Assembly (NCBI GenBank): GCA_014860005.1
Contig: JACZKP010000124.1
Location: 26,024-90,023 of the forward strand
Reading direction: 5' to 3'
DNA length: 64,000 nt
From: Verrucomicrobiota bacterium
Lineage (GTDB): Bacteria > Verrucomicrobiota > Verrucomicrobiae > Limisphaerales > UBA11358
Shown: positions 1 through 64,000 of the stretch, piece by piece
How positions within the stretch are numbered: position 1 is the stretch's first letter
Layout of the letters: each line of letters begins with the position of its first letter
Translations under genes and position numbers: made by a program
Notes under the pieces: generated by a model
The model's input: only the letters and a program-made list of their open reading frames with translations
What the model was told of the DNA's origin: nothing
The model's database searches: none

Positions 1-708
1 AATTACGACGTGGCATTGTTTGAAGTCGGGCGGGTGTTCCGCAACGCAAACAATGCTACCCGTGCGGCCAAGGAAGAACGCCACATCGCCATCGCGCTCA
101 CGGGAAAACGGCAGCCGGGTTTCTGGAGTGGCGAGGAACGCGAGGCAAAATTCGAGCTGACGGACCTCAAGGGTTTCGTAGAGGAACTCTTGGAACAATT
201 CGGCGTCCGCGGTGTCACTTTCACCGCCCGGACTGAGAATCCAGAGTTGTTTCTCGAATCCGCCGTCATCGCGCTGGGCGGCAAGCTGCCGCTGGGTGAA
301 TTGGGGCTTTTTTCGCCCAGACTGGCGAAGCAGTATGATTTGCGCGACGCCGTGTTGCTCGCCGAATTGAGTTTGAATCAACTGATCGCGCGCCGGAATC
401 CCGCCAAGTCGTTCAAGCCGCTGCCGCAGTTCCCCGCCATCCGCCGCGACGTGGCGATGCTTGTGCCGGAAAGTGTGACGCACGACGCCGTGCTGCAGGC
501 TGTGCGCAAGGCGAAACCCGCCAACCTGGAAGGCGTGGAGTTGTTTGATGTGTTTCGCGGCCAGCACGTGTCTGCCGGACAGAAGAGCCTTGCGTATGCT
601 TTCGTTTACCGGCACGCCGCCCGCACACTGACAGACGCCGAAGTCAACACGGCGCACACGCAACTGGTCGAACACCTCCGGCAGAAACTGGCGGCGGTCA
701 TCCGTTGA
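1..708 (+). CDS. pheT: Phenylalanine-tRNA ligase beta subunit, C-terminal part (5' end outside window)
   Basis: Beta chain of the alpha2/beta2 enzyme that charges tRNA-Phe in the cytoplasm. The frame is open from the first base (NYDVALFEVGRVF), so the gene begins upstream and about 235 residues remain. The last ~95 residues form the FDX-ACB tRNA-binding fold typical of the PheT C-terminus, with RRDVAMLVPE, GVELFDVFRG and SLAYAFVYR. The preceding part matches the catalytically inactive synthetase-like core. The gene ends at a normal stop and is followed after 15 bases by the end of a convergent small gene. The call is firm; only the truncation by the window edge is unusual. Confidence 0.93.
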   Translation, partial: NYDVALFEVGRVFRNANNATRAAKEERHIAIALTGKRQPGFWSGEEREAKFELTDLKGFVEELLEQFGVRGVTFTARTENPELFLESAVIALGGKLPLGELGLFSPRLAKQYDLRDAVLLAELSLNQLIARRNPAKSFKPLPQFPAIRRDVAMLVPESVTHDAVLQAVRKAKPANLEGVELFDVFRGQHVSAGQKSLAYAFVYRHAARTLTDAEVNTAHTQLVEHLRQKLAAVIR

Positions 709-723
709 CGGATCGTTTGCGGT

Positions 724-1008
724 TCAGCCTTCGCCCCGCGGAGTTTTGAAGAACCGCCGCTTCGCACTGCGAAATACACCACGCGATTTGCGCAGCAGCC
801 GTCTGGCCCAAATGAATTCCGTGCCCAAGATCGCCAAGCCAAGCGGAATCACAATGATTGCTGGCCCGGGCAACACCACCATCGCCACACCGAGCAACAG
901 CACCGTGCCGCCAATGACGCCGATGATCAATCGCCGGACAAAGGGTGGCGCGTCGCGCAGGCCAACAGTTTCCCGAATCCGGTTGAGGTATTGGCGCATG
1001 CTGGCCAT
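724..1008 (-). CDS. Small PGPGW-type transmembrane protein
   Basis: A 94-residue membrane protein. A long hydrophobic stretch (about residues 27-65) can form one or two helices and contains VVLPGPAIIVIPLGLAILG, the hallmark of the PGPGW family of small membrane proteins of unknown role. Basic residues follow the hydrophobic part (WARRLLRKSRG), suggesting a cytoplasmic C-terminus. It lies 54 bases downstream of manC on the same strand and may be its last operon member. No enzymatic motif is visible. Function is unknown; identity as a real gene is supported by the family motif and good codon structure. Confidence 0.75.
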   Translation of the reverse strand: MASMRQYLNRIRETVGLRDAPPFVRRLIIGVIGGTVLLLGVAMVVLPGPAIIVIPLGLAILGTEFIWARRLLRKSRGVFRSAKRRFFKTPRGEG

Positions 1009-1062
1009 GGGTGGCTCAGGAATCTGGGGATTGCCTCAACGAACGCGCCACGGCGATGCGCG

Positions 1063-2196
1063 TCAAACCAGCCTCCGCAACTTCGCGTGTTCAGCCATTT
1101 TCTTGACCAGTTCCTTGACCTTCTGCGCCTGGCTCTTGTGGGCAAGGAGCACGGCATCGTCCGTTTGCACGAGAATGGAATCTCGCAAACCCACTACGGC
1201 GATGGGCGTGCGTCGGGCCTTGCTGCGCGCGTCGTAGATGATGTTCCGCGCCGCGTCCACATGAATGAAGTCTGCCACCGCGCAGTTGCCTTCGGGGTCC
1301 GCCTTGAGATGACGCGCCAGCGCCGTCCACGAACCAAGATCGTCCCATGCAAACGCGCCGTCAGCGACGATGACGTTGTGCGCCTTCTCCATCAGAGCGT
1401 AATCAATCGAAACCCGCTTGATGTCGGGATATTCCCTGGCCAGCACCTTGGCAAGTTTGGTGGAATTGCCTGCTACTTTGAACCAACGCTGGCAGGCTTC
1501 ATACATTTCCGGCTGATGTTTCTGCAAACCCTCCGTCACCGTCACGAAGCTCCAGATGAACATGCCCGCGTTCCAGCGATACTGGCCGCTCTGTAAATAA
1601 CCCAACGCGGTGTCGTAATTGGGCTTTTCGACGAACTGCTCGGCGCGATGGAAAACCGTCTTGTAGCTCTTCACGCCCACCGGCGGCGGCAACGCCTCGC
1701 CCACGCGGATGTAACCATACCCTGTGTTCGGTTCGGTCGGCTTGATGCCAATCGTGACAATGGCCTGTCCGCGTGAAGCCAGATCAAACGTATCCGCGAG
1801 CACCTGCTGAAATTTCTTCTCCTCGGGCATCACGTGATCGGCGGGCAGCACCGCCATCACACCGGTTGTGGACCGCGCGCCCACCAACGCGGCGCCCAGT
1901 GTGACTGCGGCGCAGGTGTCGCGCCCGATTGGTTCCGCCACGACGTTGTCCTTGGGCAGCTTGGGCAGTTGTTTCCGCACCTCCGCCGCCTGGGCTGCGT
2001 TCGTGATGACGAAGATGTTCCTGAGCGGCACGAGCGGTGTCACGCGATCCACGGCCTGTTGCAGAAATGAACGGTCGCCCAACAGCTTGATGAGTTGCTT
2101 GGGTGTCTGCTCGCGGCTGACGGGCCAGAAACGCTCGCCGCGACCGCCGGCCATGATGATCACGAAACGGTCTTTGTTGTCGGTTTTGGTTTTCAT
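1063..2196 (-). CDS. manC: Mannose-1-phosphate guanylyltransferase
   Basis: Makes GDP-mannose from mannose-1-phosphate and GTP, feeding surface polysaccharide synthesis. The 377-residue protein starts with the nucleotidyltransferase signature (IIMAGGRGERFWPVSR followed by PKQ), and carries AVLPADHVM, FVEKPNYDTA and the GMFIWS segment of the family. There is no C-terminal phosphomannose isomerase domain, so this is the short, single-function form. It starts 13 bases after the HEPN gene and probably shares a transcript with it and trpA. The ATG at 2196 fits the usual N-terminus, a few residues before the loop. Specificity for GDP-mannose over related sugars is inferred from family features. Confidence 0.88.
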   Translation of the reverse strand: MKTKTDNKDRFVIIMAGGRGERFWPVSREQTPKQLIKLLGDRSFLQQAVDRVTPLVPLRNIFVITNAAQAAEVRKQLPKLPKDNVVAEPIGRDTCAAVTLGAALVGARSTTGVMAVLPADHVMPEEKKFQQVLADTFDLASRGQAIVTIGIKPTEPNTGYGYIRVGEALPPPVGVKSYKTVFHRAEQFVEKPNYDTALGYLQSGQYRWNAGMFIWSFVTVTEGLQKHQPEMYEACQRWFKVAGNSTKLAKVLAREYPDIKRVSIDYALMEKAHNVIVADGAFAWDDLGSWTALARHLKADPEGNCAVADFIHVDAARNIIYDARSKARRTPIAVVGLRDSILVQTDDAVLLAHKSQAQKVKELVKKMAEHAKLRRLV

Positions 2197-2209
2197 ATAG
2201 TCAAAATAC

Positions 2210-3553
2210 TTACGTCAATGCCATTGTTTCTAAATGTTCAACAAATGGGTCTTTCGCAGAAAAGCGGTCAGAACTAAGAAGTGCGTTTCTAATGGCTGTC
2301 CAGACAGATGTTTGAAATTGACTCAAGGTAATCAAATCGAACTCTTTTTTCCCGTGATGTAAGAATGAACTGCGAAGTGCGTAAGCCTCCTTGAAATTTT
2401 TGATTATTGCCTTTCGCTCATCAACATTGTTTGCGGTCAGATAAGCTAAGCGTTGTCCAAGCAAACCTTGGATCGGTTCGTTCGAGTTTTTGAGTAAAAG
2501 GGTTTCCAATGCTGCGGTTGAGAAGACAAGCTTTTCTTGAATGCTTCTCGACGCTACACCTTGGCTGTAAAGAGACATCGTATCGAAAACCAATGCCTCG
2601 AACTTGGTTCTGTCGGATTTGGCGACGATTTTACTTATTCGGTTAAATCCAAGTTCATCTAGTTGTCTTAGATCGGCGTTACGGATTGTGTATGTGTAAT
2701 CATTCGGTGATTCAAGTTGCTGCGTTCTGGATGGTGGCCCGCTTTGCCAAACAATGAACGAGGTTTGCGGCAGTAAGACGTGCCCTAGCTTTCCAAAACT
2801 CGCTGGCATGTCAGGCTTGAGCGCAGACGGGCAAAAGAACCGCAAAATTACGAGGGCTCTGTCCGTTTCCTCGTGAATGATTTGGAAGGATTTTTCCTTA
2901 TCCGCTCGCAGGATCATTCTCGCCAACACCATTCCTTGATAGGTCTTTCGAAATGTCTCGAATCGCGCGTGGACGTCTTTTTTACTTTGAGTGCCGGCCG
3001 ACGCGGCTTGCGCTTCCCATGTTTCAATTTGTTCGCGTCTAATATAGTCGAGAGTCACCCGCCCTATGACAAGTGGTTCTTCGATTGCAAGATGAGTCAG
3101 GCAGATGCCGACATTTCGAGACAAAACACTTTCGTCCGTTTTTGTGGACAAGAATTCCGTAACAGTTACCTCTGCTGGAAGCTCTCCTTTATATTTTTTC
3201 TCCAACCATTCCATGGTTGCAGTCACGACGAACTCGACGCTGAGAATATCTTTGATTTGGGGCAGGGTGCAAAAATCGGAAATGCGGCTCTTAAAAAGTT
3301 TGAAATCTTCAAGGACCAAGCCGACCAAACCTTTCCCTGTATCGAAAACCATCCCTTGCTGTTCGCCGAATCGATTCACCAGGCCCGTCCACTTTATATT
3401 GGGTGCTGAAATTGCCGGAACGATTCGTTCGCTGTCTGACCCCTTAGTTGGACTTGTTCCTCTTGGTGGCGGAGTTGGTGTTAATTTGGGGAGGAAATTC
3501 TCAATTGCTTTATCGAAAGCATTCCTTGCAGCGGGTTGGAGTTGAAGGTCCAT
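2210..3553 (-). CDS. HEPN-domain protein, ApeA-like
   Basis: A 447-residue protein. The last ~130 residues look like an ApeA-type HEPN domain: LVFSTAALETLL, then LLGQRLAYLTANN, then ALRSSFLHHG. The last block contains an R-x4-H motif (R394 to H399), the catalytic signature of HEPN ribonucleases. The first ~300 residues are not recognised; in ApeA such regions precede HEPN and are thought to sense phage. The gene is clearly richer in A+T than its neighbours. It fits tightly between trpA (9 bases) and manC (13 bases). No membrane segment or signal peptide is seen. Defence function is inferred from the family; a different RNA-targeting or toxin role is possible. Confidence 0.6.
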   Translation of the reverse strand: MDLQLQPAARNAFDKAIENFLPKLTPTPPPRGTSPTKGSDSERIVPAISAPNIKWTGLVNRFGEQQGMVFDTGKGLVGLVLEDFKLFKSRISDFCTLPQIKDILSVEFVVTATMEWLEKKYKGELPAEVTVTEFLSTKTDESVLSRNVGICLTHLAIEEPLVIGRVTLDYIRREQIETWEAQAASAGTQSKKDVHARFETFRKTYQGMVLARMILRADKEKSFQIIHEETDRALVILRFFCPSALKPDMPASFGKLGHVLLPQTSFIVWQSGPPSRTQQLESPNDYTYTIRNADLRQLDELGFNRISKIVAKSDRTKFEALVFDTMSLYSQGVASRSIQEKLVFSTAALETLLLKNSNEPIQGLLGQRLAYLTANNVDERKAIIKNFKEAYALRSSFLHHGKKEFDLITLSQFQTSVWTAIRNALLSSDRFSAKDPFVEHLETMALT

Positions 3554-3562
3554 TTCAAATCT

Positions 3563-4363
3563 TCAAACTGACTTCACCGCGTCCGCCAACGACTTCACGA
3601 ACGCGCTCACGCGTTCGGCCAGTTCCGGCGACTTTCCGTACTGCCCAATTTGATTCACAATGGCGCTGCCCACCACACAACCGTCCGCCTCCTTCGCCAC
3701 GGCTCGCGCCTGCTCTGGATTCGAGATGCCGAAACCCACCGCAATCGGCAGCGTCGTGTGCGCGCGAATCTTCGCCACCTGTTGCGTGAGATTCGACGCT
3801 ACCTCGCTCTGCATACCGGTGACGCCCTCGCGTGAAATGTAATAAATGAAACCCGCGCCTCGTTTCACGATCTGCGCCATGCGGTCTTCCGGGGTCGTGG
3901 GGGCCACCAGATAAATCTGGCACATTCCCGCCTTGGTCATGAGCATTTCATAATTGTCACTCTCTTCCGGTGGCAGATCGAGCACAAGCAAACCATCCAC
4001 GCCCGCCTTCGCGGCATCTTTGATGAAGCGTTCCATGCCGACCTTGTGAATCAGGTTGAAGTAAATGTAGAGAACGACGGGAATCTGCGATTCGCGCCGG
4101 ATGGCACCCACGGTTTCCAGCAGTTTGGGCGGCGTGGTGCCGGATTCCAGTCCGCGCTGGGCGGCGAGTTGATTCACCAACCCATCGGCGAGTGGATCAC
4201 TAAACGGCACGCCCAGTTCAAGGATGTCCACCCCCACGCGATCAAACGCGAGCGCGAATTGGCGTGTGGCTTCCAGATTCGGATCCCCGGCGCCGATATA
4301 GACGACAAACGCCTTTTTGTCCTCGCGCTTCAGGCGTGCGAAACGTTCCACGATACGATTCAT
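3563..4363 (-). CDS. trpA: Tryptophan synthase alpha chain
   Basis: Cleaves indole-3-glycerol phosphate to indole and glyceraldehyde-3-phosphate; indole is passed to TrpB. The 266-residue TIM barrel shows both catalytic acids in context: VDILELGVPFSDPLADG (Glu) and GVDGLLVLDLPPEE (Asp). The late loops GFGISNPEQA and DGCVVGSAIV match the phosphate-binding region. Length is normal. trpB is not in the window, so the trp genes are at least partly scattered, or trpB lies elsewhere. It heads a minus-strand run with the HEPN gene and manC. Confidence 0.95.
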   Translation of the reverse strand: MNRIVERFARLKREDKKAFVVYIGAGDPNLEATRQFALAFDRVGVDILELGVPFSDPLADGLVNQLAAQRGLESGTTPPKLLETVGAIRRESQIPVVLYIYFNLIHKVGMERFIKDAAKAGVDGLLVLDLPPEESDNYEMLMTKAGMCQIYLVAPTTPEDRMAQIVKRGAGFIYYISREGVTGMQSEVASNLTQQVAKIRAHTTLPIAVGFGISNPEQARAVAKEADGCVVGSAIVNQIGQYGKSPELAERVSAFVKSLADAVKSV

Positions 4364-4482
4364 TCGGCGCGGATTGTTCCGACGCAGGTGGCGGGTTGCA
4401 AGTTTGGAGTTCTGGTGCGGGCCAACACAACTTTGGGTTCATTTAGGACTGGTGTGGAGGGGGTGTGCCTTTAAACGCACAG

Positions 4483-4510
4483 TTTACAGAGTTGTCAGCC
4501 GTCGTAGAAT
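4483..4510 (+). promoter_or_regulatory. Possible sigma-70-type promoter upstream of secreted-protein gene
   Basis: TTTACA (4483-4488) and TAGAAT (4505-4510) are separated by 16 bases in the 156-base gap between divergent trpA and the secreted-protein gene. Both hexamers are near consensus. The start codon chosen for the gene (4520) lies only ten bases after the -10 box, so a transcript from here would be almost leaderless or the true start codon lies further in. Confidence 0.35.
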
Positions 4511-4519
4511 CCAAAACGT

Positions 4520-5527
4520 GTGAGAACCATCTCCATTATTCGCAGCATCAGCGCGATTCCACTGCGTCGGACAATTGCGTTCGCCACCGGTCTGGTTGTC
4601 TTTGCGAACGTCAGGGGAGAACTGATCGTTTACGATGGTTTTGACTATCCGCATGGGGCGTCATTGGAAGGACGCGGCTATGATGGGTTTCATTGGGGAA
4701 CAAATCGCTGGCTGAAGCACTACGCAACTTCAGACTGGTTTGTGTTTTCCAATAGTCTGGCGCATCCCTCGATCCCCACAACCGGCGGCCATGTTGCGGA
4801 AACCAACAACATCCACGGTGCTGACTACGAGCGGAAGTTCGTGACTCACGTCCTTGGCGATGACGAGTCAGTGTGGTTTAGCTTTCTGGTGAAGATTACC
4901 CAAGGGGCCACTTGGAACTTTTCGTTCACATCCTCTGGACTGAGTTCGAGTCAGATCAGTGTGCAAGGGTTCGATTACCGCATTCAGGCTCGAATTGGTC
5001 AAGGTTACTCTGGAAGCACGAACATGGTCGAGCTAGGGCAAAACACCACCCGCTTGATTGTTGGGCGCTATCGTTATTCCGCATCCGATGTGGAGCAACT
5101 CGACTTGTGGGTTGACCCCGACATAGCATCAGAGCCACAGCCGGGTGGCGCCAGCAGTTCCAACCACATTGTCCATGTGCGCCAACTCGATTCGGAACCA
5201 GATCGAATTGACAGCGTTTTGTTGGAAGACCGATCCATCGGGTCACTGGCTTTTGACGAACTGCGGGTGGGAACCCGTTGGGCCGATGTGATCTCCCGCG
5301 CCTTGGACAGCGTGATTATCGACAGTATTGCAGCAACCGGAAATGAGATCACTTTAGAAATGAGCCGCCTGACGCCCGGTGCAACTACCACCGTGGAACG
5401 CGCCACTGAACTGTTTGCTCCTCAATGGGAGAGTGTCGGCACTTTTGTTCCATCAGTGCGATCAACCAACTGGGCAGAGCTTCTGCCAGCCGGAGACCGT
5501 CAGTTCTATCGCGTTCGCACAAGATGA
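4520..5527 (+). CDS. Secreted protein with C-terminal FYRV module, function unknown
   Basis: A 335-residue exported protein. Residues 1-33 form a signal peptide (basic start, hydrophobic TIAFATGLVVFANVRG). The mature part begins ELIVYDGFDYPHGASLEG, a start seen in many secreted proteins of Verrucomicrobia and Planctomycetes with a jelly-roll, lectin-like fold. A final ~70-residue module (ITLEMSRLTPGATTTVERA ... WESVGTF ... QFYRVRTR) resembles modules in two cytochromes of this window. GTG at 4520 is the only convenient start before the signal peptide. No catalytic motif is visible. It stands alone between trpA and coaX. Surface or extracellular carbohydrate interaction is only a guess. Confidence 0.6.
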   Translation: MRTISIIRSISAIPLRRTIAFATGLVVFANVRGELIVYDGFDYPHGASLEGRGYDGFHWGTNRWLKHYATSDWFVFSNSLAHPSIPTTGGHVAETNNIHGADYERKFVTHVLGDDESVWFSFLVKITQGATWNFSFTSSGLSSSQISVQGFDYRIQARIGQGYSGSTNMVELGQNTTRLIVGRYRYSASDVEQLDLWVDPDIASEPQPGGASSSNHIVHVRQLDSEPDRIDSVLLEDRSIGSLAFDELRVGTRWADVISRALDSVIIDSIAATGNEITLEMSRLTPGATTTVERATELFAPQWESVGTFVPSVRSTNWAELLPAGDRQFYRVRTR

Positions 5528-5599
5528 AGGATGCAAGCAGGACCGGACGATGAGCAGTTAGTGGCTGAGTCGCGCGCTAAACACAAAAATAGACGGCAG

Positions 5600-6358
5600 T
5601 CATTTCCTTCCGCAGGTCGCCTTCCACACCAGTCTTAATCCTTCCAGCGTCAAATTCGGCTCGATGTCTGAAATCTGCGCCAGCTTCGACGCAATCAACT
5701 TCGCATAACCGCCCGTCGCCACGACGGGGAGGCGGCGGGCTTTCAACTCCCGTTTCAGTTCCGACAGCAGCCCGCGAATTAGTCCGCGATAGCCATGCAC
5801 TGCGCCCACCAGCATCGCGTGTTCGGTGCTCTTGCCGATAGCGGATTGCACCTCGCGAATCTTGATGCGCGGCAGCAGCGCCGTCTTCTCGTGCAGATAA
5901 TCCGTCATCGCCGCCAGGCCGGGCGCGATGATGCCGCCGATGTAGTTGCCGCGCGCGTCCACCACGTCGAACGTCACCGCCGTGCCGAAATCCACCACTA
6001 CCACCGGCGCGCCGAAGTGATGCCGCGCCGCCACCGCGTTCGCCAAACGGTCCGGACCAATGCTGTCCGGCCGGGGATAATCAATACCCACCCCACGCAA
6101 GGTTTTGGGCGTGAGTTCGAGGCTGGCCAGTTTCCATCGTTGCCGGACGGCGCGTTTCGCGAGCGGCGTCACGCGCGGCACCACACTGCACACCACCACG
6201 CCGTCCAGGCACGCCTGGCCAACAAAGCGCGTCAATGCCGCCATGGCTTTTCCCGTCCGCCACGCCGCAGTTGGAATATCGGTCTGCCGCACCACCCGGC
6301 ACTCGGTTGCGAGGCCGACGTGCGTGTTCGTGTTGCCGATGTCGAAAAGCAAAATCAT
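5600..6358 (-). CDS. coaX: Type III pantothenate kinase
   Basis: Phosphorylates pantothenate, the first step of coenzyme A synthesis. The 252 residues carry the ASKHA-fold phosphate loops: LLFDIGNTNTHVGL at the N-terminus, VDFGTAVTFDVV near residue 120, GGIIAPGLAAM and ATGGYAKLI. Pro-Asp-Ser-Ile-Gly-Pro-Asp-Arg, conserved in this family, is present as PDSIGPDRLANA. Length matches the family. It is the last gene of the minus-strand group nadC-birA-coaX, an arrangement seen in several phyla. A repeat-like spacer of 127 bases separates it from birA. Confidence 0.95.
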   Translation of the reverse strand: MILLFDIGNTNTHVGLATECRVVRQTDIPTAAWRTGKAMAALTRFVGQACLDGVVVCSVVPRVTPLAKRAVRQRWKLASLELTPKTLRGVGIDYPRPDSIGPDRLANAVAARHHFGAPVVVVDFGTAVTFDVVDARGNYIGGIIAPGLAAMTDYLHEKTALLPRIKIREVQSAIGKSTEHAMLVGAVHGYRGLIRGLLSELKRELKARRLPVVATGGYAKLIASKLAQISDIEPNLTLEGLRLVWKATCGRK

Positions 6359-6485
6359 GGTTGAATATCCGAATGTCGAAATCAGAAGTCAGAAATTCGA
6401 ATTAATAATTCCCCGCCATTCGCACGCCCTGCTCGGGCTTCGGTTTTCGGACCTCTTGATGGCTTCGGATTTAGGATTTCGGGTT
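6359..6485. repeat. Decayed low-complexity intergenic repeat between birA and coaX
   Basis: This spacer is much richer in A+T than its surroundings and is built of variants of short words. One end reads GAATATCCGAATGTCGAAAT then CAGAAGTCAGAAATTCGAAT; the other reads TTCGGATTTAGGATTTCGGG. Read on the minus strand these are variants of CCGAAATCCTAAATCCGAAG. Such tracts are frequent in Planctomycetes and Verrucomicrobia intergenic DNA. No coding sense was found. Confidence 0.45.
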
Positions 6486-7463
6486 TCATTTCTCCAAAGT
6501 CACATCGCCACCAATGACGCGCTCCAGATGGCCGTGCTCCGTGCGCAGTAGCAGCGCGCCGTCGTTGTCCAGTGCTTCCGCACGCCCGCGCAGTTTGCGG
6601 TCGCCAATGTTGATCACCACCTGCTGGCCGAGGGTGGTGCAGTGTTTTTCCCACTCGTCCGCCACGGCGGAAAACTGGCCGGCGCCGATTCGCGCGTAAT
6701 CCTCGTCCAACGCACGCAACAGTTCAGTGGCCAGTTCTGGCCGGGAAACTGCGCTGCCCAGTTCCTGTCTCAACGAGGTCACGGTCTTGCGCAATTCCGA
6801 CGGAAACTCCGCGGCTGCGAGATTTACATCCACGCCAATGCCGAGAATCATGTGGCGGACGCGGTCCAGTTCGGCGCTCAACTCAGTGAGGATGCCAGCC
6901 ACTTTGCGACCGTGAATGAGGATGTCATTGGGCCATTTGATCTGGACCGGCAGGGCGGTGAAATGATGGATTGCCCGCCGCAACGCGGTGGCGGCGGCCA
7001 CGGTCAATTGCGTCGCCTCCTGCGGGCGCAGGTCGGGCCGCAGCAACACGGAAAACCACAGCCCTTTTCGCGCCGGTGAAATCCAGTGGCGTCCCAGCCG
7101 GCCCCGGCCCTTTGTTTGGGCCTCGGCGAACACCACCACACCCTCCTTCACGCCATCGCGCGCGAACTTCTCGATGACGTCGTTGGTCGAAGTGGTCTTC
7201 TCAAAGACATGAATATCGCGGCCAATGACTTTGGTCTTGCCGAGCCGCGAAAGTAGGTCATCCGCGTGCAGCACATCCGGTGCGTTCACCAATCGGTAGC
7301 CGAGATGCGGACTCGCCTCGATTTCGTAACCCAGCCCGCGCAATTCCTCGATGCGGGCCCAAATGGCGGCGCGGCTGATGCGCAAGTGTTCCGCCAGTTC
7401 CGCACCTGAAACGCCGTCAGGGTTGGCACGCAGCGCAGAGAGGATTTGAGCGTCAATGGTCAT
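6486..7463 (-). CDS. birA: Biotin-[acetyl-CoA-carboxylase] ligase and biotin-operon repressor
   Basis: Activates biotin as biotinyl-AMP and attaches it to the BCCP subunit of acetyl-CoA carboxylase; accB is also in this window. The 325 residues start with a winged helix-turn-helix (VSGAELAEHLRISRAAIWAR, residues ~18-40), so a DNA-binding repressor role is likely too. The catalytic domain has TTSTNDVIEKF, the biotin loop GRGRLGRHW, KWPNDILI and a C-terminal SH3-like domain ending in VIGGDVTLEK. Length agrees with bifunctional BirA. It lies downstream of nadC and upstream of coaX. Confidence 0.95.
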   Translation of the reverse strand: MTIDAQILSALRANPDGVSGAELAEHLRISRAAIWARIEELRGLGYEIEASPHLGYRLVNAPDVLHADDLLSRLGKTKVIGRDIHVFEKTTSTNDVIEKFARDGVKEGVVVFAEAQTKGRGRLGRHWISPARKGLWFSVLLRPDLRPQEATQLTVAAATALRRAIHHFTALPVQIKWPNDILIHGRKVAGILTELSAELDRVRHMILGIGVDVNLAAAEFPSELRKTVTSLRQELGSAVSRPELATELLRALDEDYARIGAGQFSAVADEWEKHCTTLGQQVVINIGDRKLRGRAEALDNDGALLLRTEHGHLERVIGGDVTLEK

Positions 7464-7587
7464 GGGACGGCAATTGAAGCGACCAAAGTGCTCAAAGCTT
7501 CAGTTCTCACCAGCCACGAGCCAAAGCCCACGAGCTGACAGCCACGCCCGAATGCATGTTCGCTGCCCAAGGTTGGGTGTTGGATGT

Positions 7588-8442
7588 TCATCCCTCAAAA
7601 TCCAACCCGATATCCACCGCCCGCGCGGAATGGGTGAGCGCACCGACGGAAATGAAATCCACGCCTGTGCCTGCAATCGCACGAACCGTTTTCAAGTTCA
7701 CGCCGCCGCTGGCTTCGGTTTTTGCGCGACCGGCCACCAGTTTTACGGCCCGACGCAACTGTGTGAGCGTCATATTGTCGAGCAGGATAATGTCCGCCCC
7801 GGCAGCGACGGCCTGGGCGACCTGCTTGAGCGTGTCAGCTTCAACCTCGACCTTCAATTTGGGAAAACGCTTTCGCGCGCGGTTCACCGCAGCGGCAATG
7901 GCGTTGGGCTGCGCTTCGCGCAACGCGGCGAGGTGGTTGTCTTTCACCAGCACCATGTCGTGGAGGCCGAACCGGTGATTGTGTCCACCGCCGCACACCA
8001 CCGCGTATTTTTCGAAGCGCCGCCAACCGGGCGTGGTTTTTCGCGTATCGAGGATTCTGGCGCCCGTACCACAAACGGCCTCCACGTATTGCGCCGTAAG
8101 CGTGGCCACGCCGGAGAGGCGCTGAACAAAATTGAGTGCCACCCGCTCCGCCGTCAGGAGGGCGCACGCCGGGCCGGAGATTTTCAACATCGCTGCTCCT
8201 GCGCTGACGCGGTCACCATCTCGAACCAAGGGCTGCACTTTCACGCGGGGGGACATTGCCTGAAATGCGGCGACCGCAAACGCCAGTCCGGCAATGACGA
8301 GCGGCGCCCGCGCCCGCATGATTGCGGTTGCCCGCGCTCCCGGCGGCACGGTAGCGAGCGTGGTCGCGTCGCCCGAACCGATGTCCTCGGCGAAAGCGGC
8401 ACGCACGGCACGTCGGATGTCAGCAGCTCGCAACGGTTGCAC
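7588..8442 (-). CDS. nadC: Nicotinate-nucleotide pyrophosphorylase (carboxylating)
   Basis: Quinolinate phosphoribosyltransferase of de novo NAD synthesis. The core shows AEDIGSGDATT, VALNFVQRLSGVATLT, RILDTRKTTPGWR, CGGGHNHRFGL and VKDNHLA, with the C-terminal barrel ending VDFISVGALTHSA. The frame is open to a TTG at 8550 (320 residues), but the extra N-terminal part (RTGFFQPPKTRPHD) looks unlike the family. GTG at 8442 gives 284 residues, the usual size, and is chosen here; the start is uncertain. The gene is divergent from mpl and leads the nadC-birA-coaX group. Confidence 0.92.
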   Translation of the reverse strand: MQPLRAADIRRAVRAAFAEDIGSGDATTLATVPPGARATAIMRARAPLVIAGLAFAVAAFQAMSPRVKVQPLVRDGDRVSAGAAMLKISGPACALLTAERVALNFVQRLSGVATLTAQYVEAVCGTGARILDTRKTTPGWRRFEKYAVVCGGGHNHRFGLHDMVLVKDNHLAALREAQPNAIAAAVNRARKRFPKLKVEVEADTLKQVAQAVAAGADIILLDNMTLTQLRRAVKLVAGRAKTEASGGVNLKTVRAIAGTGVDFISVGALTHSARAVDIGLDFEG

Positions 8443-8607
8443 GGCGCGAGCATGTGGCCAGTCTGTTTGCCGGAAAAGGAAAAATCGTTTCGATGGCCAG
8501 ATCGCATCGTGTGGTCTGGTTTTCGGTGGCTGGAAGAATCCTGTGCGCAACGAGCCTGGACACTTCCGGCTTTCCTGCGGTTCAAATCCAACTATCTTCG
8601 TTGCGGT

Positions 8608-10002
8608 ATGTTTTCAGAGATTCGCTCGGTTCACTTTGTGGGAGTTGGCGGCACGGCGATGGCGTCCACGGCGGCGGCATTGCAGCAGCGCGGGTTCGCC
8701 GTCACCGGCTCGGACCAGAATGTGTATCCGCCCATGTCCACGTTCCTCGCGGAACGGCAGATCGAAGTGATGAACGGTTACGCGGAGCGCAATCTCGCGC
8801 ACAAGCCCGACCTTGTCGTCATTGGCAACGCAATCTCTCGCGGCAATCCGGAGGCGGAATACTGCCTGGACCACAAGCTGCGGTTTTGTTCGTTGCCGGA
8901 TTTGCTGCGCGAGTTCTTCATCCGCGGCAAACGCTCCATTGTCGTCGCCGGCACGCACGGCAAGACCACGACGACAAGCCTGCTGACCTGGGTGTTCGAG
9001 CACAACGGCCTGAATCCGAGCTATCTCATCGGTGGCATTCCGAACAATCTCAGCCAGGGCGCGCGGTTCACGGACAGCGAGTGGTTCATCATCGAGGGTG
9101 ACGAATACGACACCGCCTTCTTCGACAAGCGGAGCAAGTTCATTCATTACCTGCCCGAGTGCGCCATCATCAACAACGTCGAATTCGATCACGCGGACAT
9201 TTTTGAAAATCTTGCCGCGGTTCAGAAGACCTTCAGCCACTTCATCCGGCTCGTGCCGCGCAACGGCCTGTTGCTTGGCAATGGGGATGACCCCAACCTC
9301 GCACCGCTGCTGGATGTGAATTTCTGTCCGGTGAAACGCTTTGGCCTGGGCGAGGAGAACGCCATTCACGCCACGAACGTACGGCTCGGACCGACGGCCA
9401 GCGAGTTTGAAATCCCCAGTGCGAAATTCCATCTGAACCTCGCGGGCGAATTCAATGTGCGCAACGCGCTGGCGGTTGTTGCGGCGGCCAAGCACTTCGG
9501 GTTGTCCAATAAACAGATTCAGTCCGCCTTCGAGACGTTCAAAGGCATCAAGCGCCGGATGGAGGTGCGCGGCATCGCCGGCGGCGTGACGGTGATTGAC
9601 GATTTTGGACATCACCCGACCGCGATCCGCCAGACACTGGCAGCCTTGCGGCTGAAGTATCCCTCGCAAAAACTCTGGGCCATCTTCGAGCCGCGAAGCA
9701 ACACCACGCGGCGGAACGTCTTCCAAACCGAGCTCGCGGAATCCTTCGCCCAAGCCGACGGCGTGGTAGTGTCGCAGGTCGCACGACTTGAGTTGCTGAA
9801 ACCCGAGGAGCGACTCAATCCAGAGAAGCTGATGGCTGACATCAAGGCTTTGGGCAAGGACGCCGCGTATTTGCCCGACGTGGATTCAATCGTGGCGCAC
9901 GTCGCCGGCCGCGCGCAGGGGGGCGACCTCGTGGTCGTGTTCAGCAACGGCGGGTTTGGTGGGATACATGGGAAATTGCTGGAACGATTGGGGCGGCGGT
10001 AA
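8608..10002 (+). CDS. mpl: UDP-N-acetylmuramate:L-Ala-gamma-D-Glu-meso-DAP ligase
   Basis: Recycles cell-wall tripeptide by joining it to UDP-MurNAc, a Mur-ligase family reaction in the cytoplasm. The 464-residue protein opens VHFVGVGGTAMASTAAAL, has the ATP loop VVAGTHGKTTTTSLLTW, and the Mpl-type block WFIIEGDEYDTAFFDKRSKF, which separates it from MurC. The closing VVFSNGGFGGIHGKLLERL is also Mpl-like. ATG at 8608 is chosen because the N-terminal Rossmann strand follows directly; the frame is open much further upstream but that part is antisense to nadC. Presence implies meso-diaminopimelate peptidoglycan. Confidence 0.93.
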   Translation: MFSEIRSVHFVGVGGTAMASTAAALQQRGFAVTGSDQNVYPPMSTFLAERQIEVMNGYAERNLAHKPDLVVIGNAISRGNPEAEYCLDHKLRFCSLPDLLREFFIRGKRSIVVAGTHGKTTTTSLLTWVFEHNGLNPSYLIGGIPNNLSQGARFTDSEWFIIEGDEYDTAFFDKRSKFIHYLPECAIINNVEFDHADIFENLAAVQKTFSHFIRLVPRNGLLLGNGDDPNLAPLLDVNFCPVKRFGLGEENAIHATNVRLGPTASEFEIPSAKFHLNLAGEFNVRNALAVVAAAKHFGLSNKQIQSAFETFKGIKRRMEVRGIAGGVTVIDDFGHHPTAIRQTLAALRLKYPSQKLWAIFEPRSNTTRRNVFQTELAESFAQADGVVVSQVARLELLKPEERLNPEKLMADIKALGKDAAYLPDVDSIVAHVAGRAQGGDLVVVFSNGGFGGIHGKLLERLGRR

Positions 10003-10017
10003 CTTCGAACGCTTTGA

Positions 10018-11520
10018 TTAGCTGCGGCTCTCTGCGACTGCGGGTTGCTGATTCTGGCGCAAGTATTTTTTGACGGTACGAGGATCCAGATTGGCTTGCC
10101 GGGCGACGGCTTCGTAGTTGCCCGAGTGTTCGTAAAGCAATGCGCAATAACCGGAGAGCAAGCCGTCAGCGTCCAACGCTTCCGTTTCAATTCCGTGGAC
10201 AAGGCGTTCCACCAAGTCCCGCGACTTTGGCGTCGCGCTGCCCGCGTAATCGCCCGTGAGCAGAATCCGGCGGACGGCTTGCTCCAGTTCGCGCACGTTG
10301 CCCGGCCAGGGATATTTCTCGCCGACCGTGCGGCGAATTGTTTCCTCGATCTGTCGTGTGAGTTCGGTCGCCGGTTCGCCAATGATCCTGGTGACGGCGT
10401 GATCGAGCAGGCGATGAAGTTCTTCGGGATCTTCCTGCAATCGCTGCCGTAGCGGCGGGACGAGAATCATGTCCGAGCACAGGCGGTAGAAAAAGTCGTC
10501 GCGGAACAAACCGCGTCCTCGCAACGTTTCCAGCGGACGATTGGTGGCAGCGATCACTCGTCCGCGAAACCGCACGGCCTCATGGCTGCCGACGGGACAA
10601 AATGTCCGCTCCTGCAACACTTGCAACAGCTTGATTTGGATGGGCGCGCTGACTTCGCCGATCTCATCCAGAAAAATCGCGCCGTGTGGGCTGCATCGGG
10701 CGAGCAAACCCTCGTGAGCTTCGACCGCGCCGGTAAAAGCTCCTTTGCGATGGCCAAACAGTTCCGACTCGATCAGTGCTTCCGGGAATTGGGACAGGTT
10801 CAGCGCGATGAATCCGCGCATGAAGCTTTCGGCAAATCGCCCTTGCTTTTCGTCGAACGGAATGTAGCCCGACCGGCCAATGGCAGCGGCGGCGGCGCCT
10901 TTGCCGGAGCCGGTTTCGCCCAGCAACAACGTCGAGAAATCCTCCAGGCGGTTCCACAGGTAACGTTCGTAAAGCGGCACGTCACGGGTGAACACATTGT
11001 TCCAAAGATGCCGCCGTAGTTCTCTCATACATGGACTTCGGCCAATCAGCCCGCGCACGATGAAATGGTAGGCCCGCCGAAGCTGGTAAAAGATCGAGAA
11101 GTAACGGGCCGCCTCGGCGGCCACGATTCCGCGCCGGCGCATTCGCGTCAAGGCTTCGTCCGCAAACTTCACGGGCACGGACTGCGCGCCGAGTTTGACT
11201 TGATCGAGTATCAGTTGGTCGAAGCTCTGGCAGAACTGATGGAAAATCTCGAACAGGAAAACGGTACGCATCAACTCGCGATCGGCTCCCGAATATCGGC
11301 GCAAGTCCGCGTGTCCCCGGTCTTCGACCGCCTGCAAGCGCGCCGAGACTGCCCGCGTCATTTCTTCCAGATGATCTTCTGAACCGGGTTCCACCGGACG
11401 GCCAACGATCTTCGCGTCCAGTTCAGGCCGCTGCTCGCTGAAGGGATTACAGAACGCCGTCTCCGCGACGACCTTAAGGAATTCGCGGTCTGCGAAAGAA
11501 AGCTTGGCGTCGGTCGTCAT
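10018..11520 (-). CDS. Sigma-54-dependent transcriptional activator with unrecognised N-terminal domain
   Basis: A 500-residue enhancer-binding protein. The central AAA+ domain (about residues 175-415) has the Walker A loop GETGSGKG, the sigma-54 contact loop GAFTGA inside HRKGAFTGAVEAHEG, Walker B AIFLDEIGEV, and YPWPGNVRELEQAVRRI. The C-terminus ends in a Fis-type helix-turn-helix (YEAVARQANLDPRTVKKYL). The first ~170 residues contain many helices but no receiver, PAS or GAF signature. The lysine of Walker A is followed by Gly rather than Thr/Ser, which is unusual. It is divergent from the exported-protein run starting at 11744, which it may control. Confidence 0.85.
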   Translation of the reverse strand: MTTDAKLSFADREFLKVVAETAFCNPFSEQRPELDAKIVGRPVEPGSEDHLEEMTRAVSARLQAVEDRGHADLRRYSGADRELMRTVFLFEIFHQFCQSFDQLILDQVKLGAQSVPVKFADEALTRMRRRGIVAAEAARYFSIFYQLRRAYHFIVRGLIGRSPCMRELRRHLWNNVFTRDVPLYERYLWNRLEDFSTLLLGETGSGKGAAAAAIGRSGYIPFDEKQGRFAESFMRGFIALNLSQFPEALIESELFGHRKGAFTGAVEAHEGLLARCSPHGAIFLDEIGEVSAPIQIKLLQVLQERTFCPVGSHEAVRFRGRVIAATNRPLETLRGRGLFRDDFFYRLCSDMILVPPLRQRLQEDPEELHRLLDHAVTRIIGEPATELTRQIEETIRRTVGEKYPWPGNVRELEQAVRRILLTGDYAGSATPKSRDLVERLVHGIETEALDADGLLSGYCALLYEHSGNYEAVARQANLDPRTVKKYLRQNQQPAVAESRS

Positions 11521-11560
11521 GCATTATTTGTAGGCGAGGTCGGCATTAAATGTCGAGCGC

Positions 11561-11576
11561 TGGGTTTCGTGGTGCG
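11561..11576 (+). promoter_or_regulatory. Candidate sigma-54 -24/-12 element
   Basis: TGG at 11561-11563 and TGC at 11573-11575 give the GG-N10-GC spacing required for sigma-54, within the 223-base gap between the activator gene and the VIT/vWA gene, pointing at the latter. The bases between the two boxes match consensus poorly, so this is weak. Support comes mainly from position beside a sigma-54 activator. Confidence 0.25.
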
Positions 11577-11743
11577 AAACCGTATTCTCAGCTCTTAATC
11601 ACATTTACCTTCACACCAGAGAGTTAGGCTTCCGGTCGCTTTGCCGGCATGGGAAATGGATACCGGCTTGGAGCGGCTGTGTTTCGCTCACGCTCAGTGC
11701 GGGTGCAAGACCTCCGCAAGAAAACAAAACTAATTGCAATATC

Positions 11744-13855
11744 ATGAATGCAAACAAAACAAACTGGCGAAAGACCGTGCCCGGAATACTCGCCGCTCTC
11801 GCACTGGCTGCGATAACCTGCCCGACACCGACCCATGCGGCGGGGCTGCTGATTGCGGACGGCGGATTTGGCGGCGTGCTTGAAATCAAAGAGCACGACG
11901 TGGCGGTGACCATTAACAACGGGATCGCGGTCACGAAAGTGACGCAAGTATTCCACAACACCGAGCAGCGGCAGGTCGAGGCGCTCTATACATTCCCGGT
12001 GCCGAAGCGTGCATCGGTCGCGAACTTCAGCATGTGGATCAACGGCAAGGAAATGGTCGGCGAGGTTCTGGAAAGACAACGCGCCCGCCAAATCTACGAC
12101 AGTTACAAGCAACAGCGGATTGATCCGGGACTACTGGAACAAGTGGACTATCGCACCTTCGAGATGCGCATCTTTCCCATCGGCCCAGGCGCCGATCAGA
12201 AGGTGGAGATTACCTATTATCAGGAACTCGATTACGACAATGACGTCGCCACGTACGTTTATCCGCTCGCGACCGTCAGCCGCAAAGACGTGGATTCGCG
12301 CACGACCGGCGAGTTCGCCATCGGATTCGATATCAAGTCCGCCGTGCCAATCGTGGAACTGGAAAGCCCCAGCCATGGAAACGCGTTTGCGATTGCCAAG
12401 CACTCCGAGGTGTATTGGCAGGCGAATCTCGAATCTACCAGCGGCAGCCTTGCTCAGGATGTCGTACTGGCGTGCAAGATTTCGCGTCCGAAAACCGGCA
12501 TGGACTTGATCACGTCGCGGCGGAGCGGCGAGGACGGATTCTTCTGTTTGTCGGTGACTGTAGGCGAGGACGTGGCCCAAAGGCAGGACGGGATGGATTA
12601 CGTCTTTGTGCTCGACGCCTCTGGCAGCATGGCCGACAGCGGCAAGCTGCTGTTATCGAAGGATGCCGTTCATGCATTTCTGAACGAACTCGGCGACGCC
12701 GACCGCTTTGAAGTCATGACGTTCAACGTCACGCCGAACCTCGCCTTCGGCCAGTTGCAGGCCGGCGCGGCCGCTAATAAACAACGCGCGCTCGATTATC
12801 TATCCACCCAGCAAGCGCAGGGCGGCACGGTGCTGCAACCGGCGATGACCACCGCCTACAAGTTCGCCTCCAACGACCGGCCATTGAACGTCGTCATCCT
12901 CAGCGACGGTTTGACCGAGCAACAGGAACGGGCGGTATTGCTGCAACAAATCCAAAAGCGCCCGGGTAACACGCGCGTGTTCTGCATCGGGGTGGGGAAC
13001 GACGTGAATCGGCCCTTGCTGGAACAACTGGCTGAGGATTCCGGCGGATTGGCTGCATTCATTTCGCCCGGTGACAACTTCACCCGCCAGGCGCGTGCGT
13101 TTCGGCAGAAGCTCATGCGGCCTTTTGCCACGAACCTGGAACTCAAGTTTGCGGGCGTGGACGTGACCGAGGTCGAGCCTGCCGTGATGCCGAATCTCTA
13201 TCACGGAGCGCCCGTGAGAGTGTATGGCCGGTATCGTGGCAGCGGCACGGCCGAGGTCACGTTGCGCGGCAGTGTCAACGGCGTGGAAGTCAAGCAGACC
13301 GCCCGACTGGATTTCCCGAAAACCGACGCGGTTAATCCAGAAATCAACCGCATGTGGGCCTGGCATCGCGTCAATCGCCTGCTCAAGGATGCCGACCGCA
13401 AAGGCGACCGTTCGTCCGTGATTCCGGAGATTGTCCGCCTGGGCGAGGACTTTTCCATCGTGACCGAGTACACCTCCTTCCTCGTGCTGGAAAATGACGC
13501 AGAGTATCAGCGTTGGAAGATTGCGCGGCGAAATCTGGAGAGCACGGGACGGGATCGTCAGGCGCACGCGAAACTGCGGGAACAACTCGACAGCATCCGC
13601 AACAAGGCGCTGGCCAATCTCGGTCCGCAGGCGGTCGAATCAAACACACCAGTCAGACCAGTTCAACTGGCTTCAGCATCGCCAGCCGTTACCCAACCGG
13701 CGCGGCAACCAGCGGCGCAAACACAAACACCGCCACCCTTGGACCGCCGCCAAAGCTCGGACTTCCGGTTGCCGGCAACGGGCACGAGCCCGGTCGGACC
13801 GCTGGGTGTGCTGCTTGCCGCGTGGCTGTTGCGACGCAAGCGGAAGGTGTCATAG
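11744..13855 (+). CDS. Exported VIT and von Willebrand factor A domain protein with C-terminal sorting-like tail
   Basis: A 703-residue envelope protein. A signal peptide (residues 1-33, ending THAAG) precedes a VIT domain (about 35-165; VTKVTQVFHNTEQRQVEALY, GEVLERQRARQIYD) and a vWA domain (about 285-450) whose metal site is intact: DYVFVLDASGSMAD and later DRPLNVVILSDGL. A proline- and glutamine-rich stretch leads to the tail LPATGTSPVGPLGVLLAAWL followed by LRRKRKVS: small motif, one membrane helix, basic end. That is the layout of sortase or rhombosortase substrates. The next gene encodes a rhombosortase-like protease. Family members are membrane or surface proteins; the ligand is unknown. 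Confidence 0.82.
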   Translation: MNANKTNWRKTVPGILAALALAAITCPTPTHAAGLLIADGGFGGVLEIKEHDVAVTINNGIAVTKVTQVFHNTEQRQVEALYTFPVPKRASVANFSMWINGKEMVGEVLERQRARQIYDSYKQQRIDPGLLEQVDYRTFEMRIFPIGPGADQKVEITYYQELDYDNDVATYVYPLATVSRKDVDSRTTGEFAIGFDIKSAVPIVELESPSHGNAFAIAKHSEVYWQANLESTSGSLAQDVVLACKISRPKTGMDLITSRRSGEDGFFCLSVTVGEDVAQRQDGMDYVFVLDASGSMADSGKLLLSKDAVHAFLNELGDADRFEVMTFNVTPNLAFGQLQAGAAANKQRALDYLSTQQAQGGTVLQPAMTTAYKFASNDRPLNVVILSDGLTEQQERAVLLQQIQKRPGNTRVFCIGVGNDVNRPLLEQLAEDSGGLAAFISPGDNFTRQARAFRQKLMRPFATNLELKFAGVDVTEVEPAVMPNLYHGAPVRVYGRYRGSGTAEVTLRGSVNGVEVKQTARLDFPKTDAVNPEINRMWAWHRVNRLLKDADRKGDRSSVIPEIVRLGEDFSIVTEYTSFLVLENDAEYQRWKIARRNLESTGRDRQAHAKLREQLDSIRNKALANLGPQAVESNTPVRPVQLASASPAVTQPARQPAAQTQTPPPLDRRQSSDFRLPATGTSPVGPLGVLLAAWLLRRKRKVS

Positions 13856-14008
13856 GGGTGCAAGCAGCGGGAAAAGTTTTGGCTTGTTCCGCTGCCAACC
13901 GATTTGCTCATGAACCGAGCCATCGCTGACTCTCACGTCGTACAAGGCGCGCGGACGACTTTGTTCGCGCGCCTCTGCAAAACCCATTCAACTCGCACGG
14001 AGGTGACC

Positions 14009-14641
14009 ATGCGCACTTCTGTTCGAGTCCGACAGCTCGAGTTGCTCGTGTTCGCCGTATTGATCGCTGTGTTCAGCGGTCCCGTACTGTTCGGTTCGGT
14101 CCGGCAGTCCATGATTTTTCAACCGGCTGCGGTTTGCAGCGGCGAGTGGTGGCGATTGATTACGCATCCGTTTGTGCATGTCACCTGGTATCACCTGTTG
14201 CTCGACGGAGCTGCGTTTCTTTTGCTCTATCACGGCCTGCTCGAAGCAACCGTCGTCCGTCGGCTGGGCTATGTCGCCGCAGGCGGCGCCGGCAGCCTGC
14301 TGCTGTCGTGGCTCGCTGCGGGCGCCGTCTCAGATAGCGGACTATGCGGGCTGTCCGGTATTGCGCACGGACTGATGGCAGTCTCAGCCTTGGAATTGCT
14401 GGCGAATCCGGCGCGCAGTTTGGCAGAAATCAGGATGGGCATCGTCATGTTCGCGGCGGTCGTGGGCAAAGCAGCCATCGAGGCAATCACGGGACAGGTA
14501 TTCTTCGAGTTTCTGCATTTCGGTCTCGTGGGCGCGCCGGTTGCTGTGTCTCATGCCGGTGGAATTGTCGGGTGCCTCGCGGTGGTGCTTTGTTCGCAAA
14601 CCTTCGGGCGCACGCGTTTGAATGAGGGACCGATTCTCTGA
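14009..14641 (+). CDS. Rhombosortase-like intramembrane serine protease
   Basis: A 210-residue polytopic protein of the rhomboid superfamily. After the first helix comes GEWWRLITHPFVHVTWYHLL, then the nucleophile site GLCGLSGIAHGLMAV (Ser in G-L-S-G), and near the end HAGGIVGCLAVV with a candidate catalytic His. The block GKAAIEAITG matches the spacing in RrtA-type rhombosortases, which cut proteins with a C-terminal membrane anchor and release or transfer them. ATG at 14009 is preceded by a strong ribosome site (GGAGGTG); an upstream in-frame ATG at 13904 lacks one. It follows the VIT/vWA gene by 153 bases, a likely enzyme-substrate pair. Confidence 0.72.
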   Translation: MRTSVRVRQLELLVFAVLIAVFSGPVLFGSVRQSMIFQPAAVCSGEWWRLITHPFVHVTWYHLLLDGAAFLLLYHGLLEATVVRRLGYVAAGGAGSLLLSWLAAGAVSDSGLCGLSGIAHGLMAVSALELLANPARSLAEIRMGIVMFAAVVGKAAIEAITGQVFFEFLHFGLVGAPVAVSHAGGIVGCLAVVLCSQTFGRTRLNEGPIL

Positions 14642-14697
14642 AACTAAAGCGGACTTGCCATCTCGCGTTTTCCCAAGGACGCTGCTCGGATAACAGG

Positions 14698-16230
14698 ATG
14701 AAGATTCTGATCGTTGCGTTGCCACTATTGGCCACCGCCTCTTGCTGGGCTGCGGAGATGAAACCGGTTCACAAACTGCCCAAAGCCGAACTCGCAGAGC
14801 GCCTGCAAGGTGATGCTCGCGCTGTCCCGGTGCAGCGCCAGGGATTGCAGACGGTCATTAACTATATCGAAACGCGCCCGGACATTTTTCCCGCCGAACA
14901 ACCGAACGAGTCGAGGCTGTTGCGGCGCGAGGAAAAGGAGATCGTCTGGAACACGTGGCAGCGGTTTCTCGATTACATCGTGGCGCTGGATTCGGTGGAG
15001 CAATACCACGCGCAATTTTATCGGCTCAGCGGCGCGGCGAAGGAGGATTCGTTCCTCATCGGTTACGCGGCGATGCTGGCGAAGTATCGCGCGGCGATGG
15101 AATTCATCGAGCATTGTGAGCGGAATCCCGAACTGGACAAGGTGCTCAACGACCCCGTGCCGGAACTGGGCCTGCCCGCGGGCACTTACGCGAAGCTCAA
15201 GTTCAAATACCTGAACGTCGCCATCGCGACCGACTTTGCCGCGCGCGAGGTGTTGATGAAGACGTTCTCCGGCGACCGTCGGCCGGAGTTGCGGAAGGCC
15301 ATCCGGTCCGACGCCGATTACCTTTGGCGTGTCGGGCAAGGGCGCGGCCAGGTGTTGACGGCGAAGAACGCGTTAAAAGTGGTGCAGAATAGTGCGCAAT
15401 CCACCTGGCTGCCGGTTCAGGCAGGCGTCTCCGAGTGGATGGGCGACACGAAGGTGTATCGGCCGGGCCGCTCGTTGATTTCGCAGGCGCAGATCAAACA
15501 ACTTCAGCCGAAGCTTTTGCCGGGTGACGTTTTGCTGGAGCGTCGCGAATGGTACATGTCGAACATTGGTTTGCCGGGATTCTGGTCGCACGCGGCGCTT
15601 TACCTCGGCACGCCCGAAGAACGGCGCGCGCTTTTTGCCGACGCGGACACTCAGGCGTGGGTGAAGCAACAAGGTGAGGCGAGTGGCGATATGGAGGCGT
15701 TGCTCATTGCGAGGTATCCCGACGCCTACAAGTTGAGCGTCACTTCGCAGGAACTCGGCCACGCCGTGCGCGTCATCGAAGCAATCAGCGAAGGGGTGTC
15801 GTTTACCACGCTGGAACATTCGGCGGATTGCGATTCGCTGGTGGCGCTGCGGCCGAGGTTGGCGAAGGCGGAAAAAGCGCAGGCGCTGCTGCGCGCGTTC
15901 CATTACGCCGGGCGTCCTTATGATTTTAACTTTGATTTCGCGACGGATGCTGAACTCGTCTGCACGGAACTCGTCTATAAAGCCTACGAGCCGGCGGCAG
16001 GTTTTCGCGGCCTCACGTTTCCGCTGATCGAAATGCTGGGCCGCAAGGTGACTCCCGCCAACGAGATTGTGAAGCAGTTCGACACTCAATTCGGAACGAC
16101 TGAACAGCAGTTCGATCTCGTGATCTTCCTTGATGGCCAGGAGCGCCAGACCAAAGCCGTGGCAGCCTCGCTTGAGGATTTCCGCAAGAGCTGGCAACGG
16201 CCCAAGTGGCACGTATTGATCCAGCGATAG
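14698..16230 (+). CDS. Exported YiiX/YebB-like cysteine hydrolase (C92, NlpC/P60 superfamily)
   Basis: A 510-residue exported protein with a signal peptide (LIVALPLLATASCWA). The C-terminal half is a permuted papain-like domain: GDVLLERREWYMSNIGLPGF leads to WSHAALYLG with the catalytic His, and AELVCTELVYKAYEP holds the catalytic Cys. The N-terminal ~240 residues are helical and unrecognised. Family members are linked to envelope peptide or lipid amide hydrolysis. It lies 56 bases after the rhombosortase-like gene on the same strand. Substrate cannot be inferred. Confidence 0.75.
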   Translation: MKILIVALPLLATASCWAAEMKPVHKLPKAELAERLQGDARAVPVQRQGLQTVINYIETRPDIFPAEQPNESRLLRREEKEIVWNTWQRFLDYIVALDSVEQYHAQFYRLSGAAKEDSFLIGYAAMLAKYRAAMEFIEHCERNPELDKVLNDPVPELGLPAGTYAKLKFKYLNVAIATDFAAREVLMKTFSGDRRPELRKAIRSDADYLWRVGQGRGQVLTAKNALKVVQNSAQSTWLPVQAGVSEWMGDTKVYRPGRSLISQAQIKQLQPKLLPGDVLLERREWYMSNIGLPGFWSHAALYLGTPEERRALFADADTQAWVKQQGEASGDMEALLIARYPDAYKLSVTSQELGHAVRVIEAISEGVSFTTLEHSADCDSLVALRPRLAKAEKAQALLRAFHYAGRPYDFNFDFATDAELVCTELVYKAYEPAAGFRGLTFPLIEMLGRKVTPANEIVKQFDTQFGTTEQQFDLVIFLDGQERQTKAVAASLEDFRKSWQRPKWHVLIQR

Positions 16231-16431
16231 CCGCCACCGCCCGAAGAATTCTCCGGCAGGTGGCGACGTAAAATCCGAGACGCAAACACGAGGCACGCGT
16301 GTCAGTTTTCTAGCCAGTTCCAAGCCCGACCGGTCGCACGTTTTCCACGAAAGTCATTAACTCGTGAGTTGGACTGCGGACTGCTGATATCCGGACGGCA
16401 GGCGCATGGAACGAATCCCGACCTGCCGGGT

Positions 16432-16863
16432 ATGAAAGGAGTGTTTTGCCTCTCGAATTCAATGACAGGCGCGATTGTGTCGGCCATGTTGCTGATGGCT
16501 TGGTCATTGGATGCCCGTGAAGCCGTCGGGATTGAAAGCCATTCAGGTGCAAAAGCTGGTCCGCAACAGCGCAAATCAGAAACCGGCGTGGCGTCCTACT
16601 ATGCGGACCAGTATCACGGCAAAAAAACGGCCAGCGGTGAGGTGTTTGACATGCACGGTTTGACCGCGGCGCACCCCAGCTACCGGTTCGGGACGCAGGT
16701 GAAAGTTACGCATCTGAAGAGCAATCGTTCCGTCATCGTGCGAATCAACGACCGCGGGCCGTTTGTCAAAGGGCGCGTGATTGATCTTTCACTGGCCGCT
16801 GCCAAGGAATTGCAGATGGTCCAGTCTGGTCTGGCTCCGGTGAAGCTCGAGATTGTGGAGTGA
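16432..16863 (+). CDS. rlpA: RlpA-like septal ring protein
   Basis: A 143-residue exported protein with a double-psi beta-barrel. The domain is nearly complete: [58 protein letters not shown] and AAKELQM. RlpA proteins bind or cut glycan strands lacking stem peptides at the division site. There is no SPOR domain, so this is the short form. ATG at 16432 gives a plausible signal peptide; an in-frame ATG at 16369 would add 21 polar residues and is less likely. The fold is clear, the activity inferred. Confidence 0.85.
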
Positions 16864-16957
16864 CCTGGGGCCACGGCGGGTTCCTGCTTCACGAGCTCCG
16901 CGCGGAGCGCCACCGGGCTGAATTCCCCGCAGCGTTCGCTTGCCCTCGCACGATACA

Positions 16958-17905
16958 ATGAACACACTTTGCGGCATCATGATTGGATTCATTCGTTATT
17001 GTCTGGTTGCGGTTGCCGCAGGTTGTGTCGCGCTGGCCGCCCCGGCCGCGCCGCAAGCACAGCATGTCTTCATCATCAGCATTGACGGGGCAAATCCCGA
17101 AGTGCTCCAGCGCAGCGAGATGCCGGTGGTCAAGAAACTCGCGAAGGAAGGCGCACACACCTGGGTGGCGCGGACCATAATTCCCAGCATCACCCTGCCG
17201 AGCCACACGTCCATGCTGACTGGCGTGGAGATGAACAAGCACAAGATTACCTGGAACAAAATGTCGCCCACCAGCGGGGTGGTCCGCGTACCAACCGTGT
17301 TCACGGTCGCGAAAGCCGCGGGACTGTCCACGGCAATGTTTGTGGGCAAGGAGAAGCTCTGGCATCTGGCCAAGCCCGGCACTGTGGATGAATTCAGTTT
17401 CAACCGCGCCGCGTCGCTGGCCACCAGCATAACCGATCGGGGCGGTTCCGTGATCAAGACTGACGGCCACGTGTTCGCGCAAGATGTGGCCGCGGATGCC
17501 GCCGCCTACATCCTCAAGCACAAGCCCCACGTTTGCTTCATTCACTTTGCCGAACCCGATACGGTGGGCCACCAATACGGCTGGGGTTCGCCGGAGCAAA
17601 TGCGGGTGCTGGCCGACACGGACGCCGCCATCGGCCAGGTAATCAAAGCCATCCGCAAGGCCGGCCTCGCGCGGAAAAGCGTCGTCATCCTCAGTTCCGA
17701 TCACGGCGGACATGAGCGCGGCCACAGCAAAGGCACGCTGGCGGATGTGCAAATTCCGTGGATAGCCTGGGGCAAGGGCGTGAAGAACCGTTTTGAAATC
17801 ACCACCCCGGTCAGCACATGTGACACCGCCGCCACGACGCTGTGGCTGCTGGGACTTCAAGCCCCACCCATGGATGGGGTCGCTGTAACCAGCGCGTTCA
17901 AATGA
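16958..17905 (+). CDS. Exported type I phosphodiesterase/nucleotide pyrophosphatase-family protein
   Basis: A 315-residue alkaline-phosphatase-fold enzyme with a signal peptide (YCLVAVAAGCVALAAPAA). Metal and nucleophile sites of the NPP family are visible: VFIISIDGANPEVL (first Asp), IIPSITLPSHTSMLTGV (nucleophile Thr), CFIHFAEPDTVGHQYGW (Asp and His) and ILSSDHGGHERGHSKG. The enzyme probably hydrolyses phosphodiesters or phosphonates outside the cytoplasm; substrate is unknown. ATG at 16958 is preferred over the upstream alternative because it sits closest to the hydrophobic segment. It is the last plus-strand gene of the exported run and is convergent with the AraC regulator. Confidence 0.85.
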   Translation: MNTLCGIMIGFIRYCLVAVAAGCVALAAPAAPQAQHVFIISIDGANPEVLQRSEMPVVKKLAKEGAHTWVARTIIPSITLPSHTSMLTGVEMNKHKITWNKMSPTSGVVRVPTVFTVAKAAGLSTAMFVGKEKLWHLAKPGTVDEFSFNRAASLATSITDRGGSVIKTDGHVFAQDVAADAAAYILKHKPHVCFIHFAEPDTVGHQYGWGSPEQMRVLADTDAAIGQVIKAIRKAGLARKSVVILSSDHGGHERGHSKGTLADVQIPWIAWGKGVKNRFEITTPVSTCDTAATTLWLLGLQAPPMDGVAVTSAFK

Positions 17906-17980
17906 TGTGAATTGTGAACTCAGGCTGCGGGAGTCGCTGCTTCCTGATGACCGTTGGCGCCTGCGGGCCTCGCTGGCAGG

Positions 17981-18994
17981 TCATTTCTGATCGCGTTGCG
18001 GCAGCGACGATTTCTGTGTGGGCGTCCGCAGCGGGTACAGTCCAGGGCAGCAGCCAAAGGTTTCATGAAAAGCCTGGCTGAAATGGCTCAGGCTGGAATA
18101 ACCGACCTCCAGCGCGGCTTCGGTAACGTTGAATTCGCCGGAGCGAAGCAATTCCGCCGCGCGATCCATGCGAAGCTGCCGCAGATACTGCGTGATCGTC
18201 ATGCCGGTGGCGGTGGAAAACGTGCGGCTCAAATGAAACTGACTGCATCCCACGGCCCGGCCAATTTCCTCAAGGCTCAACGGTGTGGCCAAATTGGCGC
18301 GCAGCAGGGCGATGACTTTTTCCACGCGTTCGGCGGACAGTCTTTGCTGACGCTGACAAAACATTTCCTGGCCGTCCGGCGCGAGGAAAAAGAGATCGGC
18401 CACCACCTCCAGCGCCTTGGCCTGATACCAGAGCGATTGGGCCGCAGCCAGCACCGGCGGTTCGCGCAGACTCGCGAGAAGTTGCTGCTGGCGGGCCGTG
18501 AGCCGTGACGTTGGCGCGATGGCGGAGGATTCGCCCTGACCGGCCACGACCTCGCGCACCACCGGATGCAGGGTTGGCGCGAAGTCGCCGAGATGGCGGC
18601 GCACGAAGTCGAACGACATTTCAACGGTCAGAAACTGGTGTCGCTGCCGGGCCTCCCGCACCGCGCGCACCGGCGTGTCGCCGCGACGATAAAAGCCGAC
18701 CGTCAAGGGCGTAAAGGCCGCCTCCGTGTTCTTATGACTGACCTTCCCGTTGCCGGCGAGGTTCAGACACACTTCCACGCTGGCCGGATGGAAACTTTTT
18801 CCCCAGTCCAATTCCTCGCGCGACTCGAAATCATGCCACTCGAAACTTGCACCCGTGCTGCGAAAGCTGCCGTGCAAATGTTGCCAGCCAGCACCCACCG
18901 AACGCCACACCGGTCGTTCCGAAAAAACCTCGTTGGTCCGGGCCTCGTTGGAAGGCTCGGATGCGTAATTAACTCGGGCGGTGGCAGCGCGCAT
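17981..18994 (-). CDS. AraC-family transcriptional regulator
   Basis: A 337-residue regulator. The C-terminal ~100 residues hold two helix-turn-helices: PLSLEEIGRAVGCSQFHLSR and FNVTEAALEVGYSSLSHFSQ followed by AFHETFGCCPGLYP. The N-terminal part is a cupin-like sensor (ASVEVCLNLAGNGKVSHKN, FYRRGDTPVRA), similar to PchR-type regulators of siderophore genes. Start chosen at the ATG at 18994; a further in-frame start at 19042 exists. No clear target lies next to it: the neighbours are the phosphodiesterase (convergent) and a ceramidase-like gene upstream on the same strand. Confidence 0.87.
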   Translation of the reverse strand: MRAATARVNYASEPSNEARTNEVFSERPVWRSVGAGWQHLHGSFRSTGASFEWHDFESREELDWGKSFHPASVEVCLNLAGNGKVSHKNTEAAFTPLTVGFYRRGDTPVRAVREARQRHQFLTVEMSFDFVRRHLGDFAPTLHPVVREVVAGQGESSAIAPTSRLTARQQQLLASLREPPVLAAAQSLWYQAKALEVVADLFFLAPDGQEMFCQRQQRLSAERVEKVIALLRANLATPLSLEEIGRAVGCSQFHLSRTFSTATGMTITQYLRQLRMDRAAELLRSGEFNVTEAALEVGYSSLSHFSQAFHETFGCCPGLYPLRTPTQKSSLPQRDQK

Positions 18995-19160
18995 TGGCGA
19001 CAATTTGCCATCTCCAGCCGGGCAGGCAACATATTGTGTCAAACCGCGATCAATTTATGGTTGGTGCTGGCCATTGCCCGGACACAGTTTCTGCCCTGAA
19101 AGATTGCCCCGGAGAGCGATTGCAGGGGCAGGGGTGGGCGAAGTTCTCGCCGTCAACAAC

Positions 19161-20567
19161 TCACGCCAGCAGCGTGTTCATCGCCTGGGTCAACACGGAA
19201 TCCACCCCGGGATCACAGAAGGAATAGTCCACTTCGTAGCCGCCTTGCGGAAAAGCTTCCACCGTTGGGATGTACCACGGACCGCCATCGCCGTAAGCTG
19301 CCACGGCCGCGAATCGTCCCTTGACCATTTGCTGTGCGCGCAGTTGATATTCCACGAACGCCTCGGAGGGTAGATGCAGCAGGGTCGCATCGTTGAGTTG
19401 CAGTGCGCTGATGACAATCGGAGTCTGGCGCTGGCAACGCCGCAACCATGCCAGCCGGAAAGCGGAGCGATTACGGTCGGCCACACTGCGCTTCGTGTCG
19501 CTTATCACCGCCTCCAGTTCCGCAGCGTGCAGACTGGAGCGCGGCGGTGGCTGCACTGCACAACTGCGCCAGACAACTTCCGCCAGACCTACCGGGTGCA
19601 ACGCGGTTTCCGAAGCGACGATGCCTTCATAAATCCTGCGGGTCAGCACGATTCTCATGGCGGGTGAACCGTCGTTGTATTTGCCGGCGGCCACGTTGCC
19701 GGCGCAACCGGTAAAATAAATGTGGTGGCAGTGCGGTTCGTCCTTCGCGCGTTGCTTGCGGGCGAGTCCGGCAAAATCACTGCTCACCCGTCCGTCGCCA
19801 TAATAACTCATCGGATGAGTGGCGTAATAATGGCAGGCGGCCAGCTTGGTGTCGTGATGGTAGAAAGCCACGGTCCTGAGCTGAGAATCAATCAGCCCTT
19901 CCGGCAACTCGGCATCAGCCGGTTTCGCGCTGCGGCTGCCGCGCCAGAATTTTACCTTGCCGTCTTCGCCGAGGATGCGCCGGTTGGAAGCGACTTGGTG
20001 GACTGTTCCCTGGCTGCGAGCGATATGAGTCAGAGGTTGAATCCGCCGCAGGCTTTCGGTGACAGCACGGCGACCGCGTTGCAGACATTCGTCAAAGAAG
20101 GCCAGGTCCACGATCGGGGGCAAGCCGGGCTGTGCGGCCACGATCCTTTGACCTTCCAGGCAGGCGAACGGGGCGTTGTGCTGATGCACGCATTGGACTG
20201 CCACCCGGTCAGGCGTAGTGCCCGCCGCCTCGGCCAGCGCCTGCCGCCAGGCGATGTGCGCCTCGTTCAACAAGCCGGTCCAGTCCACCGCGCAGATCAC
20301 GATCGGCTTCCCTGCACCCAGCAACACAAGGCCGAGCGCTTCGAGTGAGTCATCGTAACCGCCGACCGATTTGATCCAGCCGCCGCACAAGGGGTGGCCC
20401 ATGGGTGGAGTCACGTCGAAACGAAATGTGGCCAGGGACAGTCGGGACTTCCGTTTCGCGCCGGAAGCGGCGAACGGTGCGGTGCGACAGCCGCTGAGAG
20501 CAATTGCCGCCGCCGTGGCGCCAAACTGAAGGAATTTTTTTCGGCTCAGTTTTCGGTTTTTGCTCAT
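19161..20567 (-). CDS. Exported ceramidase-like (neutral/alkaline non-lysosomal type) protein
   Basis: A 468-residue exported protein. The N-terminus (NRKLSRKKFLQFGATAAAIALSGC) combines a Tat-like basic pair with a lipobox-like end, suggesting a lipoprotein. The mature part resembles N-terminal ceramidase-like domains widespread in Planctomycetes and Verrucomicrobia: FRFDVTPPMGHPLCGG, VAVQCVHQHNAPFACLEG with candidate zinc-binding His residues, and YYATHPMSYYGDGRVSSDF. Sphingolipid hydrolysis is only a family guess; many homologues are of unknown function. ATG at 20567 lies 36 bases after the gatC stop codon, so the two may be cotranscribed. Confidence 0.68.
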   Translation of the reverse strand: MSKNRKLSRKKFLQFGATAAAIALSGCRTAPFAASGAKRKSRLSLATFRFDVTPPMGHPLCGGWIKSVGGYDDSLEALGLVLLGAGKPIVICAVDWTGLLNEAHIAWRQALAEAAGTTPDRVAVQCVHQHNAPFACLEGQRIVAAQPGLPPIVDLAFFDECLQRGRRAVTESLRRIQPLTHIARSQGTVHQVASNRRILGEDGKVKFWRGSRSAKPADAELPEGLIDSQLRTVAFYHHDTKLAACHYYATHPMSYYGDGRVSSDFAGLARKQRAKDEPHCHHIYFTGCAGNVAAGKYNDGSPAMRIVLTRRIYEGIVASETALHPVGLAEVVWRSCAVQPPPRSSLHAAELEAVISDTKRSVADRNRSAFRLAWLRRCQRQTPIVISALQLNDATLLHLPSEAFVEYQLRAQQMVKGRFAAVAAYGDGGPWYIPTVEAFPQGGYEVDYSFCDPGVDSVLTQAMNTLLA

Positions 20568-20602
20568 GGCTTGGTGACTGCGGCTGGTCACGCCTTGGCA
20601 AT

Positions 20603-20890
20603 TCACTCGACAATCTTCGGAACGACGAACAAACCGTTGGCTTGCGCCGGAGCATTGCGCATGGCGTCATCATGGGGCAGGGAGGGTCGCAATTCATCGG
20701 CCCGGGTCACGTTCACCAGCGGCACGGCGTGCGCCGTCGGCTCGACTCCGCTGACATCCAATTCCTTAAGCTTTTCGATGTAGCCTAGAATATGACCGAG
20801 TTGCGCGCCGAGCTTCTGTTCCTCTTCGGGCGTCAGTTGGATGCGCGCGAGATGCGCGACGTATTTGACATCAATTTCCACCGCAGACAT
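20603..20890 (-). CDS. gatC: Aspartyl/glutamyl-tRNA amidotransferase subunit C
   Basis: Small subunit of GatCAB, which makes Gln-tRNA and Asn-tRNA by transamidation of mischarged tRNAs. The 95 residues show the full pattern: VKYVAHLARIQLTPEEE, ILGYIEKLKELDVSGVEPTA and the end NGLFVVPKIVE. ATG at 20890 is the family start. gatA and gatB are not in the window; the next gene downstream is a ceramidase-like gene. Confidence 0.95.
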   Translation of the reverse strand: MSAVEIDVKYVAHLARIQLTPEEEQKLGAQLGHILGYIEKLKELDVSGVEPTAHAVPLVNVTRADELRPSLPHDDAMRNAPAQANGLFVVPKIVE

Positions 20891-21138
20891 GGAGACAGGG
20901 TAGGGGCGGAGGTCGCACGGGAGAAGCGGAAAAATTCCTGCGTGGGATGCGGAGTGCGCGATCAATCAGACGGTGTGTGCGCAGCCTCGCGGATCGAACG
21001 ACCAACTGAGCGACGCGGGCGGAAACGCCTGGTCGGCTGCAACAATCGCGGACAAATTATCCGCACCGTCCGACTGCCCAGCGGGGCGGCGCTGCAGCGG
21101 TCTAGGTGGCAAACTCGTCACCACAAACATTTCTGAGA

Positions 21139-21369
21139 TCATCGTGGGAACCGCCGACGCCAGAGGTGCCGCACAAACCAAAAGCACGCCAGCGCGAGGA
21201 GAGCAACGCCGCTCCAGAACGGCCACCAGAAATGTCTGTCATCAAGACCACCTGCTGCCGAAGGAACAGCCCGGACAACGCTCATGGCTGCGTCGAGCCA
21301 CCAATAGGCGTAGGCAATACACAAGCTGCCGATAACTGCTGCAAGGATGGATTTGGCTTTTGTGTTCAT
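21139..21369 (-). CDS. Small two-helix membrane protein, unknown
   Basis: A 76-residue protein with two hydrophobic helices (ILAAVIGSLCIAYAYWWL and FWSGVALLALACFWFVRHLW) and an arginine-rich end. No family is recognised. ATG at 21369 starts immediately before the first helix; a longer frame to 21411 adds a basic polar stretch. It sits between gatC and the HPr gene, both on the same strand, with gaps of about 250 and 55 bases. Real but unsupported by homology. Confidence 0.5.
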   Translation of the reverse strand: MNTKAKSILAAVIGSLCIAYAYWWLDAAMSVVRAVPSAAGGLDDRHFWWPFWSGVALLALACFWFVRHLWRRRFPR

Positions 21370-21423
21370 AATTTGGTGTGACGCTCGCTGCCGCCTAACT
21401 TGAACAAGCAATAATTTTCTCGC

Positions 21424-21735
21424 TCAATCCTCGTCAAACCGCCGTTTGAGCAGGTTTTCGAGTTCGTTGATGGCCTGCGAAGCATCCGGGCCGTCGGCAT
21501 GGACGGTGAGTTTGCTGCCGGGGCCGGCGGCCAGCATCATCAGGCCCATGATGCTCTTGCCATTGACCTTTTCACCGTCCTTTTCGACGAAAATGTCGCT
21601 GCTGAAGCGGTTGGCGGTCTTGACGAACATGGCGGCGGGCCGGGCGTGGATGCCCAGCTTGTTTTGCACCGTCAGTTCTTTGGTCAAGTTTTCGCCGTTG
21701 TCCGGCAATTTTTTAGCGCTCATCGGATCGCGCAT
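21424..21735 (-). CDS. ptsH: HPr-family phosphocarrier protein
   Basis: A 103-residue HPr. The phosphorylatable His lies in LGIHARPAAMFVKTA, and the regulatory Ser in NGKSIMGLMMLAAGPGSKL, the target of HPr kinase encoded directly upstream. A ~20-residue N-terminal extension precedes the fold. ATG at 21735 has an AGG seven bases upstream; ATG at 21723 is the alternative. No PTS enzyme I or sugar permease is nearby, so the protein may work mainly in regulation rather than sugar uptake. Confidence 0.92.
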   Translation of the reverse strand: MRDPMSAKKLPDNGENLTKELTVQNKLGIHARPAAMFVKTANRFSSDIFVEKDGEKVNGKSIMGLMMLAAGPGSKLTVHADGPDASQAINELENLLKRRFDED

Positions 21736-21773
21736 TATACCTAGCTGAAATGGCGCCGTTGCGCCAATCAATT

Positions 21774-22721
21774 CTACAGTTTGCTGCCCGCCGCCATCTT
21801 GGCGATCAACCGGTCGTTCAATTCTTTGGCCGGATTGTATCCGGCCATTTTGAGTTTGGTCTGGAACGCCGCCACTTCGATCAGTCGGGCCAGATCGCGC
21901 CCCGGACGCACCGGAATCGTTATGTGCGGCACGTCCGCGCCGAGGATTTTTATGAATTCCTGCTCCATGCCCAGGCGGTCCACATCGGATACTTCGTTCC
22001 ACGTTTTGAGGGTGACCACGAGGTCCACACGTTTCTCGGCGCGAATACATTTGACCCCAAACATGGCGGCCACATTGATGATGCCAATACCGCGGACCTC
22101 CATGTGATTACGGGTGACTTCCGAACTGGTGCCGATGATGTCGCGTCCATCCATCAGCGTCACGCGGGTGACGTCATCGGCGACCAGGCTGTAGCCGCGC
22201 TCAATGAGCGCCAGGACACACTCGCTCTTGCCGATGCCGCTTTCGCCCTTGATGATGACGCCCACGCCGAGAATGTCCACCATGCTGCCCATTTCCGTGC
22301 CGCGTGGGGCGAACATCATTTCCAGCGCCAGCGTGGCGAGGTTGATGAACTTCATGGTGATGAGCGGGCACAGGAAAATCGGCACGTCCGCCGCTTCGGC
22401 GGCGCGGAGAAATTGCGCATCCGGTTTGTGATTGCGGCTGAATACGACACAAGGAATACGGTGCGCAAAAAAATCCTCGTAGCGCCGCCCGCGTGAAACC
22501 GGGTCGAGCGATTTGAGATAATACGCCTCGGCGTTGCCGATCACCTGCACGCGCTTGTGGGCGAAATACTTCTTGAAACCCGTCAGTACGAGCCCGGGCC
22601 GGTTGACCGTCGGCTCGTGGATGACCCGTTTCAAGCCTTTCGCCCCAGCGGTCAACCGCAGTTGCAGTTCGCCCGCGTGGTCGGTGTAAAACCGTTCAAC
22701 CGTGACGTTCTCGTGTCGCAT
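21774..22721 (-). CDS. hprK: HPr kinase/phosphorylase
   Basis: Phosphorylates and dephosphorylates the regulatory Ser of HPr in response to metabolite levels. The 315-residue protein has an N-terminal sensor domain and a catalytic domain with Walker A loop IKGESGIGKSECVLALIERG, followed by LVADDVTRV, and the HprK signature EVRGIGIINVAAMFG. Length is standard. It lies between lptB (60 bases upstream) and the HPr gene (38 bases downstream), all on the minus strand. In Gram-negatives with incomplete PTS, HprK/HPr often tie carbon status to other processes. Confidence 0.96.
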   Translation of the reverse strand: MRHENVTVERFYTDHAGELQLRLTAGAKGLKRVIHEPTVNRPGLVLTGFKKYFAHKRVQVIGNAEAYYLKSLDPVSRGRRYEDFFAHRIPCVVFSRNHKPDAQFLRAAEAADVPIFLCPLITMKFINLATLALEMMFAPRGTEMGSMVDILGVGVIIKGESGIGKSECVLALIERGYSLVADDVTRVTLMDGRDIIGTSSEVTRNHMEVRGIGIINVAAMFGVKCIRAEKRVDLVVTLKTWNEVSDVDRLGMEQEFIKILGADVPHITIPVRPGRDLARLIEVAAFQTKLKMAGYNPAKELNDRLIAKMAAGSKL

Positions 22722-22781
22722 GTCGGATTGAGTTTGGGATGACGCGAGGCAACAAACCTCAACGGGTCATCAGTTTTCGTG

Positions 22782-23546
22782 TCAAAGGTTAAAGTCCGGG
22801 CCAAGATAAATTTCCCGCGCCTTCGGATCGTTCGCCAAAAACTCCGCGCTGCCCTCGATGAGCACCTGTCCCTTGACGATGATGTAGCCGCGGTCAATCA
22901 ACTTGAGCATCTCGCGGGCGCTGTGGTCCGTGATCAGCAGTCCGAGCCCGCGGTCGCGCAGCCGGCGCACAATTTTCTGTACCTCATAAACCGCCAGCGG
23001 ATCAATGCCCGCGAACGGTTCGTCCAACAACATCAGCTTGGGGCTGGTCACCAAAGCGCGAGTGATTTCGAGCCGCCGCTTCTCGCCGCCGCTCAACGTG
23101 TAGGCCTTGCTCTTGGCCAGCGGAGTGAGGTCCAGTTCCTCCAGCAAATACTTCAGCCGCACGGCGCGTTCGGCCCGCTTCATCTTGCAGGTTTCGAGGA
23201 TGGCCAGAATGTTTTCCTCAACCGTGAGTTTGCGAAACACGGACGGCTCTTGCGTTAGGTAGCCAATCCCCAGCCGCGCCCGTTTGTGCATGGGCAATGC
23301 CGTGATGTCGCGGCCTTGAAAAAGCACCTGGCCTTCCTCCGGCCTCACCACGCCCACAACCATGTTGAACGTCGTCGTCTTGCCCGCGCCATTCGGGCCG
23401 AGCAACCCCACGATTTCCCCGGCGCCCACACGGATGGAAACCTTGTTCACCACGCGGCGGGAGCGATATTCCTTCACGAGGTCGTGCGTGGACAGCAACG
23501 ACTCGCCGTTGGCCGGTTGTTCGGCTTGTGACGCGGCTTCGTTCAT
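22782..23546 (-). CDS. lptB: LPS export ABC transporter ATP-binding protein
   Basis: ATPase that powers LPS extraction from the inner membrane with LptF/LptG. The 254 residues contain IVGLLGPNGAGKTTTFNMVV (Walker A), LSGGEKRRLEITRAL (signature), LMLLDEPFAGIDP (Walker B) and LLITDHSAREMLKL, all typical of LptB. ATG at 23546 overlaps the end of lptA by four bases, a clear sign of translational coupling. A longer frame up to 23651 would extend far into lptA and is rejected. Confidence 0.95.
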   Translation of the reverse strand: MNEAASQAEQPANGESLLSTHDLVKEYRSRRVVNKVSIRVGAGEIVGLLGPNGAGKTTTFNMVVGVVRPEEGQVLFQGRDITALPMHKRARLGIGYLTQEPSVFRKLTVEENILAILETCKMKRAERAVRLKYLLEELDLTPLAKSKAYTLSGGEKRRLEITRALVTSPKLMLLDEPFAGIDPLAVYEVQKIVRRLRDRGLGLLITDHSAREMLKLIDRGYIIVKGQVLIEGSAEFLANDPKAREIYLGPDFNL

Positions 23547-25507
23547 GGGCGGCTGGGTTTCAAAATCTCCTGCGCTTCGGGCAACACCTCGGCGCGAATT
23601 GTCATCTTGTAAGGCGGGGTGGCGGCCAGGCGACCGTTGGCCCGATCCCAAACCAGCGTGCGCGCCTCAGTAATGAGCAGTTCCGGAGTGTCGAGAGTGG
23701 GTGTGCCCGTCAACTCCAACACTTGCGTGGCGGCTTCGTAGGTGGCGCGCTGTCCCCGCCCCACGTATCCCGGTTGTTCGACCCGCACGTCGCCCTCGGC
23801 CACCAAATCCGATAATCCGTTCGTGGCCGAGGTTGACTGCGATGAAATCGTGCGGGCGGTCAGCTTGCGGTACAAAGCGGGGCCATTAGTCACGCCGGGC
23901 GTGCCCTGTTCGTAAACCACGTTGTCCACCGCGCGGATGCTTTCCACTTGTTGGATGTCTTCGCCGAAACGAACTTCCAACGTATCGCTCCGCAAACGCG
24001 ATTCGCGGCCGGTTAAAGGCGATTCGTGCGCCCGCGCTCCGCCCAGGAAGGTCACCTGACCGCGTTTGGCGCGGAGTTCCGGCGCAAAAACTTCAATCAC
24101 TTGAGGCGCCTGATTCGAGTGCGGTGTGTCGGGAAAGAACGTCAGAAATGCCCCGGACTGTTGGCCCAAAGTGACCTTGGCCGCCACGTTGCCGGTGGCC
24201 AGAACTTCGCTGGTTGGCGCATGAATGGTTACCTCTTCCGCGTGGCCTTCGCTTTGATCCAGTCGCCACGTGGGATGACCAGTAAAAACAATGACTTCAC
24301 TGGCAGTGGTGTAGAACGCGCGATCGGCACTCAGCCGGCGGTCACCCTCCGTTTGGCTCACCACAACGCGTCCCTCCGCGATGGCGACCTTTTCCGCAGG
24401 CTCGGTCCGGTCAGAGACAATGGTGAGTTTGTCGCACGCTAGACTGTTTGTGCCATCCACCACGCGCACCGCGCCATCGGCAACCGTGCGGTTGGTTTGC
24501 ATCTGCAAATGATCGGCAAACACGTCCACCAAGGGCGACGCGTCGTCGGTGGCTGGCGGTGGCGCGTTGGTGGTCATCAGAAAAAATCCGCCAAGGCCGA
24601 GCGATTCCCGCGGCAATTTCAGCGCGACGGTGCCCGTGCCTTCAAAACTCTTGTCCAGTCTTCGAATCAACATTTGATCCGCGCGACCTTCCTGTCGTCC
24701 TTGTTGCCACGCGGCGTTGCCTTCGAGTCGCATGATTTCATCCGCCCGTGTATAGACCACCCGGTCCGCTCGCGCACGGCGTCCATCGGCTTTGCTGAGG
24801 ATGCTGACGTCGGTCTCTGCCAACAGGAGATCGAAGGACTGGCTATTGGTGGAACTGGTCGCCGTGAGCACGCCGCAGGTGAATTCCACTTCCGGGTCCT
24901 CGCCATGAACCTGGTCGCGATACACCCCGCGCCGGTTTGCAATGTCGAATTCAAACTGACGGGATGTGATTTCGAGCGGCGGCCGGGTTTCGGCGACAGG
25001 AGTGCCGGGCACGGTGCGCTGAACCAGCGAGCGAACATCGTTGGAAATGACCAGATTGGAATCATCCTGCCGCCAGAGAAATCCCTGACCTTCCACGGAA
25101 AAGCGTTCATCGCCGGTCTGCACCTTCAGTCTCCCCGGCGAACTGGCCACGCGCCGGGTCGGGTCATAAAGGCAGTCTGGCGCATCAATCACAATGTCCC
25201 GCTGGCCGTCTTCACGGAAGGTTTGCAGTTTCATCTGCGTGAGGCGCACTTTCTTGTCGGCTTCAAAGCGCGCTTCGCTGCCGGTCACTTGCAGTTTCAT
25301 CTGGGTGTGATGCGGCGCGGGAAAGTACTCGACCACGTTGAACGGACTGGCCCCACCCCGCGATGCCTGGGGTTGCGCCAGCATCAAATCGCCGCTCCCC
25401 AGCACCACGCTGAAAACCGCTCCCGCGAGCCACGCCCGGATGCCACGCCGGCCTCCGCGAGGACGTTGCTCCGCGACGCGCGAGTTTCTGGTCATTGGTC
25501 GTTTCAC
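23543..25507 (-). CDS. lptA: LptA/OstA-family LPS transport protein, very large
   Basis: A 654-residue exported protein with N-terminal signal (WLAGAVFSVVLGSGDLMLA). The body is a series of OstA/LptA-like beta segments: GSEARFEADKKVRLTQMKLQ, VDVFADHLQMQTNRTVADGA, KVAIAEGRVVVSQTEGDRRL, ADRAFYTTASEVIVFTGHP and QRATYEAATQVLELTGTP. Classical LptA is about 180 residues, so this protein likely contains several stacked OstA units, possibly with an LptC-like N-terminal part. It overlaps lptB by four bases and follows kdsA, confirming an LPS role. The number and boundaries of OstA units cannot be settled by eye. Confidence 0.82.
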   Translation of the reverse strand: MKRPMTRNSRVAEQRPRGGRRGIRAWLAGAVFSVVLGSGDLMLAQPQASRGGASPFNVVEYFPAPHHTQMKLQVTGSEARFEADKKVRLTQMKLQTFREDGQRDIVIDAPDCLYDPTRRVASSPGRLKVQTGDERFSVEGQGFLWRQDDSNLVISNDVRSLVQRTVPGTPVAETRPPLEITSRQFEFDIANRRGVYRDQVHGEDPEVEFTCGVLTATSSTNSQSFDLLLAETDVSILSKADGRRARADRVVYTRADEIMRLEGNAAWQQGRQEGRADQMLIRRLDKSFEGTGTVALKLPRESLGLGGFFLMTTNAPPPATDDASPLVDVFADHLQMQTNRTVADGAVRVVDGTNSLACDKLTIVSDRTEPAEKVAIAEGRVVVSQTEGDRRLSADRAFYTTASEVIVFTGHPTWRLDQSEGHAEEVTIHAPTSEVLATGNVAAKVTLGQQSGAFLTFFPDTPHSNQAPQVIEVFAPELRAKRGQVTFLGGARAHESPLTGRESRLRSDTLEVRFGEDIQQVESIRAVDNVVYEQGTPGVTNGPALYRKLTARTISSQSTSATNGLSDLVAEGDVRVEQPGYVGRGQRATYEAATQVLELTGTPTLDTPELLITEARTLVWDRANGRLAATPPYKMTIRAEVLPEAQEILKPSRP

Positions 25508-25716
25508 AAGGTCACGAGGCGTAAGCCGCCACCAAGTGGTCCCAATTGTTTTGCGCCTTCAAGGTCATTTTCGTCACTTCGTGCCCCGCCAATCCCGCGA
25601 GTGTCAGGCTCCGGTTCACGGTGGCAACCTTAACGGCCTTTCGCTGGACGAGGAAATCAATTTTCAATTCCCTTGCGCTCCGGTGTGTTCGACGCTGGAA
25701 GTTGGATGTTCGTGGT

Positions 25717-26601
25717 TCATCCCTTCGCCGCTTTGAATATCTTGAGCAGGTTCTTGAGCAACGCGGGCATTTCGATGAGCGGAATCATGTTCGGCCCGTC
25801 GCTCAAGGCGCGATCGGGGTGTGGATGCGTCTCGATGAAAATGCCGTGGGCGCCGGCCGCCAAGGCCGCGCGCGCCAGCACGGGCGCGAATTCACGCTGC
25901 CCCCCCGACTTGTCGCCGCCGCCGCCGGGCAACTGCACCGAGTGCGTGGCGTCAAAAATCACCGGGCAGCCGGTTTGCTTGAGCATGGGAATCGAACGCA
26001 TGTCCGCCACCAGGTTATTGTAACCGAAGGTTGTGCCACGTTCCGTGACCAACAGCCGTTTGCCACCCGCGCTCCGGGCTTTCTCCACCACGCGGCCCAT
26101 TTCCGACGGCGAAAGAAACTGGCCCTTCTTCAGATTCACAATCTTGCCAGTGACGACGGCGGCTTCGATCAAGTCCGTCTGCCGGCACAGGAACGCGGGG
26201 ATTTGCAGAATGTCCACGACGTCAGCCGCGAGGGTGGCTTGCGCCTCGTTGTGAACGTCCGTGAGCACGGGCACGCCCACGGCGGCGCGCACTTTGGCCA
26301 GCACCGCGAGTCCGGCTTCGAGTCCCGGCCCGCGATAGGAACGCGCCGAAGTGCGGTTGGCCTTGTCGAAGCTTGCTTTGAAAACGTAGAGAATTCCCAG
26401 CCGGTCACACACGCGTTTGAGTGCCGTCGCGACTTCGAGGCACAGCTTCTCATTCTCAATCACGCACGATCCGGCGATGAGCGTGAGCCGGTGATGCATT
26501 TGCAGGGATTTCCAGAGATTGGTCACGTTGAGCACGCAAGGTTTGTAACAGCCGGTGGGGAAAAAGTAAATCATGCGGACGAGGCGCAGGCCTAACGTCA
26601 T
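25717..26601 (-). CDS. kdsA: 3-deoxy-8-phosphooctulonate synthase
   Basis: Joins PEP and arabinose-5-phosphate to Kdo-8-phosphate for LPS core synthesis. Visible family blocks are LIAGSCVIENEKLCLE, YVFKASFDKANRTSARSYRG, VPVLTDVHNEAQA, LQIPAFLCRQTDLIEAA, LKKGQFLSPSEM, GTTFGYNNLVADMRS and VIFDATHSVQLPGG. The 294-residue frame from ATG 26601 has a slightly long N-terminus (MTLGLRLVRMIYFFPTGCYK); an in-frame ATG at 26499 would give a minimal enzyme. It heads the minus-strand run with lptA and lptB, after a 209-base gap. Confidence 0.94.
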   Translation of the reverse strand: MTLGLRLVRMIYFFPTGCYKPCVLNVTNLWKSLQMHHRLTLIAGSCVIENEKLCLEVATALKRVCDRLGILYVFKASFDKANRTSARSYRGPGLEAGLAVLAKVRAAVGVPVLTDVHNEAQATLAADVVDILQIPAFLCRQTDLIEAAVVTGKIVNLKKGQFLSPSEMGRVVEKARSAGGKRLLVTERGTTFGYNNLVADMRSIPMLKQTGCPVIFDATHSVQLPGGGGDKSGGQREFAPVLARAALAAGAHGIFIETHPHPDRALSDGPNMIPLIEMPALLKNLLKIFKAAKG

Positions 26602-26926
26602 GATCTTGGCCGGAAGGTCGGGCCGTCCAATACCTGGGGTATAAAGGGCTGATTAACACCGGGATTATTCTGGTGGCTGGCGCGGCAGGTTTGGTTGCGC
26701 TGACGCCTCCGTGCCTATTGTTGTGGCGAATACTCACGGGACAGTGACCGTGGCTGTTTTCCCCACTGCCAATTCCCCTCAGCGAATTTCGTTGAAGGAT
26801 CTTCTGGAATTACGACTCGCGCATTACCTGTGAAGAGGCTCGCCTGGCGGCATCCGCCCAAGGGCAGGATTCGCTCATTTAGTTATAGCCCAACCTTAAG
26901 TCGCCACACTAAGTTTCCAACGGACT
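26602..26926. other. Gene-free spacer between divergent kdsA and carboxypeptidase genes
   Basis: Three hundred and twenty-five bases containing no supportable gene on either strand and no tRNA-like structure. It should hold promoters for both divergent genes, but no convincing -35/-10 pair was identified. No repeat was seen. Confidence 0.6.
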
Positions 26927-27865
26927 ATGAAACATATCAGCTTCTTTTGCTGGGGCATCGCCGGTCTTCTCCTGACGGGTTGCACCACGCCACGATCCGT
27001 TGACCGGTTGGCGGAGGATTTGAACGCGCCGCCGCCGGTGACCGCGAAGGCGTGGGCGATTGCCGATGGCCGCACCGGCGAATTGCTCTGGGGGCTGAAC
27101 ACCGACGAACCGCGCAAGGCCGCCAGCACCACCAAAATGATGTGCGCTTTCGTCATTCTGCAACTGGCCGCGCAACAGCCGTCGGTGCTGGACGAGATGG
27201 TGACGTTTTCACAGTTGGCCGACGATACCGTGGGCTCGACGGCGGACATCAGAGTCGGCGAGCGGGTGTCCGTGCGTGAGTGTCTTTACGGTCTGTTGCT
27301 GCCATCGGGCAACGATGCCGGCAACGCGCTGGCCGAACATTTCAACGACCGCTTCGCGCCACCGGACGAGCGGTGGCGCGGAATGGGCCTCGGCAATCCT
27401 GCGTTTGCCACGCGCGCCAATTTCATCGCCGAGATGAATCGCACCGCGCAACGGCTTGGTATGACGAATACCATTTATCGTTCCTCCTTCGGCGATGGCG
27501 GCACGCCCGACGACCGCACCATCACCGTGCGCGACCTGACGCGGCTGGCCTGGCACGCGATGCAGAATCCGCGTTTCCGCGAATACGTGGCCACGCAACG
27601 CTATGAAGGCCGGGTGCAGACTCCGGACGGCGGCACGCGCACGGCCGTGTGGACCAATACGAATCAGTTGCTGCCGTTGAACACCGGCTACGATGGTATC
27701 AAGACCGGCACTACGACGCAGGCGGGCGCGTGTCTGGTGTCCAGCGCGCGTCGCGACGATGACCATTTGTTGATGGCCGTGCTGGGCTCAGAATCAAGCG
27801 CGGTCCGGTATGTGGACGCGCGCAACCTGTATCGCTGGGCGTGGCAGCAACGCGGCTTTCGTTAA
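26927..27865 (+). CDS. D-alanyl-D-alanine carboxypeptidase, lipoprotein
   Basis: A 312-residue penicillin-binding protein of the PBP5/DacA class that trims the terminal D-Ala from peptidoglycan stem peptides. The three active-site motifs are present: S-x-x-K in KAASTTKMM, S-x-N in LLPSGNDAGNAL, and K-T-G in GIKTGTTTQAG. The signal ends in LLLTGC, a lipobox, so the protein is likely anchored by lipid rather than by a C-terminal helix; the usual PBP5 C-terminal beta domain is absent. It stands alone between divergent kdsA and the large gene at 27971. Confidence 0.92.
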   Translation: MKHISFFCWGIAGLLLTGCTTPRSVDRLAEDLNAPPPVTAKAWAIADGRTGELLWGLNTDEPRKAASTTKMMCAFVILQLAAQQPSVLDEMVTFSQLADDTVGSTADIRVGERVSVRECLYGLLLPSGNDAGNALAEHFNDRFAPPDERWRGMGLGNPAFATRANFIAEMNRTAQRLGMTNTIYRSSFGDGGTPDDRTITVRDLTRLAWHAMQNPRFREYVATQRYEGRVQTPDGGTRTAVWTNTNQLLPLNTGYDGIKTGTTTQAGACLVSSARRDDDHLLMAVLGSESSAVRYVDARNLYRWAWQQRGFR

Positions 27866-27970
27866 AGCCTTGGGCTGCTCCACAGTTCGCCCACGCCTCG
27901 CATTGGCTTGATTCGGCGGCTGTGCAAATACCATACTTCGCGTTCTATTTTGAAAGTTGCACACGACAAT

Positions 27971-30900
27971 ATGACTGCCGCTCCGCCATCCGACAATCTG
28001 GTTGCCTGCATCAATGTTAAACTGGCCCTGCTGGGTTTCCCGCCGGTGCCGGACAGTTCGTTTCCACAGTTTGCCGACGTGTTTTCCTCGCTCATTCCGC
28101 AATACCGCGAGAAAGAGCGTTTGCTCACGAATTACCTTTGTCCCGCCGATCAACGGATTCAGTCGTTCATTTACGACTACCTGGAGGATGCGCCGGTGAC
28201 GCGGCTGCCGGCGCGCACACTGGTGCTGGATCGTCCGGGCATGGCGCGCGTGCTGTCGCTGCCGGTGGATCGTGACGAATTTGAATCGGACATCGTGCAT
28301 TCCTACCGGGTCAAACAGGGCGTGCTGCACAATCCGCGCAGCGACCGGCGCACGACGGCGGGCATCTTTCACGTGGCGGAGGAGGGCCTGCCGATTCCCG
28401 CCGATAAACGCGCCGTGCCCAAGCTGGTGTTCGGCCGGATGCTCGGCCTCGCGCTGCATCCACCGCCCGAATTGTCGCGGCTTCCCTTCACCGCTACGCA
28501 ACCGCAGCCGGCGGAATGCTGGGTTTCGCTGCTGTTGCGTCCGCTCGTTTGTCCGGCCGTGCCGGGGTTCACGGCCGAGAAGCGAATGGAGATTCGTTTC
28601 TTTGCTCCAGGCAGCCTGGTGAGCAACCTGGATTTTGTGGAGAGCATCTTCGGCAATGGCGGCGACCCGACTCTGCCGGAGAATGACGCCGCGCTGGACG
28701 TCGAGCATTGGACCGGCCACACCGGCTGCGTCATCCTGGCGCCGCATCTTACCAAAGTCACGAAACAGGCCGTCGGATTGCCGCCTTGGGACAAGGCCAC
28801 GGAGCGCCAGCGTCAGGACGGCATGTGCTGGCGCGAGCCAGGAGAACTCTACAATGAGGGCGAGGCGTTCAAGCTCACCTGCCGCGACGAGAACGGCGTG
28901 ATTGTCACGCTCATCGCCGACAACTATTTCGGCTACTGCAAGAAGGAGGTCAAAACGCAGATCAGCTACGCGGCGAATTTGTTCGGGCTGTGCGAAGAGG
29001 AACACGCCGGCGGCGCGCTGGTGTTTCCCAGTTACGATCTGGGCGAAGAGTTCAGTGGCGACGTTCACGTGAAACGCAAGGGTCACACGTATGCTGAAAT
29101 GACCGCGCTTTTTTCCGAACTTATGACACCCATGCCCGAGGGTTACGCGGTGGACCGGAAATACCCGGACATTCTCTATGTGCCGGAGGACGCAAAGTTT
29201 GACCTGCACCAGCAGCGCATTTCCTGGTCGCAGGGGGAGAAGGAGTGCAGCCTCAAACTGCTTCCCGAGCGCATCTACGTGCGCCCGTCCGGCTACAATG
29301 TCCGCATGGTTAAGCCGTCGGCTGACCGCGCCTGGCGGCTGGTGGGCGTGACTGCGGAAGGCGCGCTCTGCCACAAGCCCTGCACCGTTTCCGGTGGCGG
29401 CAAATCGGAAATCTCCAAGCCCATCACGGATTCCGTGCTGACCGGCCCGGTGTTCGTGGCCGATTTCAAAAAGGATTTCGACCGCGTGGCGGAACTGATC
29501 GGCCGCGATTACAGCGGGCGGTTCAAGGACGCGTCCCGGAGCGACCGCCGGCCCGTTCTCAGCGCGGAACGTTCGCTCGGCTCGGTCATCAAGCTGCTCA
29601 CGCCCGATGAACAAGACTACCGGCCGGAATACAACGCCTGGCTGGAGAGCACCCCTCAGTATCTCAAGGAACTGGTGTTCGTGGTAAAACGCTATTACGT
29701 GCCGGAGTGGGGCGACCGCTGGCGCGATCATTTCAGCGTGGACATCATCAACGGCACGCCCGGCAATGAGTTGAAGTGCGACAATCGCAAGCTGGTCACC
29801 GCCAACATGCGCGTCGGCTTCGAAACGGACGGCGCCTGGCGCACCTTCGGTTTGCGCAAAGATTTTCAGCCGGCGGTGAAGATTCAATTCGAGGACGACA
29901 TCACGGCGTCGCTCGTGGTGCCGGCGAAACGGCTCCAACATCTGCGGGAGGAGGACGCAAACCTCGCCGTGAAGTTTGTGCAAAACTGCGAACAGCGCCT
30001 CTTCCAGCGTCCCGACGATGCCATTCACCGGGGCTACGACAAACAAACCGAGGCGGACTTTGTCCAGCCGGACAACTTTTTCTCCAATTACGAACCGCTC
30101 ACGCCTGCGCGGGCGCGCGAACTGGTGGAGGAATCCATCGGTTTTTACCAGTTCACGCCGCCGATGCAGCAATTGATCCGCGAAGTGGCGGTGACGGGCC
30201 GGCCGGGCTTCTTCATCTCCAGCGCGCACCCGCGCATGGTGAATGGCAAACCCAGCAAGAACCCGCGCTACCTGCAAAAGCGCACCGATTTGGTGCATCC
30301 GCGCGCGACGTACCTTGCCGAAGTATCGGCCCGCCTGCGTCGGCGTGTGCCACCAGGCGAGCCGTTGCACACACCGGTGACGGCCATATTGCCGGGCCGC
30401 AGGAATAATCCTCCCGACCGGGGCATCCGCCCGTTGTCGGTGTTCAATCCGATCCATTACTTTGAGCTGCCGGAACTGTTCATGGAATTCATTTGCAGCA
30501 TGACCGGCAAATCGCCCTCCACCACGGGCGCGGGTTCCGAAGGCGCGCTCACAAAAGGACCATTCAACGCGCTGCCACCCATCATTGATCTCAACAATGC
30601 GCTCGTGGCGTGGGTGCTCACCGGGCATCACGGTTTCGTGACGGCTGCCGGCTGGGTGGGGCCGAAGGTGCGCGTGGATCACGATGTCAGCCTGCTGGTG
30701 CCGGAAGTCTGGTGCCGCATGATGCCGGCGGAGCGCGATCCGCGGTTTTTGATCACGGAAAAGTATCTGGACCGGTGCGAGGACTTTGAGCATCGCGGCA
30801 ACAGAGTTTTGGCCGGGCGGCTGGGTTACCGCATCAATTCGCGATTCGTACGCGCGTTCTTTGGCCGCGTCTTCAATCATCCACATGCGGTGTTTACCGA

Positions 30901-31384
30901 GGAGATGCTGCGGCCGGAGTTGCAGGGCATGGAGATGTTTGTGGACGGCATGGACAACATTGTCACCACCCAACAGCGCGTCGCCCGATTGTATTTCAAC
31001 GATGGCAGCGTGGCGCAGGCATGTCCGCCGCTACGGGCGCTATTGCACCTCATGCGGGATGACCAGTGGGAGGGCAAGGACCTCAATCACGCCGAAGTGC
31101 GCCGATTGTTCACGCGCGATTATCTGCTGGCCAGCGATTGGTATGCGGCGCGGCTCGAGGCGAAACAGGCGATTGACCGCAGACTGTGGCGGCGCCACGT
31201 GGATTACCTCGACCGCTTTACGAAGCGCGCCAGCCACGCCGACAAGGCAATCAGTCTGGGGATTCCTGAGCGGTTGCGGCGGGCGCGGAAAACCCTGGAA
31301 GAAGTCGAATCGCCCTCGCATCTGGAAAAACTGCGGGACACGCTGGGCGCCGAACCCATTCAAACGTACCGAACGAGGCGTTAA
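27971..31384 (+). CDS. Large conserved protein, probable PPi-type phosphoenolpyruvate carboxykinase
   Basis: A 1,137-residue cytoplasmic protein with no signal peptide or membrane helix. Its size, the opening LVACINVKLALLGFPPV, the phosphate-loop-like TVSGGGKSEISKPI (about residue 475) and blocks such as FFISSAHPRMVNGKPSKNPR and RVDHDVSLLVPEVWCRMMP agree with my recollection of the pyrophosphate-dependent PEP carboxykinases of Entamoeba and Propionibacterium, which convert oxaloacetate plus PPi (or the reverse) to PEP and are ~1,100-1,150 residues. This is from memory, not a search. The convergent neighbour, glgC, makes PPi. ATG at 27971 is chosen over 27908 because the upstream 21 residues look unconserved. 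If wrong, it is a conserved protein of unknown role. Confidence 0.58.
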   Translation: MTAAPPSDNLVACINVKLALLGFPPVPDSSFPQFADVFSSLIPQYREKERLLTNYLCPADQRIQSFIYDYLEDAPVTRLPARTLVLDRPGMARVLSLPVDRDEFESDIVHSYRVKQGVLHNPRSDRRTTAGIFHVAEEGLPIPADKRAVPKLVFGRMLGLALHPPPELSRLPFTATQPQPAECWVSLLLRPLVCPAVPGFTAEKRMEIRFFAPGSLVSNLDFVESIFGNGGDPTLPENDAALDVEHWTGHTGCVILAPHLTKVTKQAVGLPPWDKATERQRQDGMCWREPGELYNEGEAFKLTCRDENGVIVTLIADNYFGYCKKEVKTQISYAANLFGLCEEEHAGGALVFPSYDLGEEFSGDVHVKRKGHTYAEMTALFSELMTPMPEGYAVDRKYPDILYVPEDAKFDLHQQRISWSQGEKECSLKLLPERIYVRPSGYNVRMVKPSADRAWRLVGVTAEGALCHKPCTVSGGGKSEISKPITDSVLTGPVFVADFKKDFDRVAELIGRDYSGRFKDASRSDRRPVLSAERSLGSVIKLLTPDEQDYRPEYNAWLESTPQYLKELVFVVKRYYVPEWGDRWRDHFSVDIINGTPGNELKCDNRKLVTANMRVGFETDGAWRTFGLRKDFQPAVKIQFEDDITASLVVPAKRLQHLREEDANLAVKFVQNCEQRLFQRPDDAIHRGYDKQTEADFVQPDNFFSNYEPLTPARARELVEESIGFYQFTPPMQQLIREVAVTGRPGFFISSAHPRMVNGKPSKNPRYLQKRTDLVHPRATYLAEVSARLRRRVPPGEPLHTPVTAILPGRRNNPPDRGIRPLSVFNPIHYFELPELFMEFICSMTGKSPSTTGAGSEGALTKGPFNALPPIIDLNNALVAWVLTGHHGFVTAAGWVGPKVRVDHDVSLLVPEVWCRMMPAERDPRFLITEKYLDRCEDFEHRGNRVLAGRLGYRINSRFVRAFFGRVFNHPHAVFTEEMLRPELQGMEMFVDGMDNIVTTQQRVARLYFNDGSVAQACPPLRALLHLMRDDQWEGKDLNHAEVRRLFTRDYLLASDWYAARLEAKQAIDRRLWRRHVDYLDRFTKRASHADKAISLGIPERLRRARKTLEEVESPSHLEKLRDTLGAEPIQTYRTRR

Positions 31385-31447
31385 GTTGCCGGAACGCACG
31401 TTGGTCGCGGCGACGCTTGATCCTCCGCAAGCGGCGCAACGCCAGGT

Positions 31448-32755
31448 TCAGATTACCATGCCATGCGGGATCGTGCCGTTGCGCGGCACGATCACGATGC
31501 CATCGCGAATGTAGTAAAGCTCGTGGTCAAAATTCTCGGGCTTGCCCGCCGGTGAGATCACCACCTTGTTTCCGATGCGGGCGTTCTTGTCTATGATGGC
31601 GTTTTCGATGCGGCAGCCCGAACCGATGCCGATGCGCGGTTTGCCGGCTTGTTCGTGCCCGATGATGGAATCGTGCGATTCGTAGTAATCGCAGCCCAGC
31701 GCGACCACGCGATGCAATTCGGTGTTTGAACCCACGAGCGTCCGCAGCCCGATGATGCTGTGAGTGATGCGCGCCCCGTTGATGATGCAACCGTCGGTGA
31801 CCACGGCGTGGTCAATGTGCGCACCGTTGATCTTGGAGCCGGGCAGAAACCGCGGACGGCTGAAAATCGGTGCGCTCATGTCGAAAAAGTTAAATCGCGG
31901 CAACTCGGCGGCTACGTCCAGATTAGCCTCGAAGAATGCCCGAATGGTCCCGATGTCCTCCCAATAGCCTTGGAAAACCGACGAATAAACCCGGTCGGTT
32001 TCAATCGCGTGCGGGATGATGTGCTTGCCGAAATCGGTGAGGGTGTTGTCCAACAGCTTGCGGACCACGTCACGGTTGAAGACGTAGATGCCCATGGAGG
32101 CGAGAAACAATTCCTGGCCGCCATCAATGCCCAGCTTGGGATGCCACTCGGAGGGCAGCCGCAACGAGTCGAGCACGGCGGGGTCCTTGGGTTTCTCCAC
32201 AAACCGCGTGATGCGGCGTTCCTCGTTCACCTGCATGATGCCGAGTGACTGCGCCTCATTGCGGCCCACGGGAATGGTGGCAATCGTGATGCTCGCCCCC
32301 GTCTCCTTGTGCTGCTCCACGATGCGCCGGTAATCCATGCGATACAACTGGTCGCCGCTCAGGATCACCAGGTAATCGAAGTCGTGATTGAGAAAGTGAA
32401 TGAGATTCTTGCGGACGGCGTCGGCGGTGCCCTCATACCAGGACGCATCCGTGAGGGTTTGCTGGGCCGCGAGGATCTCGACGAAGCCGCTGGAGAACTG
32501 GTCGAATTTGTAGGATTGCGAAATGTGCCGGTGCAAGGAGGCGGAATTGAACTGGGTCAGGATGTAAATGCGCCGGAAGCCGGAATTGATGCAGTTGGAA
32601 ATGGGCACATCCACGAGGCGGTATTTGCCGGCGAGCGGCACAGCGGGCTTGGCGCGCTCTTTGGTGAGCGGAAACAAACGGGTGCCCTGCCCGCCCCCCA
32701 TGATGACGCAAAGGGCCTTGCTGGTGTTGAGTGATTGGCGGCTGGCGTAGTTCAT
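31448..32755 (-). CDS. glgC: Glucose-1-phosphate adenylyltransferase
   Basis: Makes ADP-glucose and PPi, the committed step of glycogen synthesis. The 435-residue protein begins the catalytic domain with VIMGGGQGTRLFPLTKERAK and PAVPLAGKYRLVDVPISNCI, and continues with GTADAVRKN, LVILSGDQLYRMDY, FVEKPKDP and EDIGTIRAFFEANL. The C-terminal third is a left-handed beta-helix (NAIIDKNARIGNKVVIS). The QFNSASLHRHISQSY segment resembles the cyanobacterial/plant type. ATG at 32755 is chosen over 32788. It is convergent with the putative PPi-PEPCK, 63 bases apart. Confidence 0.95.
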   Translation of the reverse strand: MNYASRQSLNTSKALCVIMGGGQGTRLFPLTKERAKPAVPLAGKYRLVDVPISNCINSGFRRIYILTQFNSASLHRHISQSYKFDQFSSGFVEILAAQQTLTDASWYEGTADAVRKNLIHFLNHDFDYLVILSGDQLYRMDYRRIVEQHKETGASITIATIPVGRNEAQSLGIMQVNEERRITRFVEKPKDPAVLDSLRLPSEWHPKLGIDGGQELFLASMGIYVFNRDVVRKLLDNTLTDFGKHIIPHAIETDRVYSSVFQGYWEDIGTIRAFFEANLDVAAELPRFNFFDMSAPIFSRPRFLPGSKINGAHIDHAVVTDGCIINGARITHSIIGLRTLVGSNTELHRVVALGCDYYESHDSIIGHEQAGKPRIGIGSGCRIENAIIDKNARIGNKVVISPAGKPENFDHELYYIRDGIVIVPRNGTIPHGMVI

Positions 32756-33033
32756 AAGAAAAATGTTTCGGCTGCGACGTTGATCCACTTATAGACCCAA
32801 GGCCCTATTCGAGCAAGCGGCATCCATCAACCATCCGTCAAACAGTCAGCTTCACCTTCCCCGCCACTGGCATCGGGACGGGGGCGATGGCGCGCAATAA
32901 TTCTTTCCATGCAGGCTCCTTTCGCCAAATGGCGACTAGGAGATGGCAAAAAATGTAAAGCCGAACTCCGGCCCTCAGGCAAAACTCATCACGAACCTGT
33001 GCTTGAACATTTGGGTAACGCGATGGGGCAACA

Positions 33034-35718
33034 TTGCGGGGCGTTTGCTTTGCGTTCAAAACCGCCGGACGAAATGGTCCGGCTGTGATCAGGTTGGCTC
33101 GTTTGACGAACACGAAACAAGTGACCGGCTCGCTTGAAACCACTTTGACCGACGCGCCGCTGGCTCGGGGGCAATCCAACCCGACCCGCGAGCGCGCGGC
33201 GTGTTTTCACTGTGGCGAGCCGTGTCCGGACGGGAGTTTCGCCAAGGCGGAGAAAGTGTTTTGTTGCAACGGTTGCCTGGTGGTTCACGACTTGTTGACG
33301 GAAAGCGGACTTGGCCACTTCTATGATCTGCGTCAGTCGCCCGGCATCCGCGTGCAGGGCGCGGCGCTCCGCGATCAATGGGCTTTCCTCGACGAGCCGG
33401 CGATCCGGCAACAGTTGCTCGATTTTGCCGACGACCACCAAAGCCGGGTGACGTTTCACGTTCCCGCCATTCATTGCATCGCTTGTGTCTGGCTGCTGGA
33501 GAATTTGTTCCGGCTGCATCCGGGTGTGGGGCGCTCCGTCGTCAATTACGCCCGGCGTGAAGTGGCCCTCAACTTTTCCACCGGCGAACTCAAACTCAGC
33601 GAACTCGTTGCGCTGCTTGCGTCCATCGGTTACGAACCAGTGCTGACGCTGGGGGAACTGGAGAAGCGGCCTGCCAGTTCCGCGCGGAGACGCCAGTGGT
33701 TGCAGGTGGGTATTGCGGGTTTTGCGTTTGGCAACATCATGTTGTTCAGCCTGCCGCAGTATTTCGGGATGGACGGCTTCAGCGGACCAGCGTTTACGAC
33801 CCTGTTCGGCTGGTTGAGTCTGGCGCTGGCGTTGCCGGTCGTCGTGTACAGCGCGTCAGATTATTGGAAATCCGCCTGGCTCTCACTCCGGCAACGGATG
33901 CTCACGCTGGATGTGCCCATCGCCTTGGGGCTGGCGGCCATTTACGGACAAAGCATCTACGAAATCGCCTCGCGCACCGGCGAGGGCTACTGCGATTCGC
34001 TGACCGGTTTGATCTTCTTCCTGCTCTGCGGGCGCATCTTCCAACAGAAGACCCACGAACGATTGGCGTTTGATCGCGATTACAAATCGTTCTTTCCGCT
34101 TTCGGTGACTCGACGCGGCACGGGGGAACAGCACAGTGAGCGTAACACCGCTCAACCCGCAGAGGAGCGGGTTTCACTCTCGCAACTGCGCGTCGGCGAC
34201 CGCATCGTGCTGCGGAATGGAGAATTGATTCCTGCCGATGCGCGGCTCGTAAGCGGGCCAGCCATGATTGACTACAGTTTTGTGACCGGCGAATCCGAGC
34301 CGGTCGCCAAGCAGGAGGGCGAGTATCTCTACGCCGGCGGGCAGCAAATTGGGGCGGCCATCGAAGTGGAAACGGTCAAGGCGGTGTCGCAGAGCTATCT
34401 GACGTCCCTTTGGAATCACGAAACGTTTCGCAAAGATCGCGACGACTCTGCCAACACGCTGACGAATCGCTACAGCCGGCGGTTTACGGTCATCGTTATT
34501 GGCGTGGCCGTCGGCGCGGCGTTGTTTTGGGTGTTGTCCGGAAATCTTCCGCGAGGGATCAAGGCCTTCACCTCGGTGTTGATTGTGGCGTGTCCGTGTG
34601 CGCTGGCACTCGCCGCGCCGTTCACGCTGGGCACGGCGCAACGCTGGCTGGCGCGTACCAGGGTCTTCCTGAAAAACGCCCTGGTCATTGAACGGCTCGC
34701 GCGCGTGAACGCCATTGTCTTCGATAAAACCGGCACGCTCACTTCAGCGGGCGTGAACGCGGTTAACTTCCATGGCCCGTCGTTGAGCCAGACCGAGGCG
34801 CGCTGGATCGCCTCTCTCACGCGGCACTCGACGCATCCGCTCTCGGCGCGCATTGCCGAATCGTTCGGCGACCAGTATCTGCCTGAACTGGTTCATGGGT
34901 TCCGCGAGACTGCCGGGTGCGGTATCGAGGGTCTCGTGGACGGACACGCACTGCTGCTTGGCTCGCGCGGGTGGCTGGCGTTACGTGGGGTTGATTGTAA
35001 ACGCCGAGGTGAGGCGGTGGAGCTGCAGCCCGAAGCGAATCCGCCGCTTCACGTCGGCGGCTACCAGGGCAGCGCGGTTCACGTGGCGATTGATGGCCGG
35101 CATCACGGTGAATTTGTGCTCGCCGGCACGCTGCGGCCGGAAACGGATGAATTGCTCCGGCAACTGGCCGGGTGCAATGAACTGGCATTGCTGTCCGGGG
35201 ACAATGAACGCGAGCGCGAGCGCTTCCGCGCGTTGTTCGGCGCGGACGCGCGACTGAACTTTAATCAGAGCCCGCTCGACAAGTTGGGCTTCATCCAGCG
35301 TCTGCAACAGCAGGGTAAAACCGTGATGATGGTGGGCGACGGCTTGAACGATGCCGGCGCGCTCAAGCAAAGCGACGTGGGCGTGGCGGTTGTGGAGAAG
35401 ATCGGTGCGTTTTCACCGGCCAGCGACGTGATTCTGGACGCGGTGCGCGTGCCGCAACTCTTTGAGATTCTCACCCTCGCCCGCCGGGCGGCGCGAATCG
35501 TGAAGATCAGCTTCGGCATTTCCGCCGCCTACAACGTTATTGGCGTGAGCATCGCGGCGGCGGGGCTGCTTTCGCCGGTCGTCTGCGCGGTGTTGATGCC
35601 GGTGAGTTCGGTGTCGGTGGTGGTGTTCGCGTGCGGTGTGACGACGTGGGCGGCGCGGCGCACCGGCCTGAAATTTGACTTGGAGCAAGGCCCGTCGGAC
35701 GCGGCCTTGGTTGATTAA
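33034..35718 (+). CDS. ccoI: Copper-translocating P-type ATPase of cbb3 oxidase biogenesis
   Basis: Delivers copper for the cbb3 oxidase encoded downstream. Up to 894 residues: a cysteine-rich N-terminal zinc- or copper-binding motif (ACFHCGEPC and VFCCNGCLVVHD), an HMA-type metal-binding domain (IHCIACVWLLENL), then the P-type core with CPCALALAAPFTLG (metal site in the membrane), VFDKTGTLTSAG (phosphorylated Asp), HSTHPLSARIAES and MMVGDGLNDAGALKQSDVG. Eight membrane helices are expected. The start is uncertain: TTG at 33034 is the longest; GTG at 33085 or 33121 are alternatives. ccoS follows after 19 bases. Confidence 0.92.
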   Translation: MRGVCFAFKTAGRNGPAVIRLARLTNTKQVTGSLETTLTDAPLARGQSNPTRERAACFHCGEPCPDGSFAKAEKVFCCNGCLVVHDLLTESGLGHFYDLRQSPGIRVQGAALRDQWAFLDEPAIRQQLLDFADDHQSRVTFHVPAIHCIACVWLLENLFRLHPGVGRSVVNYARREVALNFSTGELKLSELVALLASIGYEPVLTLGELEKRPASSARRRQWLQVGIAGFAFGNIMLFSLPQYFGMDGFSGPAFTTLFGWLSLALALPVVVYSASDYWKSAWLSLRQRMLTLDVPIALGLAAIYGQSIYEIASRTGEGYCDSLTGLIFFLLCGRIFQQKTHERLAFDRDYKSFFPLSVTRRGTGEQHSERNTAQPAEERVSLSQLRVGDRIVLRNGELIPADARLVSGPAMIDYSFVTGESEPVAKQEGEYLYAGGQQIGAAIEVETVKAVSQSYLTSLWNHETFRKDRDDSANTLTNRYSRRFTVIVIGVAVGAALFWVLSGNLPRGIKAFTSVLIVACPCALALAAPFTLGTAQRWLARTRVFLKNALVIERLARVNAIVFDKTGTLTSAGVNAVNFHGPSLSQTEARWIASLTRHSTHPLSARIAESFGDQYLPELVHGFRETAGCGIEGLVDGHALLLGSRGWLALRGVDCKRRGEAVELQPEANPPLHVGGYQGSAVHVAIDGRHHGEFVLAGTLRPETDELLRQLAGCNELALLSGDNERERERFRALFGADARLNFNQSPLDKLGFIQRLQQQGKTVMMVGDGLNDAGALKQSDVGVAVVEKIGAFSPASDVILDAVRVPQLFEILTLARRAARIVKISFGISAAYNVIGVSIAAAGLLSPVVCAVLMPVSSVSVVVFACGVTTWAARRTGLKFDLEQGPSDAALVD

Positions 35719-35737
35719 ACGGCAACGGATTTACGGC

Positions 35738-35932
35738 ATGAGTGTGATTTTAATTCTGATCCTGGCCAGCCTCGCGATGGCGCTGCTGTTCCTTGGCGGC
35801 TTCATCTGGGCGGTGCGTTCCGGCCAGTTCGAGGACACGCTCACCCCCTCGTTGCGGGTCTTGACTGACGAAACTTCCAAGCCTGGAAAAACTTTGAACG
35901 TGCCAATCAAAGACAACGAACTCAAATCATGA
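35738..35932 (+). CDS. ccoS: cbb3-type cytochrome oxidase assembly protein CcoS
   Basis: A 64-residue one-helix membrane protein (ILILILASLAMALLFLGGFIWAVRSGQFED). The end of the helix plus WAVRSGQFEDT is diagnostic of CcoS/FixS, needed for cofactor insertion into CcoN. ATG at 35738 follows ccoI closely, and the stop overlaps the ccoNO start by four bases (ATGA), so translation is coupled. Confidence 0.93.
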   Translation: MSVILILILASLAMALLFLGGFIWAVRSGQFEDTLTPSLRVLTDETSKPGKTLNVPIKDNELKS

Positions 35933-38097
35933 ACGTAGAAACCTTCAAATACGACAACCGCATTGTCCGCGCCTTCGCGATCGCGACCGTGGTCTGGGGC
36001 CTGGTAGGCTTCAGCGCGGGGCTGTTGATCGCGTGCCAGTTGTTCTGGCCGGGACTCAATCTCGACCTGCAATACACCACGTTTGGCCGGTTGCGCCCGC
36101 TGCACACCAACGCTGTCATCTTTGCGTTCGTCGGCAACGGCATGTTCATGGGCATTTATTACTCGCTGCAACGACTTTGCAAGGCGCGCATGTACAGCGA
36201 TTTTCTGAGTTGGCTGAATTTCTGGGGCTGGCAGGCGATCATCGTTTCCGCCGCCATCACCCTGCCGCTGGGCCTCACCACGAGCAAGGAATACGCGGAA
36301 CTCGAATGGCCGGTTGACATCGCCATCGCCATTGTGTGGGTCGCATTTACGGTGAACCTGATGGGCACGATTCTGAAACGCCGCGAGAAGCACATGTATG
36401 TGGCCATCTGGTTTTACATCGCCACGGCATTCACAGTGGCGGTGCTGCACATTGTCAACTCGATGGAAATGCCCGCCGGCCCGTTCAAAAGTTACTCGAT
36501 GTACGCCGGCGTGCAGGATGCGCTCGTGCAATGGTGGTACGGCCACAACGCCGTCGCCTTCTTCCTCACCACGCCCTACCTCGGCATGATGTATTACTTT
36601 CTGCCCAAGGCGGCGAATCGTCCGGTGTTTTCCTACCGGCTCTCGATCATTCATTTTTGGGCGCTGATCTTCATCTATATCTGGGCGGGACCGCATCATC
36701 TGCTGTACACTGCGCTGCCGGATTGGGCGCAGTCACTCGGCATGGTGTTCTCGCTGATGCTCATCGCACCCAGTTGGGGCGGCATGTTGAATGGCTTGCT
36801 CACTCTGCGCGGCGCGTGGGACAAGGTGCGCCAGGACCCAATGCTCAAATTCATGGTGGTGGCCGTGACCGCTTACGGCATGGCTACGCTGGAAGGCCCG
36901 ACGCTGGCCATCAAGAGCATCAATGCGTTGTCGCATTACACGGACTGGACCATTGCGCACGTTCACACCGGCGCACTCGGTTGGAACGGATTCCTCACCT
37001 TCTCGGTGCTCTACTGGCTGTTCCCACGGCTTTACAACACGAAGCTCTGGTCCGTCAAACTCGCGAATTACCACTTCTGGATCGCGCTGTTGGGCATGAT
37101 GTTCTACGTCGTGCCAATGTATGCCAGCGGGGTCACGCAAGGGCTGATGTGGAAGCAGTTCAACGAGGACGGTTTCATGCAATATCCGAACTTCCTCGAA
37201 ACGGTGCTGCAGATCGTTCCCCTGTATAAACTCCGCGCTCTGGGCGGAGTGCTCTACATCATCGGCGCCGTGCTGATGGCGATCAACCTCTACCGCACGG
37301 CGAAGAGTGGCAAGTTCGTGCCGGAACAAGAAGCCCAGGCCGTGCCGTTCGCTCGTGAAACGGCGAAGCACGAACCCGCCCACACCGGCTGGAACAATCA
37401 CCGCTGGCTCGAAGCCAAGCCGGTTACGTTCACCGTGCTCTCGGTGGTGGCGATTGCCATCGGCGGGTTGATCGAAATCATCCCGATGTATCTCATCAAA
37501 CAGAACGTCCCCACCATTTCGGCGGTGAAACCTTACACGCCGCTGGAGGTGTTGGGTCGCGACATTTACATCCGCGAAGGTTGCGTGGGTTGTCATTCAC
37601 AGATGGTGCGGCCGTTCCGTTCGGAGACCGAGCGTTACGGCGAATACTCCAAAGCCGGGGAGTTCATTTACGACCATCCCTTCTTGTGGGGCTCAAAGCG
37701 GACCGGACCGGACCTGCACCGCATCGGCGGCAAGTATCCCGACGCGTGGCATTACAGTCACATGGACGATCCGGACTCGACCTCGCCGGGTTCGATCATG
37801 CCGAAGTATCCGTGGCTGCTCACGCAGAAGCTTGACACTTCCTCGCTGCCGTCGCGCCTTCGCGCGTTACGCAAGACCGGCGTGCCGTATCCGGCCGGAT
37901 TCGAGGATGGCGAGGCGCAGAAGGAGTTGGAGGCGCAGGCGGCTAAAATTGTCGCCAACCTCAAGACCGGCATGATCACCGCGGAGGCCGACCGGGAGAT
38001 CATCGCGTTGATCGCCTACCTGCAACGGCTTGGCACGGATATCAAGGCTGTGCCCGCCACCAATTCTGCGCCGGCCTCTGCGGCGGCCAATCCATAA
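35929..38097 (+). CDS. ccoNO: Fused cbb3 oxidase subunits I and II (CcoN-CcoO)
   Basis: Catalytic and membrane cytochrome c subunits in one 722-residue chain. Residues 1 to about 470 are CcoN: twelve helices with FGRLRPLHTNAVIFAFVGN, WWYGHNAVAFFLT, AGPHHLLYTALPDW and HVHTGALGWNGFL, including the haem and copper His ligands. After a soluble linker, a further helix (residues ~490-510) and the CcoO haem domain follow, with GCVGCHSQMVRPFRSE (CxxCH at 552-556) and a distal Met in GSIMPKYPWLL. Separate genes are the norm in Proteobacteria; fusions are known elsewhere, for example in Bacteroidetes. It is preceded by ccoS with a four-base overlap. Confidence 0.95.
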   Translation: MNVETFKYDNRIVRAFAIATVVWGLVGFSAGLLIACQLFWPGLNLDLQYTTFGRLRPLHTNAVIFAFVGNGMFMGIYYSLQRLCKARMYSDFLSWLNFWGWQAIIVSAAITLPLGLTTSKEYAELEWPVDIAIAIVWVAFTVNLMGTILKRREKHMYVAIWFYIATAFTVAVLHIVNSMEMPAGPFKSYSMYAGVQDALVQWWYGHNAVAFFLTTPYLGMMYYFLPKAANRPVFSYRLSIIHFWALIFIYIWAGPHHLLYTALPDWAQSLGMVFSLMLIAPSWGGMLNGLLTLRGAWDKVRQDPMLKFMVVAVTAYGMATLEGPTLAIKSINALSHYTDWTIAHVHTGALGWNGFLTFSVLYWLFPRLYNTKLWSVKLANYHFWIALLGMMFYVVPMYASGVTQGLMWKQFNEDGFMQYPNFLETVLQIVPLYKLRALGGVLYIIGAVLMAINLYRTAKSGKFVPEQEAQAVPFARETAKHEPAHTGWNNHRWLEAKPVTFTVLSVVAIAIGGLIEIIPMYLIKQNVPTISAVKPYTPLEVLGRDIYIREGCVGCHSQMVRPFRSETERYGEYSKAGEFIYDHPFLWGSKRTGPDLHRIGGKYPDAWHYSHMDDPDSTSPGSIMPKYPWLLTQKLDTSSLPSRLRALRKTGVPYPAGFEDGEAQKELEAQAAKIVANLKTGMITAEADREIIALIAYLQRLGTDIKAVPATNSAPASAAANP

Positions 38098-38110
38098 AGA
38101 GGAACCTGCC

Positions 38111-38329
38111 ATGATCAAAAACGTTGTGGAACACATCGGTGGCGTGGGTATCTACGGAGTCGTCTCCATTTGCATCTTCTTCGCCTTCTTTGTCGGCATG
38201 CTCATCTGGGCGGCCCGGCTGAAGAAAAACTATTTGAACTCGATGCGCGAACTGCCGCTCGACGGCGGCGAGGTCGTACCCGAATCCAAACTCCCCTCTC
38301 AACCGACAACTGACTCGCACCATGAATGA
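38111..38329 (+). CDS. ccoQ: CcoQ-like small membrane subunit of cbb3 oxidase
   Basis: A 72-residue protein with one helix (GVVSICIFFAFFVGMLIWAARLKKNYLNSM) and a polar tail. Size, position between ccoNO and ccoP and the basic run just after the helix fit CcoQ/FixQ, which stabilises the complex. A GAGGA ribosome site lies just upstream of ATG 38111. The end overlaps ccoP by eight bases. Sequence similarity to CcoQ is limited, as usual for this family. Confidence 0.7.
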   Translation: MIKNVVEHIGGVGIYGVVSICIFFAFFVGMLIWAARLKKNYLNSMRELPLDGGEVVPESKLPSQPTTDSHHE

Positions 38330-38909
38330 CCAAAATGATCCGCTGTTGATGGACCACGAGGCCGACGGCATTCGTGAACTGGACAACAAACTGCCCCGCT
38401 GGTGGGTGTGGTTGTTCTATCTGACCATCATTTATTCGGTGATCTACCTGCTCTACTACCATGTCTTCGCCGTGGGCGACCTCATGGTGGCTGAATACGA
38501 GAAGGAGTTCAAAGCCGGCGAAGCCATCAAGTCCGCAGCGATGATGAAATTCGAGCAGAACCTGGCCGCCTTGGACCCCTTCACCGACGCCGGGGTGCTG
38601 GAGGGCGGCAAGGATACCTACACCAAACTTTGCGCCCCGTGTCATCGCCCGGATGGCGGTGGACTCGTTGGTCCGAACCTGACCGACGACTACTGGATTC
38701 ACGGTTCAAACTATGTGGACACGGTAAAAACCATCTGGAACGGCATCCCCGAAAAAGGCATGGTGCAGTGGAAAGGCGTGTTGAAGCCGTCGGAAATCAC
38801 GGCGGTGGCGAGCTACATTTACACGTTGCGCGGCGCGACACTCGAAACGCCGGGCAAGCCGCCGGAGAATCTCGCACCCGTGGATACCGGTCCGAGTATT
38901 TACGAGTGA
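38322..38909 (+). CDS. ccoP: cbb3 oxidase subunit III, single-haem form
   Basis: A 195-residue membrane-bound cytochrome c that passes electrons to the CcoO/CcoN core. The N-terminus (ADGIRELDNKLPRWWVWLFY) is the FixP_N domain with one helix (FYLTIIYSVIYLLYYHVFA). Only one haem site is present, LCAPCHRPDGGGLVGPNLTD, followed by GMVQWKGVLKPSEI; canonical CcoP has two CxxCH motifs and about 300 residues. This is therefore a short, mono-haem version. It overlaps ccoQ and closes the structural genes; a 258-base repeat-rich gap follows. Confidence 0.92.
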   Translation: MNDQNDPLLMDHEADGIRELDNKLPRWWVWLFYLTIIYSVIYLLYYHVFAVGDLMVAEYEKEFKAGEAIKSAAMMKFEQNLAALDPFTDAGVLEGGKDTYTKLCAPCHRPDGGGLVGPNLTDDYWIHGSNYVDTVKTIWNGIPEKGMVQWKGVLKPSEITAVASYIYTLRGATLETPGKPPENLAPVDTGPSIYE

Positions 38910-38957
38910 TTCGACCAAACCATGAAGTTCTCAATGCTTGGTGGGCAACGAATGTCA

Positions 38958-39102
38958 GCATCCGCGGTGCGGATGCGGTTATCCTGCGGTTCTTCGCAGG
39001 CTTTGCCGTGCCATCGGCTAGCGTCGCTCAACGGAGCGCGGACCGCTGAGTCCGCGAATTGCCGTGGCTTGGAAATGGTTGCGCGGACAAAGCTGTCCAC
39101 GC
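38958..39102. repeat. Array of four palindromes between ccoP and ccoG
   Basis: Four hairpins occur in 145 bases of the otherwise empty 38910-39167 gap: GCATCCGC/GCGGATGC (38958-38976), CCTGCG/CGCAGG (38983-39000), CGCGGAC/GTCCGCG (39037-39056), and a near-perfect GCGCGGAC/GTCCACGC (39081-39102). The last two share the GCGGAC core and are flanked by GGAGCG and CGCTCC, so they look like members of one REP-like family. No coding sense is present. Confidence 0.5.
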
Positions 39103-39167
39103 TCCTTTCGTTGCGACTGCGGCATGTTGCCTGATTGCCTTGAACGACCCTTCACGAAACACGCGCG

Positions 39168-40673
39168 GTGAATACCGACCCTCAAGGACCCAAGCCTGAA
39201 ACCACGCCTCCGCACGAGGAAGTGGTGAAGCCGGTTGACTGGAAGGATTTCCGCGATCATCTCGGCACGGCGGACCAGGAAGGGCATCGCGTCTGGCTCT
39301 ATCCGCGCAAGCCGCATGGCCGGTTCACCCGCGCCCGCACGTGGTTGAGCTGGGTGTTGCTGGCCGTCATGTTCATCGGCCCGTTCATCCGGATCAATGG
39401 CAACCCCCTGCTGCTGCTCAACTTCGTCGAGCGCAGGTTTGTCATTCTGGGCCAGGTATTCTGGCCGCAGGACATGATCCTCTCTGCCGTGACGCTGTTG
39501 ATCTTCATCACCGGCATCATTGTCTTCACGGCGGCGTTTGGGCGGTTATGGTGCGGCTGGACCTGCCCCCAAACCGTGCTGATGGAAATGGTTTTTCGGA
39601 AGATCGAATACTTCATCGAAGGCGATGCCCCGGCCCAGCGTATTCTGAACCGGGCGCCCTGGACTGCGGCCAAGTTTGCCAAGAAGCTCGCCAAGCACGC
39701 CATTTTCTTCGTTCTTTCTTTCGTCGTCGGCAACACCCTGCTCGCCTACATCATTGGGACGGAGCAGTTGTATCAGATCGTCACGGACAATCCGATGAAC
39801 CATCTCGTGGGGCTCACCTTCATGATCCTGTTCACGCTGTTGTTCTATGGCATATTTGCGCGCTTCCGCGAACAGGCCTGCACCTTTATCTGTCCCTATG
39901 GCCGGTTCATGTCCACGTTGCTCGATGAAAACACCATTGTCGTCGCCTACGATCACAAGCGCGGTGAACAGCGCGGCACCTTGGGTAGCCGCCGACGTAA
40001 GGAGGCGGAATCGGTCTCAGTCTTCCAGACTCCGCTTCCTCACGTCGGCGGTTACGGCGATTGCGTGGACTGTCATCAGTGCGTGAATGTCTGCCCCACG
40101 GGCATTGACATCCGGGACGGCACCCAGATGGAGTGCGTGCATTGCACCGCCTGCATTGACGCCTGCGACAACGTCATGGACAAGATCCGCCGTCCGCGTG
40201 GCCTCATCCGCTACGCTTCGCTCAATGGCATCGAGCGTGGCGAACCGCTGCGCGTCACGCCGCGGCTGGTGGGTTATGCCGTATTGCTGCTGGCGCTCAT
40301 TGGCCTCTGGGGTTTTCTTGTCTTCACGCGGGCGGACGTGGAGGCCACGTTCCTGCGGGCACAGGGCGCCCTGTTTCAGCAGATGCCCGACGGCCGGTTC
40401 AGCAATCTCTACACCGTCAAAGTCGTGAACAAGACCAGCCGGGAAATGCCCATTGAACTCAAGCTGGAGAATGCCACGGGCAGCTTGCAGGTCATGGGTC
40501 GCGAATTCGTTGTGCCACCGGAAAAACTTGCCGAGACTTCCGTGCTTATCGAACTGGAGCGAAACCAAATGCAGCCCGGCAAGACGCCGCTGGTGGTGGG
40601 CGTCTATTCCGGCGGACGCAAAATCGAAACACTCAAAACCGTGTTCATCGGCCCGCGCGATGACACACGGTGA
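39168..40673 (+). CDS. ccoG: Cytochrome c oxidase accessory protein CcoG
   Basis: A 501-residue membrane-bound iron-sulfur protein needed for copper handling in cbb3 assembly. Helices include WLSWVLLAVMFIGPFI and the GRLWCGWTCPQTVLMEMVF block with its cysteine pair. Two 4Fe-4S clusters are predicted from CVDCHQCVNVCPTGID and CVHCTACIDACDNVMDKI. The C-terminal ~110 residues form the immunoglobulin-like FixG_C domain. A GTG at 39168 gives the family start. It follows the palindrome array and precedes ccoH by 18 bases. Confidence 0.95.
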   Translation: MNTDPQGPKPETTPPHEEVVKPVDWKDFRDHLGTADQEGHRVWLYPRKPHGRFTRARTWLSWVLLAVMFIGPFIRINGNPLLLLNFVERRFVILGQVFWPQDMILSAVTLLIFITGIIVFTAAFGRLWCGWTCPQTVLMEMVFRKIEYFIEGDAPAQRILNRAPWTAAKFAKKLAKHAIFFVLSFVVGNTLLAYIIGTEQLYQIVTDNPMNHLVGLTFMILFTLLFYGIFARFREQACTFICPYGRFMSTLLDENTIVVAYDHKRGEQRGTLGSRRRKEAESVSVFQTPLPHVGGYGDCVDCHQCVNVCPTGIDIRDGTQMECVHCTACIDACDNVMDKIRRPRGLIRYASLNGIERGEPLRVTPRLVGYAVLLLALIGLWGFLVFTRADVEATFLRAQGALFQQMPDGRFSNLYTVKVVNKTSREMPIELKLENATGSLQVMGREFVVPPEKLAETSVLIELERNQMQPGKTPLVVGVYSGGRKIETLKTVFIGPRDDTR

Positions 40674-40691
40674 TTCCCCAATGCATCCAAT

Positions 40692-41162
40692 ATGAAAATC
40701 TCCCGCAATCCCTGGCCCTTTGGCATTATGCTCGCCCTCGGCTTGTTCGCCGCCGGCACGCTCGCGCTCATTGTCATCGCCTCCTCCCAGAAAGTGGACC
40801 TGGTTTCAGCGGACTATTACGAACAGGAAATCCAGTTCCAGAGTCAGCTCGACCGCCTCAACCGCACCGCGCCGTTTGGCGATGATGTCAAGATTGCCTA
40901 CGATGCTGCCACGCGCCGGATAACTATTTCCCTGCCGGCCGAGCACGCCAACCCGGACACCGCCGGCCGCATTCACCTCTATCGCCCGTCCACAACGGGG
41001 ATGGATCGGGAACTGGCGTTGGACCTCGACGCCGCTGGCGGTCAGAGCGTGGATGCCGCCGCGTTGCTGCCCGGACTGTGGAAGGTTCGCGTCCACTGGA
41101 CCGCCCGGAATCAGGAATACTTCGCTGATCGCAGTGTGATGGTGGGCGGCACGGGCAGTTAA
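40692..41162 (+). CDS. ccoH: FixH-family protein (CcoH)
   Basis: A 156-residue protein with one N-terminal helix (NPWPFGIMLALGLFAAGTLALIVIASSQKVDLV) and a periplasmic beta domain containing DYYEQEIQFQSQLDRLNR and AALLPGLWKVRVHWTARNQEYF. These match FixH/CcoH, an assembly partner of CcoP and CcoI. It lies 18 bases after ccoG and 21 bases before the TauE/SafE gene, so all three are probably cotranscribed. Confidence 0.88.
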   Translation: MKISRNPWPFGIMLALGLFAAGTLALIVIASSQKVDLVSADYYEQEIQFQSQLDRLNRTAPFGDDVKIAYDAATRRITISLPAEHANPDTAGRIHLYRPSTTGMDRELALDLDAAGGQSVDAAALLPGLWKVRVHWTARNQEYFADRSVMVGGTGS

Positions 41163-41183
41163 ACCGCGCTTCATTCTCGAACC

Positions 41184-41870
41184 ATGGAACTCTGGACCGC
41201 ATTCGCACTTGGGCTGGTTGGCAGCCTGCATTGCGCGGGCATGTGCGGCCCGCTGGCGCTCGCGCTGCCACCCACGGGCCACTCGGCGGCGAGCTATGCG
41301 TTTGGCCGCGTCGCCTACAACCTGGGCCGCGTGGTCACCTACTGTGTGCTCGGACTCATCTTCGGGCTGATCGGCAAAACGCTGTTGCTTGCGGGCGTTC
41401 AGCGCTGGCTGTCCATCGCGCTTGGTGTAACCCTCCTTGTCGGGCTGTTTGTCTCGCGCCGGCTGGCCTTGTGGCAGCCTGTGATTGCGCTCGTGGATCA
41501 ACTCAAATCCCGGATGGCCGGGCTGCTCCGGCGGCGCTCCTTTGACGCGCTGCTGGTGCTCGGCTTGCTGAACGGCCTGCTCCCGTGCGGACTGGTTTAT
41601 GTGGCCTGCGCCGGCGCGACCGCCACGGGCGATCTGTTCAAAGGCTCACTCTACATGCTGGCCTTCGGTTTGGGCACCGTGCCCATGATGCTGGCGATCA
41701 GTCTTTCCGGAAAACTCGTGCCGTTCTCCCTGCGACTGAAACTGCTCAAAGCTGTGCCCGTGGCGGTGTTCTTGTTGGCGGCCTTGCTGATTCTCCGCGG
41801 CATGGAACTCGGCATCCCCTATGTAAGTCCGGTGTTGTCAGGCAACGATGTAAGTTGCTGTGATCATTGA
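41184..41870 (+). CDS. TauE/SafE-like membrane protein of cbb3 loci
   Basis: A 228-residue polytopic protein of about six helices with GLVGSLHCAGMCGPLALALP near the N-terminus and LLNGLLPCGLVYVACAGA in the second half. Both conserved Cys-containing repeats (C-x3-C and PCG) are typical of the SafE/CcdA-like proteins that follow ccoGHI in many genomes and are suggested to help copper or electron transfer. The chain ends in SCCDH, a possible metal-binding tail. It is the last gene of the cbb3 group. Confidence 0.85.
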   Translation: MELWTAFALGLVGSLHCAGMCGPLALALPPTGHSAASYAFGRVAYNLGRVVTYCVLGLIFGLIGKTLLLAGVQRWLSIALGVTLLVGLFVSRRLALWQPVIALVDQLKSRMAGLLRRRSFDALLVLGLLNGLLPCGLVYVACAGATATGDLFKGSLYMLAFGLGTVPMMLAISLSGKLVPFSLRLKLLKAVPVAVFLLAALLILRGMELGIPYVSPVLSGNDVSCCDH

Positions 41871-41934
41871 GCGACCCGGTATTCAATGCGGCAGACTGTG
41901 CCGACACATGGCGCGAATAAGTTACAGAGGAGCT

Positions 41935-41955
41935 TTCCCAAGTCACGCTTGGGAA
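41935..41955. terminator. Possible hairpin between convergent genes
   Basis: TTCCCAAG and CTTGGGAA form an eight-base stem with the loop TCACG in the 88-base gap between the TauE/SafE gene and the convergent pseudopilin gene. There is no T-run on either side, so a rho-independent role is unsure; it may serve both genes as a simple stem-loop. Confidence 0.4.
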
Positions 41956-41958
41956 GAT

Positions 41959-42768
41959 TCAATAGTATGTCGCGTCGGTGGAGTAAGCGCGCACGACTCC
42001 GATTGCGTTATTGGCGGGGTTCAAGTTTGGCACATCAAATTGTTTTGTCGGCTTCCAATTCACGCGACCATCGCCGAAAAGCTGGTTCAATCCGGAGAAA
42101 GCCGCCGGGGCACGATCGGTATTGATGCCGGGATGTTTGCCGTGATTGTAACTCCACGAATCATCCACGTGCCAGTGTGAAAGTAGATCGCTCATCAGCA
42201 AACGGTCGGAGGCGAGTTCCTTCACCGTGAGATCCTGGGGTCGGGAGGCCGAATTGGAATGCCAGCGATCCACCCGGCCAAAGTAGGAATAGGTGCTGTT
42301 GAACCACCCCCAGGCTTGAATCACTGACGCCACGTCCGCAGGAATTGGCGCCGGCGGACTCGGACACCACCAGATTCCGCCCACGTCCGCGCCTGTTGGC
42401 GTGGGATTGACTCCGGGAATGTAAGGCGCCAGCGCTTCCAACGTGTAGTAACTCACACCCGGCACGTTCCGCATCGTCACCGTTCCGGGATGGCGGTAAA
42501 TGCCGGATGTGGCGCGCGTCTCCAACACCACGCCGTGATTGTCGTTGGCGTAAAGCGTGTGCGAAATCCCGAATTGCCGCAGGTTGGAAATACACTTGGT
42601 TCGCTTGCCTTTCTCCTTGGCCGTTGACAAGGCCGGCAAGAGCAGCGCGGCCAGGACAGCGATAATGGCAATGACCACCAGAAGTTCAATCAGCGTAAAA
42701 CCGTGAGCAATCCGCCGAGTTCGGCTCCGACTCGACAACTTGGAATTCCATGCGTCCATGGGCCACAA
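41959..42768 (-). CDS. Type II secretion pseudopilin-like protein (prepilin N-terminal motif)
   Basis: A 269-residue protein whose N-terminus carries the prepilin cleavage/methylation motif: [20 protein letters not shown] then [18 protein letters not shown]. After the helix come [28 protein letters not shown] and LFGDGRVNW, the X-DG pattern of the very large family of such proteins in Verrucomicrobia, Planctomycetes and Lentisphaerae. They are exported and assembled or displayed; their role is largely unknown. ATG at 42768 or 42759 may be the start. No secretion machinery genes are adjacent. Confidence 0.88.
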
Positions 42769-42975
42769 AATCTGTTGGTGTTACTTTGTTCCGGCGCATG
42801 AATTTGTCAACTCGGCAACTGCCAAGAAACTGTGCGACGCGAGCAACTGGGAATTCCTGCGGGAATCGCGAGGGACCTAACGGGCGTTACCCAAGCGAGC
42901 GAACAACCGCTTTACTATCCCATCTCCACTCAGTTTTTTCGTGTATTCTGCGCATCCTGCGGTTAAATCCTCAGC

Positions 42976-43839
42976 ATGTCTGAACATCGCATTGGCATCA
43001 TCGGCGGCAGCGGGCTTTACAGTATCGAAGGCTTCACGAACCAGAAATGGGTGAAGATCAAAACGCCCTTCGGCCCGCCGTCGGATGCGTTGCTCACCGG
43101 GAGACTCGCCGGTCGCGACGTCGTTTTTCTTCCGCGCCACGCGCGGGGCCATCGCCTCCTGCCGGGCGAATTGAATCATCGCGCCAATATCTGGGCCATG
43201 AAGAAACTCGGGGTTGCGTGGATCATCAGTGTCAGTGCCGTCGGGTCGCTCCAGAAGAAATATCATCCGTGCGACATCGTGCTCATTGATCAGTTCCTTG
43301 ACCGGACCAAGCGCGACTTCGAGCACAGTTTTTTTGGACGCGGCATCGTAGCGCACGTGGCGTTTGCCCATCCCATTGCCGAGGAACTGCGCGGGTTGCT
43401 GCTCAAGGCGGCTCGCGCCTGCCGGGCCAAGGCGCATGATGGCGGCACTTACGTGAACATGGAGGGGCCGGCCTTCAGCACGCGCGCCGAATCGCTCACC
43501 AACCACAAGCTGGGCTACGATGTTATCGGCATGACGAATCTCGGCGAGGCCAAGTGCGCCCGCGAAACGGAGATCGCCTACGCCACGCTCGCCATGGTCA
43601 CCGATTACGATTGCTGGAACGAAGAACACGACCACGTCACGGTGGAAATGATCATCGCCAACTTGATGAAAAATGCCGCGACGGCGAAGGCCATTATTCA
43701 ACACGTCATTCCGCAAATTCCGGCTCAGCCCGATTGGCCCTGCCACCACGCCTTGCGCAACGCGATCATGACGGAGAAGAAACTCTGGCCGGCAAGAACC
43801 AAACGGGAACTCGCGCCATTGCTGGCAAAATATTCCTGA
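42976..43839 (+). CDS. mtnP: S-methyl-5'-thioadenosine phosphorylase
   Basis: Splits methylthioadenosine, a by-product of polyamine synthesis, to adenine and methylthioribose-1-phosphate. The 287 residues match the PNP/MTAP family: GIIGGSGLYSIEGF, FLPRHARGHRLLPGELNHRA, ISVSAVGSL, GGTYVNMEGPAFSTRAES and VIGMTNLGEAKCARE. Length is normal. It is convergent with the unknown gene at 43850, with only ten bases between stops. Confidence 0.94.
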   Translation: MSEHRIGIIGGSGLYSIEGFTNQKWVKIKTPFGPPSDALLTGRLAGRDVVFLPRHARGHRLLPGELNHRANIWAMKKLGVAWIISVSAVGSLQKKYHPCDIVLIDQFLDRTKRDFEHSFFGRGIVAHVAFAHPIAEELRGLLLKAARACRAKAHDGGTYVNMEGPAFSTRAESLTNHKLGYDVIGMTNLGEAKCARETEIAYATLAMVTDYDCWNEEHDHVTVEMIIANLMKNAATAKAIIQHVIPQIPAQPDWPCHHALRNAIMTEKKLWPARTKRELAPLLAKYS

Positions 43840-43849
43840 GCGGAACGTG

Positions 43850-45616
43850 CTAGGGCAGGGGCATGCCGATGTCGTGGCTTAACCGGCTGGCCGCTTCAGG
43901 CGCGACCCATTTCACGAGGGCAACGAAATTGAGCAGCGTGGGGCTGTCGGGTTTGGCCTTGAACATGTTTCGCAGGCTGTTCACGACCTTGGTGTAGATG
44001 GCCGCATATTTCTCGTGCATCAAACGGCTGACGTAGGTTTCCAAAACGGCCTGGGCAATCGGGTCGGTCTTGCCATTGGCCAGATACGGGAGTTGACAGA
44101 AAATCCGAATCAACGAAATCACGTCCGCTTCGATGAGCGTGATCCAGCTTTGCTTGACCTCCTCAGCTTCATATTTGGCGTGCAACCGATCGCGAATGGC
44201 CGCAGCAACGGCGGCGGGGTCGGCTCGCCGTACGATCAGTTCCTTGATCTTGTCCCAGGCCAACTGCCGTTCCACTTCCGGCGAGAGTGTGGCGGAAGTT
44301 TTCAGTTCCTCCTCAAACTTGCCCAGCCCCAGTTCCGCGCCGAGCTTGCGGCCCAGAGCCTGGGCGTCCTCCCGGCGCATCCGGTCGCACGCCATGATGG
44401 CCCGCACGATCTGACGTTGCAGGTCCGGGTGAATGAGTTGTAGGAGCGGCGCCAATGTTTTGGGCGGCGGTGGTTTTTGCGGGGAAGTGGGAATGAGGTG
44501 CTTGACCAGTTCCGGGATGACTTCGTTCTGCACGACCTGATCGTGCTCGAGGTCCTTGCCGATGCGCAGCCGGAGGACATATTTGAGCGTGCGCGCCACC
44601 CCGTCGCCTTTGCCGACATTGTTTACCACCATCAGGCGATGATCCGGACTGATCACGAAAGCCAGCAGTTCTTCCGCCTGGAGGATTAGTTTTTCGTCGA
44701 GTGAGTCCTGGTCGCCAGTGAGCACCAATTGCTCGACCAATGCGGGCAGGCGCTGGGCAAAAATCACGTCCGGAGCTTCGGTGTTCTGGTTTTCGTAGTA
44801 GTGCAGCAGTTCCAGGATGAACGACAGTTTGAAGCAGGCAATCCTCTGCAATCGCGCTGGCTCCGTGTTCGTTTTGCTGCGCTGAACCTTCTCATACAAC
44901 GCCTGCAAGGCCTGGCGTTTATCGGCTGACAATCCGGAGGGTTGCTGGAACAGCGCTTCAGCATCGTTCTTGAAGGCGAGCACAATCTCGTCGGGTTTGG
45001 GGCGGGGATTCAGCTTGGGGTCGGTGGTCAGATCATTGAAGAAAATCAGGGCCTCCTCGCCGAATTCCCGGAGCACGCGCTCTTTGGGCAACTGGCCCTT
45101 CAGGAAACAACGATTGGCGCGAACCACGGCGGGGGAGAAGAACTCTTCCGGATGCGTAATGAGGGATTCAAGCATCGCTTTCTCCAGCGGGACATCCAGT
45201 TTGATCACAGCTTCCACTGCGGGTTTAACCGCCGCCGCCAGTTCGCGCTTGGTCTGGTCCAATGCCTTGAGCAGGGCGGGCTGCGAAAGGGCGGTTTCCA
45301 CTTTGCCTTTGGCCAGGGCGGCGCACACCTCGCTTACGTGGGCGTTGTGTTCGACGAGTCGGGAAACCTGCAAGCCCACGTCATTGATGGGCAGTCGGCT
45401 GACCAGGCCGGAAAGCAGCAACACCAGTTCGCTATGGGACTTCTGCCGGTGTTCGATCACCCGTTCCAGCAAGGCGCGGAGGACCTTGTTTTCCTGCTCG
45501 AGGGCGCAGCGTTCGGCCTCCAGTTGTCCCACTCGCAAATTCAGTTCGTGCCAGCCCTTTTGAACTTCATCCACGGACGTCACCGGGTGTTTCAAGATCA
45601 CGGTCTCGTGTGCCAT
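43850..45616 (-). CDS. Unrecognised protein with N-terminal coiled coil
   Basis: A 588-residue, probably cytoplasmic protein without signal peptide or membrane helix. Residues ~15-55 (ELNLRVGQLEAERCALEQEN then KVLRALLERVIEHRQK) are predicted coiled coil; the rest is mostly helical and charged. A segment HPEEFFSPAVVRANRCFLKG may mark a domain boundary. I recognise no enzyme or DNA-binding motif. Codon use is like the neighbours. ATG at 45616 is chosen over an upstream ATG at 45634 because the coiled coil starts soon after. It lies 130 bases downstream of the cytochrome locus in the opposite orientation to mtnP. Confidence 0.65.
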   Translation of the reverse strand: MAHETVILKHPVTSVDEVQKGWHELNLRVGQLEAERCALEQENKVLRALLERVIEHRQKSHSELVLLLSGLVSRLPINDVGLQVSRLVEHNAHVSEVCAALAKGKVETALSQPALLKALDQTKRELAAAVKPAVEAVIKLDVPLEKAMLESLITHPEEFFSPAVVRANRCFLKGQLPKERVLREFGEEALIFFNDLTTDPKLNPRPKPDEIVLAFKNDAEALFQQPSGLSADKRQALQALYEKVQRSKTNTEPARLQRIACFKLSFILELLHYYENQNTEAPDVIFAQRLPALVEQLVLTGDQDSLDEKLILQAEELLAFVISPDHRLMVVNNVGKGDGVARTLKYVLRLRIGKDLEHDQVVQNEVIPELVKHLIPTSPQKPPPPKTLAPLLQLIHPDLQRQIVRAIMACDRMRREDAQALGRKLGAELGLGKFEEELKTSATLSPEVERQLAWDKIKELIVRRADPAAVAAAIRDRLHAKYEAEEVKQSWITLIEADVISLIRIFCQLPYLANGKTDPIAQAVLETYVSRLMHEKYAAIYTKVVNSLRNMFKAKPDSPTLLNFVALVKWVAPEAASRLSHDIGMPLP

Positions 45617-45745
45617 GGGGTGAATCATCCTCAAAGAATCAGTCGCTTTCCACCCATTTTTTGGTCCGGTTCACGGACCTGCTATGAAGTCACCGAAACG
45701 CTGTCCGCCGCAGGAGCAGGCGTGGGGCGTTTCTATGCCGCGCGG

Positions 45746-47992
45746 TCAGAACCGGTATTGCAAGCTCGAGGAAACGTAGTGCGCCTGGTAGTCGTTGTTG
45801 CCGCCGGACGATTCATCCTCGTAGTCGAAGTAGCCGTATTTGAGGGTGAGGCGCAGGTTTTGCGTGAGTCGCCGGGTCAGGGTGGCGGTGACCCCGTGCT
45901 CCTCCGCGCCGGCGCCATACGGCACACCCACGCTGGAGTTGTCTTTGAAATTGTCCGCGCGGTAATAGGAGTACCCGACGTTCAGGTCGGTTTTGTCATC
46001 GAGCACCAGACCGGAGGAAAAATTCAGCGTCCAGTAATCGTTCTGCGCGTCGAGGATGGCCTGCGTGACATCGGATGCGGGCGATTTGGTTTCGCTGAGG
46101 ACGTAATTGAAGCCCGCCTGAAGATAAAGCCGCGACCACGGTGTCCAACTGACGTTCTGTGCGATGATGTGACTGGTCATTTCCGAGGATTCCACCCGGC
46201 CCAGGCCGGAAATCGAGTCCGGCTTCGTGTTGATGGTGGACAACTGATATTCATAACGGCTTACGAGCGTGAGGTTCTTAAGCGGGCGCACGGTGACCCG
46301 CACGTTGCCGTCGTAGGTCTCAAAGTCCTGCATCACCAGATAGGCGGGATAGCGATTGCCGCCGGCGTTTGGCGTGTTGTCCACCGAATGGTCGTAGTCG
46401 TACTCGTTGAGTTTGTAATAGCCGCCGGCGTCAATGCTGAAACTGCGCGTCGCGTACCACTTGGCCCCGGCGCTGTACTTTTGGAAGAAGCGGGTGTCCT
46501 CGGTTTCCCGTGCGATGGGCGCCGTGGGCCCGATGCCACCGTTTTCATCCCGGTTGCCTTCGCCCTGCGTCCATTCGCCGCGCGCGTAGAACACCCAGTT
46601 GGTTACGCCCGTGTAACGGAGGTCGAGACGTTCGCGCACATCGAGGCGGTCGCCATCGGTGTTCCCGGTAAAACTGCCGGAGGGATTGGCGCCGGTTTGG
46701 AAACCCCGTGACTCGGCGTCCCAATCCTCGCGCTGGATGCGCACGGAGGGCACAATCGTGAAGTGCTGGAACGGGATGAACATGAGATTCAGATTGGCCA
46801 CATATTCCTGCTTGCGCGAATTGCCGACGAGGTTGGTGTAGCCGGTGCCGTTGGCGGGATTGGGAACAAAAACCACATCGAATTCATCCCCGTAAATGCG
46901 GCTGCCGGTGAAGTCGTTGTCGAGGTCCGTGAACGAGAAACCAGTGGAGAAGAACAGGTTTTTCTTGATCCACGTTTCGCTGAACGCGTGGACGTTGAAC
47001 AGATCGTAACTGGCGCCTTCGCGGTCCGTGACGCGGCGCTGCGGGGCTGGATCAGGTTGAGGCCAAAAGGTCATCTTGCGGCTGTTGTCCAGGTCCGTGG
47101 TTTCGTAGCGCAAGCCCAAGCCGAGTGCGGTGGCTTTGATCTGATGCTTCGCGTCGAGTTCGAAGATGTGCGATTCCTCGTCAATGTCATAGAAGCTGGG
47201 ACTCAGACCTCGCGTCAGGCTCGTGCCGGTGGGATGGGTTGGCCCCCAGATAGTGGAACTCTTTTCGCCGTCACGGTAGCGGCGGGTGTACTTGAAAGTG
47301 AACGCCGGCAGGTTTTTGAGGGTCAGGCCCACTTCTGCGGAAAACTCGCCGCGATCCAGCGCGAGGGCGTCGCTGGATTCCCGCAACTCATACCAGACAT
47401 CGCCCGGCGAATACCAGCCGCCGTCGCCATTGTACCAGGTGCGGAAGTTCTCGTACTTGAAACGCAAAAAACCGAGGTTCTCTTTCGCCAGATCGAGGCT
47501 GAGTTTGTAGTCCTCGTTGTCAAAAATGCTGCGTCCATCCAGCGTGAGCGCGAAGCCTTTGCCGAGATCGCTTTGGTAATGAAAATCCTCGATCCCGCCA
47601 AACGCCTTGTGCTCCGTGCGGTGGCGTTGCTGGAATTGCTGCCTGCTGCCGCTGGTGAAGAAACCGCCGCCGGACAGCTCGATCCAACTGGTGTAAGTCT
47701 CCGTCCCGCCTTCAAAGATTTCCTCGGGGCTGAGTTTCGTTTCTTCCTCCGTCTCGGTTTCCTCCGCTTCGGTCTCTTCCATTTCCTCGGCGCCTTCGGG
47801 TTTTTCCTCTTCGGCCTCGGCTTGCTTCTCCTCCGTGCCGGATGAATTCTCCGCACTGGCTGGCTTCTCGGGTTCCTCGGCCCTGGCGTCCAGGCCGGCA
47901 ATCAACAGCCCGGCCAGCAGCAGCGCCTGTCCCCGCAGCAGGTGTGTTAACATCCGCTGCCATCCGTGTCCCCATGCTGGTGTTGCTTTCAT
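45746..47992 (-). CDS. MtrB/PioB-like outer-membrane beta-barrel protein
   Basis: A 748-residue outer-membrane porin. A signal peptide (LLRGQALLLAGLLIAGLDARA) is followed by a very acidic segment (residues ~33-90, rich in Glu and Thr) and then a long series of alternating beta strands. The last strand (VSSSLQYRF) ends in the aromatic residue needed for barrel insertion; the preceding LRLTLKYGYFDYEDES is typical of the MtrB/PioB family. These barrels sheath a multihaem cytochrome to pass electrons through the outer membrane. The cytochrome gene lies directly upstream (18 bases). No N-terminal CxxC, found in Shewanella MtrB, is present. Confidence 0.75.
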   Translation of the reverse strand: MKATPAWGHGWQRMLTHLLRGQALLLAGLLIAGLDARAEEPEKPASAENSSGTEEKQAEAEEEKPEGAEEMEETEAEETETEEETKLSPEEIFEGGTETYTSWIELSGGGFFTSGSRQQFQQRHRTEHKAFGGIEDFHYQSDLGKGFALTLDGRSIFDNEDYKLSLDLAKENLGFLRFKYENFRTWYNGDGGWYSPGDVWYELRESSDALALDRGEFSAEVGLTLKNLPAFTFKYTRRYRDGEKSSTIWGPTHPTGTSLTRGLSPSFYDIDEESHIFELDAKHQIKATALGLGLRYETTDLDNSRKMTFWPQPDPAPQRRVTDREGASYDLFNVHAFSETWIKKNLFFSTGFSFTDLDNDFTGSRIYGDEFDVVFVPNPANGTGYTNLVGNSRKQEYVANLNLMFIPFQHFTIVPSVRIQREDWDAESRGFQTGANPSGSFTGNTDGDRLDVRERLDLRYTGVTNWVFYARGEWTQGEGNRDENGGIGPTAPIARETEDTRFFQKYSAGAKWYATRSFSIDAGGYYKLNEYDYDHSVDNTPNAGGNRYPAYLVMQDFETYDGNVRVTVRPLKNLTLVSRYEYQLSTINTKPDSISGLGRVESSEMTSHIIAQNVSWTPWSRLYLQAGFNYVLSETKSPASDVTQAILDAQNDYWTLNFSSGLVLDDKTDLNVGYSYYRADNFKDNSSVGVPYGAGAEEHGVTATLTRRLTQNLRLTLKYGYFDYEDESSGGNNDYQAHYVSSSLQYRF

Positions 47993-48010
47993 GTGCTTCA
48001 AGGTTGCCGG

Positions 48011-48868
48011 TTAGAATCTGAGCGATGAACTGACGCGCGAGCCGTGAACTGCCTCGTGACAGCCGGCGGTCCAGCAATTCCCCTGTTGCACGCGCAAGGT
48101 GTGGTCCGAGCCGCCAATCAGGAGTTGTCCGTTGCGGACGGTTTGGAAATGGCACTTGAGACAGAGGTTGGAGTCGCGAACCGTCAGCATCTTCGCGTTG
48201 ACCGAGCCGTGCGCGTCGTGACAGGTCGTGCAGCCTTCATTCATGGCCTCGTGTGCGAACACATGCGGACCGCGCTGGGCGGGATGACATTTCAAGCAGC
48301 CTTCATTGCGCGACAACATCGCCATGCCGCCGGACGTGTGCGCCGAACCCTTGTGCGGAGAGTGACATTCGGTGCAGGTCATCCGGCCTTCGGGCACGGG
48401 ATGGTGGCTGGCGAGGTTGAACTTGCCGCGGATGTCCGCATGGCAATCGAAGCAAACCGTCTGGGTCGTGCGCGGCGGGGGATTTGAAAACTGCGCCCCG
48501 GGATCGCTGGAAACCGGACGTCCGGCGGTGAAACTGTAGGGCGGCATGATTTCGCCCCCGGAATCCGAGTGCAGGCTGCCGGGTCCATGACACGATTCAC
48601 ACCCGACATTCTTCGCGTTGGGACCCTCCGCGATCAGACGTGCGTGGTCAGCGGTGGCGAAGTCGCGATAGATTTCCTCGTGACACTGTGCACATTCCTT
48701 GGAGCCGATATAATTGGCCCCGGGCACTTCCGGCAGCACCACGGCCAGGCGATTCACGGTACGGCAGGAAATTCCGCTCATTACCAGCACGATCCCGCAC
48801 GCCGTAAAGGCGAGCGGTTTTGCCCAGCGATCCGGCAGTTTCCTGAGTGCGTCAAAGTTGAGCTTCAT
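48011..48868 (-). CDS. MtrA/DmsE-like periplasmic multihaem cytochrome c, eight haem sites
   Basis: A 285-residue exported cytochrome. Seven canonical CxxCH sites begin at residues 59, 90, 139, 165, 191, 213 and 236, and one wider site CWTAGCH begins at 265. The surrounding sequence (GSKECAQCHEEIYRDF, ASHHPVPEGRMTCTECHSPH, CTTCHDAHGSVN, CLKCHFQTV) is that of the decahaem DmsE/MtrA/PioA group, here with two haems fewer. The N-terminus has one hydrophobic segment. It is 18 bases upstream of the barrel gene and downstream of the nine-haem gene, giving the order nine-haem cytochrome > MtrA-like > barrel. Confidence 0.88.
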   Translation of the reverse strand: MKLNFDALRKLPDRWAKPLAFTACGIVLVMSGISCRTVNRLAVVLPEVPGANYIGSKECAQCHEEIYRDFATADHARLIAEGPNAKNVGCESCHGPGSLHSDSGGEIMPPYSFTAGRPVSSDPGAQFSNPPPRTTQTVCFDCHADIRGKFNLASHHPVPEGRMTCTECHSPHKGSAHTSGGMAMLSRNEGCLKCHPAQRGPHVFAHEAMNEGCTTCHDAHGSVNAKMLTVRDSNLCLKCHFQTVRNGQLLIGGSDHTLRVQQGNCWTAGCHEAVHGSRVSSSLRF

Positions 48869-48954
48869 CTTGAGGTGTCGGTTGTCGGTCGTATCAGATT
48901 CATCCCGCGTAACGCTCGCCCTGAATTCCTAATTCCATCCTGCGCCAAGTCATC

Positions 48955-50631
48955 TCACTTGTTTAGTTCCTGCTGGATCCAACTGCGGGCGGCGTCGAGC
49001 AGCTTGATGGAATGAGGGCCGTTGTGAACGCCGTAACTGCCGTCATACTTTACCAGGTACAAATTGAAACGCGCTTTTTTGATCGCCTCCGGAATTTGGG
49101 CCTGTTCCGTGGCGGTTGGGCCAGCGCCGCCGGACGAGAGATCACCCGCATTGGTGAATTCCCAGGCCCGCGCGCCGTATTTCGAGCGCAACGCTTCAGG
49201 CGCTTTGGTCGTGGCCCAAAGGTCCAGCGCGGCCTTCAACTGATCAATCTGGGTGGACACCGCCATAATGGTGAATTGCGTGAGCAATTCCGGGAAAGGA
49301 TGGCATGTGACGCAACTTTCGTAGGACTCGAGCTTGAATGTGTGGCCGGTGATCGCCGGTTGGTCCGCGCCCTGAGATTCCCCGGTTTGCATGTGGCAAG
49401 TGACGCATTGTTTCGCCAGCAACCGTCCGTGACCCGACGTTCCCGCCGGCGCCGTCCCCGCCGGCAGTTCGCCAATGCTCCCGAGCATCATGTTGTACTG
49501 CGGCGAGTGATGCGGCGGGCGGGCGGCGCTGTTCCAGGCGGCGCCGCGATGATTGTGGCATTGCGCGCAGACATTGATGTTCGGATCGTACTTGTTCGCG
49601 AAGACTTCGGAAGTGGTGAGAAAGTAATCGTTCGTGGAAGCCACTGGATTGCGCAACTGATGCGGATGCGTGGTTTCCTGATGCGGATTGTGGCAGACCA
49701 CACACGAAACGCCGATGTTGGCATCGCCCGCCACCGCCACCGCCGGGTCGAGCCCCTTGAGCAATGCCAGTCGCGACGAGCCGGAATGACAGCGTCCACA
49801 ACTGTTGATCCGGCCCGCCGGGTTCATGTCCTCCGTGACGATGGCGTGAGCGGAGGCGGCCCAATCCTCGTATAATCCGGGGTGAGGATAATCCGGTTGA
49901 TGAACGCCCATGTGACAGCCGCCGCAAAGTTGACCCGCAATCTCGACGCGGGGCCGGACGAGCGGATCATTTTCATTGGCCGCATGCAGGGCCGCAGGAC
50001 CATGGCAGCTTTCGCACTGTACGCCCGCCAGGTGGGCGCGGCTGGCGTCGTTCTCCTTGAAGCCGGTTGCGGTGCCGTAACACACCGTGTGGCAGGGGAG
50101 ACAGGATTTGTTGTTCTGCTGGCCAATGTCCTGAAGCGTTTTGTAGGCCCGCGCATGACTGGTATCCAAAGTGGAGGCATGAACGCCGGCATGACATTCC
50201 TCGCACGCGCGGTCACCGGCGAATTGCGGCAATGGACCGGACACGCGGAAGAACGCGTTGCTGTAAAGCACGTCAATGGTGGCGGTGTTCGAGAACTGCG
50301 GACCGGTCACCGCCTGCCAGTGCGGATCCGCGAGCGATCGTTTGAGCCAGACTTGGTAAGGCCCACAGGAGTTCTGCCAGTTCAATGTGATTTTGTTACT
50401 GGCGGTTTGAACGCTCGTGATCAGCGGCACCGTCGGCATGCCGCCCGGTGTCGGAACGGTAATGTGCCCGCGTTCAACCCCGTTGGCGGATGGGCATAGC
50501 AGCACAACTGTGCTGACGATCAAGCCTAGCGCGATGGCGCGCGGGTTGCAGGTTGATGAACTTGTCCGGGGAAGCGACCGGAGACCTTTAGTGATGGCTG
50601 CGACGGCTTCAGATGTCCTATGGTGGCCCAT
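48955..50631 (-). CDS. Exported nine-haem cytochrome c with FN3-like N-terminal module
   Basis: A 558-residue exported cytochrome with nine CxxCH motifs (CEECH, CLPCH, CESCH, CGGCH, CGRCH, CVVCH, CAQCH, CVTCH, CVTCH). An N-terminal module (KITLNWQNSCGPYQVWLKRS ... AFFRVSG) resembles the FYRV-type modules of other exported proteins here. The C-terminus has LVKYDGSYGVHNGPHSIKLL, shared with the paralogue at 52210. ATG at 50631 gives a signal peptide (ALGLIVSTVVLLCPSANG); an in-frame start at 50688 adds a doubtful basic stretch. First gene of the minus-strand conduit run. Surface location is inferred from gene order and the Ig-like module. Confidence 0.85.
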   Translation of the reverse strand: MGHHRTSEAVAAITKGLRSLPRTSSSTCNPRAIALGLIVSTVVLLCPSANGVERGHITVPTPGGMPTVPLITSVQTASNKITLNWQNSCGPYQVWLKRSLADPHWQAVTGPQFSNTATIDVLYSNAFFRVSGPLPQFAGDRACEECHAGVHASTLDTSHARAYKTLQDIGQQNNKSCLPCHTVCYGTATGFKENDASRAHLAGVQCESCHGPAALHAANENDPLVRPRVEIAGQLCGGCHMGVHQPDYPHPGLYEDWAASAHAIVTEDMNPAGRINSCGRCHSGSSRLALLKGLDPAVAVAGDANIGVSCVVCHNPHQETTHPHQLRNPVASTNDYFLTTSEVFANKYDPNINVCAQCHNHRGAAWNSAARPPHHSPQYNMMLGSIGELPAGTAPAGTSGHGRLLAKQCVTCHMQTGESQGADQPAITGHTFKLESYESCVTCHPFPELLTQFTIMAVSTQIDQLKAALDLWATTKAPEALRSKYGARAWEFTNAGDLSSGGAGPTATEQAQIPEAIKKARFNLYLVKYDGSYGVHNGPHSIKLLDAARSWIQQELNK

Positions 50632-50925
50632 ACGTATGCATCCAACTCTACGCCGTTGGCCGGTTCGGGCTATGCAGATATTGCCCATATCCTCGCGTAT
50701 TTTGTTGTGCTACTTCTGTTCGGCGGGAGCAGCATCCCATCACCCTCCCCGTGACGCAAGGCCAATGAAAGCGGAAATGCAATTTGAGCGGCGACAACAG
50801 CACGGCCGAAAGCAACGCCGCTGCTAGACCGGCGGGGCAAAAAATGGCCGGCTCAAGTTTTCCTCGCCTGCCCCGGCCATCTCTGCTAGACGGAAACCGA
50901 AGTATTGGAGATCAGGACACGTGCC
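50632..50925. other. Divergent spacer in the cytochrome locus with overlapping inverted repeats
   Basis: The 294-base gap between the two divergent halves of the locus. It contains two overlapping inverted-repeat pairs: GGGGCA (50834-50839) with TGCCCC (50869-50874), and ATGGCCGG (50844-50851) with CCGGCCAT (50873-50880). The pairs are interleaved, so they exclude each other or form a pseudoknot. A 9-base direct repeat, CTGCTAGAC, lies at 50821 and 50883. No known riboswitch is recognised. Confidence 0.35.
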
Positions 50926-51885
50926 ATGAAAGGAATCGCGTCGGACAGGATTAACCGGATTGAGACCAAGCAGCCACTGCGATCAGGTGTGCATGCCCGG
51001 TCGCAGATCGTCGTTCTGCTGGTTGGCTTGGTGCTTGGGCTTGCGCTGGGTGCGCTCTGGGTGTTTCGCGCCGCAAGTCACAAAGAGCCAACCGGAGTTG
51101 CTGAGGCGTTGTCGGAGCGGGCGGAATTCGCCGGATTGACAGAAGCGACGAAGTCAGTCTTGCAGCGTTTGGACACCCGTGTGGAAATCCGCTTTTATTC
51201 GCTCCTGGGCGGAACCCGCGCCGCCGAAGCGTTGGAGGATTTTGCCGGTCGGGTGGAAGGATTGTTGTCTGCTTATCAGCGCGCGGGTGGGGGCAAAATC
51301 GGGGTGACGCGCATTACTGCCGCGGATCGTGATGCGAAGGCGGCGGCGTTGTCGGATGGCCTCGAGCCGCTCACTGTTGGCCGTGGCGAGCAGGGATATC
51401 TCGGCATCGCTGTGGAGGCGCGTCAGGAAAAGGTGGCGTTGCCGCGGCTGCTGGCGGAGTGGGAGCCGGCGTTGGAATTTGATTTAAGCCGGGCCATCGC
51501 GCGCGTGAGCGGCGGATCGGCAACCGTCCCGGCGAGTCCGGTGCTCAATCCAGCCCCGGTGGATTCGGTTTCCGCCGAAGAAGTGACCCGCGCGCTGCCC
51601 AACCTCGCGGCGTTGTCTCTGGAAGAGGCGACTCAGAAGTTGCGCGAAGCGGCGCTCGAAGAGTTCAAGGCGGCGGTGAACGAAATGCAGGTCAAGGTGA
51701 ATGAAGCCCAGCAACGCCTCGCAAAGGCACGCGGGCAGAACTCTGAAGCCGAGCTGGCGTCCGCCGTGAAACAACTCCGGCAACTGCAATCGGAACAAAG
51801 CGAATCACTCGCGCAAATATCGCGACGACTCCAGGCCCGTATCGCCGCAGTGGAACGGATGAAGGGCACTCAGCCGCAACCTTGA
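50926..51885 (+). CDS. Single-pass membrane protein with GldG/ABC-auxiliary-like domain
   Basis: A 319-residue protein: a short basic cytoplasmic part, one helix (QIVVLLVGLVLGLALGALWVF), then a periplasmic domain with LTEATKSVLQRLDTRVEIRF, GKIGVTRITAADRDAKAAAL and QGYLGIAVEARQEKVALPRL, which resembles the GldG-type auxiliary domain of ABC transporters. A long C-terminal coiled coil (VNEAQQRLAKARGQNSEAEL onward) follows. No ABC ATPase or permease is nearby. Together with the downstream nine-haem gene it suggests a membrane-anchored helper of the cytochrome locus. ATG at 50926 is preferred to 50905. Confidence 0.6.
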   Translation: MKGIASDRINRIETKQPLRSGVHARSQIVVLLVGLVLGLALGALWVFRAASHKEPTGVAEALSERAEFAGLTEATKSVLQRLDTRVEIRFYSLLGGTRAAEALEDFAGRVEGLLSAYQRAGGGKIGVTRITAADRDAKAAALSDGLEPLTVGRGEQGYLGIAVEARQEKVALPRLLAEWEPALEFDLSRAIARVSGGSATVPASPVLNPAPVDSVSAEEVTRALPNLAALSLEEATQKLREAALEEFKAAVNEMQVKVNEAQQRLAKARGQNSEAELASAVKQLRQLQSEQSESLAQISRRLQARIAAVERMKGTQPQP

Positions 51886-52209
51886 TAATTTGTGGGCAAC
51901 GAGTTGCAGAGTTGCGATTCTGTTCCTGGGTGGGTTCAATTGGGGGTGAGCCGCTAACCGGAACTTGTTCACGCTGCCGTATTGGAGGGTCTGGTCGGCG
52001 CACGGCCATTCGCGTGAGGGTTCGCGTGAATTGCGTTAATACTGGCCGCCTGAAGTCAATCATTCCTGCCTCGCCATTTTTCTGGTTGCCGTCTGCCGGG
52101 CAAGGGATGTTTGGTTTTTGGCAAAAGCGGAGTAGCTCGTTTCAAGGGCAGGCTTATGCTCACCGCAAGTTGTGTGAAATAGAAAGTTCCAATCCTCAAA
52201 AGTGCGATT
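51886..52209. other. Gene-free leader before second nine-haem cytochrome
   Basis: Three hundred and twenty-four bases with no supportable ORF. The element TTCGCGTGA occurs twice around 52008-52030. It was checked for a GEMM-type (c-di-GMP) riboswitch, common before multihaem genes in other bacteria; the conserved core was not found. No clear promoter was identified. Confidence 0.5.
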
Positions 52210-54423
52210 ATGAAAACCCAAGAATCCCGTCATAGATTGTCAGCGCATCTGCTGTCCGTTGCCTTGATGGTTGCCTCCACCTTCACGGTCGTGGCCCAGC
52301 AAGGTCAGATCGGTGCGCGCCCCCTGACCCCGCAAGAAATCAAAGATTATGCCCTGCCTGCCGCCACCCAGACTTCCGGCGGTTTGTTCACCGTCGGTTT
52401 GGGCCAGCCCGTGTATCTCGAGGCCCAGATCCGAACCACAGTCGCGGCCTCTAATATATTGGGCGTGACTTGGGAATTAACCACCAAGCCGATCGGCTCG
52501 GCGGCCACCCTGGAAGCCAGTCCCATTACGGCCAACATGCCCATTTACAGTCCCGGTGATCGCGGATTCTATCAGGTGGCACCTGCGGATGGTCGCCGGA
52601 TGCTGCGCCCCGATGTCACCGGCCAATACATTGTGACGGCCACGGTGGCGACGAATGGCGGCACGCTGGTGCTCACGCGCGAGGTGACCGGCGCGACGTA
52701 CCTGGGCAGCCAGACTTGCATGCTTTGCCACAGTGGCGGATTCCTACCCGACATGGTGACGCCGTGGTCCAAGACGCATCATGCCACCGCGCTGACCAAT
52801 GCCGTGGATGGCCATTACGGCACGCACTTCAACCAAAACTGCATCAAATGCCACTCGGTCGGCTACGACACAAATCCTCTCGCTGTGAACGGTGGGTTTG
52901 ACGACGTGCAAGCACAGACCGGTTGGACGTTCCCGACCACGCTCACCAATGGTAACTGGCTGGCGATGCCACAATCGTTGCGAGCAAAAGGCAACGTGCA
53001 GTGCGAGAGTTGCCACGGCCCCGGCAGCGAGCACGCCACCTCGCTCGGAACTGTGAGCAAGATTTCCGTCAGCTTCAGCGCAGGCGATTGTAACCAGTGC
53101 CATGATTCCGAACCGTATCACGTCAAAGGCGTAGAATGGGCCAACTCCCTGCACTCCGAAGCCACCCGCACCCCCACGGGCGAAAGCCGCGCAGCGTGCG
53201 TGCGCTGCCATTCGGCGATGGGTTTCACGGATTCCATGGCCGGCCTGCCGCAAAGTCAGCACCGCACAGCCTACGAAGCCATTACTTGCGCCGCCTGTCA
53301 CGATCCGCATGGCGAGCCGACGAATCCCAGTATGTTGCGCACGGTGGCGCCGGTGACCTTGATGGATGGTGTTACCACCATCAGCAACGCGGGCAAGGGT
53401 GCCTTGTGTGTGAATTGCCACATGAGCCGTCAGAACGCCGCCACGTATGTCGAAACAGCAGCGGGAAGTGGCAACTTCGGTCCGCACTATGGTCCGCAAG
53501 CGGACATGCTGGCCGGCGTCAACGCCTATACCTATGGCAAGGAAATCCCCAGTTCCGCCCATCGTGAGGTGGTCGAGGATTCCTGCGTGGCTTGCCATTT
53601 GCAGAACGTCAGTGCTTCCCATCCCGCGTTCGGGCAGGTGGGCGGCCACACCTTCCGTCCCGGTTGGGACGGCGGCACGCCGGACGACAAATCGGATGAC
53701 GTTCACCTGACCGGTTCGTGCGTGGACTGTCACGGCAACATTGATACGTTCAACCTCAAGCGCGCGGACTACGACGGCAACGGCGTGGTGGAAGGCGTGC
53801 AAACCGAGGTAAAGCACCTGCTCGACAAGTTGGGCAATCTGCTTCCACCACTTGGCTCGCCCACCGTTACGGTCACGGCCAGTTACACGCGCCAGCAATT
53901 GCGCGCGGCATTCAACCACAAGTTCGTGTATTACGACGGCAGCTACGGCGTCCACAACGTCAGCTACGCGGTGGGCTTGCTCAAAGCGTCCATCGCCGAT
54001 CTCACCGGAGATGCCAACGAGGACGGTCTGCCCGATGAATGGCAGATTCAATACTTCGGCTCCGCTGGCCATCCCAACGCCGCACCGAATGCCACACCCG
54101 CCGGCGACGGCGTCCCCAACTGGCTCAAGTATGCCTTGGGGCTGGATCCGATGGTGCCGGGCGTGGTGCTGCCGGACGGCGTGGTCTGGGCCAATGCCGG
54201 TCCTACCGAGGGTGGAACCGACACGATCCAAATCTACACCGCCGCCGAAGTGGCGTTTAACACCGAAGTGGGCAAGACCTACCAACTCCAGGCCATTTCC
54301 AACCTGGGTGGTGGATGGCAGAACGTCGGCGCGCCGGTGGCTGGCACCGGGAACGCGTACAGCTTCGTTACCTCCACCCGGAACAATGCCCAACAGTTCT
54401 TCCGCGTGGTCAGCACGCCGTAG
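52210..54423 (+). CDS. Exported nine-haem cytochrome c with PKD-like N-terminal and FYRV-type C-terminal modules
   Basis: A 737-residue exported cytochrome. After a signal peptide (HLLSVALMVASTFTVVAQ) comes a PKD/K319L-like beta domain (LGVTWELTTKPIGSAATLEA ... VTGQYIVTATV), then nine CxxCH motifs (CMLCH, CIKCH, CESCH, CNQCH, CVRCH, CAACH, CVNCH, CVACH, CVDCH). The block VYYDGSYGVHNVSYAVGLL matches the end of the paralogue at 48955. A calcium-type repeat (GDANEDGLPDEWQIQYFGSA) and a final module ending QQFFRVVSTP follow. Such modules suggest display on the cell surface. A strong terminator lies just downstream. Confidence 0.85.
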   Translation: MKTQESRHRLSAHLLSVALMVASTFTVVAQQGQIGARPLTPQEIKDYALPAATQTSGGLFTVGLGQPVYLEAQIRTTVAASNILGVTWELTTKPIGSAATLEASPITANMPIYSPGDRGFYQVAPADGRRMLRPDVTGQYIVTATVATNGGTLVLTREVTGATYLGSQTCMLCHSGGFLPDMVTPWSKTHHATALTNAVDGHYGTHFNQNCIKCHSVGYDTNPLAVNGGFDDVQAQTGWTFPTTLTNGNWLAMPQSLRAKGNVQCESCHGPGSEHATSLGTVSKISVSFSAGDCNQCHDSEPYHVKGVEWANSLHSEATRTPTGESRAACVRCHSAMGFTDSMAGLPQSQHRTAYEAITCAACHDPHGEPTNPSMLRTVAPVTLMDGVTTISNAGKGALCVNCHMSRQNAATYVETAAGSGNFGPHYGPQADMLAGVNAYTYGKEIPSSAHREVVEDSCVACHLQNVSASHPAFGQVGGHTFRPGWDGGTPDDKSDDVHLTGSCVDCHGNIDTFNLKRADYDGNGVVEGVQTEVKHLLDKLGNLLPPLGSPTVTVTASYTRQQLRAAFNHKFVYYDGSYGVHNVSYAVGLLKASIADLTGDANEDGLPDEWQIQYFGSAGHPNAAPNATPAGDGVPNWLKYALGLDPMVPGVVLPDGVVWANAGPTEGGTDTIQIYTAAEVAFNTEVGKTYQLQAISNLGGGWQNVGAPVAGTGNAYSFVTSTRNNAQQFFRVVSTP

Positions 54424-54441
54424 TCGTTTGATCTGATTCAC

Positions 54442-54473
54442 CCCCTTCCCGTTTCGGCGGGAAGGGGTTTTTT
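54442..54473 (+). terminator. Rho-independent terminator after nine-haem cytochrome gene
   Basis: CCCCTTCCCG (54442-54451) pairs perfectly with CGGGAAGGGG (54458-54467), six-base loop, followed by six T residues. It lies 18 bases after the stop codon of the cytochrome gene and is the clearest terminator in the window. Confidence 0.92.
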
Positions 54474-54725
54474 GTTGCCCGCGCTCGGTTGGACTTGGTT
54501 CATCCACGAGCTACTGCCGTGCATCCCGTCAACATAAGCTGTCCAACCTGCCGCCCACGCGTCAACCGCAAGCAGGGTTGATGACCTGTCGCGCGGCACG
54601 ATTGCAGCCCTCACTCCGTCAAAATCCGTAAGACAATTGACAAGCGCCGTGTAGCGGCTGGCAGCCGGACGGTGAAACTTTGCGGCGTAAATACTGGCGG
54701 GCGCGCACCGCCGGTTCATGGCGCC

Positions 54726-55478
54726 ATGCAACGAATCAAACCGGAATGCTTCAAGCCGCTTAACCAGAGTGCAATCCTGCGCACCCTTCAGCGATGTCCG
54801 CTGTTCTCCGGCACTGGCGCGGAGGACCTGGCCGCCGTGGTGGAGTTGTCGGAAATGAAATCCGTGGCGCCGGGCGAGTACCTGTTTCGCGAAGGCGGAA
54901 CGGTGCGCGGGTTTTACGTGGTGCGGCGCGGCGCGGTCAAAGTTCACCGGGTGAATTGGATCGGCCGGGAGCAACTCATTCACCTCTACCGGCCCTTTGA
55001 ATCGCTGGCGGAGGAAAGCCTGGTCTCCGAGTTGGGTCATCACGCCGACGCGTGTGCCATTGAGCCGACCGAGTTGGTGATGGTCCGGCGCGCGGGCTTT
55101 ATGGCCCTGCTCAAGGAACGCCCGGAACTGACGATGTGTCTGTTGCGCTCGACGCAGCGGCACCTTTGCCAGCTCATCGAATTGCTGGATGACCTGACCC
55201 TCAAGGACGTAAAGACCCGCATTGCCGAATGGCTGGTCGGGCACTGCCCGGATCCGCAAAGCTCCAAACCGTGCAGCATCGAACTGGACACCACCAAACG
55301 GGTGCTGGCGGCGGAACTGGGTACGGCCAGTGAAACCTTCTCGCGGGCGTTGGCCAAATTCCGTGCGCAAAAACTGATCTCCACGGACGGCAATTTCGTT
55401 ACCTTGCATAGTCCCACCCGCCTGGCGCGGTACGTCGCCCGCAACCGTCGCGATTTGCCGGGCATGAACCGGAGTTGA
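54726..55478 (+). CDS. Crp/Fnr-family transcriptional regulator
   Basis: A 250-residue regulator. The N-terminal cyclic-nucleotide-binding fold (about residues 20-140) shows CPLFSGTGAEDLAAVVELSE and SVAPGEYLFREGGTVRGFYV with VVRRGAVKV; the C-terminal winged helix-turn-helix has TKRVLAAELGTASETFSRAL followed by AKFRAQKLI. Fnr-type iron-sulfur ligation is not evident, since N-terminal cysteines are few and not in the Fnr pattern. Proximity to hemE and hemN, and to the cytochrome locus, suggests control of haem-dependent respiration, possibly in Dnr fashion. ATG at 54726 is chosen. Confidence 0.87.
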   Translation: MQRIKPECFKPLNQSAILRTLQRCPLFSGTGAEDLAAVVELSEMKSVAPGEYLFREGGTVRGFYVVRRGAVKVHRVNWIGREQLIHLYRPFESLAEESLVSELGHHADACAIEPTELVMVRRAGFMALLKERPELTMCLLRSTQRHLCQLIELLDDLTLKDVKTRIAEWLVGHCPDPQSSKPCSIELDTTKRVLAAELGTASETFSRALAKFRAQKLISTDGNFVTLHSPTRLARYVARNRRDLPGMNRS

Positions 55479-55633
55479 TCCCCTGCCGCGACAGTGCGGA
55501 AGTGCGTCTGCAAAGCCCCATACTGGGAAAGCTGCTTGTTCCCCACCGCCGTCTTGTGTTAATAGCTTAAGACCAACAACGGCTGTCCCGGAACGGACTT
55601 TGGAAGGCCACGACTGCGGTTGGCAGGCAACGA

Positions 55634-56806
55634 ATGAACGAATCTACAATTCAGGCAGGCTCGCAGACGGCCCGACAGAGGACGGCTGACCGAAGCGCCG
55701 GTGAACTGACGAGCCGTCAGCGATTTCTCAATGCCTGTCATTGCCGGCCCAATGATCGCCCTCCCGTGTGGCTGATGCGCCAGGCAGGACGTGCGTTGCC
55801 GGAATACCGCAAGCTCAAGGAGACGTACACGTTCGTGCAGCTCGTGCAAAATCCGGAACTCGCCGTGGAGGTAACGCTGCAACCCGTGCGCCGGTTCGGG
55901 TTTGATGCTGCCATCCTGTTCAGTGACATACTGGTGATTCCTGAAGCGTTGGGGCAGACCTATCGCTTCAAGGAGACGGGCGGGGTGCAGATGGACTTCG
56001 CAGTGCAATCGCGCTCGGATATCGAAAAACTCTCCGTTGAGCAGGTATGTGAGAAGCTGAGTTACGTGGATCAGGCCCTGCGAATCCTGCGTCGGGAACT
56101 GGGCGATCAAACCGCGCTGATTGGCTTTAGCGGGTCGCCGTGGACGCTGGCGACGTTCATGATGGAGGGCGCCAGCGTTCCCAAATACAGCCGCGCGCTC
56201 GCGCTCTTTCGTGAAGACCCGAAGACTTACTTCGCTCTCGCGGAGAAACTCACGGCCGCCGTCGCCGCGTATTTGCAGATGCAGGCGGCTACGGGCGTGG
56301 ACGCGCTGCAAATCTTTGACAGCCACGGCGGCCATCTGGCACCGACGGAATTTCAGGAAGCCAGCGGCCGGTGGATGCGGGAGATTATTGCTTCGCTGCA
56401 TCGTAGCCACCCTGGTGAGGAGGCGGGTTCAGCGGCAACCTCGGAGTCCGCCTCGTTACCTCGGCGGCTACTGAAGGTTGCCCCGGTGATTGTTTTCTCG
56501 CTCGGCACGCACGGCAACTGGCCGGACTTGGTCGCCTCGGGTGGTAACGTCATCGGCATTGACTGGCAGACCTCGCTGGCGGATGCGCGCAAACATGTTT
56601 CCGAGGGCATCGGATTGCAGGGCAACTTGGCGCCGGCTTTGTTGAGTGATGCCACGCCGGAAGGGGTGGCGTGCGAAACCAAGGCAGTGCTCGAAGCCAT
56701 GCGAGGTCGCAATGGGCATATCTTCAACCTTGGCCACGGTTTGACGCCGGGCGCGAAGCTGGAGAATATCACCGCGCTGGTGGAGACAGTCCGTGCATTC
56801 AAATGA
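55634..56806 (+). CDS. hemE: Uroporphyrinogen decarboxylase
   Basis: Converts uroporphyrinogen III to coproporphyrinogen III in haem synthesis. The 390-residue protein has the start signature RPPVWLMRQAGRALPEYRKL, the second conserved block GFDAAILFSDILVIPEALG, FSGSPWTLATFMMEG, IFDSHGGHLAPTEF and NLGHGLTPGAKLEN. A ~35-residue N-terminal extension precedes the fold, and a ~25-residue insert lies before the APVIVFSLGTHGNW segment. It follows the Crp/Fnr gene by 155 bases. A repeat-rich gap separates it from hemN. Confidence 0.96.
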   Translation: MNESTIQAGSQTARQRTADRSAGELTSRQRFLNACHCRPNDRPPVWLMRQAGRALPEYRKLKETYTFVQLVQNPELAVEVTLQPVRRFGFDAAILFSDILVIPEALGQTYRFKETGGVQMDFAVQSRSDIEKLSVEQVCEKLSYVDQALRILRRELGDQTALIGFSGSPWTLATFMMEGASVPKYSRALALFREDPKTYFALAEKLTAAVAAYLQMQAATGVDALQIFDSHGGHLAPTEFQEASGRWMREIIASLHRSHPGEEAGSAATSESASLPRRLLKVAPVIVFSLGTHGNWPDLVASGGNVIGIDWQTSLADARKHVSEGIGLQGNLAPALLSDATPEGVACETKAVLEAMRGRNGHIFNLGHGLTPGAKLENITALVETVRAFK

Positions 56807-57265
56807 GCCCGCCCATGAACGTCCTGTGGCTGCGACGCCTCGTCGCAGCAGGTGGAGGCGACGCCCCCGTCGCCCCTCTCCCGCTGTTTCCCGCGACGGG
56901 GGCGTTGCGGTCACCGTCTGCGACCGGGCGTCGCAGCCTCGGTTGGTTCAAAGCGCAAACCCTGACTTGGGGAATTCTCTCCTTGGAACGCGGAGACACA
57001 GCGCGGCGAAGCCCCAACCAGAGCGCGGGCCGAAGAAAACCGCAGAAACCGCCGAGACGCGATACACGCCGAGCTTTGTCGAAGCGGATTGTTCTCTGCG
57101 TCCATCGCGTCTCTGCGGTTGGATTGCGGCCCCAAGAATCTTCGCAGGCCGCGACGAAGTTGGGAGATAGCACTGCGACGAGCGCACAGAAAGCGCGGAG
57201 AGCACAATCTTTTGTGCGCCGAACCTCCCTGTTCTCCGCGTTTCTGGATTTTGATTTGTAGCCGA
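56807..57265. other. Gene-free, repeat-rich spacer between hemE and hemN
   Basis: About 460 bases with overlapping ORFs on both strands, none plausible. It begins with a 111-base inverted-repeat element (listed separately). The rest is a decayed low-complexity tract; one part reads CTCTGCGTCCATCGCGTCTC then TGCGGTTGG, a degraded member of the CGCAGAGACGCAGAG family found in intergenic DNA of several phyla. No promoter was identified. Confidence 0.5.
56828..56938. repeat. Inverted-repeat element of 111 bases, MITE- or REP-like
   Basis: Perfect 12-base ends, GGCTGCGACGCC (56828-56839) and GGCGTCGCAGCC (56927-56938). Inside, GCGACGCCCCCGTCGC (56858-56873) pairs along 16 bases, with one G-T, with GCGACGGGGGCGTTGC (56893-56908). 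Each end also folds alone (TGCGACG/CGTCGCA; TGCGAC/GTCGCA). The nesting suggests a mobile or structured element rather than chance. No transposase is encoded. Confidence 0.55.
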
Positions 57266-58642
57266 ATGAAGACGCTGAATGTTGATCTCGAACTGGTACG
57301 CAAATACAACGTGGCCGGGCCGCGTTACACCAGCTACCCGCCCGCGACAAGATTCACCGACACAATTTCATGGGAGCAACTCGCCCTCAAGCTGGAGGAG
57401 AACAACCGCACCGCGCGCGATCTCTCGATCTATTTCCATATTCCGTTCTGCGAAACGCTCTGCTGGTTCTGCGGTTGCACCACGGTCATCACGCTCAATC
57501 ACGACAAGGGCCGCGACTACATTGATTATCTTGGCCGTGAAGTGGCGCGGATGGCGGCCCAACTCAACCCAGATCGCAAGGTCGTTCAACTCCACTTCGG
57601 CGGCGGATCGCCCACGTTCCTTCGGCCAGACGAAATTCGTCGCCTCGGCGAGATCATCCATAAGCACTTCAGTTTTTCGCCCGACATTGAAGCGAGTGTG
57701 GAGGTGGACCCGCGCCGGCTTACGCGGGAACACATGGTGGCATTGCGCGAGATCGGCTTTAATCGCGCCTCGATGGGCGTGCAGGATTTCGATCCCCAGG
57801 TGCAGCAGGCGATTCACCGCATCCAGCCGCGCGAAATGACGCAGCAGGCGATGGGTTGGATGCGTGAGTTGGGTTATGGCTCGATCAATCTCGATTTGAT
57901 TTACGGTCTGCCGCACCAGACGCCGGCGTCGTTTAACGAAACGCTTGATACCGTGCTGATGATGAAACCCGACCGGCTGGCGGTGTTTAGCTACGCGCAC
58001 GTGCCGTGGATCAAGCCGTCACAAAAAATTCTGGAGCAAAAAGTCCTGCCCACGCCGGAATCGAAATTGCAGGTGCTCAAGCTGGTCATCGAGCGCCTCA
58101 CGGCGGACGATCAATATGTCTATATCGGCATGGACCATTTCGCGAAGCCGACCGACGAACTCGCCGTGGCGCAGCGCAACAAGCAGTTGCAGCGGAATTT
58201 TCAGGGCTACAGCACGCGGGCCGGCTCGGACATTTACGCCTTCGGGATGTCCGGCGTGTCGCAAGTGCCCGATGCCTACTGGCAGAATGAGAAGGAACTA
58301 CCGAAGTATCAGGCTGCGGTGGACGCCGGACGCGTGCCGTTGCACAAGGCGTATTTCGTGACCCCGGAAGACAAAATCCGCCGCGAAACCATCATGCGCG
58401 TAATGTGCGATCTCTCGCTCGATTTTGCTGCCATGTCGCGGAAGCTGGGCATCAACTTTGAACAACACTTCGCCAGTGAGCTGGCGTCCCTCGCGCCCTT
58501 CGCGGCTGACGGACTGGTGCTCCGCACGGCTGACGGTTTGGAAGTCACGGACGCCGGCCGCTTGTTCATCCGCAACATCGCCATGTGTTTTGACAACACG
58601 CTGGCACCCGCCGGCGAACGGCGGCACTCGAAAACGATTTAG
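57266..58642 (+). CDS. hemN: Oxygen-independent coproporphyrinogen III oxidase
   Basis: Radical SAM enzyme that turns coproporphyrinogen III to protoporphyrinogen IX without oxygen. The 458 residues include the N-terminal YNVAGPRYTSYPPATRF, the iron-sulfur site YFHIPFCETLCWFCGCTTV (C-x3-C-x2-C), QLHFGGGSPTFLRPDEI, GFNRASMGVQDFDPQVQQAI, INLDLIYGLPHQT and a C-terminal HemN domain. These are the signs of true HemN rather than HemW. ATG at 57266 is chosen; upstream codons of the open frame lie in the repeat spacer. Its presence implies haem synthesis at low oxygen, in line with cbb3 use. Confidence 0.95.
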   Translation: MKTLNVDLELVRKYNVAGPRYTSYPPATRFTDTISWEQLALKLEENNRTARDLSIYFHIPFCETLCWFCGCTTVITLNHDKGRDYIDYLGREVARMAAQLNPDRKVVQLHFGGGSPTFLRPDEIRRLGEIIHKHFSFSPDIEASVEVDPRRLTREHMVALREIGFNRASMGVQDFDPQVQQAIHRIQPREMTQQAMGWMRELGYGSINLDLIYGLPHQTPASFNETLDTVLMMKPDRLAVFSYAHVPWIKPSQKILEQKVLPTPESKLQVLKLVIERLTADDQYVYIGMDHFAKPTDELAVAQRNKQLQRNFQGYSTRAGSDIYAFGMSGVSQVPDAYWQNEKELPKYQAAVDAGRVPLHKAYFVTPEDKIRRETIMRVMCDLSLDFAAMSRKLGINFEQHFASELASLAPFAADGLVLRTADGLEVTDAGRLFIRNIAMCFDNTLAPAGERRHSKTI

Positions 58643-58736
58643 TTGGTGAGCGGTTTAGTTCTTTCGCAGGCAGCCAGTCGGCCGGGGTGGAAAATCTGTT
58701 GTCCGGCCGTTTGCGATTGACGAGAATGGCAGCGCG

Positions 58737-59768
58737 ATGGCGTTCAAAGATTTCCCAGATCAGGAGCAGGGCGTGCAGTTGCTGCAACGCTCGTTGCAGC
58801 GTGGCCGGCTGGCACATGCCTATCTGTTCACCGGACATCAACTCGACGAATTGGAGGCGCTGGCCCGTACGCTGGCCAAGACCCTCAATTGTTCCCAGCC
58901 GGTGCGGGCCGGGGACGGCGGCGTGGGGATTGATAGCTGCGATGGCTGTCTGAGTTGCCGAAAGATCGAGCAAGCCAATCACGCAGATGTCCATTGGGTG
59001 CGGCCGGAGTCAAAGTCGCGCGTCATCGTCGTGGAACAGGTGCGCGAGTTGATGCAGGAGATCAATCTCAAGCCGGCCGAGGCGGAATATAAAGTCGCGG
59101 TCATCGTCGCGGCGGACCGGTTGAACGTGCAGGCGGCGAATGCCTTTCTCAAGACCCTCGAAGAGCCGCCCGCAAAGTCGGTGTTGATTTTGTTGAGTAC
59201 CGAGCCGCAACGGTTGTTGGAAACGATTTTGTCGCGTTGTTTGCGGTTGAATTTTGCCGGGGAAGGTCCGTTGCGTTTTGACGCCGCCCAGTTGGAATGG
59301 CTGGCGAAATTCAGTGAACTAGCCGGGAAAGAGCAGAAGAGTCTCCTGGGTCGCTACCGGTTGATGGATGTGTTGCTCCAGCGATTGAGCGGAATGAAAA
59401 CGGCGGTGGAGGAAGCGCTGACCGCCCGCTCGCCGCTCGAACGTTATGAGGACGTGGAAAAGGATTTGCGCGAGAAGTGGGAGGACGAATTGAAAGCGGC
59501 CATCGAGGCGGAATACCGTCGGCAGCGGACGGACGTGCTGCTGGCGGTGCAGTGGTGGTTGCGCGATGTCTGGTTGCACACGCTGGCGGGCGGGCAGGAG
59601 TTGCTGAACTTTCCCCAACTCACGGGTGCGGCCCAGGTGGCAGGCCGCATCACGGGCCGGCAGGCGCTGGAGAATTTGCGGGTGCTGGAGCAAACCCAGC
59701 GGCTGCTATACACCAACGTGCAGGAATCGCTCGCGCTGGAGGTGGGCTTGTTGAAACTCCACCTGTAG
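58737..59768 (+). CDS. holB: DNA polymerase III delta prime subunit
   Basis: Part of the clamp loader that places the sliding clamp on DNA. The 343 residues have the delta-prime pattern: HAYLFTGHQLDELEALARTL, in which the ATP loop is degenerate and lacks GKT, a zinc-binding group CDGCLSCRKIEQANHADVHW, VIVAADRLNVQAANAFLKTL then EEPPAKSVLILLSTE and ETILSRCLRLNF. The lack of a working Walker A separates it from DnaX. It is 94 bases after hemN and 30 bases before the O-antigen ligase gene. Confidence 0.88.
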   Translation: MAFKDFPDQEQGVQLLQRSLQRGRLAHAYLFTGHQLDELEALARTLAKTLNCSQPVRAGDGGVGIDSCDGCLSCRKIEQANHADVHWVRPESKSRVIVVEQVRELMQEINLKPAEAEYKVAVIVAADRLNVQAANAFLKTLEEPPAKSVLILLSTEPQRLLETILSRCLRLNFAGEGPLRFDAAQLEWLAKFSELAGKEQKSLLGRYRLMDVLLQRLSGMKTAVEEALTARSPLERYEDVEKDLREKWEDELKAAIEAEYRRQRTDVLLAVQWWLRDVWLHTLAGGQELLNFPQLTGAAQVAGRITGRQALENLRVLEQTQRLLYTNVQESLALEVGLLKLHL

Positions 59769-59798
59769 TTGCCGACACGCTGAACGAACGAAACCCTG

Positions 59799-61142
59799 AT
59801 GGCTTCGGACAGTCAAACAACCGGACGAACGCCGCCACGGCTTCCGCCGTGGGTCTTTTCGGCCATTATGGGGGCATTTCTGGGGCTGGCTCTGCTGAAA
59901 TTCTGCAACCCGCCGATCATGGAGAAACTGGTCCAGCCGCCGGCCGGGTTTGCGGAATGGCTGTTAAGCGCCTGGCCGATTCACATTGGTTATTGGCTGC
60001 TGGCACTGGTGGTCGTGGTCGGATTTTTCGTTGCTCAATTCCGGGTCAACGTGCCGAAGTGGCTGCTCGCGCTGCCATTGGCGTGGCTGGGCTGGCAACT
60101 GCTTTCCGCAGCCCAGAGTGTGGATGCTGATTTGACGAGGCCGACCCTGAAACACTTTGCGGCGTGCGTGGTTTGCTTCTACCTGGGTGTGTTCTGTTTG
60201 AGTCGGGACAAGTCAGGCCGGGCGTTGTGGGTTGGCATTGTGGCTGCGCTAGGCGTCGTCTTTCTGGTGGGCATTGAGCAGCATTTTGGCGGGTTGGAGG
60301 AAACGCGCCGGTATTTCTATACCTACCTTTATCCCCAACTGGAAACCGTGTCGCCGGACTATTTGAAGAAGATCTCGAGCGACCGCATATTCTCGACGCT
60401 GTTCTATCCCAACGCGCTGGCCGGGGCCATTCTGCTTTTGCTGCCGCCAGCCTTGGTGATGGTGTGGCGGTATTTCGGCCGATTGACGGTTGCTTCGCGG
60501 ATTCTATTGGCGGGTTTGTATGGCGGGGCAGCATTGGGTTGTTTGTATTGGTCCGGCTCCAAAGGCGGCTGGTTGCTGGCATTGACTCTAGTGTTGGTAG
60601 TTTTGCTGCACTTGCGCTGGTCGAATCGTGCCAAATGGCTGCTGGTGGGCACGGTGTGTGTGTTGGGCATTGCCGGCTTTCTGATTCGCTACGCGACGTT
60701 CTTCGAGCGCGGGGCGACGAGTGTGGGCGCGCGGTTTGATTACTGGCGGGCGGCCGCGCAAACCACAGCCGCCCGCCCGCTATTCGGCACCGGCCCAGGC
60801 ACCTTCTCAATCGCCTATCAAGCTGTCAAAAAGCCCGAATCCGAGATGGCACGGTTGACGCACAACGATTACCTGCAACAGGCCTCAGATTCAGGATTGC
60901 TGGGCTGCGTGACGTACTCGGGTTTCATTGTCTGCCTTTTGATTTGGGGTTATGCCAGACCGGTGGGACAGGAGGGCATCCTCAGATTTGCCGTTTGGCT
61001 GGGATTGCTGGGCTGGGCGCTTCAAGGATTGTTGGAATTCGGCCTCTACATCCCGGCGCTGTCTTGGACCGCGTTTTCTCTGGGAGGATGGCTGCTCGCC
61101 ACCGGCACGGGACGGCTCGACAAAGTCGCTGGCAGTGCGTAA
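59799..61142 (+). CDS. O-antigen ligase family membrane protein
   Basis: A 447-residue inner-membrane protein of about twelve helices with the Wzy_C domain. Conserved pieces include YWSGSKGGWLLALTLVLVVL, RFDYWRAAAQTTAARPLFGT leading to GTGPGTFSIAYQ, and THNDYLQQASDSGLLG in the large periplasmic loop. Such proteins join O-antigen to lipid A-core or polymerise polysaccharide. Its exact role (WaaL or Wzy) cannot be told from sequence. ATG at 59799 is chosen; the gene precedes aroQ by 15 bases. Confidence 0.88.
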   Translation: MASDSQTTGRTPPRLPPWVFSAIMGAFLGLALLKFCNPPIMEKLVQPPAGFAEWLLSAWPIHIGYWLLALVVVVGFFVAQFRVNVPKWLLALPLAWLGWQLLSAAQSVDADLTRPTLKHFAACVVCFYLGVFCLSRDKSGRALWVGIVAALGVVFLVGIEQHFGGLEETRRYFYTYLYPQLETVSPDYLKKISSDRIFSTLFYPNALAGAILLLLPPALVMVWRYFGRLTVASRILLAGLYGGAALGCLYWSGSKGGWLLALTLVLVVLLHLRWSNRAKWLLVGTVCVLGIAGFLIRYATFFERGATSVGARFDYWRAAAQTTAARPLFGTGPGTFSIAYQAVKKPESEMARLTHNDYLQQASDSGLLGCVTYSGFIVCLLIWGYARPVGQEGILRFAVWLGLLGWALQGLLEFGLYIPALSWTAFSLGGWLLATGTGRLDKVAGSA

Positions 61143-61157
61143 GCTCCGCTTCGTCCG

Positions 61158-61604
61158 ATGAAAATTCTGTTCTTGAACGGCCCAAACCTGAACCTTCTCG
61201 GGCAGAGGGAAACTGGGGTTTATGGAAAAGCGACACTGGCGCAGATTGAGAGCGAAGTTCGAAAGCGAGCTGCCGCCTCGGGCGCGGAGGTCGAATTCAG
61301 GCAAACCAACGCCGAGGGCGAGTTAGTGACTTGGATTCAAAATGCGCCGGGAGCGTGTGACGTTGTCGTCTTGAACGCTGCGGCTTACACACACACCAGC
61401 ATCGCACTGCGGGACGCAATTGCGGCGATCAAGCTGTCGGTGATTGAGATCCATCTCTCCAACATTCACGCTAGGGAGGAATTTCGGCATAAGTCGCTGA
61501 TTGCGCCGGTTTGCCGGGGTCAGATCAGTGGATTTGGCCCCCATTCCTACACATTGGCGCTAATTGCGTCGCTTAACGTTAACGAAACAGAATCCACGGT
61601 CTAA
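61158..61604 (+). CDS. aroQ: Type II 3-dehydroquinate dehydratase
   Basis: Shikimate-pathway enzyme. The 148 residues show LFLNGPNLNLLGQRETGVYG (with catalytic Tyr), FRQTNAEGELVTWIQNA, VVLNAAAYTHTSIALRDAI, EIHLSNIHAREEFRHKSLIA and GQISGFGPHSYTLAL. Size fits the dodecameric family. It lies directly before accB-accC, a gene order found in many bacteria. Confidence 0.96.
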   Translation: MKILFLNGPNLNLLGQRETGVYGKATLAQIESEVRKRAAASGAEVEFRQTNAEGELVTWIQNAPGACDVVVLNAAAYTHTSIALRDAIAAIKLSVIEIHLSNIHAREEFRHKSLIAPVCRGQISGFGPHSYTLALIASLNVNETESTV

Positions 61605-61667
61605 AGCTTGATACATAGTGAGGTTTTATGGGGTTTTGTCATTTGAACTGGCCTTCCAATTTGCCAC

Positions 61668-61696
61668 TTGACGGTGATTTTCACGCGCTCTATGCT
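61668..61696 (+). promoter_or_regulatory. Sigma-70-type promoter upstream of accB
   Basis: TTGACG (61668-61673) and TATGCT (61691-61696) with a 17-base spacer, in the 207-base gap between aroQ and accB. This is the best-looking promoter in the window. The leader to the accB start would be about 105 bases, so accBC may be transcribed apart from aroQ. Confidence 0.6.
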
Positions 61697-61811
61697 CCGG
61701 TCAACTTAAACAACGTGACAAGCAGAGTCGAAGTTCGGCATCTGCTTTTTTAGTTAAGAGGCGCATGGGCTGGACTTGGTGTGGCAAATGGGACTTTAAC
61801 GATTAAAGAAT

Positions 61812-62270
61812 GTGGACTTAAAAGACATCAAGGCAATCATTGACCTGATGAGGAAGAACTCCGTGTCGGAGTTCGAACTCGAAAAGCAGGATTTCAAGAT
61901 CAGGCTGAAGCGGGGCGGGAATGGCGGTGGCCCAATCGCGCCCTATGACGAGGCCCCGGTGGTGACATACGCCTCGCCGGCGCTTCCAGTTTCCGTGGCT
62001 CCGGCCGCTGCGGCTGCCCCTGCAATTAATGAGGTGGAGATCAAGTCGCCCATGATCGGAACCTTCTACCGCACACCTTCCCCAGAGTCGGCCAACTATG
62101 TCGAGATCGGCTCGGAGGTCAACCCGGACACGGTGGTTTGCATTATCGAGGCCATGAAAGTCATGAACGAGATCAAGTCCGAGGTCAAAGGCGTGATTAC
62201 GCAAGTGCTCGTGGAAAACGCCAAGCCGGTGGAATTTGGCCAACCCTTGTTCAAGGTCCGTCCTACATAG
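61812..62270 (+). CDS. accB: Biotin carboxyl carrier protein of acetyl-CoA carboxylase
   Basis: Carries biotin between the carboxylase and transferase halves in fatty-acid synthesis. The 152 residues have the BCCP layout: an N-terminal helix (LKDIKAIIDLMRKNSVSEFE), an Ala/Pro-rich linker and a C-terminal biotinyl domain with IIEAMKVMNEIKSEVKG (biotinylated Lys in EAMKVM) and NAKPVEFGQPLFKVRPT. GTG at 61812 is the start. It is the likely substrate of BirA, encoded in the window. accC follows after 54 bases. Confidence 0.96.
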   Translation: MDLKDIKAIIDLMRKNSVSEFELEKQDFKIRLKRGGNGGGPIAPYDEAPVVTYASPALPVSVAPAAAAAPAINEVEIKSPMIGTFYRTPSPESANYVEIGSEVNPDTVVCIIEAMKVMNEIKSEVKGVITQVLVENAKPVEFGQPLFKVRPT

Positions 62271-62324
62271 TAATACGGGGGCTGCTGTCCGTCGGCCAAT
62301 ACGGGAAGTTTCCTCTAACCATCC

Positions 62325-63707
62325 ATGTTCGAAAAAATCCTGGTAGCCAATCGCGGTGAAATTGCGGTGCGCATCATCCGCGCCTGCAAGGAGCTTAATA
62401 TCCGCACGGTGGCGGTGTATTCGGAGGCGGATGCAAACTCGATGCACGTGCAGTTGGCCGACGAGGCCATTTGCATCGGCAGAGCGCCCTCCAGTGAGAG
62501 TTACCTGCGAATTGACCGGATTGTGAGTGCCGCGGAGATTGCCGACGTGGACGCCATTCATCCGGGCTACGGCTTTCTGTCCGAGAACGCCCACTTTGCG
62601 GATGTTTGCGAGAGCTGCAACATTCGCTTCATCGGTCCGAGTTCCCGCGCCATGAATGCGTTGGAGGATAAAGCCGTGAGCCGGGCGCTGGCCAAGAAAG
62701 CCGGGGTGCCAACCCCGCCAGGTTCGGAAGGCGTGGTGGAAAACGAGCAGGACGCCGTGGCGGTGGCCAAGCGCATTGGCTACCCCGTAATGATCAAGGC
62801 GGTGGCGGGAGGCGGCGGACGGGGTATGCGGGCGGCGCATAACGATGTTTCCCTGGTAAAAGGGTATCACGCGGCGCGCACGGAAGCCGAAAAGGCTTTT
62901 GGCAACTCCGAGGTTTACGTCGAAAAACTGATCGAGAATCCCCATCACATCGAATTCCAGATTCTGGGCGATCAGAAAGGGCGCATCATTCACCTGGGTG
63001 AGCGCGATTGTTCCATCCAACGCCGCCACCAGAAACTGGTCGAGGAAACGCCATCCCCGCTCATCGAAAACAAATTCAAGAAGCTGCGCGAGAAAATGGG
63101 CAAGGCGGCCGTGAAGCTGGCGGAAACCGCCAATTACACCAATGCCGGCACTGTTGAATTCGTTGTAGACAGCCAAGGCAACTTCTATTTCTTGGAAGTC
63201 AACAAGCGCATCCAGGTGGAACATCCGGTGACCGAGGAAGTCACCGGGTTTGATTTGGTGCGTGCCCAAATCATGATCGCAATGGGCGAACCGCTGCGGA
63301 TTTCCCAGAGTGACGTGCAATTCAAGGGCCACGCGATTGAGTGTCGCATCAATGCCGAGGATCCCTTCGACGATTTCCGGCCCAGTCCCGGGCGGATTGA
63401 GATGTATTACCAGCCCGGCGGACGCGGGGTGCGCGTGGATTCCCACGTTTACGCCGGCTACACCATCCCGCCCACGTATGATTCGATGATCTCCAAACTC
63501 ATCACCTATGGCAAAGACCGGCGCGAAGCCATGGATAAGATGAGCCGTGCCTTGGGCGAATACATGATTGCAGGGGTCAAGACGACCATCTCTTTCCAGC
63601 AGGCGATTCTTCAGGACCCCAATTTCCGTCGCGGCGTTTATTCAACCAACTTTGTTGAACAGCTCCTGAGCGGCGCCCGGCGGGAGTTGATCGAAGAGAA
63701 GACGTGA
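62325..63707 (+). CDS. accC: Biotin carboxylase of acetyl-CoA carboxylase
   Basis: ATP-grasp enzyme that carboxylates biotin on BCCP. The 460 residues start [20 protein letters not shown], with [36 protein letters not shown] (ATP loop), [40 protein letters not shown] and [15 protein letters not shown]. Length is standard for AccC. No accA or accD is in the window. Confidence 0.97.
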
Positions 63708-63780
63708 CATTCGTTGGGGCAAACTTGAGCCGCCGCCGGTCGGTCAAAAACTGAGAGCTGGGACTGAATCTTCCGGTCAG

Positions 63781-63960
63781 TCCCTGACTTTCCTGCCAAA
63801 AATGGACGGATGTCTTCACATCGCGCAGACACAGTTCCAGCCGCCAGCGCCGCAGATAACCCAAATTTCATGGATGAGGCGGGGGCGGAGATGTAAGGCG
63901 TTGATTTGCAGGTCAACGATCCAATAGGTCTCCACTATGTTTTTGACTTCGTCTCTCGGG
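63781..63960 (-). pseudogene. Possible IS4-family transposase remnant
   Basis: On the minus strand the peptide YLRRWRLELCLRDVKTSVHF resembles the Y-x-x-R-W-x-I-E-x-x-F-R-D-(x)-K block that follows the last catalytic acid in IS4-type transposases. The part that should precede it, VETYWIVDLQINALHLRPRL then IHEIW, lies in another frame, so at least one frameshift is needed. No start, inverted repeats or flanking duplication were found. The remnant is short and the call is weak. Confidence 0.35.
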
Positions 63961-64000
63961 TTCTGAGGGCCGCCACCGCCTGCGCGGAGCGAATGCGCGG

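Follow-up and report, generated by a model that had tools for sequence, protein, structure and literature searches.

Electron flow through porin-cytochrome conduits can go in either direction. PioAB and MtoAB are assumed to carry electrons inward, and in Geobacter the quinol-linked ImcH and CbcL belong to outward pathways. MtrA, a cytochrome of the Shewanella conduit, is a soluble periplasmic protein. For Verrucomicrobia, He et al. 2017 (PMC5615132) described gene clusters that encode a porin of 20 or more strands and an eight-haem cytochrome, some of them also an extracellular multihaem cytochrome, and electron transfer to humics was proposed; a homologous cluster is named there for Opitutus terrae PB90-1. 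Freshwater members are portrayed there mainly as (poly)saccharide degraders, and the same porin system is described again for humic lakes in a 2019 paper (PMC6344600). OcwA has been proposed as a cell-surface terminal reductase of Thermincola potens, for which slow nitrite reduction and a reaction with hydroxylamine are described (PMC6703420). The passages of PMC7829351 that deal with OcwA place it among nonahaems of Gram-negative bacteria, with no tie to a conduit. Among the matches listed in a search of the open-access literature, no report joining OcwA-type cytochromes to a verrucomicrobial porin conduit was found.

The locus analysed here lies in a window (the whole stretch of DNA under study) of 64 kb. 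It shares with the clusters described by He et al. (PMC5615132) the phylum, a porin predicted to have 20 strands or more and the adjoining eight-haem cytochrome, and since that combination has been reported, the conduit is a member of a published kind. Compared by description, it differs from these clusters by two putative outer cytochromes of OcwA type in one locus and by an MtrB-fold barrel with a probable lipoprotein octahaem that ends in a CX4CH motif; the main text of PMC5615132 never uses the word 'lipoprotein'. The conduit is known in outline, and its novelty lies in what the outer partners are. The data show the genes and their order, their homologies, the predicted folds, histidine conservation and co-occurrence, whereas insertion of the octahaem into the barrel, the outside position of the nine-haem proteins, open coordination, outward flow and the substrate are inferred. 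The main reading, to which we assign a probability of roughly 0.68, is a porin-cytochrome conduit of the verrucomicrobial kind with the octahaem in the barrel and electrons passing outward to OcwA-type nine-haem cytochromes.

Gene layout and conservation of the locus

The minus strand carries, in the order given in an earlier note on this DNA, the genes for a nine-haem OcwA-type cytochrome (48955..50688, 577 aa), an eight-haem MtrA-type cytochrome and predicted lipoprotein (48011..48868, 285 aa) and an outer-membrane β-barrel of MtrB fold (45746..48001, 751 aa from a TTG start, with an in-frame ATG at 47992). The gaps of 86 and 18 bases named in that note were recovered as well, the latter if the barrel begins at its ATG (9 bases with TTG). 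On the plus strand, the membrane helper (50905..51885, 326 aa) and a second nine-haem OcwA-type cytochrome (52210..54423, 737 aa) are both present as claimed. The helper has one N-terminal TM segment, with a hydrophobic segment from residue 35, and a DUF7088 domain (PF23357, E 1.5e-8); a homologue lies beside the conduit in 7 of 40 related loci (L049, L050, L052, L053, L054, L058 and L060). Downstream of the barrel, the gene at 43850-45634 is not counted as a part of the conduit, because only in the nearest relative was it matched beside the barrel.

The octahaem contains seven CX2CH motifs and a terminal CX4CH and the nine-haem proteins contain nine motifs each, so that the previous count of 26 holds (25 CX2CH and one CX4CH). 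No other stop-to-stop frame of 80 aa or more in the whole 64 kb has more than one CXXCH. Clustering by chance is ruled out by protein shuffles (2000 each), in which the mean number of CXXCH was 0.02-0.08 and the maximum 2. In the closest relative, a MAG named 'Verrucomicrobiia bacterium TGS_VER2' (L001/L049), the same genes occur in the same order with 95% identity in the eight-haem protein, in agreement with the verrucomicrobial origin that had been considered probable.

The barrel was matched in 48 of the 188 genomes sampled from the class, in one of them (G024) over 51 residues only; at phylum level, the octahaem was matched in 20 of 194 genomes, several of these matches being weak. For the analysis of gene neighbourhoods, 40 loci (L049-L088) were fetched mainly by rank of the barrel match and are thus selected for barrel presence. 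They contain 41 barrels of more than 600 aa, L057 being outside these counts because its barrel is cut by the contig start, and 40 of the 41 have the octahaem immediately 5′ on the same strand, the single miss (L067) being located at a contig end. A gene order restricted to this genome, named in the earlier note as an argument against a conduit, is thereby ruled out. A nine-haem homologue was located within 9 kb of 15 of the 41 barrels and of none of the other 26 (some loci are cut by contig ends), and therefore the nine-haem partners are not obligatory. ORFs with at least four CXXCH numbered 93 in 694 kb of conduit loci versus 1 in 380 kb of control sequence, for which 20 regions in 15 of these genomes were placed by hand at round coordinates.

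For each nine-haem protein, 13 genomes contain strong relatives (E <= 1e-40), which makes 18 genomes for the two together, and all of these bear a barrel (P 5e-9, kinship ignored). The rows kept at this threshold are in part partial or split, with few candidates scored per genome; weaker rows, including a short 577-aa-type fragment in G104, were left out (at E <= 1e-3, the totals are 99 and 29 genomes). The locus is real and conserved, and it is probably an electron conduit.

Two further observations concern related loci. Two octahaem-barrel pairs stand in tandem at L002 (9833-15938), L080 and L084, and one pair is located on a 3.4-kb contig labelled Dechloromonas (L004), perhaps a misbinned verrucomicrobial contig.

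The barrel and the eight-haem cytochrome

The AF2 model of the barrel has 26 long strands and so exceeds the 20 transmembrane strands by which He et al. 2017 defined their porins; its N-terminal stretch (about residues 43-95) is acidic, modelled with low confidence and free of cysteine. The terminal Phe pointed out earlier is invariant in all 54 aligned barrels. At the level of sequence, no match to Pfam and NCBIfam models was obtained at E <= 0.1, nor was there any match of the barrel profile to solved chains at E <= 1. PF11854 was found in none of three related genomes, in a search of no proven sensitivity because the control genomes likewise stayed below the cut-off. The likeness to MtrB/PioB that had been claimed thus holds for the fold, where MtrB was placed before all other barrels listed in the structure search, and not for a family-model match by sequence.

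An alternative is an ordinary porin or TonB-dependent receptor that stands by chance beside cytochrome genes. TonB-receptor barrels dominate the fold-search lists, and the Foldseek TM-scores of the receptor FyuA (0.44/0.51) are close to those of MtrB (0.45/0.50), which has the best E-value. However, VIA-align returned MtrB as the top fold match about 8 Z units ahead, with barrel residues 102-751 aligned, the secondary-structure list of the model contains no folded N-terminal plug domain, and the octahaem adjoins 40 of 41 barrels. Disfavoured by fold and gene order, this explanation is very improbable. The strand number of the predicted MtrB-like barrel suggests a lumen wide enough for a cytochrome.

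The 285-aa octahaem gave a match to MtrA (6r2q_A) with an E-value of 1.1e-26. Its haems 1-2 align with MtrA haems 1-2 and its haems 3-8 with MtrA haems 5-10; therefore one haem pair is missing after haem 2. Compared with Shewanella MtrCAB/MtrAB, the protein has eight haems, not ten, and a lipoprotein-like N-terminus, the barrel has no sequence match to any model and the outer partner is nearest to OcwA. The scores against TIGR03508 (153.6; cut-off 192.2) and NF041028 (171.4; cut-off 325) are below the cut-offs, so that of the MtrA/DmsE-like character proposed before, the MtrA homology stands, whereas the ten haems and the DmsE-family cut-off of MtrAB-type proteins are not reached. With this qualification, the MtrB-like barrel fold, the MtrA-like octahaem and their widely conserved order bear out the MtrAB-like conduit that had been proposed.

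Eight CX2-4CH motifs, as in the eight-haem cytochromes of He et al. 2017, are present in the window protein and in all 47 relatives that entered the count (231-419 aa long, taken from L049-L088 and from 7 of 13 other loci, shorter fragments and the 1258-aa ORF of L087 being outside the counts), and the eighth motif is CX4CH in 46 of the 47. In 48 aligned octahaems, eight further histidines are invariant (75, 100, 156, 172, 206, 220, 256 and 275 in window numbering), enough for bis-His ligation of all eight haems. Cys35 is likewise invariant (48/48) and follows a hydrophobic run and then usually Ser, which indicates a lipobox and a protein that is probably lipid-anchored. N-terminal signals were judged by a simple hydropathy cut and by eye: both nine-haem proteins have hydrophobic N-terminal segments that passed the cut and would fit the signal peptides claimed for the locus, whereas the barrel and the octahaem failed it and look signal-like by eye.

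In the proposed mechanism, the 26-strand barrel would span the outer membrane with the octahaem lipoprotein inside as a haem wire. In MtrA, as described in PMC12203936, haem 1 is on the periplasmic side and haem 10 on that of the cell surface. By analogy, the octahaem would have its haem 1 at the periplasmic mouth, close to the lipid anchor, while haem 8, which carries the CX4CH motif and corresponds to MtrA haem 10, would be exposed at the outer face.

The nine-haem cytochromes

The 577-aa and 737-aa proteins are homologous (hhalign probability 100%, 392 columns). The former gave a profile match to OcwA (6i5b) with an E-value of 1.3e-27; its hydrophobic segment begins at residue 51, and its true start is perhaps downstream of the called one. 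The latter consists of an N-terminal Ig-like domain, a nine-haem domain with C-terminal helices and a C-terminal tail. With Foldseek alone, the 737-aa model had no match at E <= 0.001, and its OcwA match comes from a second look only, after this null result. The closest solved relative of the nine-haem proteins is OcwA, and with nine CXXCH and the OcwA fold both are OcwA/NrfA-superfamily proteins.

Nine haems are shared with OcwA of Thermincola potens, and c554-like and NrfA-like halves with OcwA and OmhA (6qvm, Carboxydothermus ferrireducens), as are the C-terminal helices with a DGS-GVHN motif and the histidines near haems 2 and 5. Unlike in the Gram-positive OcwA system, extra beta domains and an MtrAB-like conduit are found here, and an invariant His takes the place where Met seems to ligate OcwA haem 9. 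By composition, the locus resembles Geobacter OmbB-OmaB-OmcB and kin as these are described in PMC7096707 and PMC6344600, with an eight-haem cytochrome, a porin and an outer cytochrome, the last having 12 haems in Geobacter versus nine here.

An outer partner of MtrC type was considered as well. PF22113 (MtrC/MtrF domains II/IV) matches the 737-aa protein with 47.4 bits (cut-off 30), and most of the homologues listed for either nine-haem protein have it as a precomputed annotation, yet the solved-structure searches point to OcwA, and no TIGR03507 match was obtained at E <= 0.1. The earlier view that they are not obvious MtrC/OmcB types is broadly right, the PF22113 match of the 737-aa protein being the point against it; a surface partner new in kind, which the earlier note had thought possible, is not supported, as both proteins fall in a known superfamily.

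The alignments (A1-A3) comprise 53, 49 and 32 hand-picked homologues of 120 listed for each, and invariance is meant within these. Outside the N-terminal domain, eight non-motif histidines are invariant in each nine-haem family, a number that would fit seven distal ligands and one pocket His. In 83 aligned nine-haem sequences, the first His of the haem-5 pocket is present in all and the second in 54, and one His of the haem-2 pocket in 72. Haems 2 and 5 may have open coordination.

No lipobox was seen by eye in the nine-haem proteins. The tail of the 737-aa protein is common to other verrucomicrobial proteins and, as a common module of the phylum, possibly has a role in export or anchoring. 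The tail region (residues about 590-735) also matches parts of ORFs of ~200-4700 aa in many genomes that lack the conduit. A location of the nine-haem proteins outside the cell would be in line with a tail common to large proteins and with the co-occurrence with the conduit. The four distant loci L076-L079 carry, immediately 5′ of the octahaem, a relative of the 737-aa protein in place of the 577-aa protein, indicating partner swapping, and this replacement argues that the nine-haem proteins serve the conduit.

The two proteins could instead be soluble-substrate enzymes of the NrfA/c554 superfamily, acting on nitrite, hydroxylamine or sulfur oxyanions either outside the cell via the conduit or in the periplasm apart from it, and not in mineral or humic respiration. 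The 577-aa family has c554, MccA and NrfA matches, the pocket histidines are largely kept, and OcwA itself acts on nitrite and hydroxylamine. However, the closest solved-structure matches are OcwA and OmhA and not NrfA or octahaem reductases, and a periplasmic enzyme has no need to co-occur with an outer-membrane conduit; we consider this alternative doubtful. There is an even chance, in our estimate, of a hybrid machine in which an MtrAB-type conduit is combined with terminal enzymes of the OcwA/NrfA superfamily that have two open-site haems each, one of the two paralogues perhaps docking on the conduit and the tailed one perhaps reaching further out.

Direction of electron flow, neighbouring genes and biological meaning

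In the main reading of an outward conduit, electrons from quinol would enter via ImcH/CbcL-like inner-membrane cytochromes encoded elsewhere, pass through the wire to the outside, where one or both of the OcwA-type nine-haem cytochromes would hand them on to minerals, humic substances or small oxidants at haems 2 and 5, the putative open-coordination sites. The family-scanned part of the genes of the window contains no recognised quinol dehydrogenase. A six-haem homologue of ~500 aa occurs in 17 of the 40 related loci (including the query's own locus and a partial gene in L071), with a NapC/NirT domain in both of two scanned, and such proteins are presumably ImcH-like. A relative of a multihaem protein whose membrane part resembles formate dehydrogenase gamma, and which we take to be CbcL-like, was found in 6 of 40 (including the query's own locus and partial genes in L063, L069 and L081). 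In the nearest relative (G001), homologues of both types are located on another contig.

The window also contains, ~4 kb from the conduit, a cbb3 cluster (33034-41870) with genes for a metal-transport P-type ATPase, fused ccoNO, ccoP, ccoG, fixH and a DsbD-like protein. The protein encoded at 41959-42768 has, by eye, a prepilin-like N-terminus, presumably of a pseudopilin type common in Verrucomicrobia. The oxidase genes ccoNO, ccoP, ccoG and fixH (35929-41162) would suit electron uptake to oxygen, i.e. an inward conduit by which electrons from Fe(II) or another reduced solid feed the cbb3 oxidase, and the Crp/Fnr regulator, hemE and hemN that adjoin the conduit would fit as well. A ccoNO homologue near the conduit was found in only 1 of 40 related loci (28% identity), a weak argument against this because the ccoNO of the window is ~8-10 kb from the barrel and thus beyond many of the fetched loci. 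Moreover, quinol-linked ImcH/CbcL-like cytochromes recur in related loci, and the OcwA precedent is a reductase. An inward conduit is quite unlikely in our judgement; the related loci favour outward flow, and the conduit probably passes electrons to something outside the cell.

The regulator (54672..55478, plus strand; PF00027 and PF13545) belongs to the Crp/Fnr family and has a 75% identical homologue after the barrel in L057; it may regulate the conduit locus. A search for the Fnr-box TTGATNNNNATCAA with up to two mismatches gave 25 sites versus 18.2 expected, with 11 of 100 shuffles reaching 25, and hence no evidence of regulation. The genes hemE and hemN (55634-58642) adjoin the conduit here and likewise in L050, L057 and L063, a neighbourhood that suggests a linked haem supply.

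The conduit, whose barrel occurs in about a quarter of the genomes of one class (48 of 188), would let Verrucomicrobia respire onto humics or metals. With the nine-haem proteins assigned to the OcwA type, the surface partner becomes open to direct tests. From the pairing of an MtrAB-like wire with an OcwA-type reductase it would follow that terminal reductases can be exchanged as modules and that diderms also make use of the OcwA type. If true, the hybrid would join two lineages of extracellular electron transfer that are thought to have arisen separately, would link nitrogen- and sulfur-cycle enzymes to outer-membrane wires, and would mean that a diderm reduces not only solids but also small molecules outside the cell.
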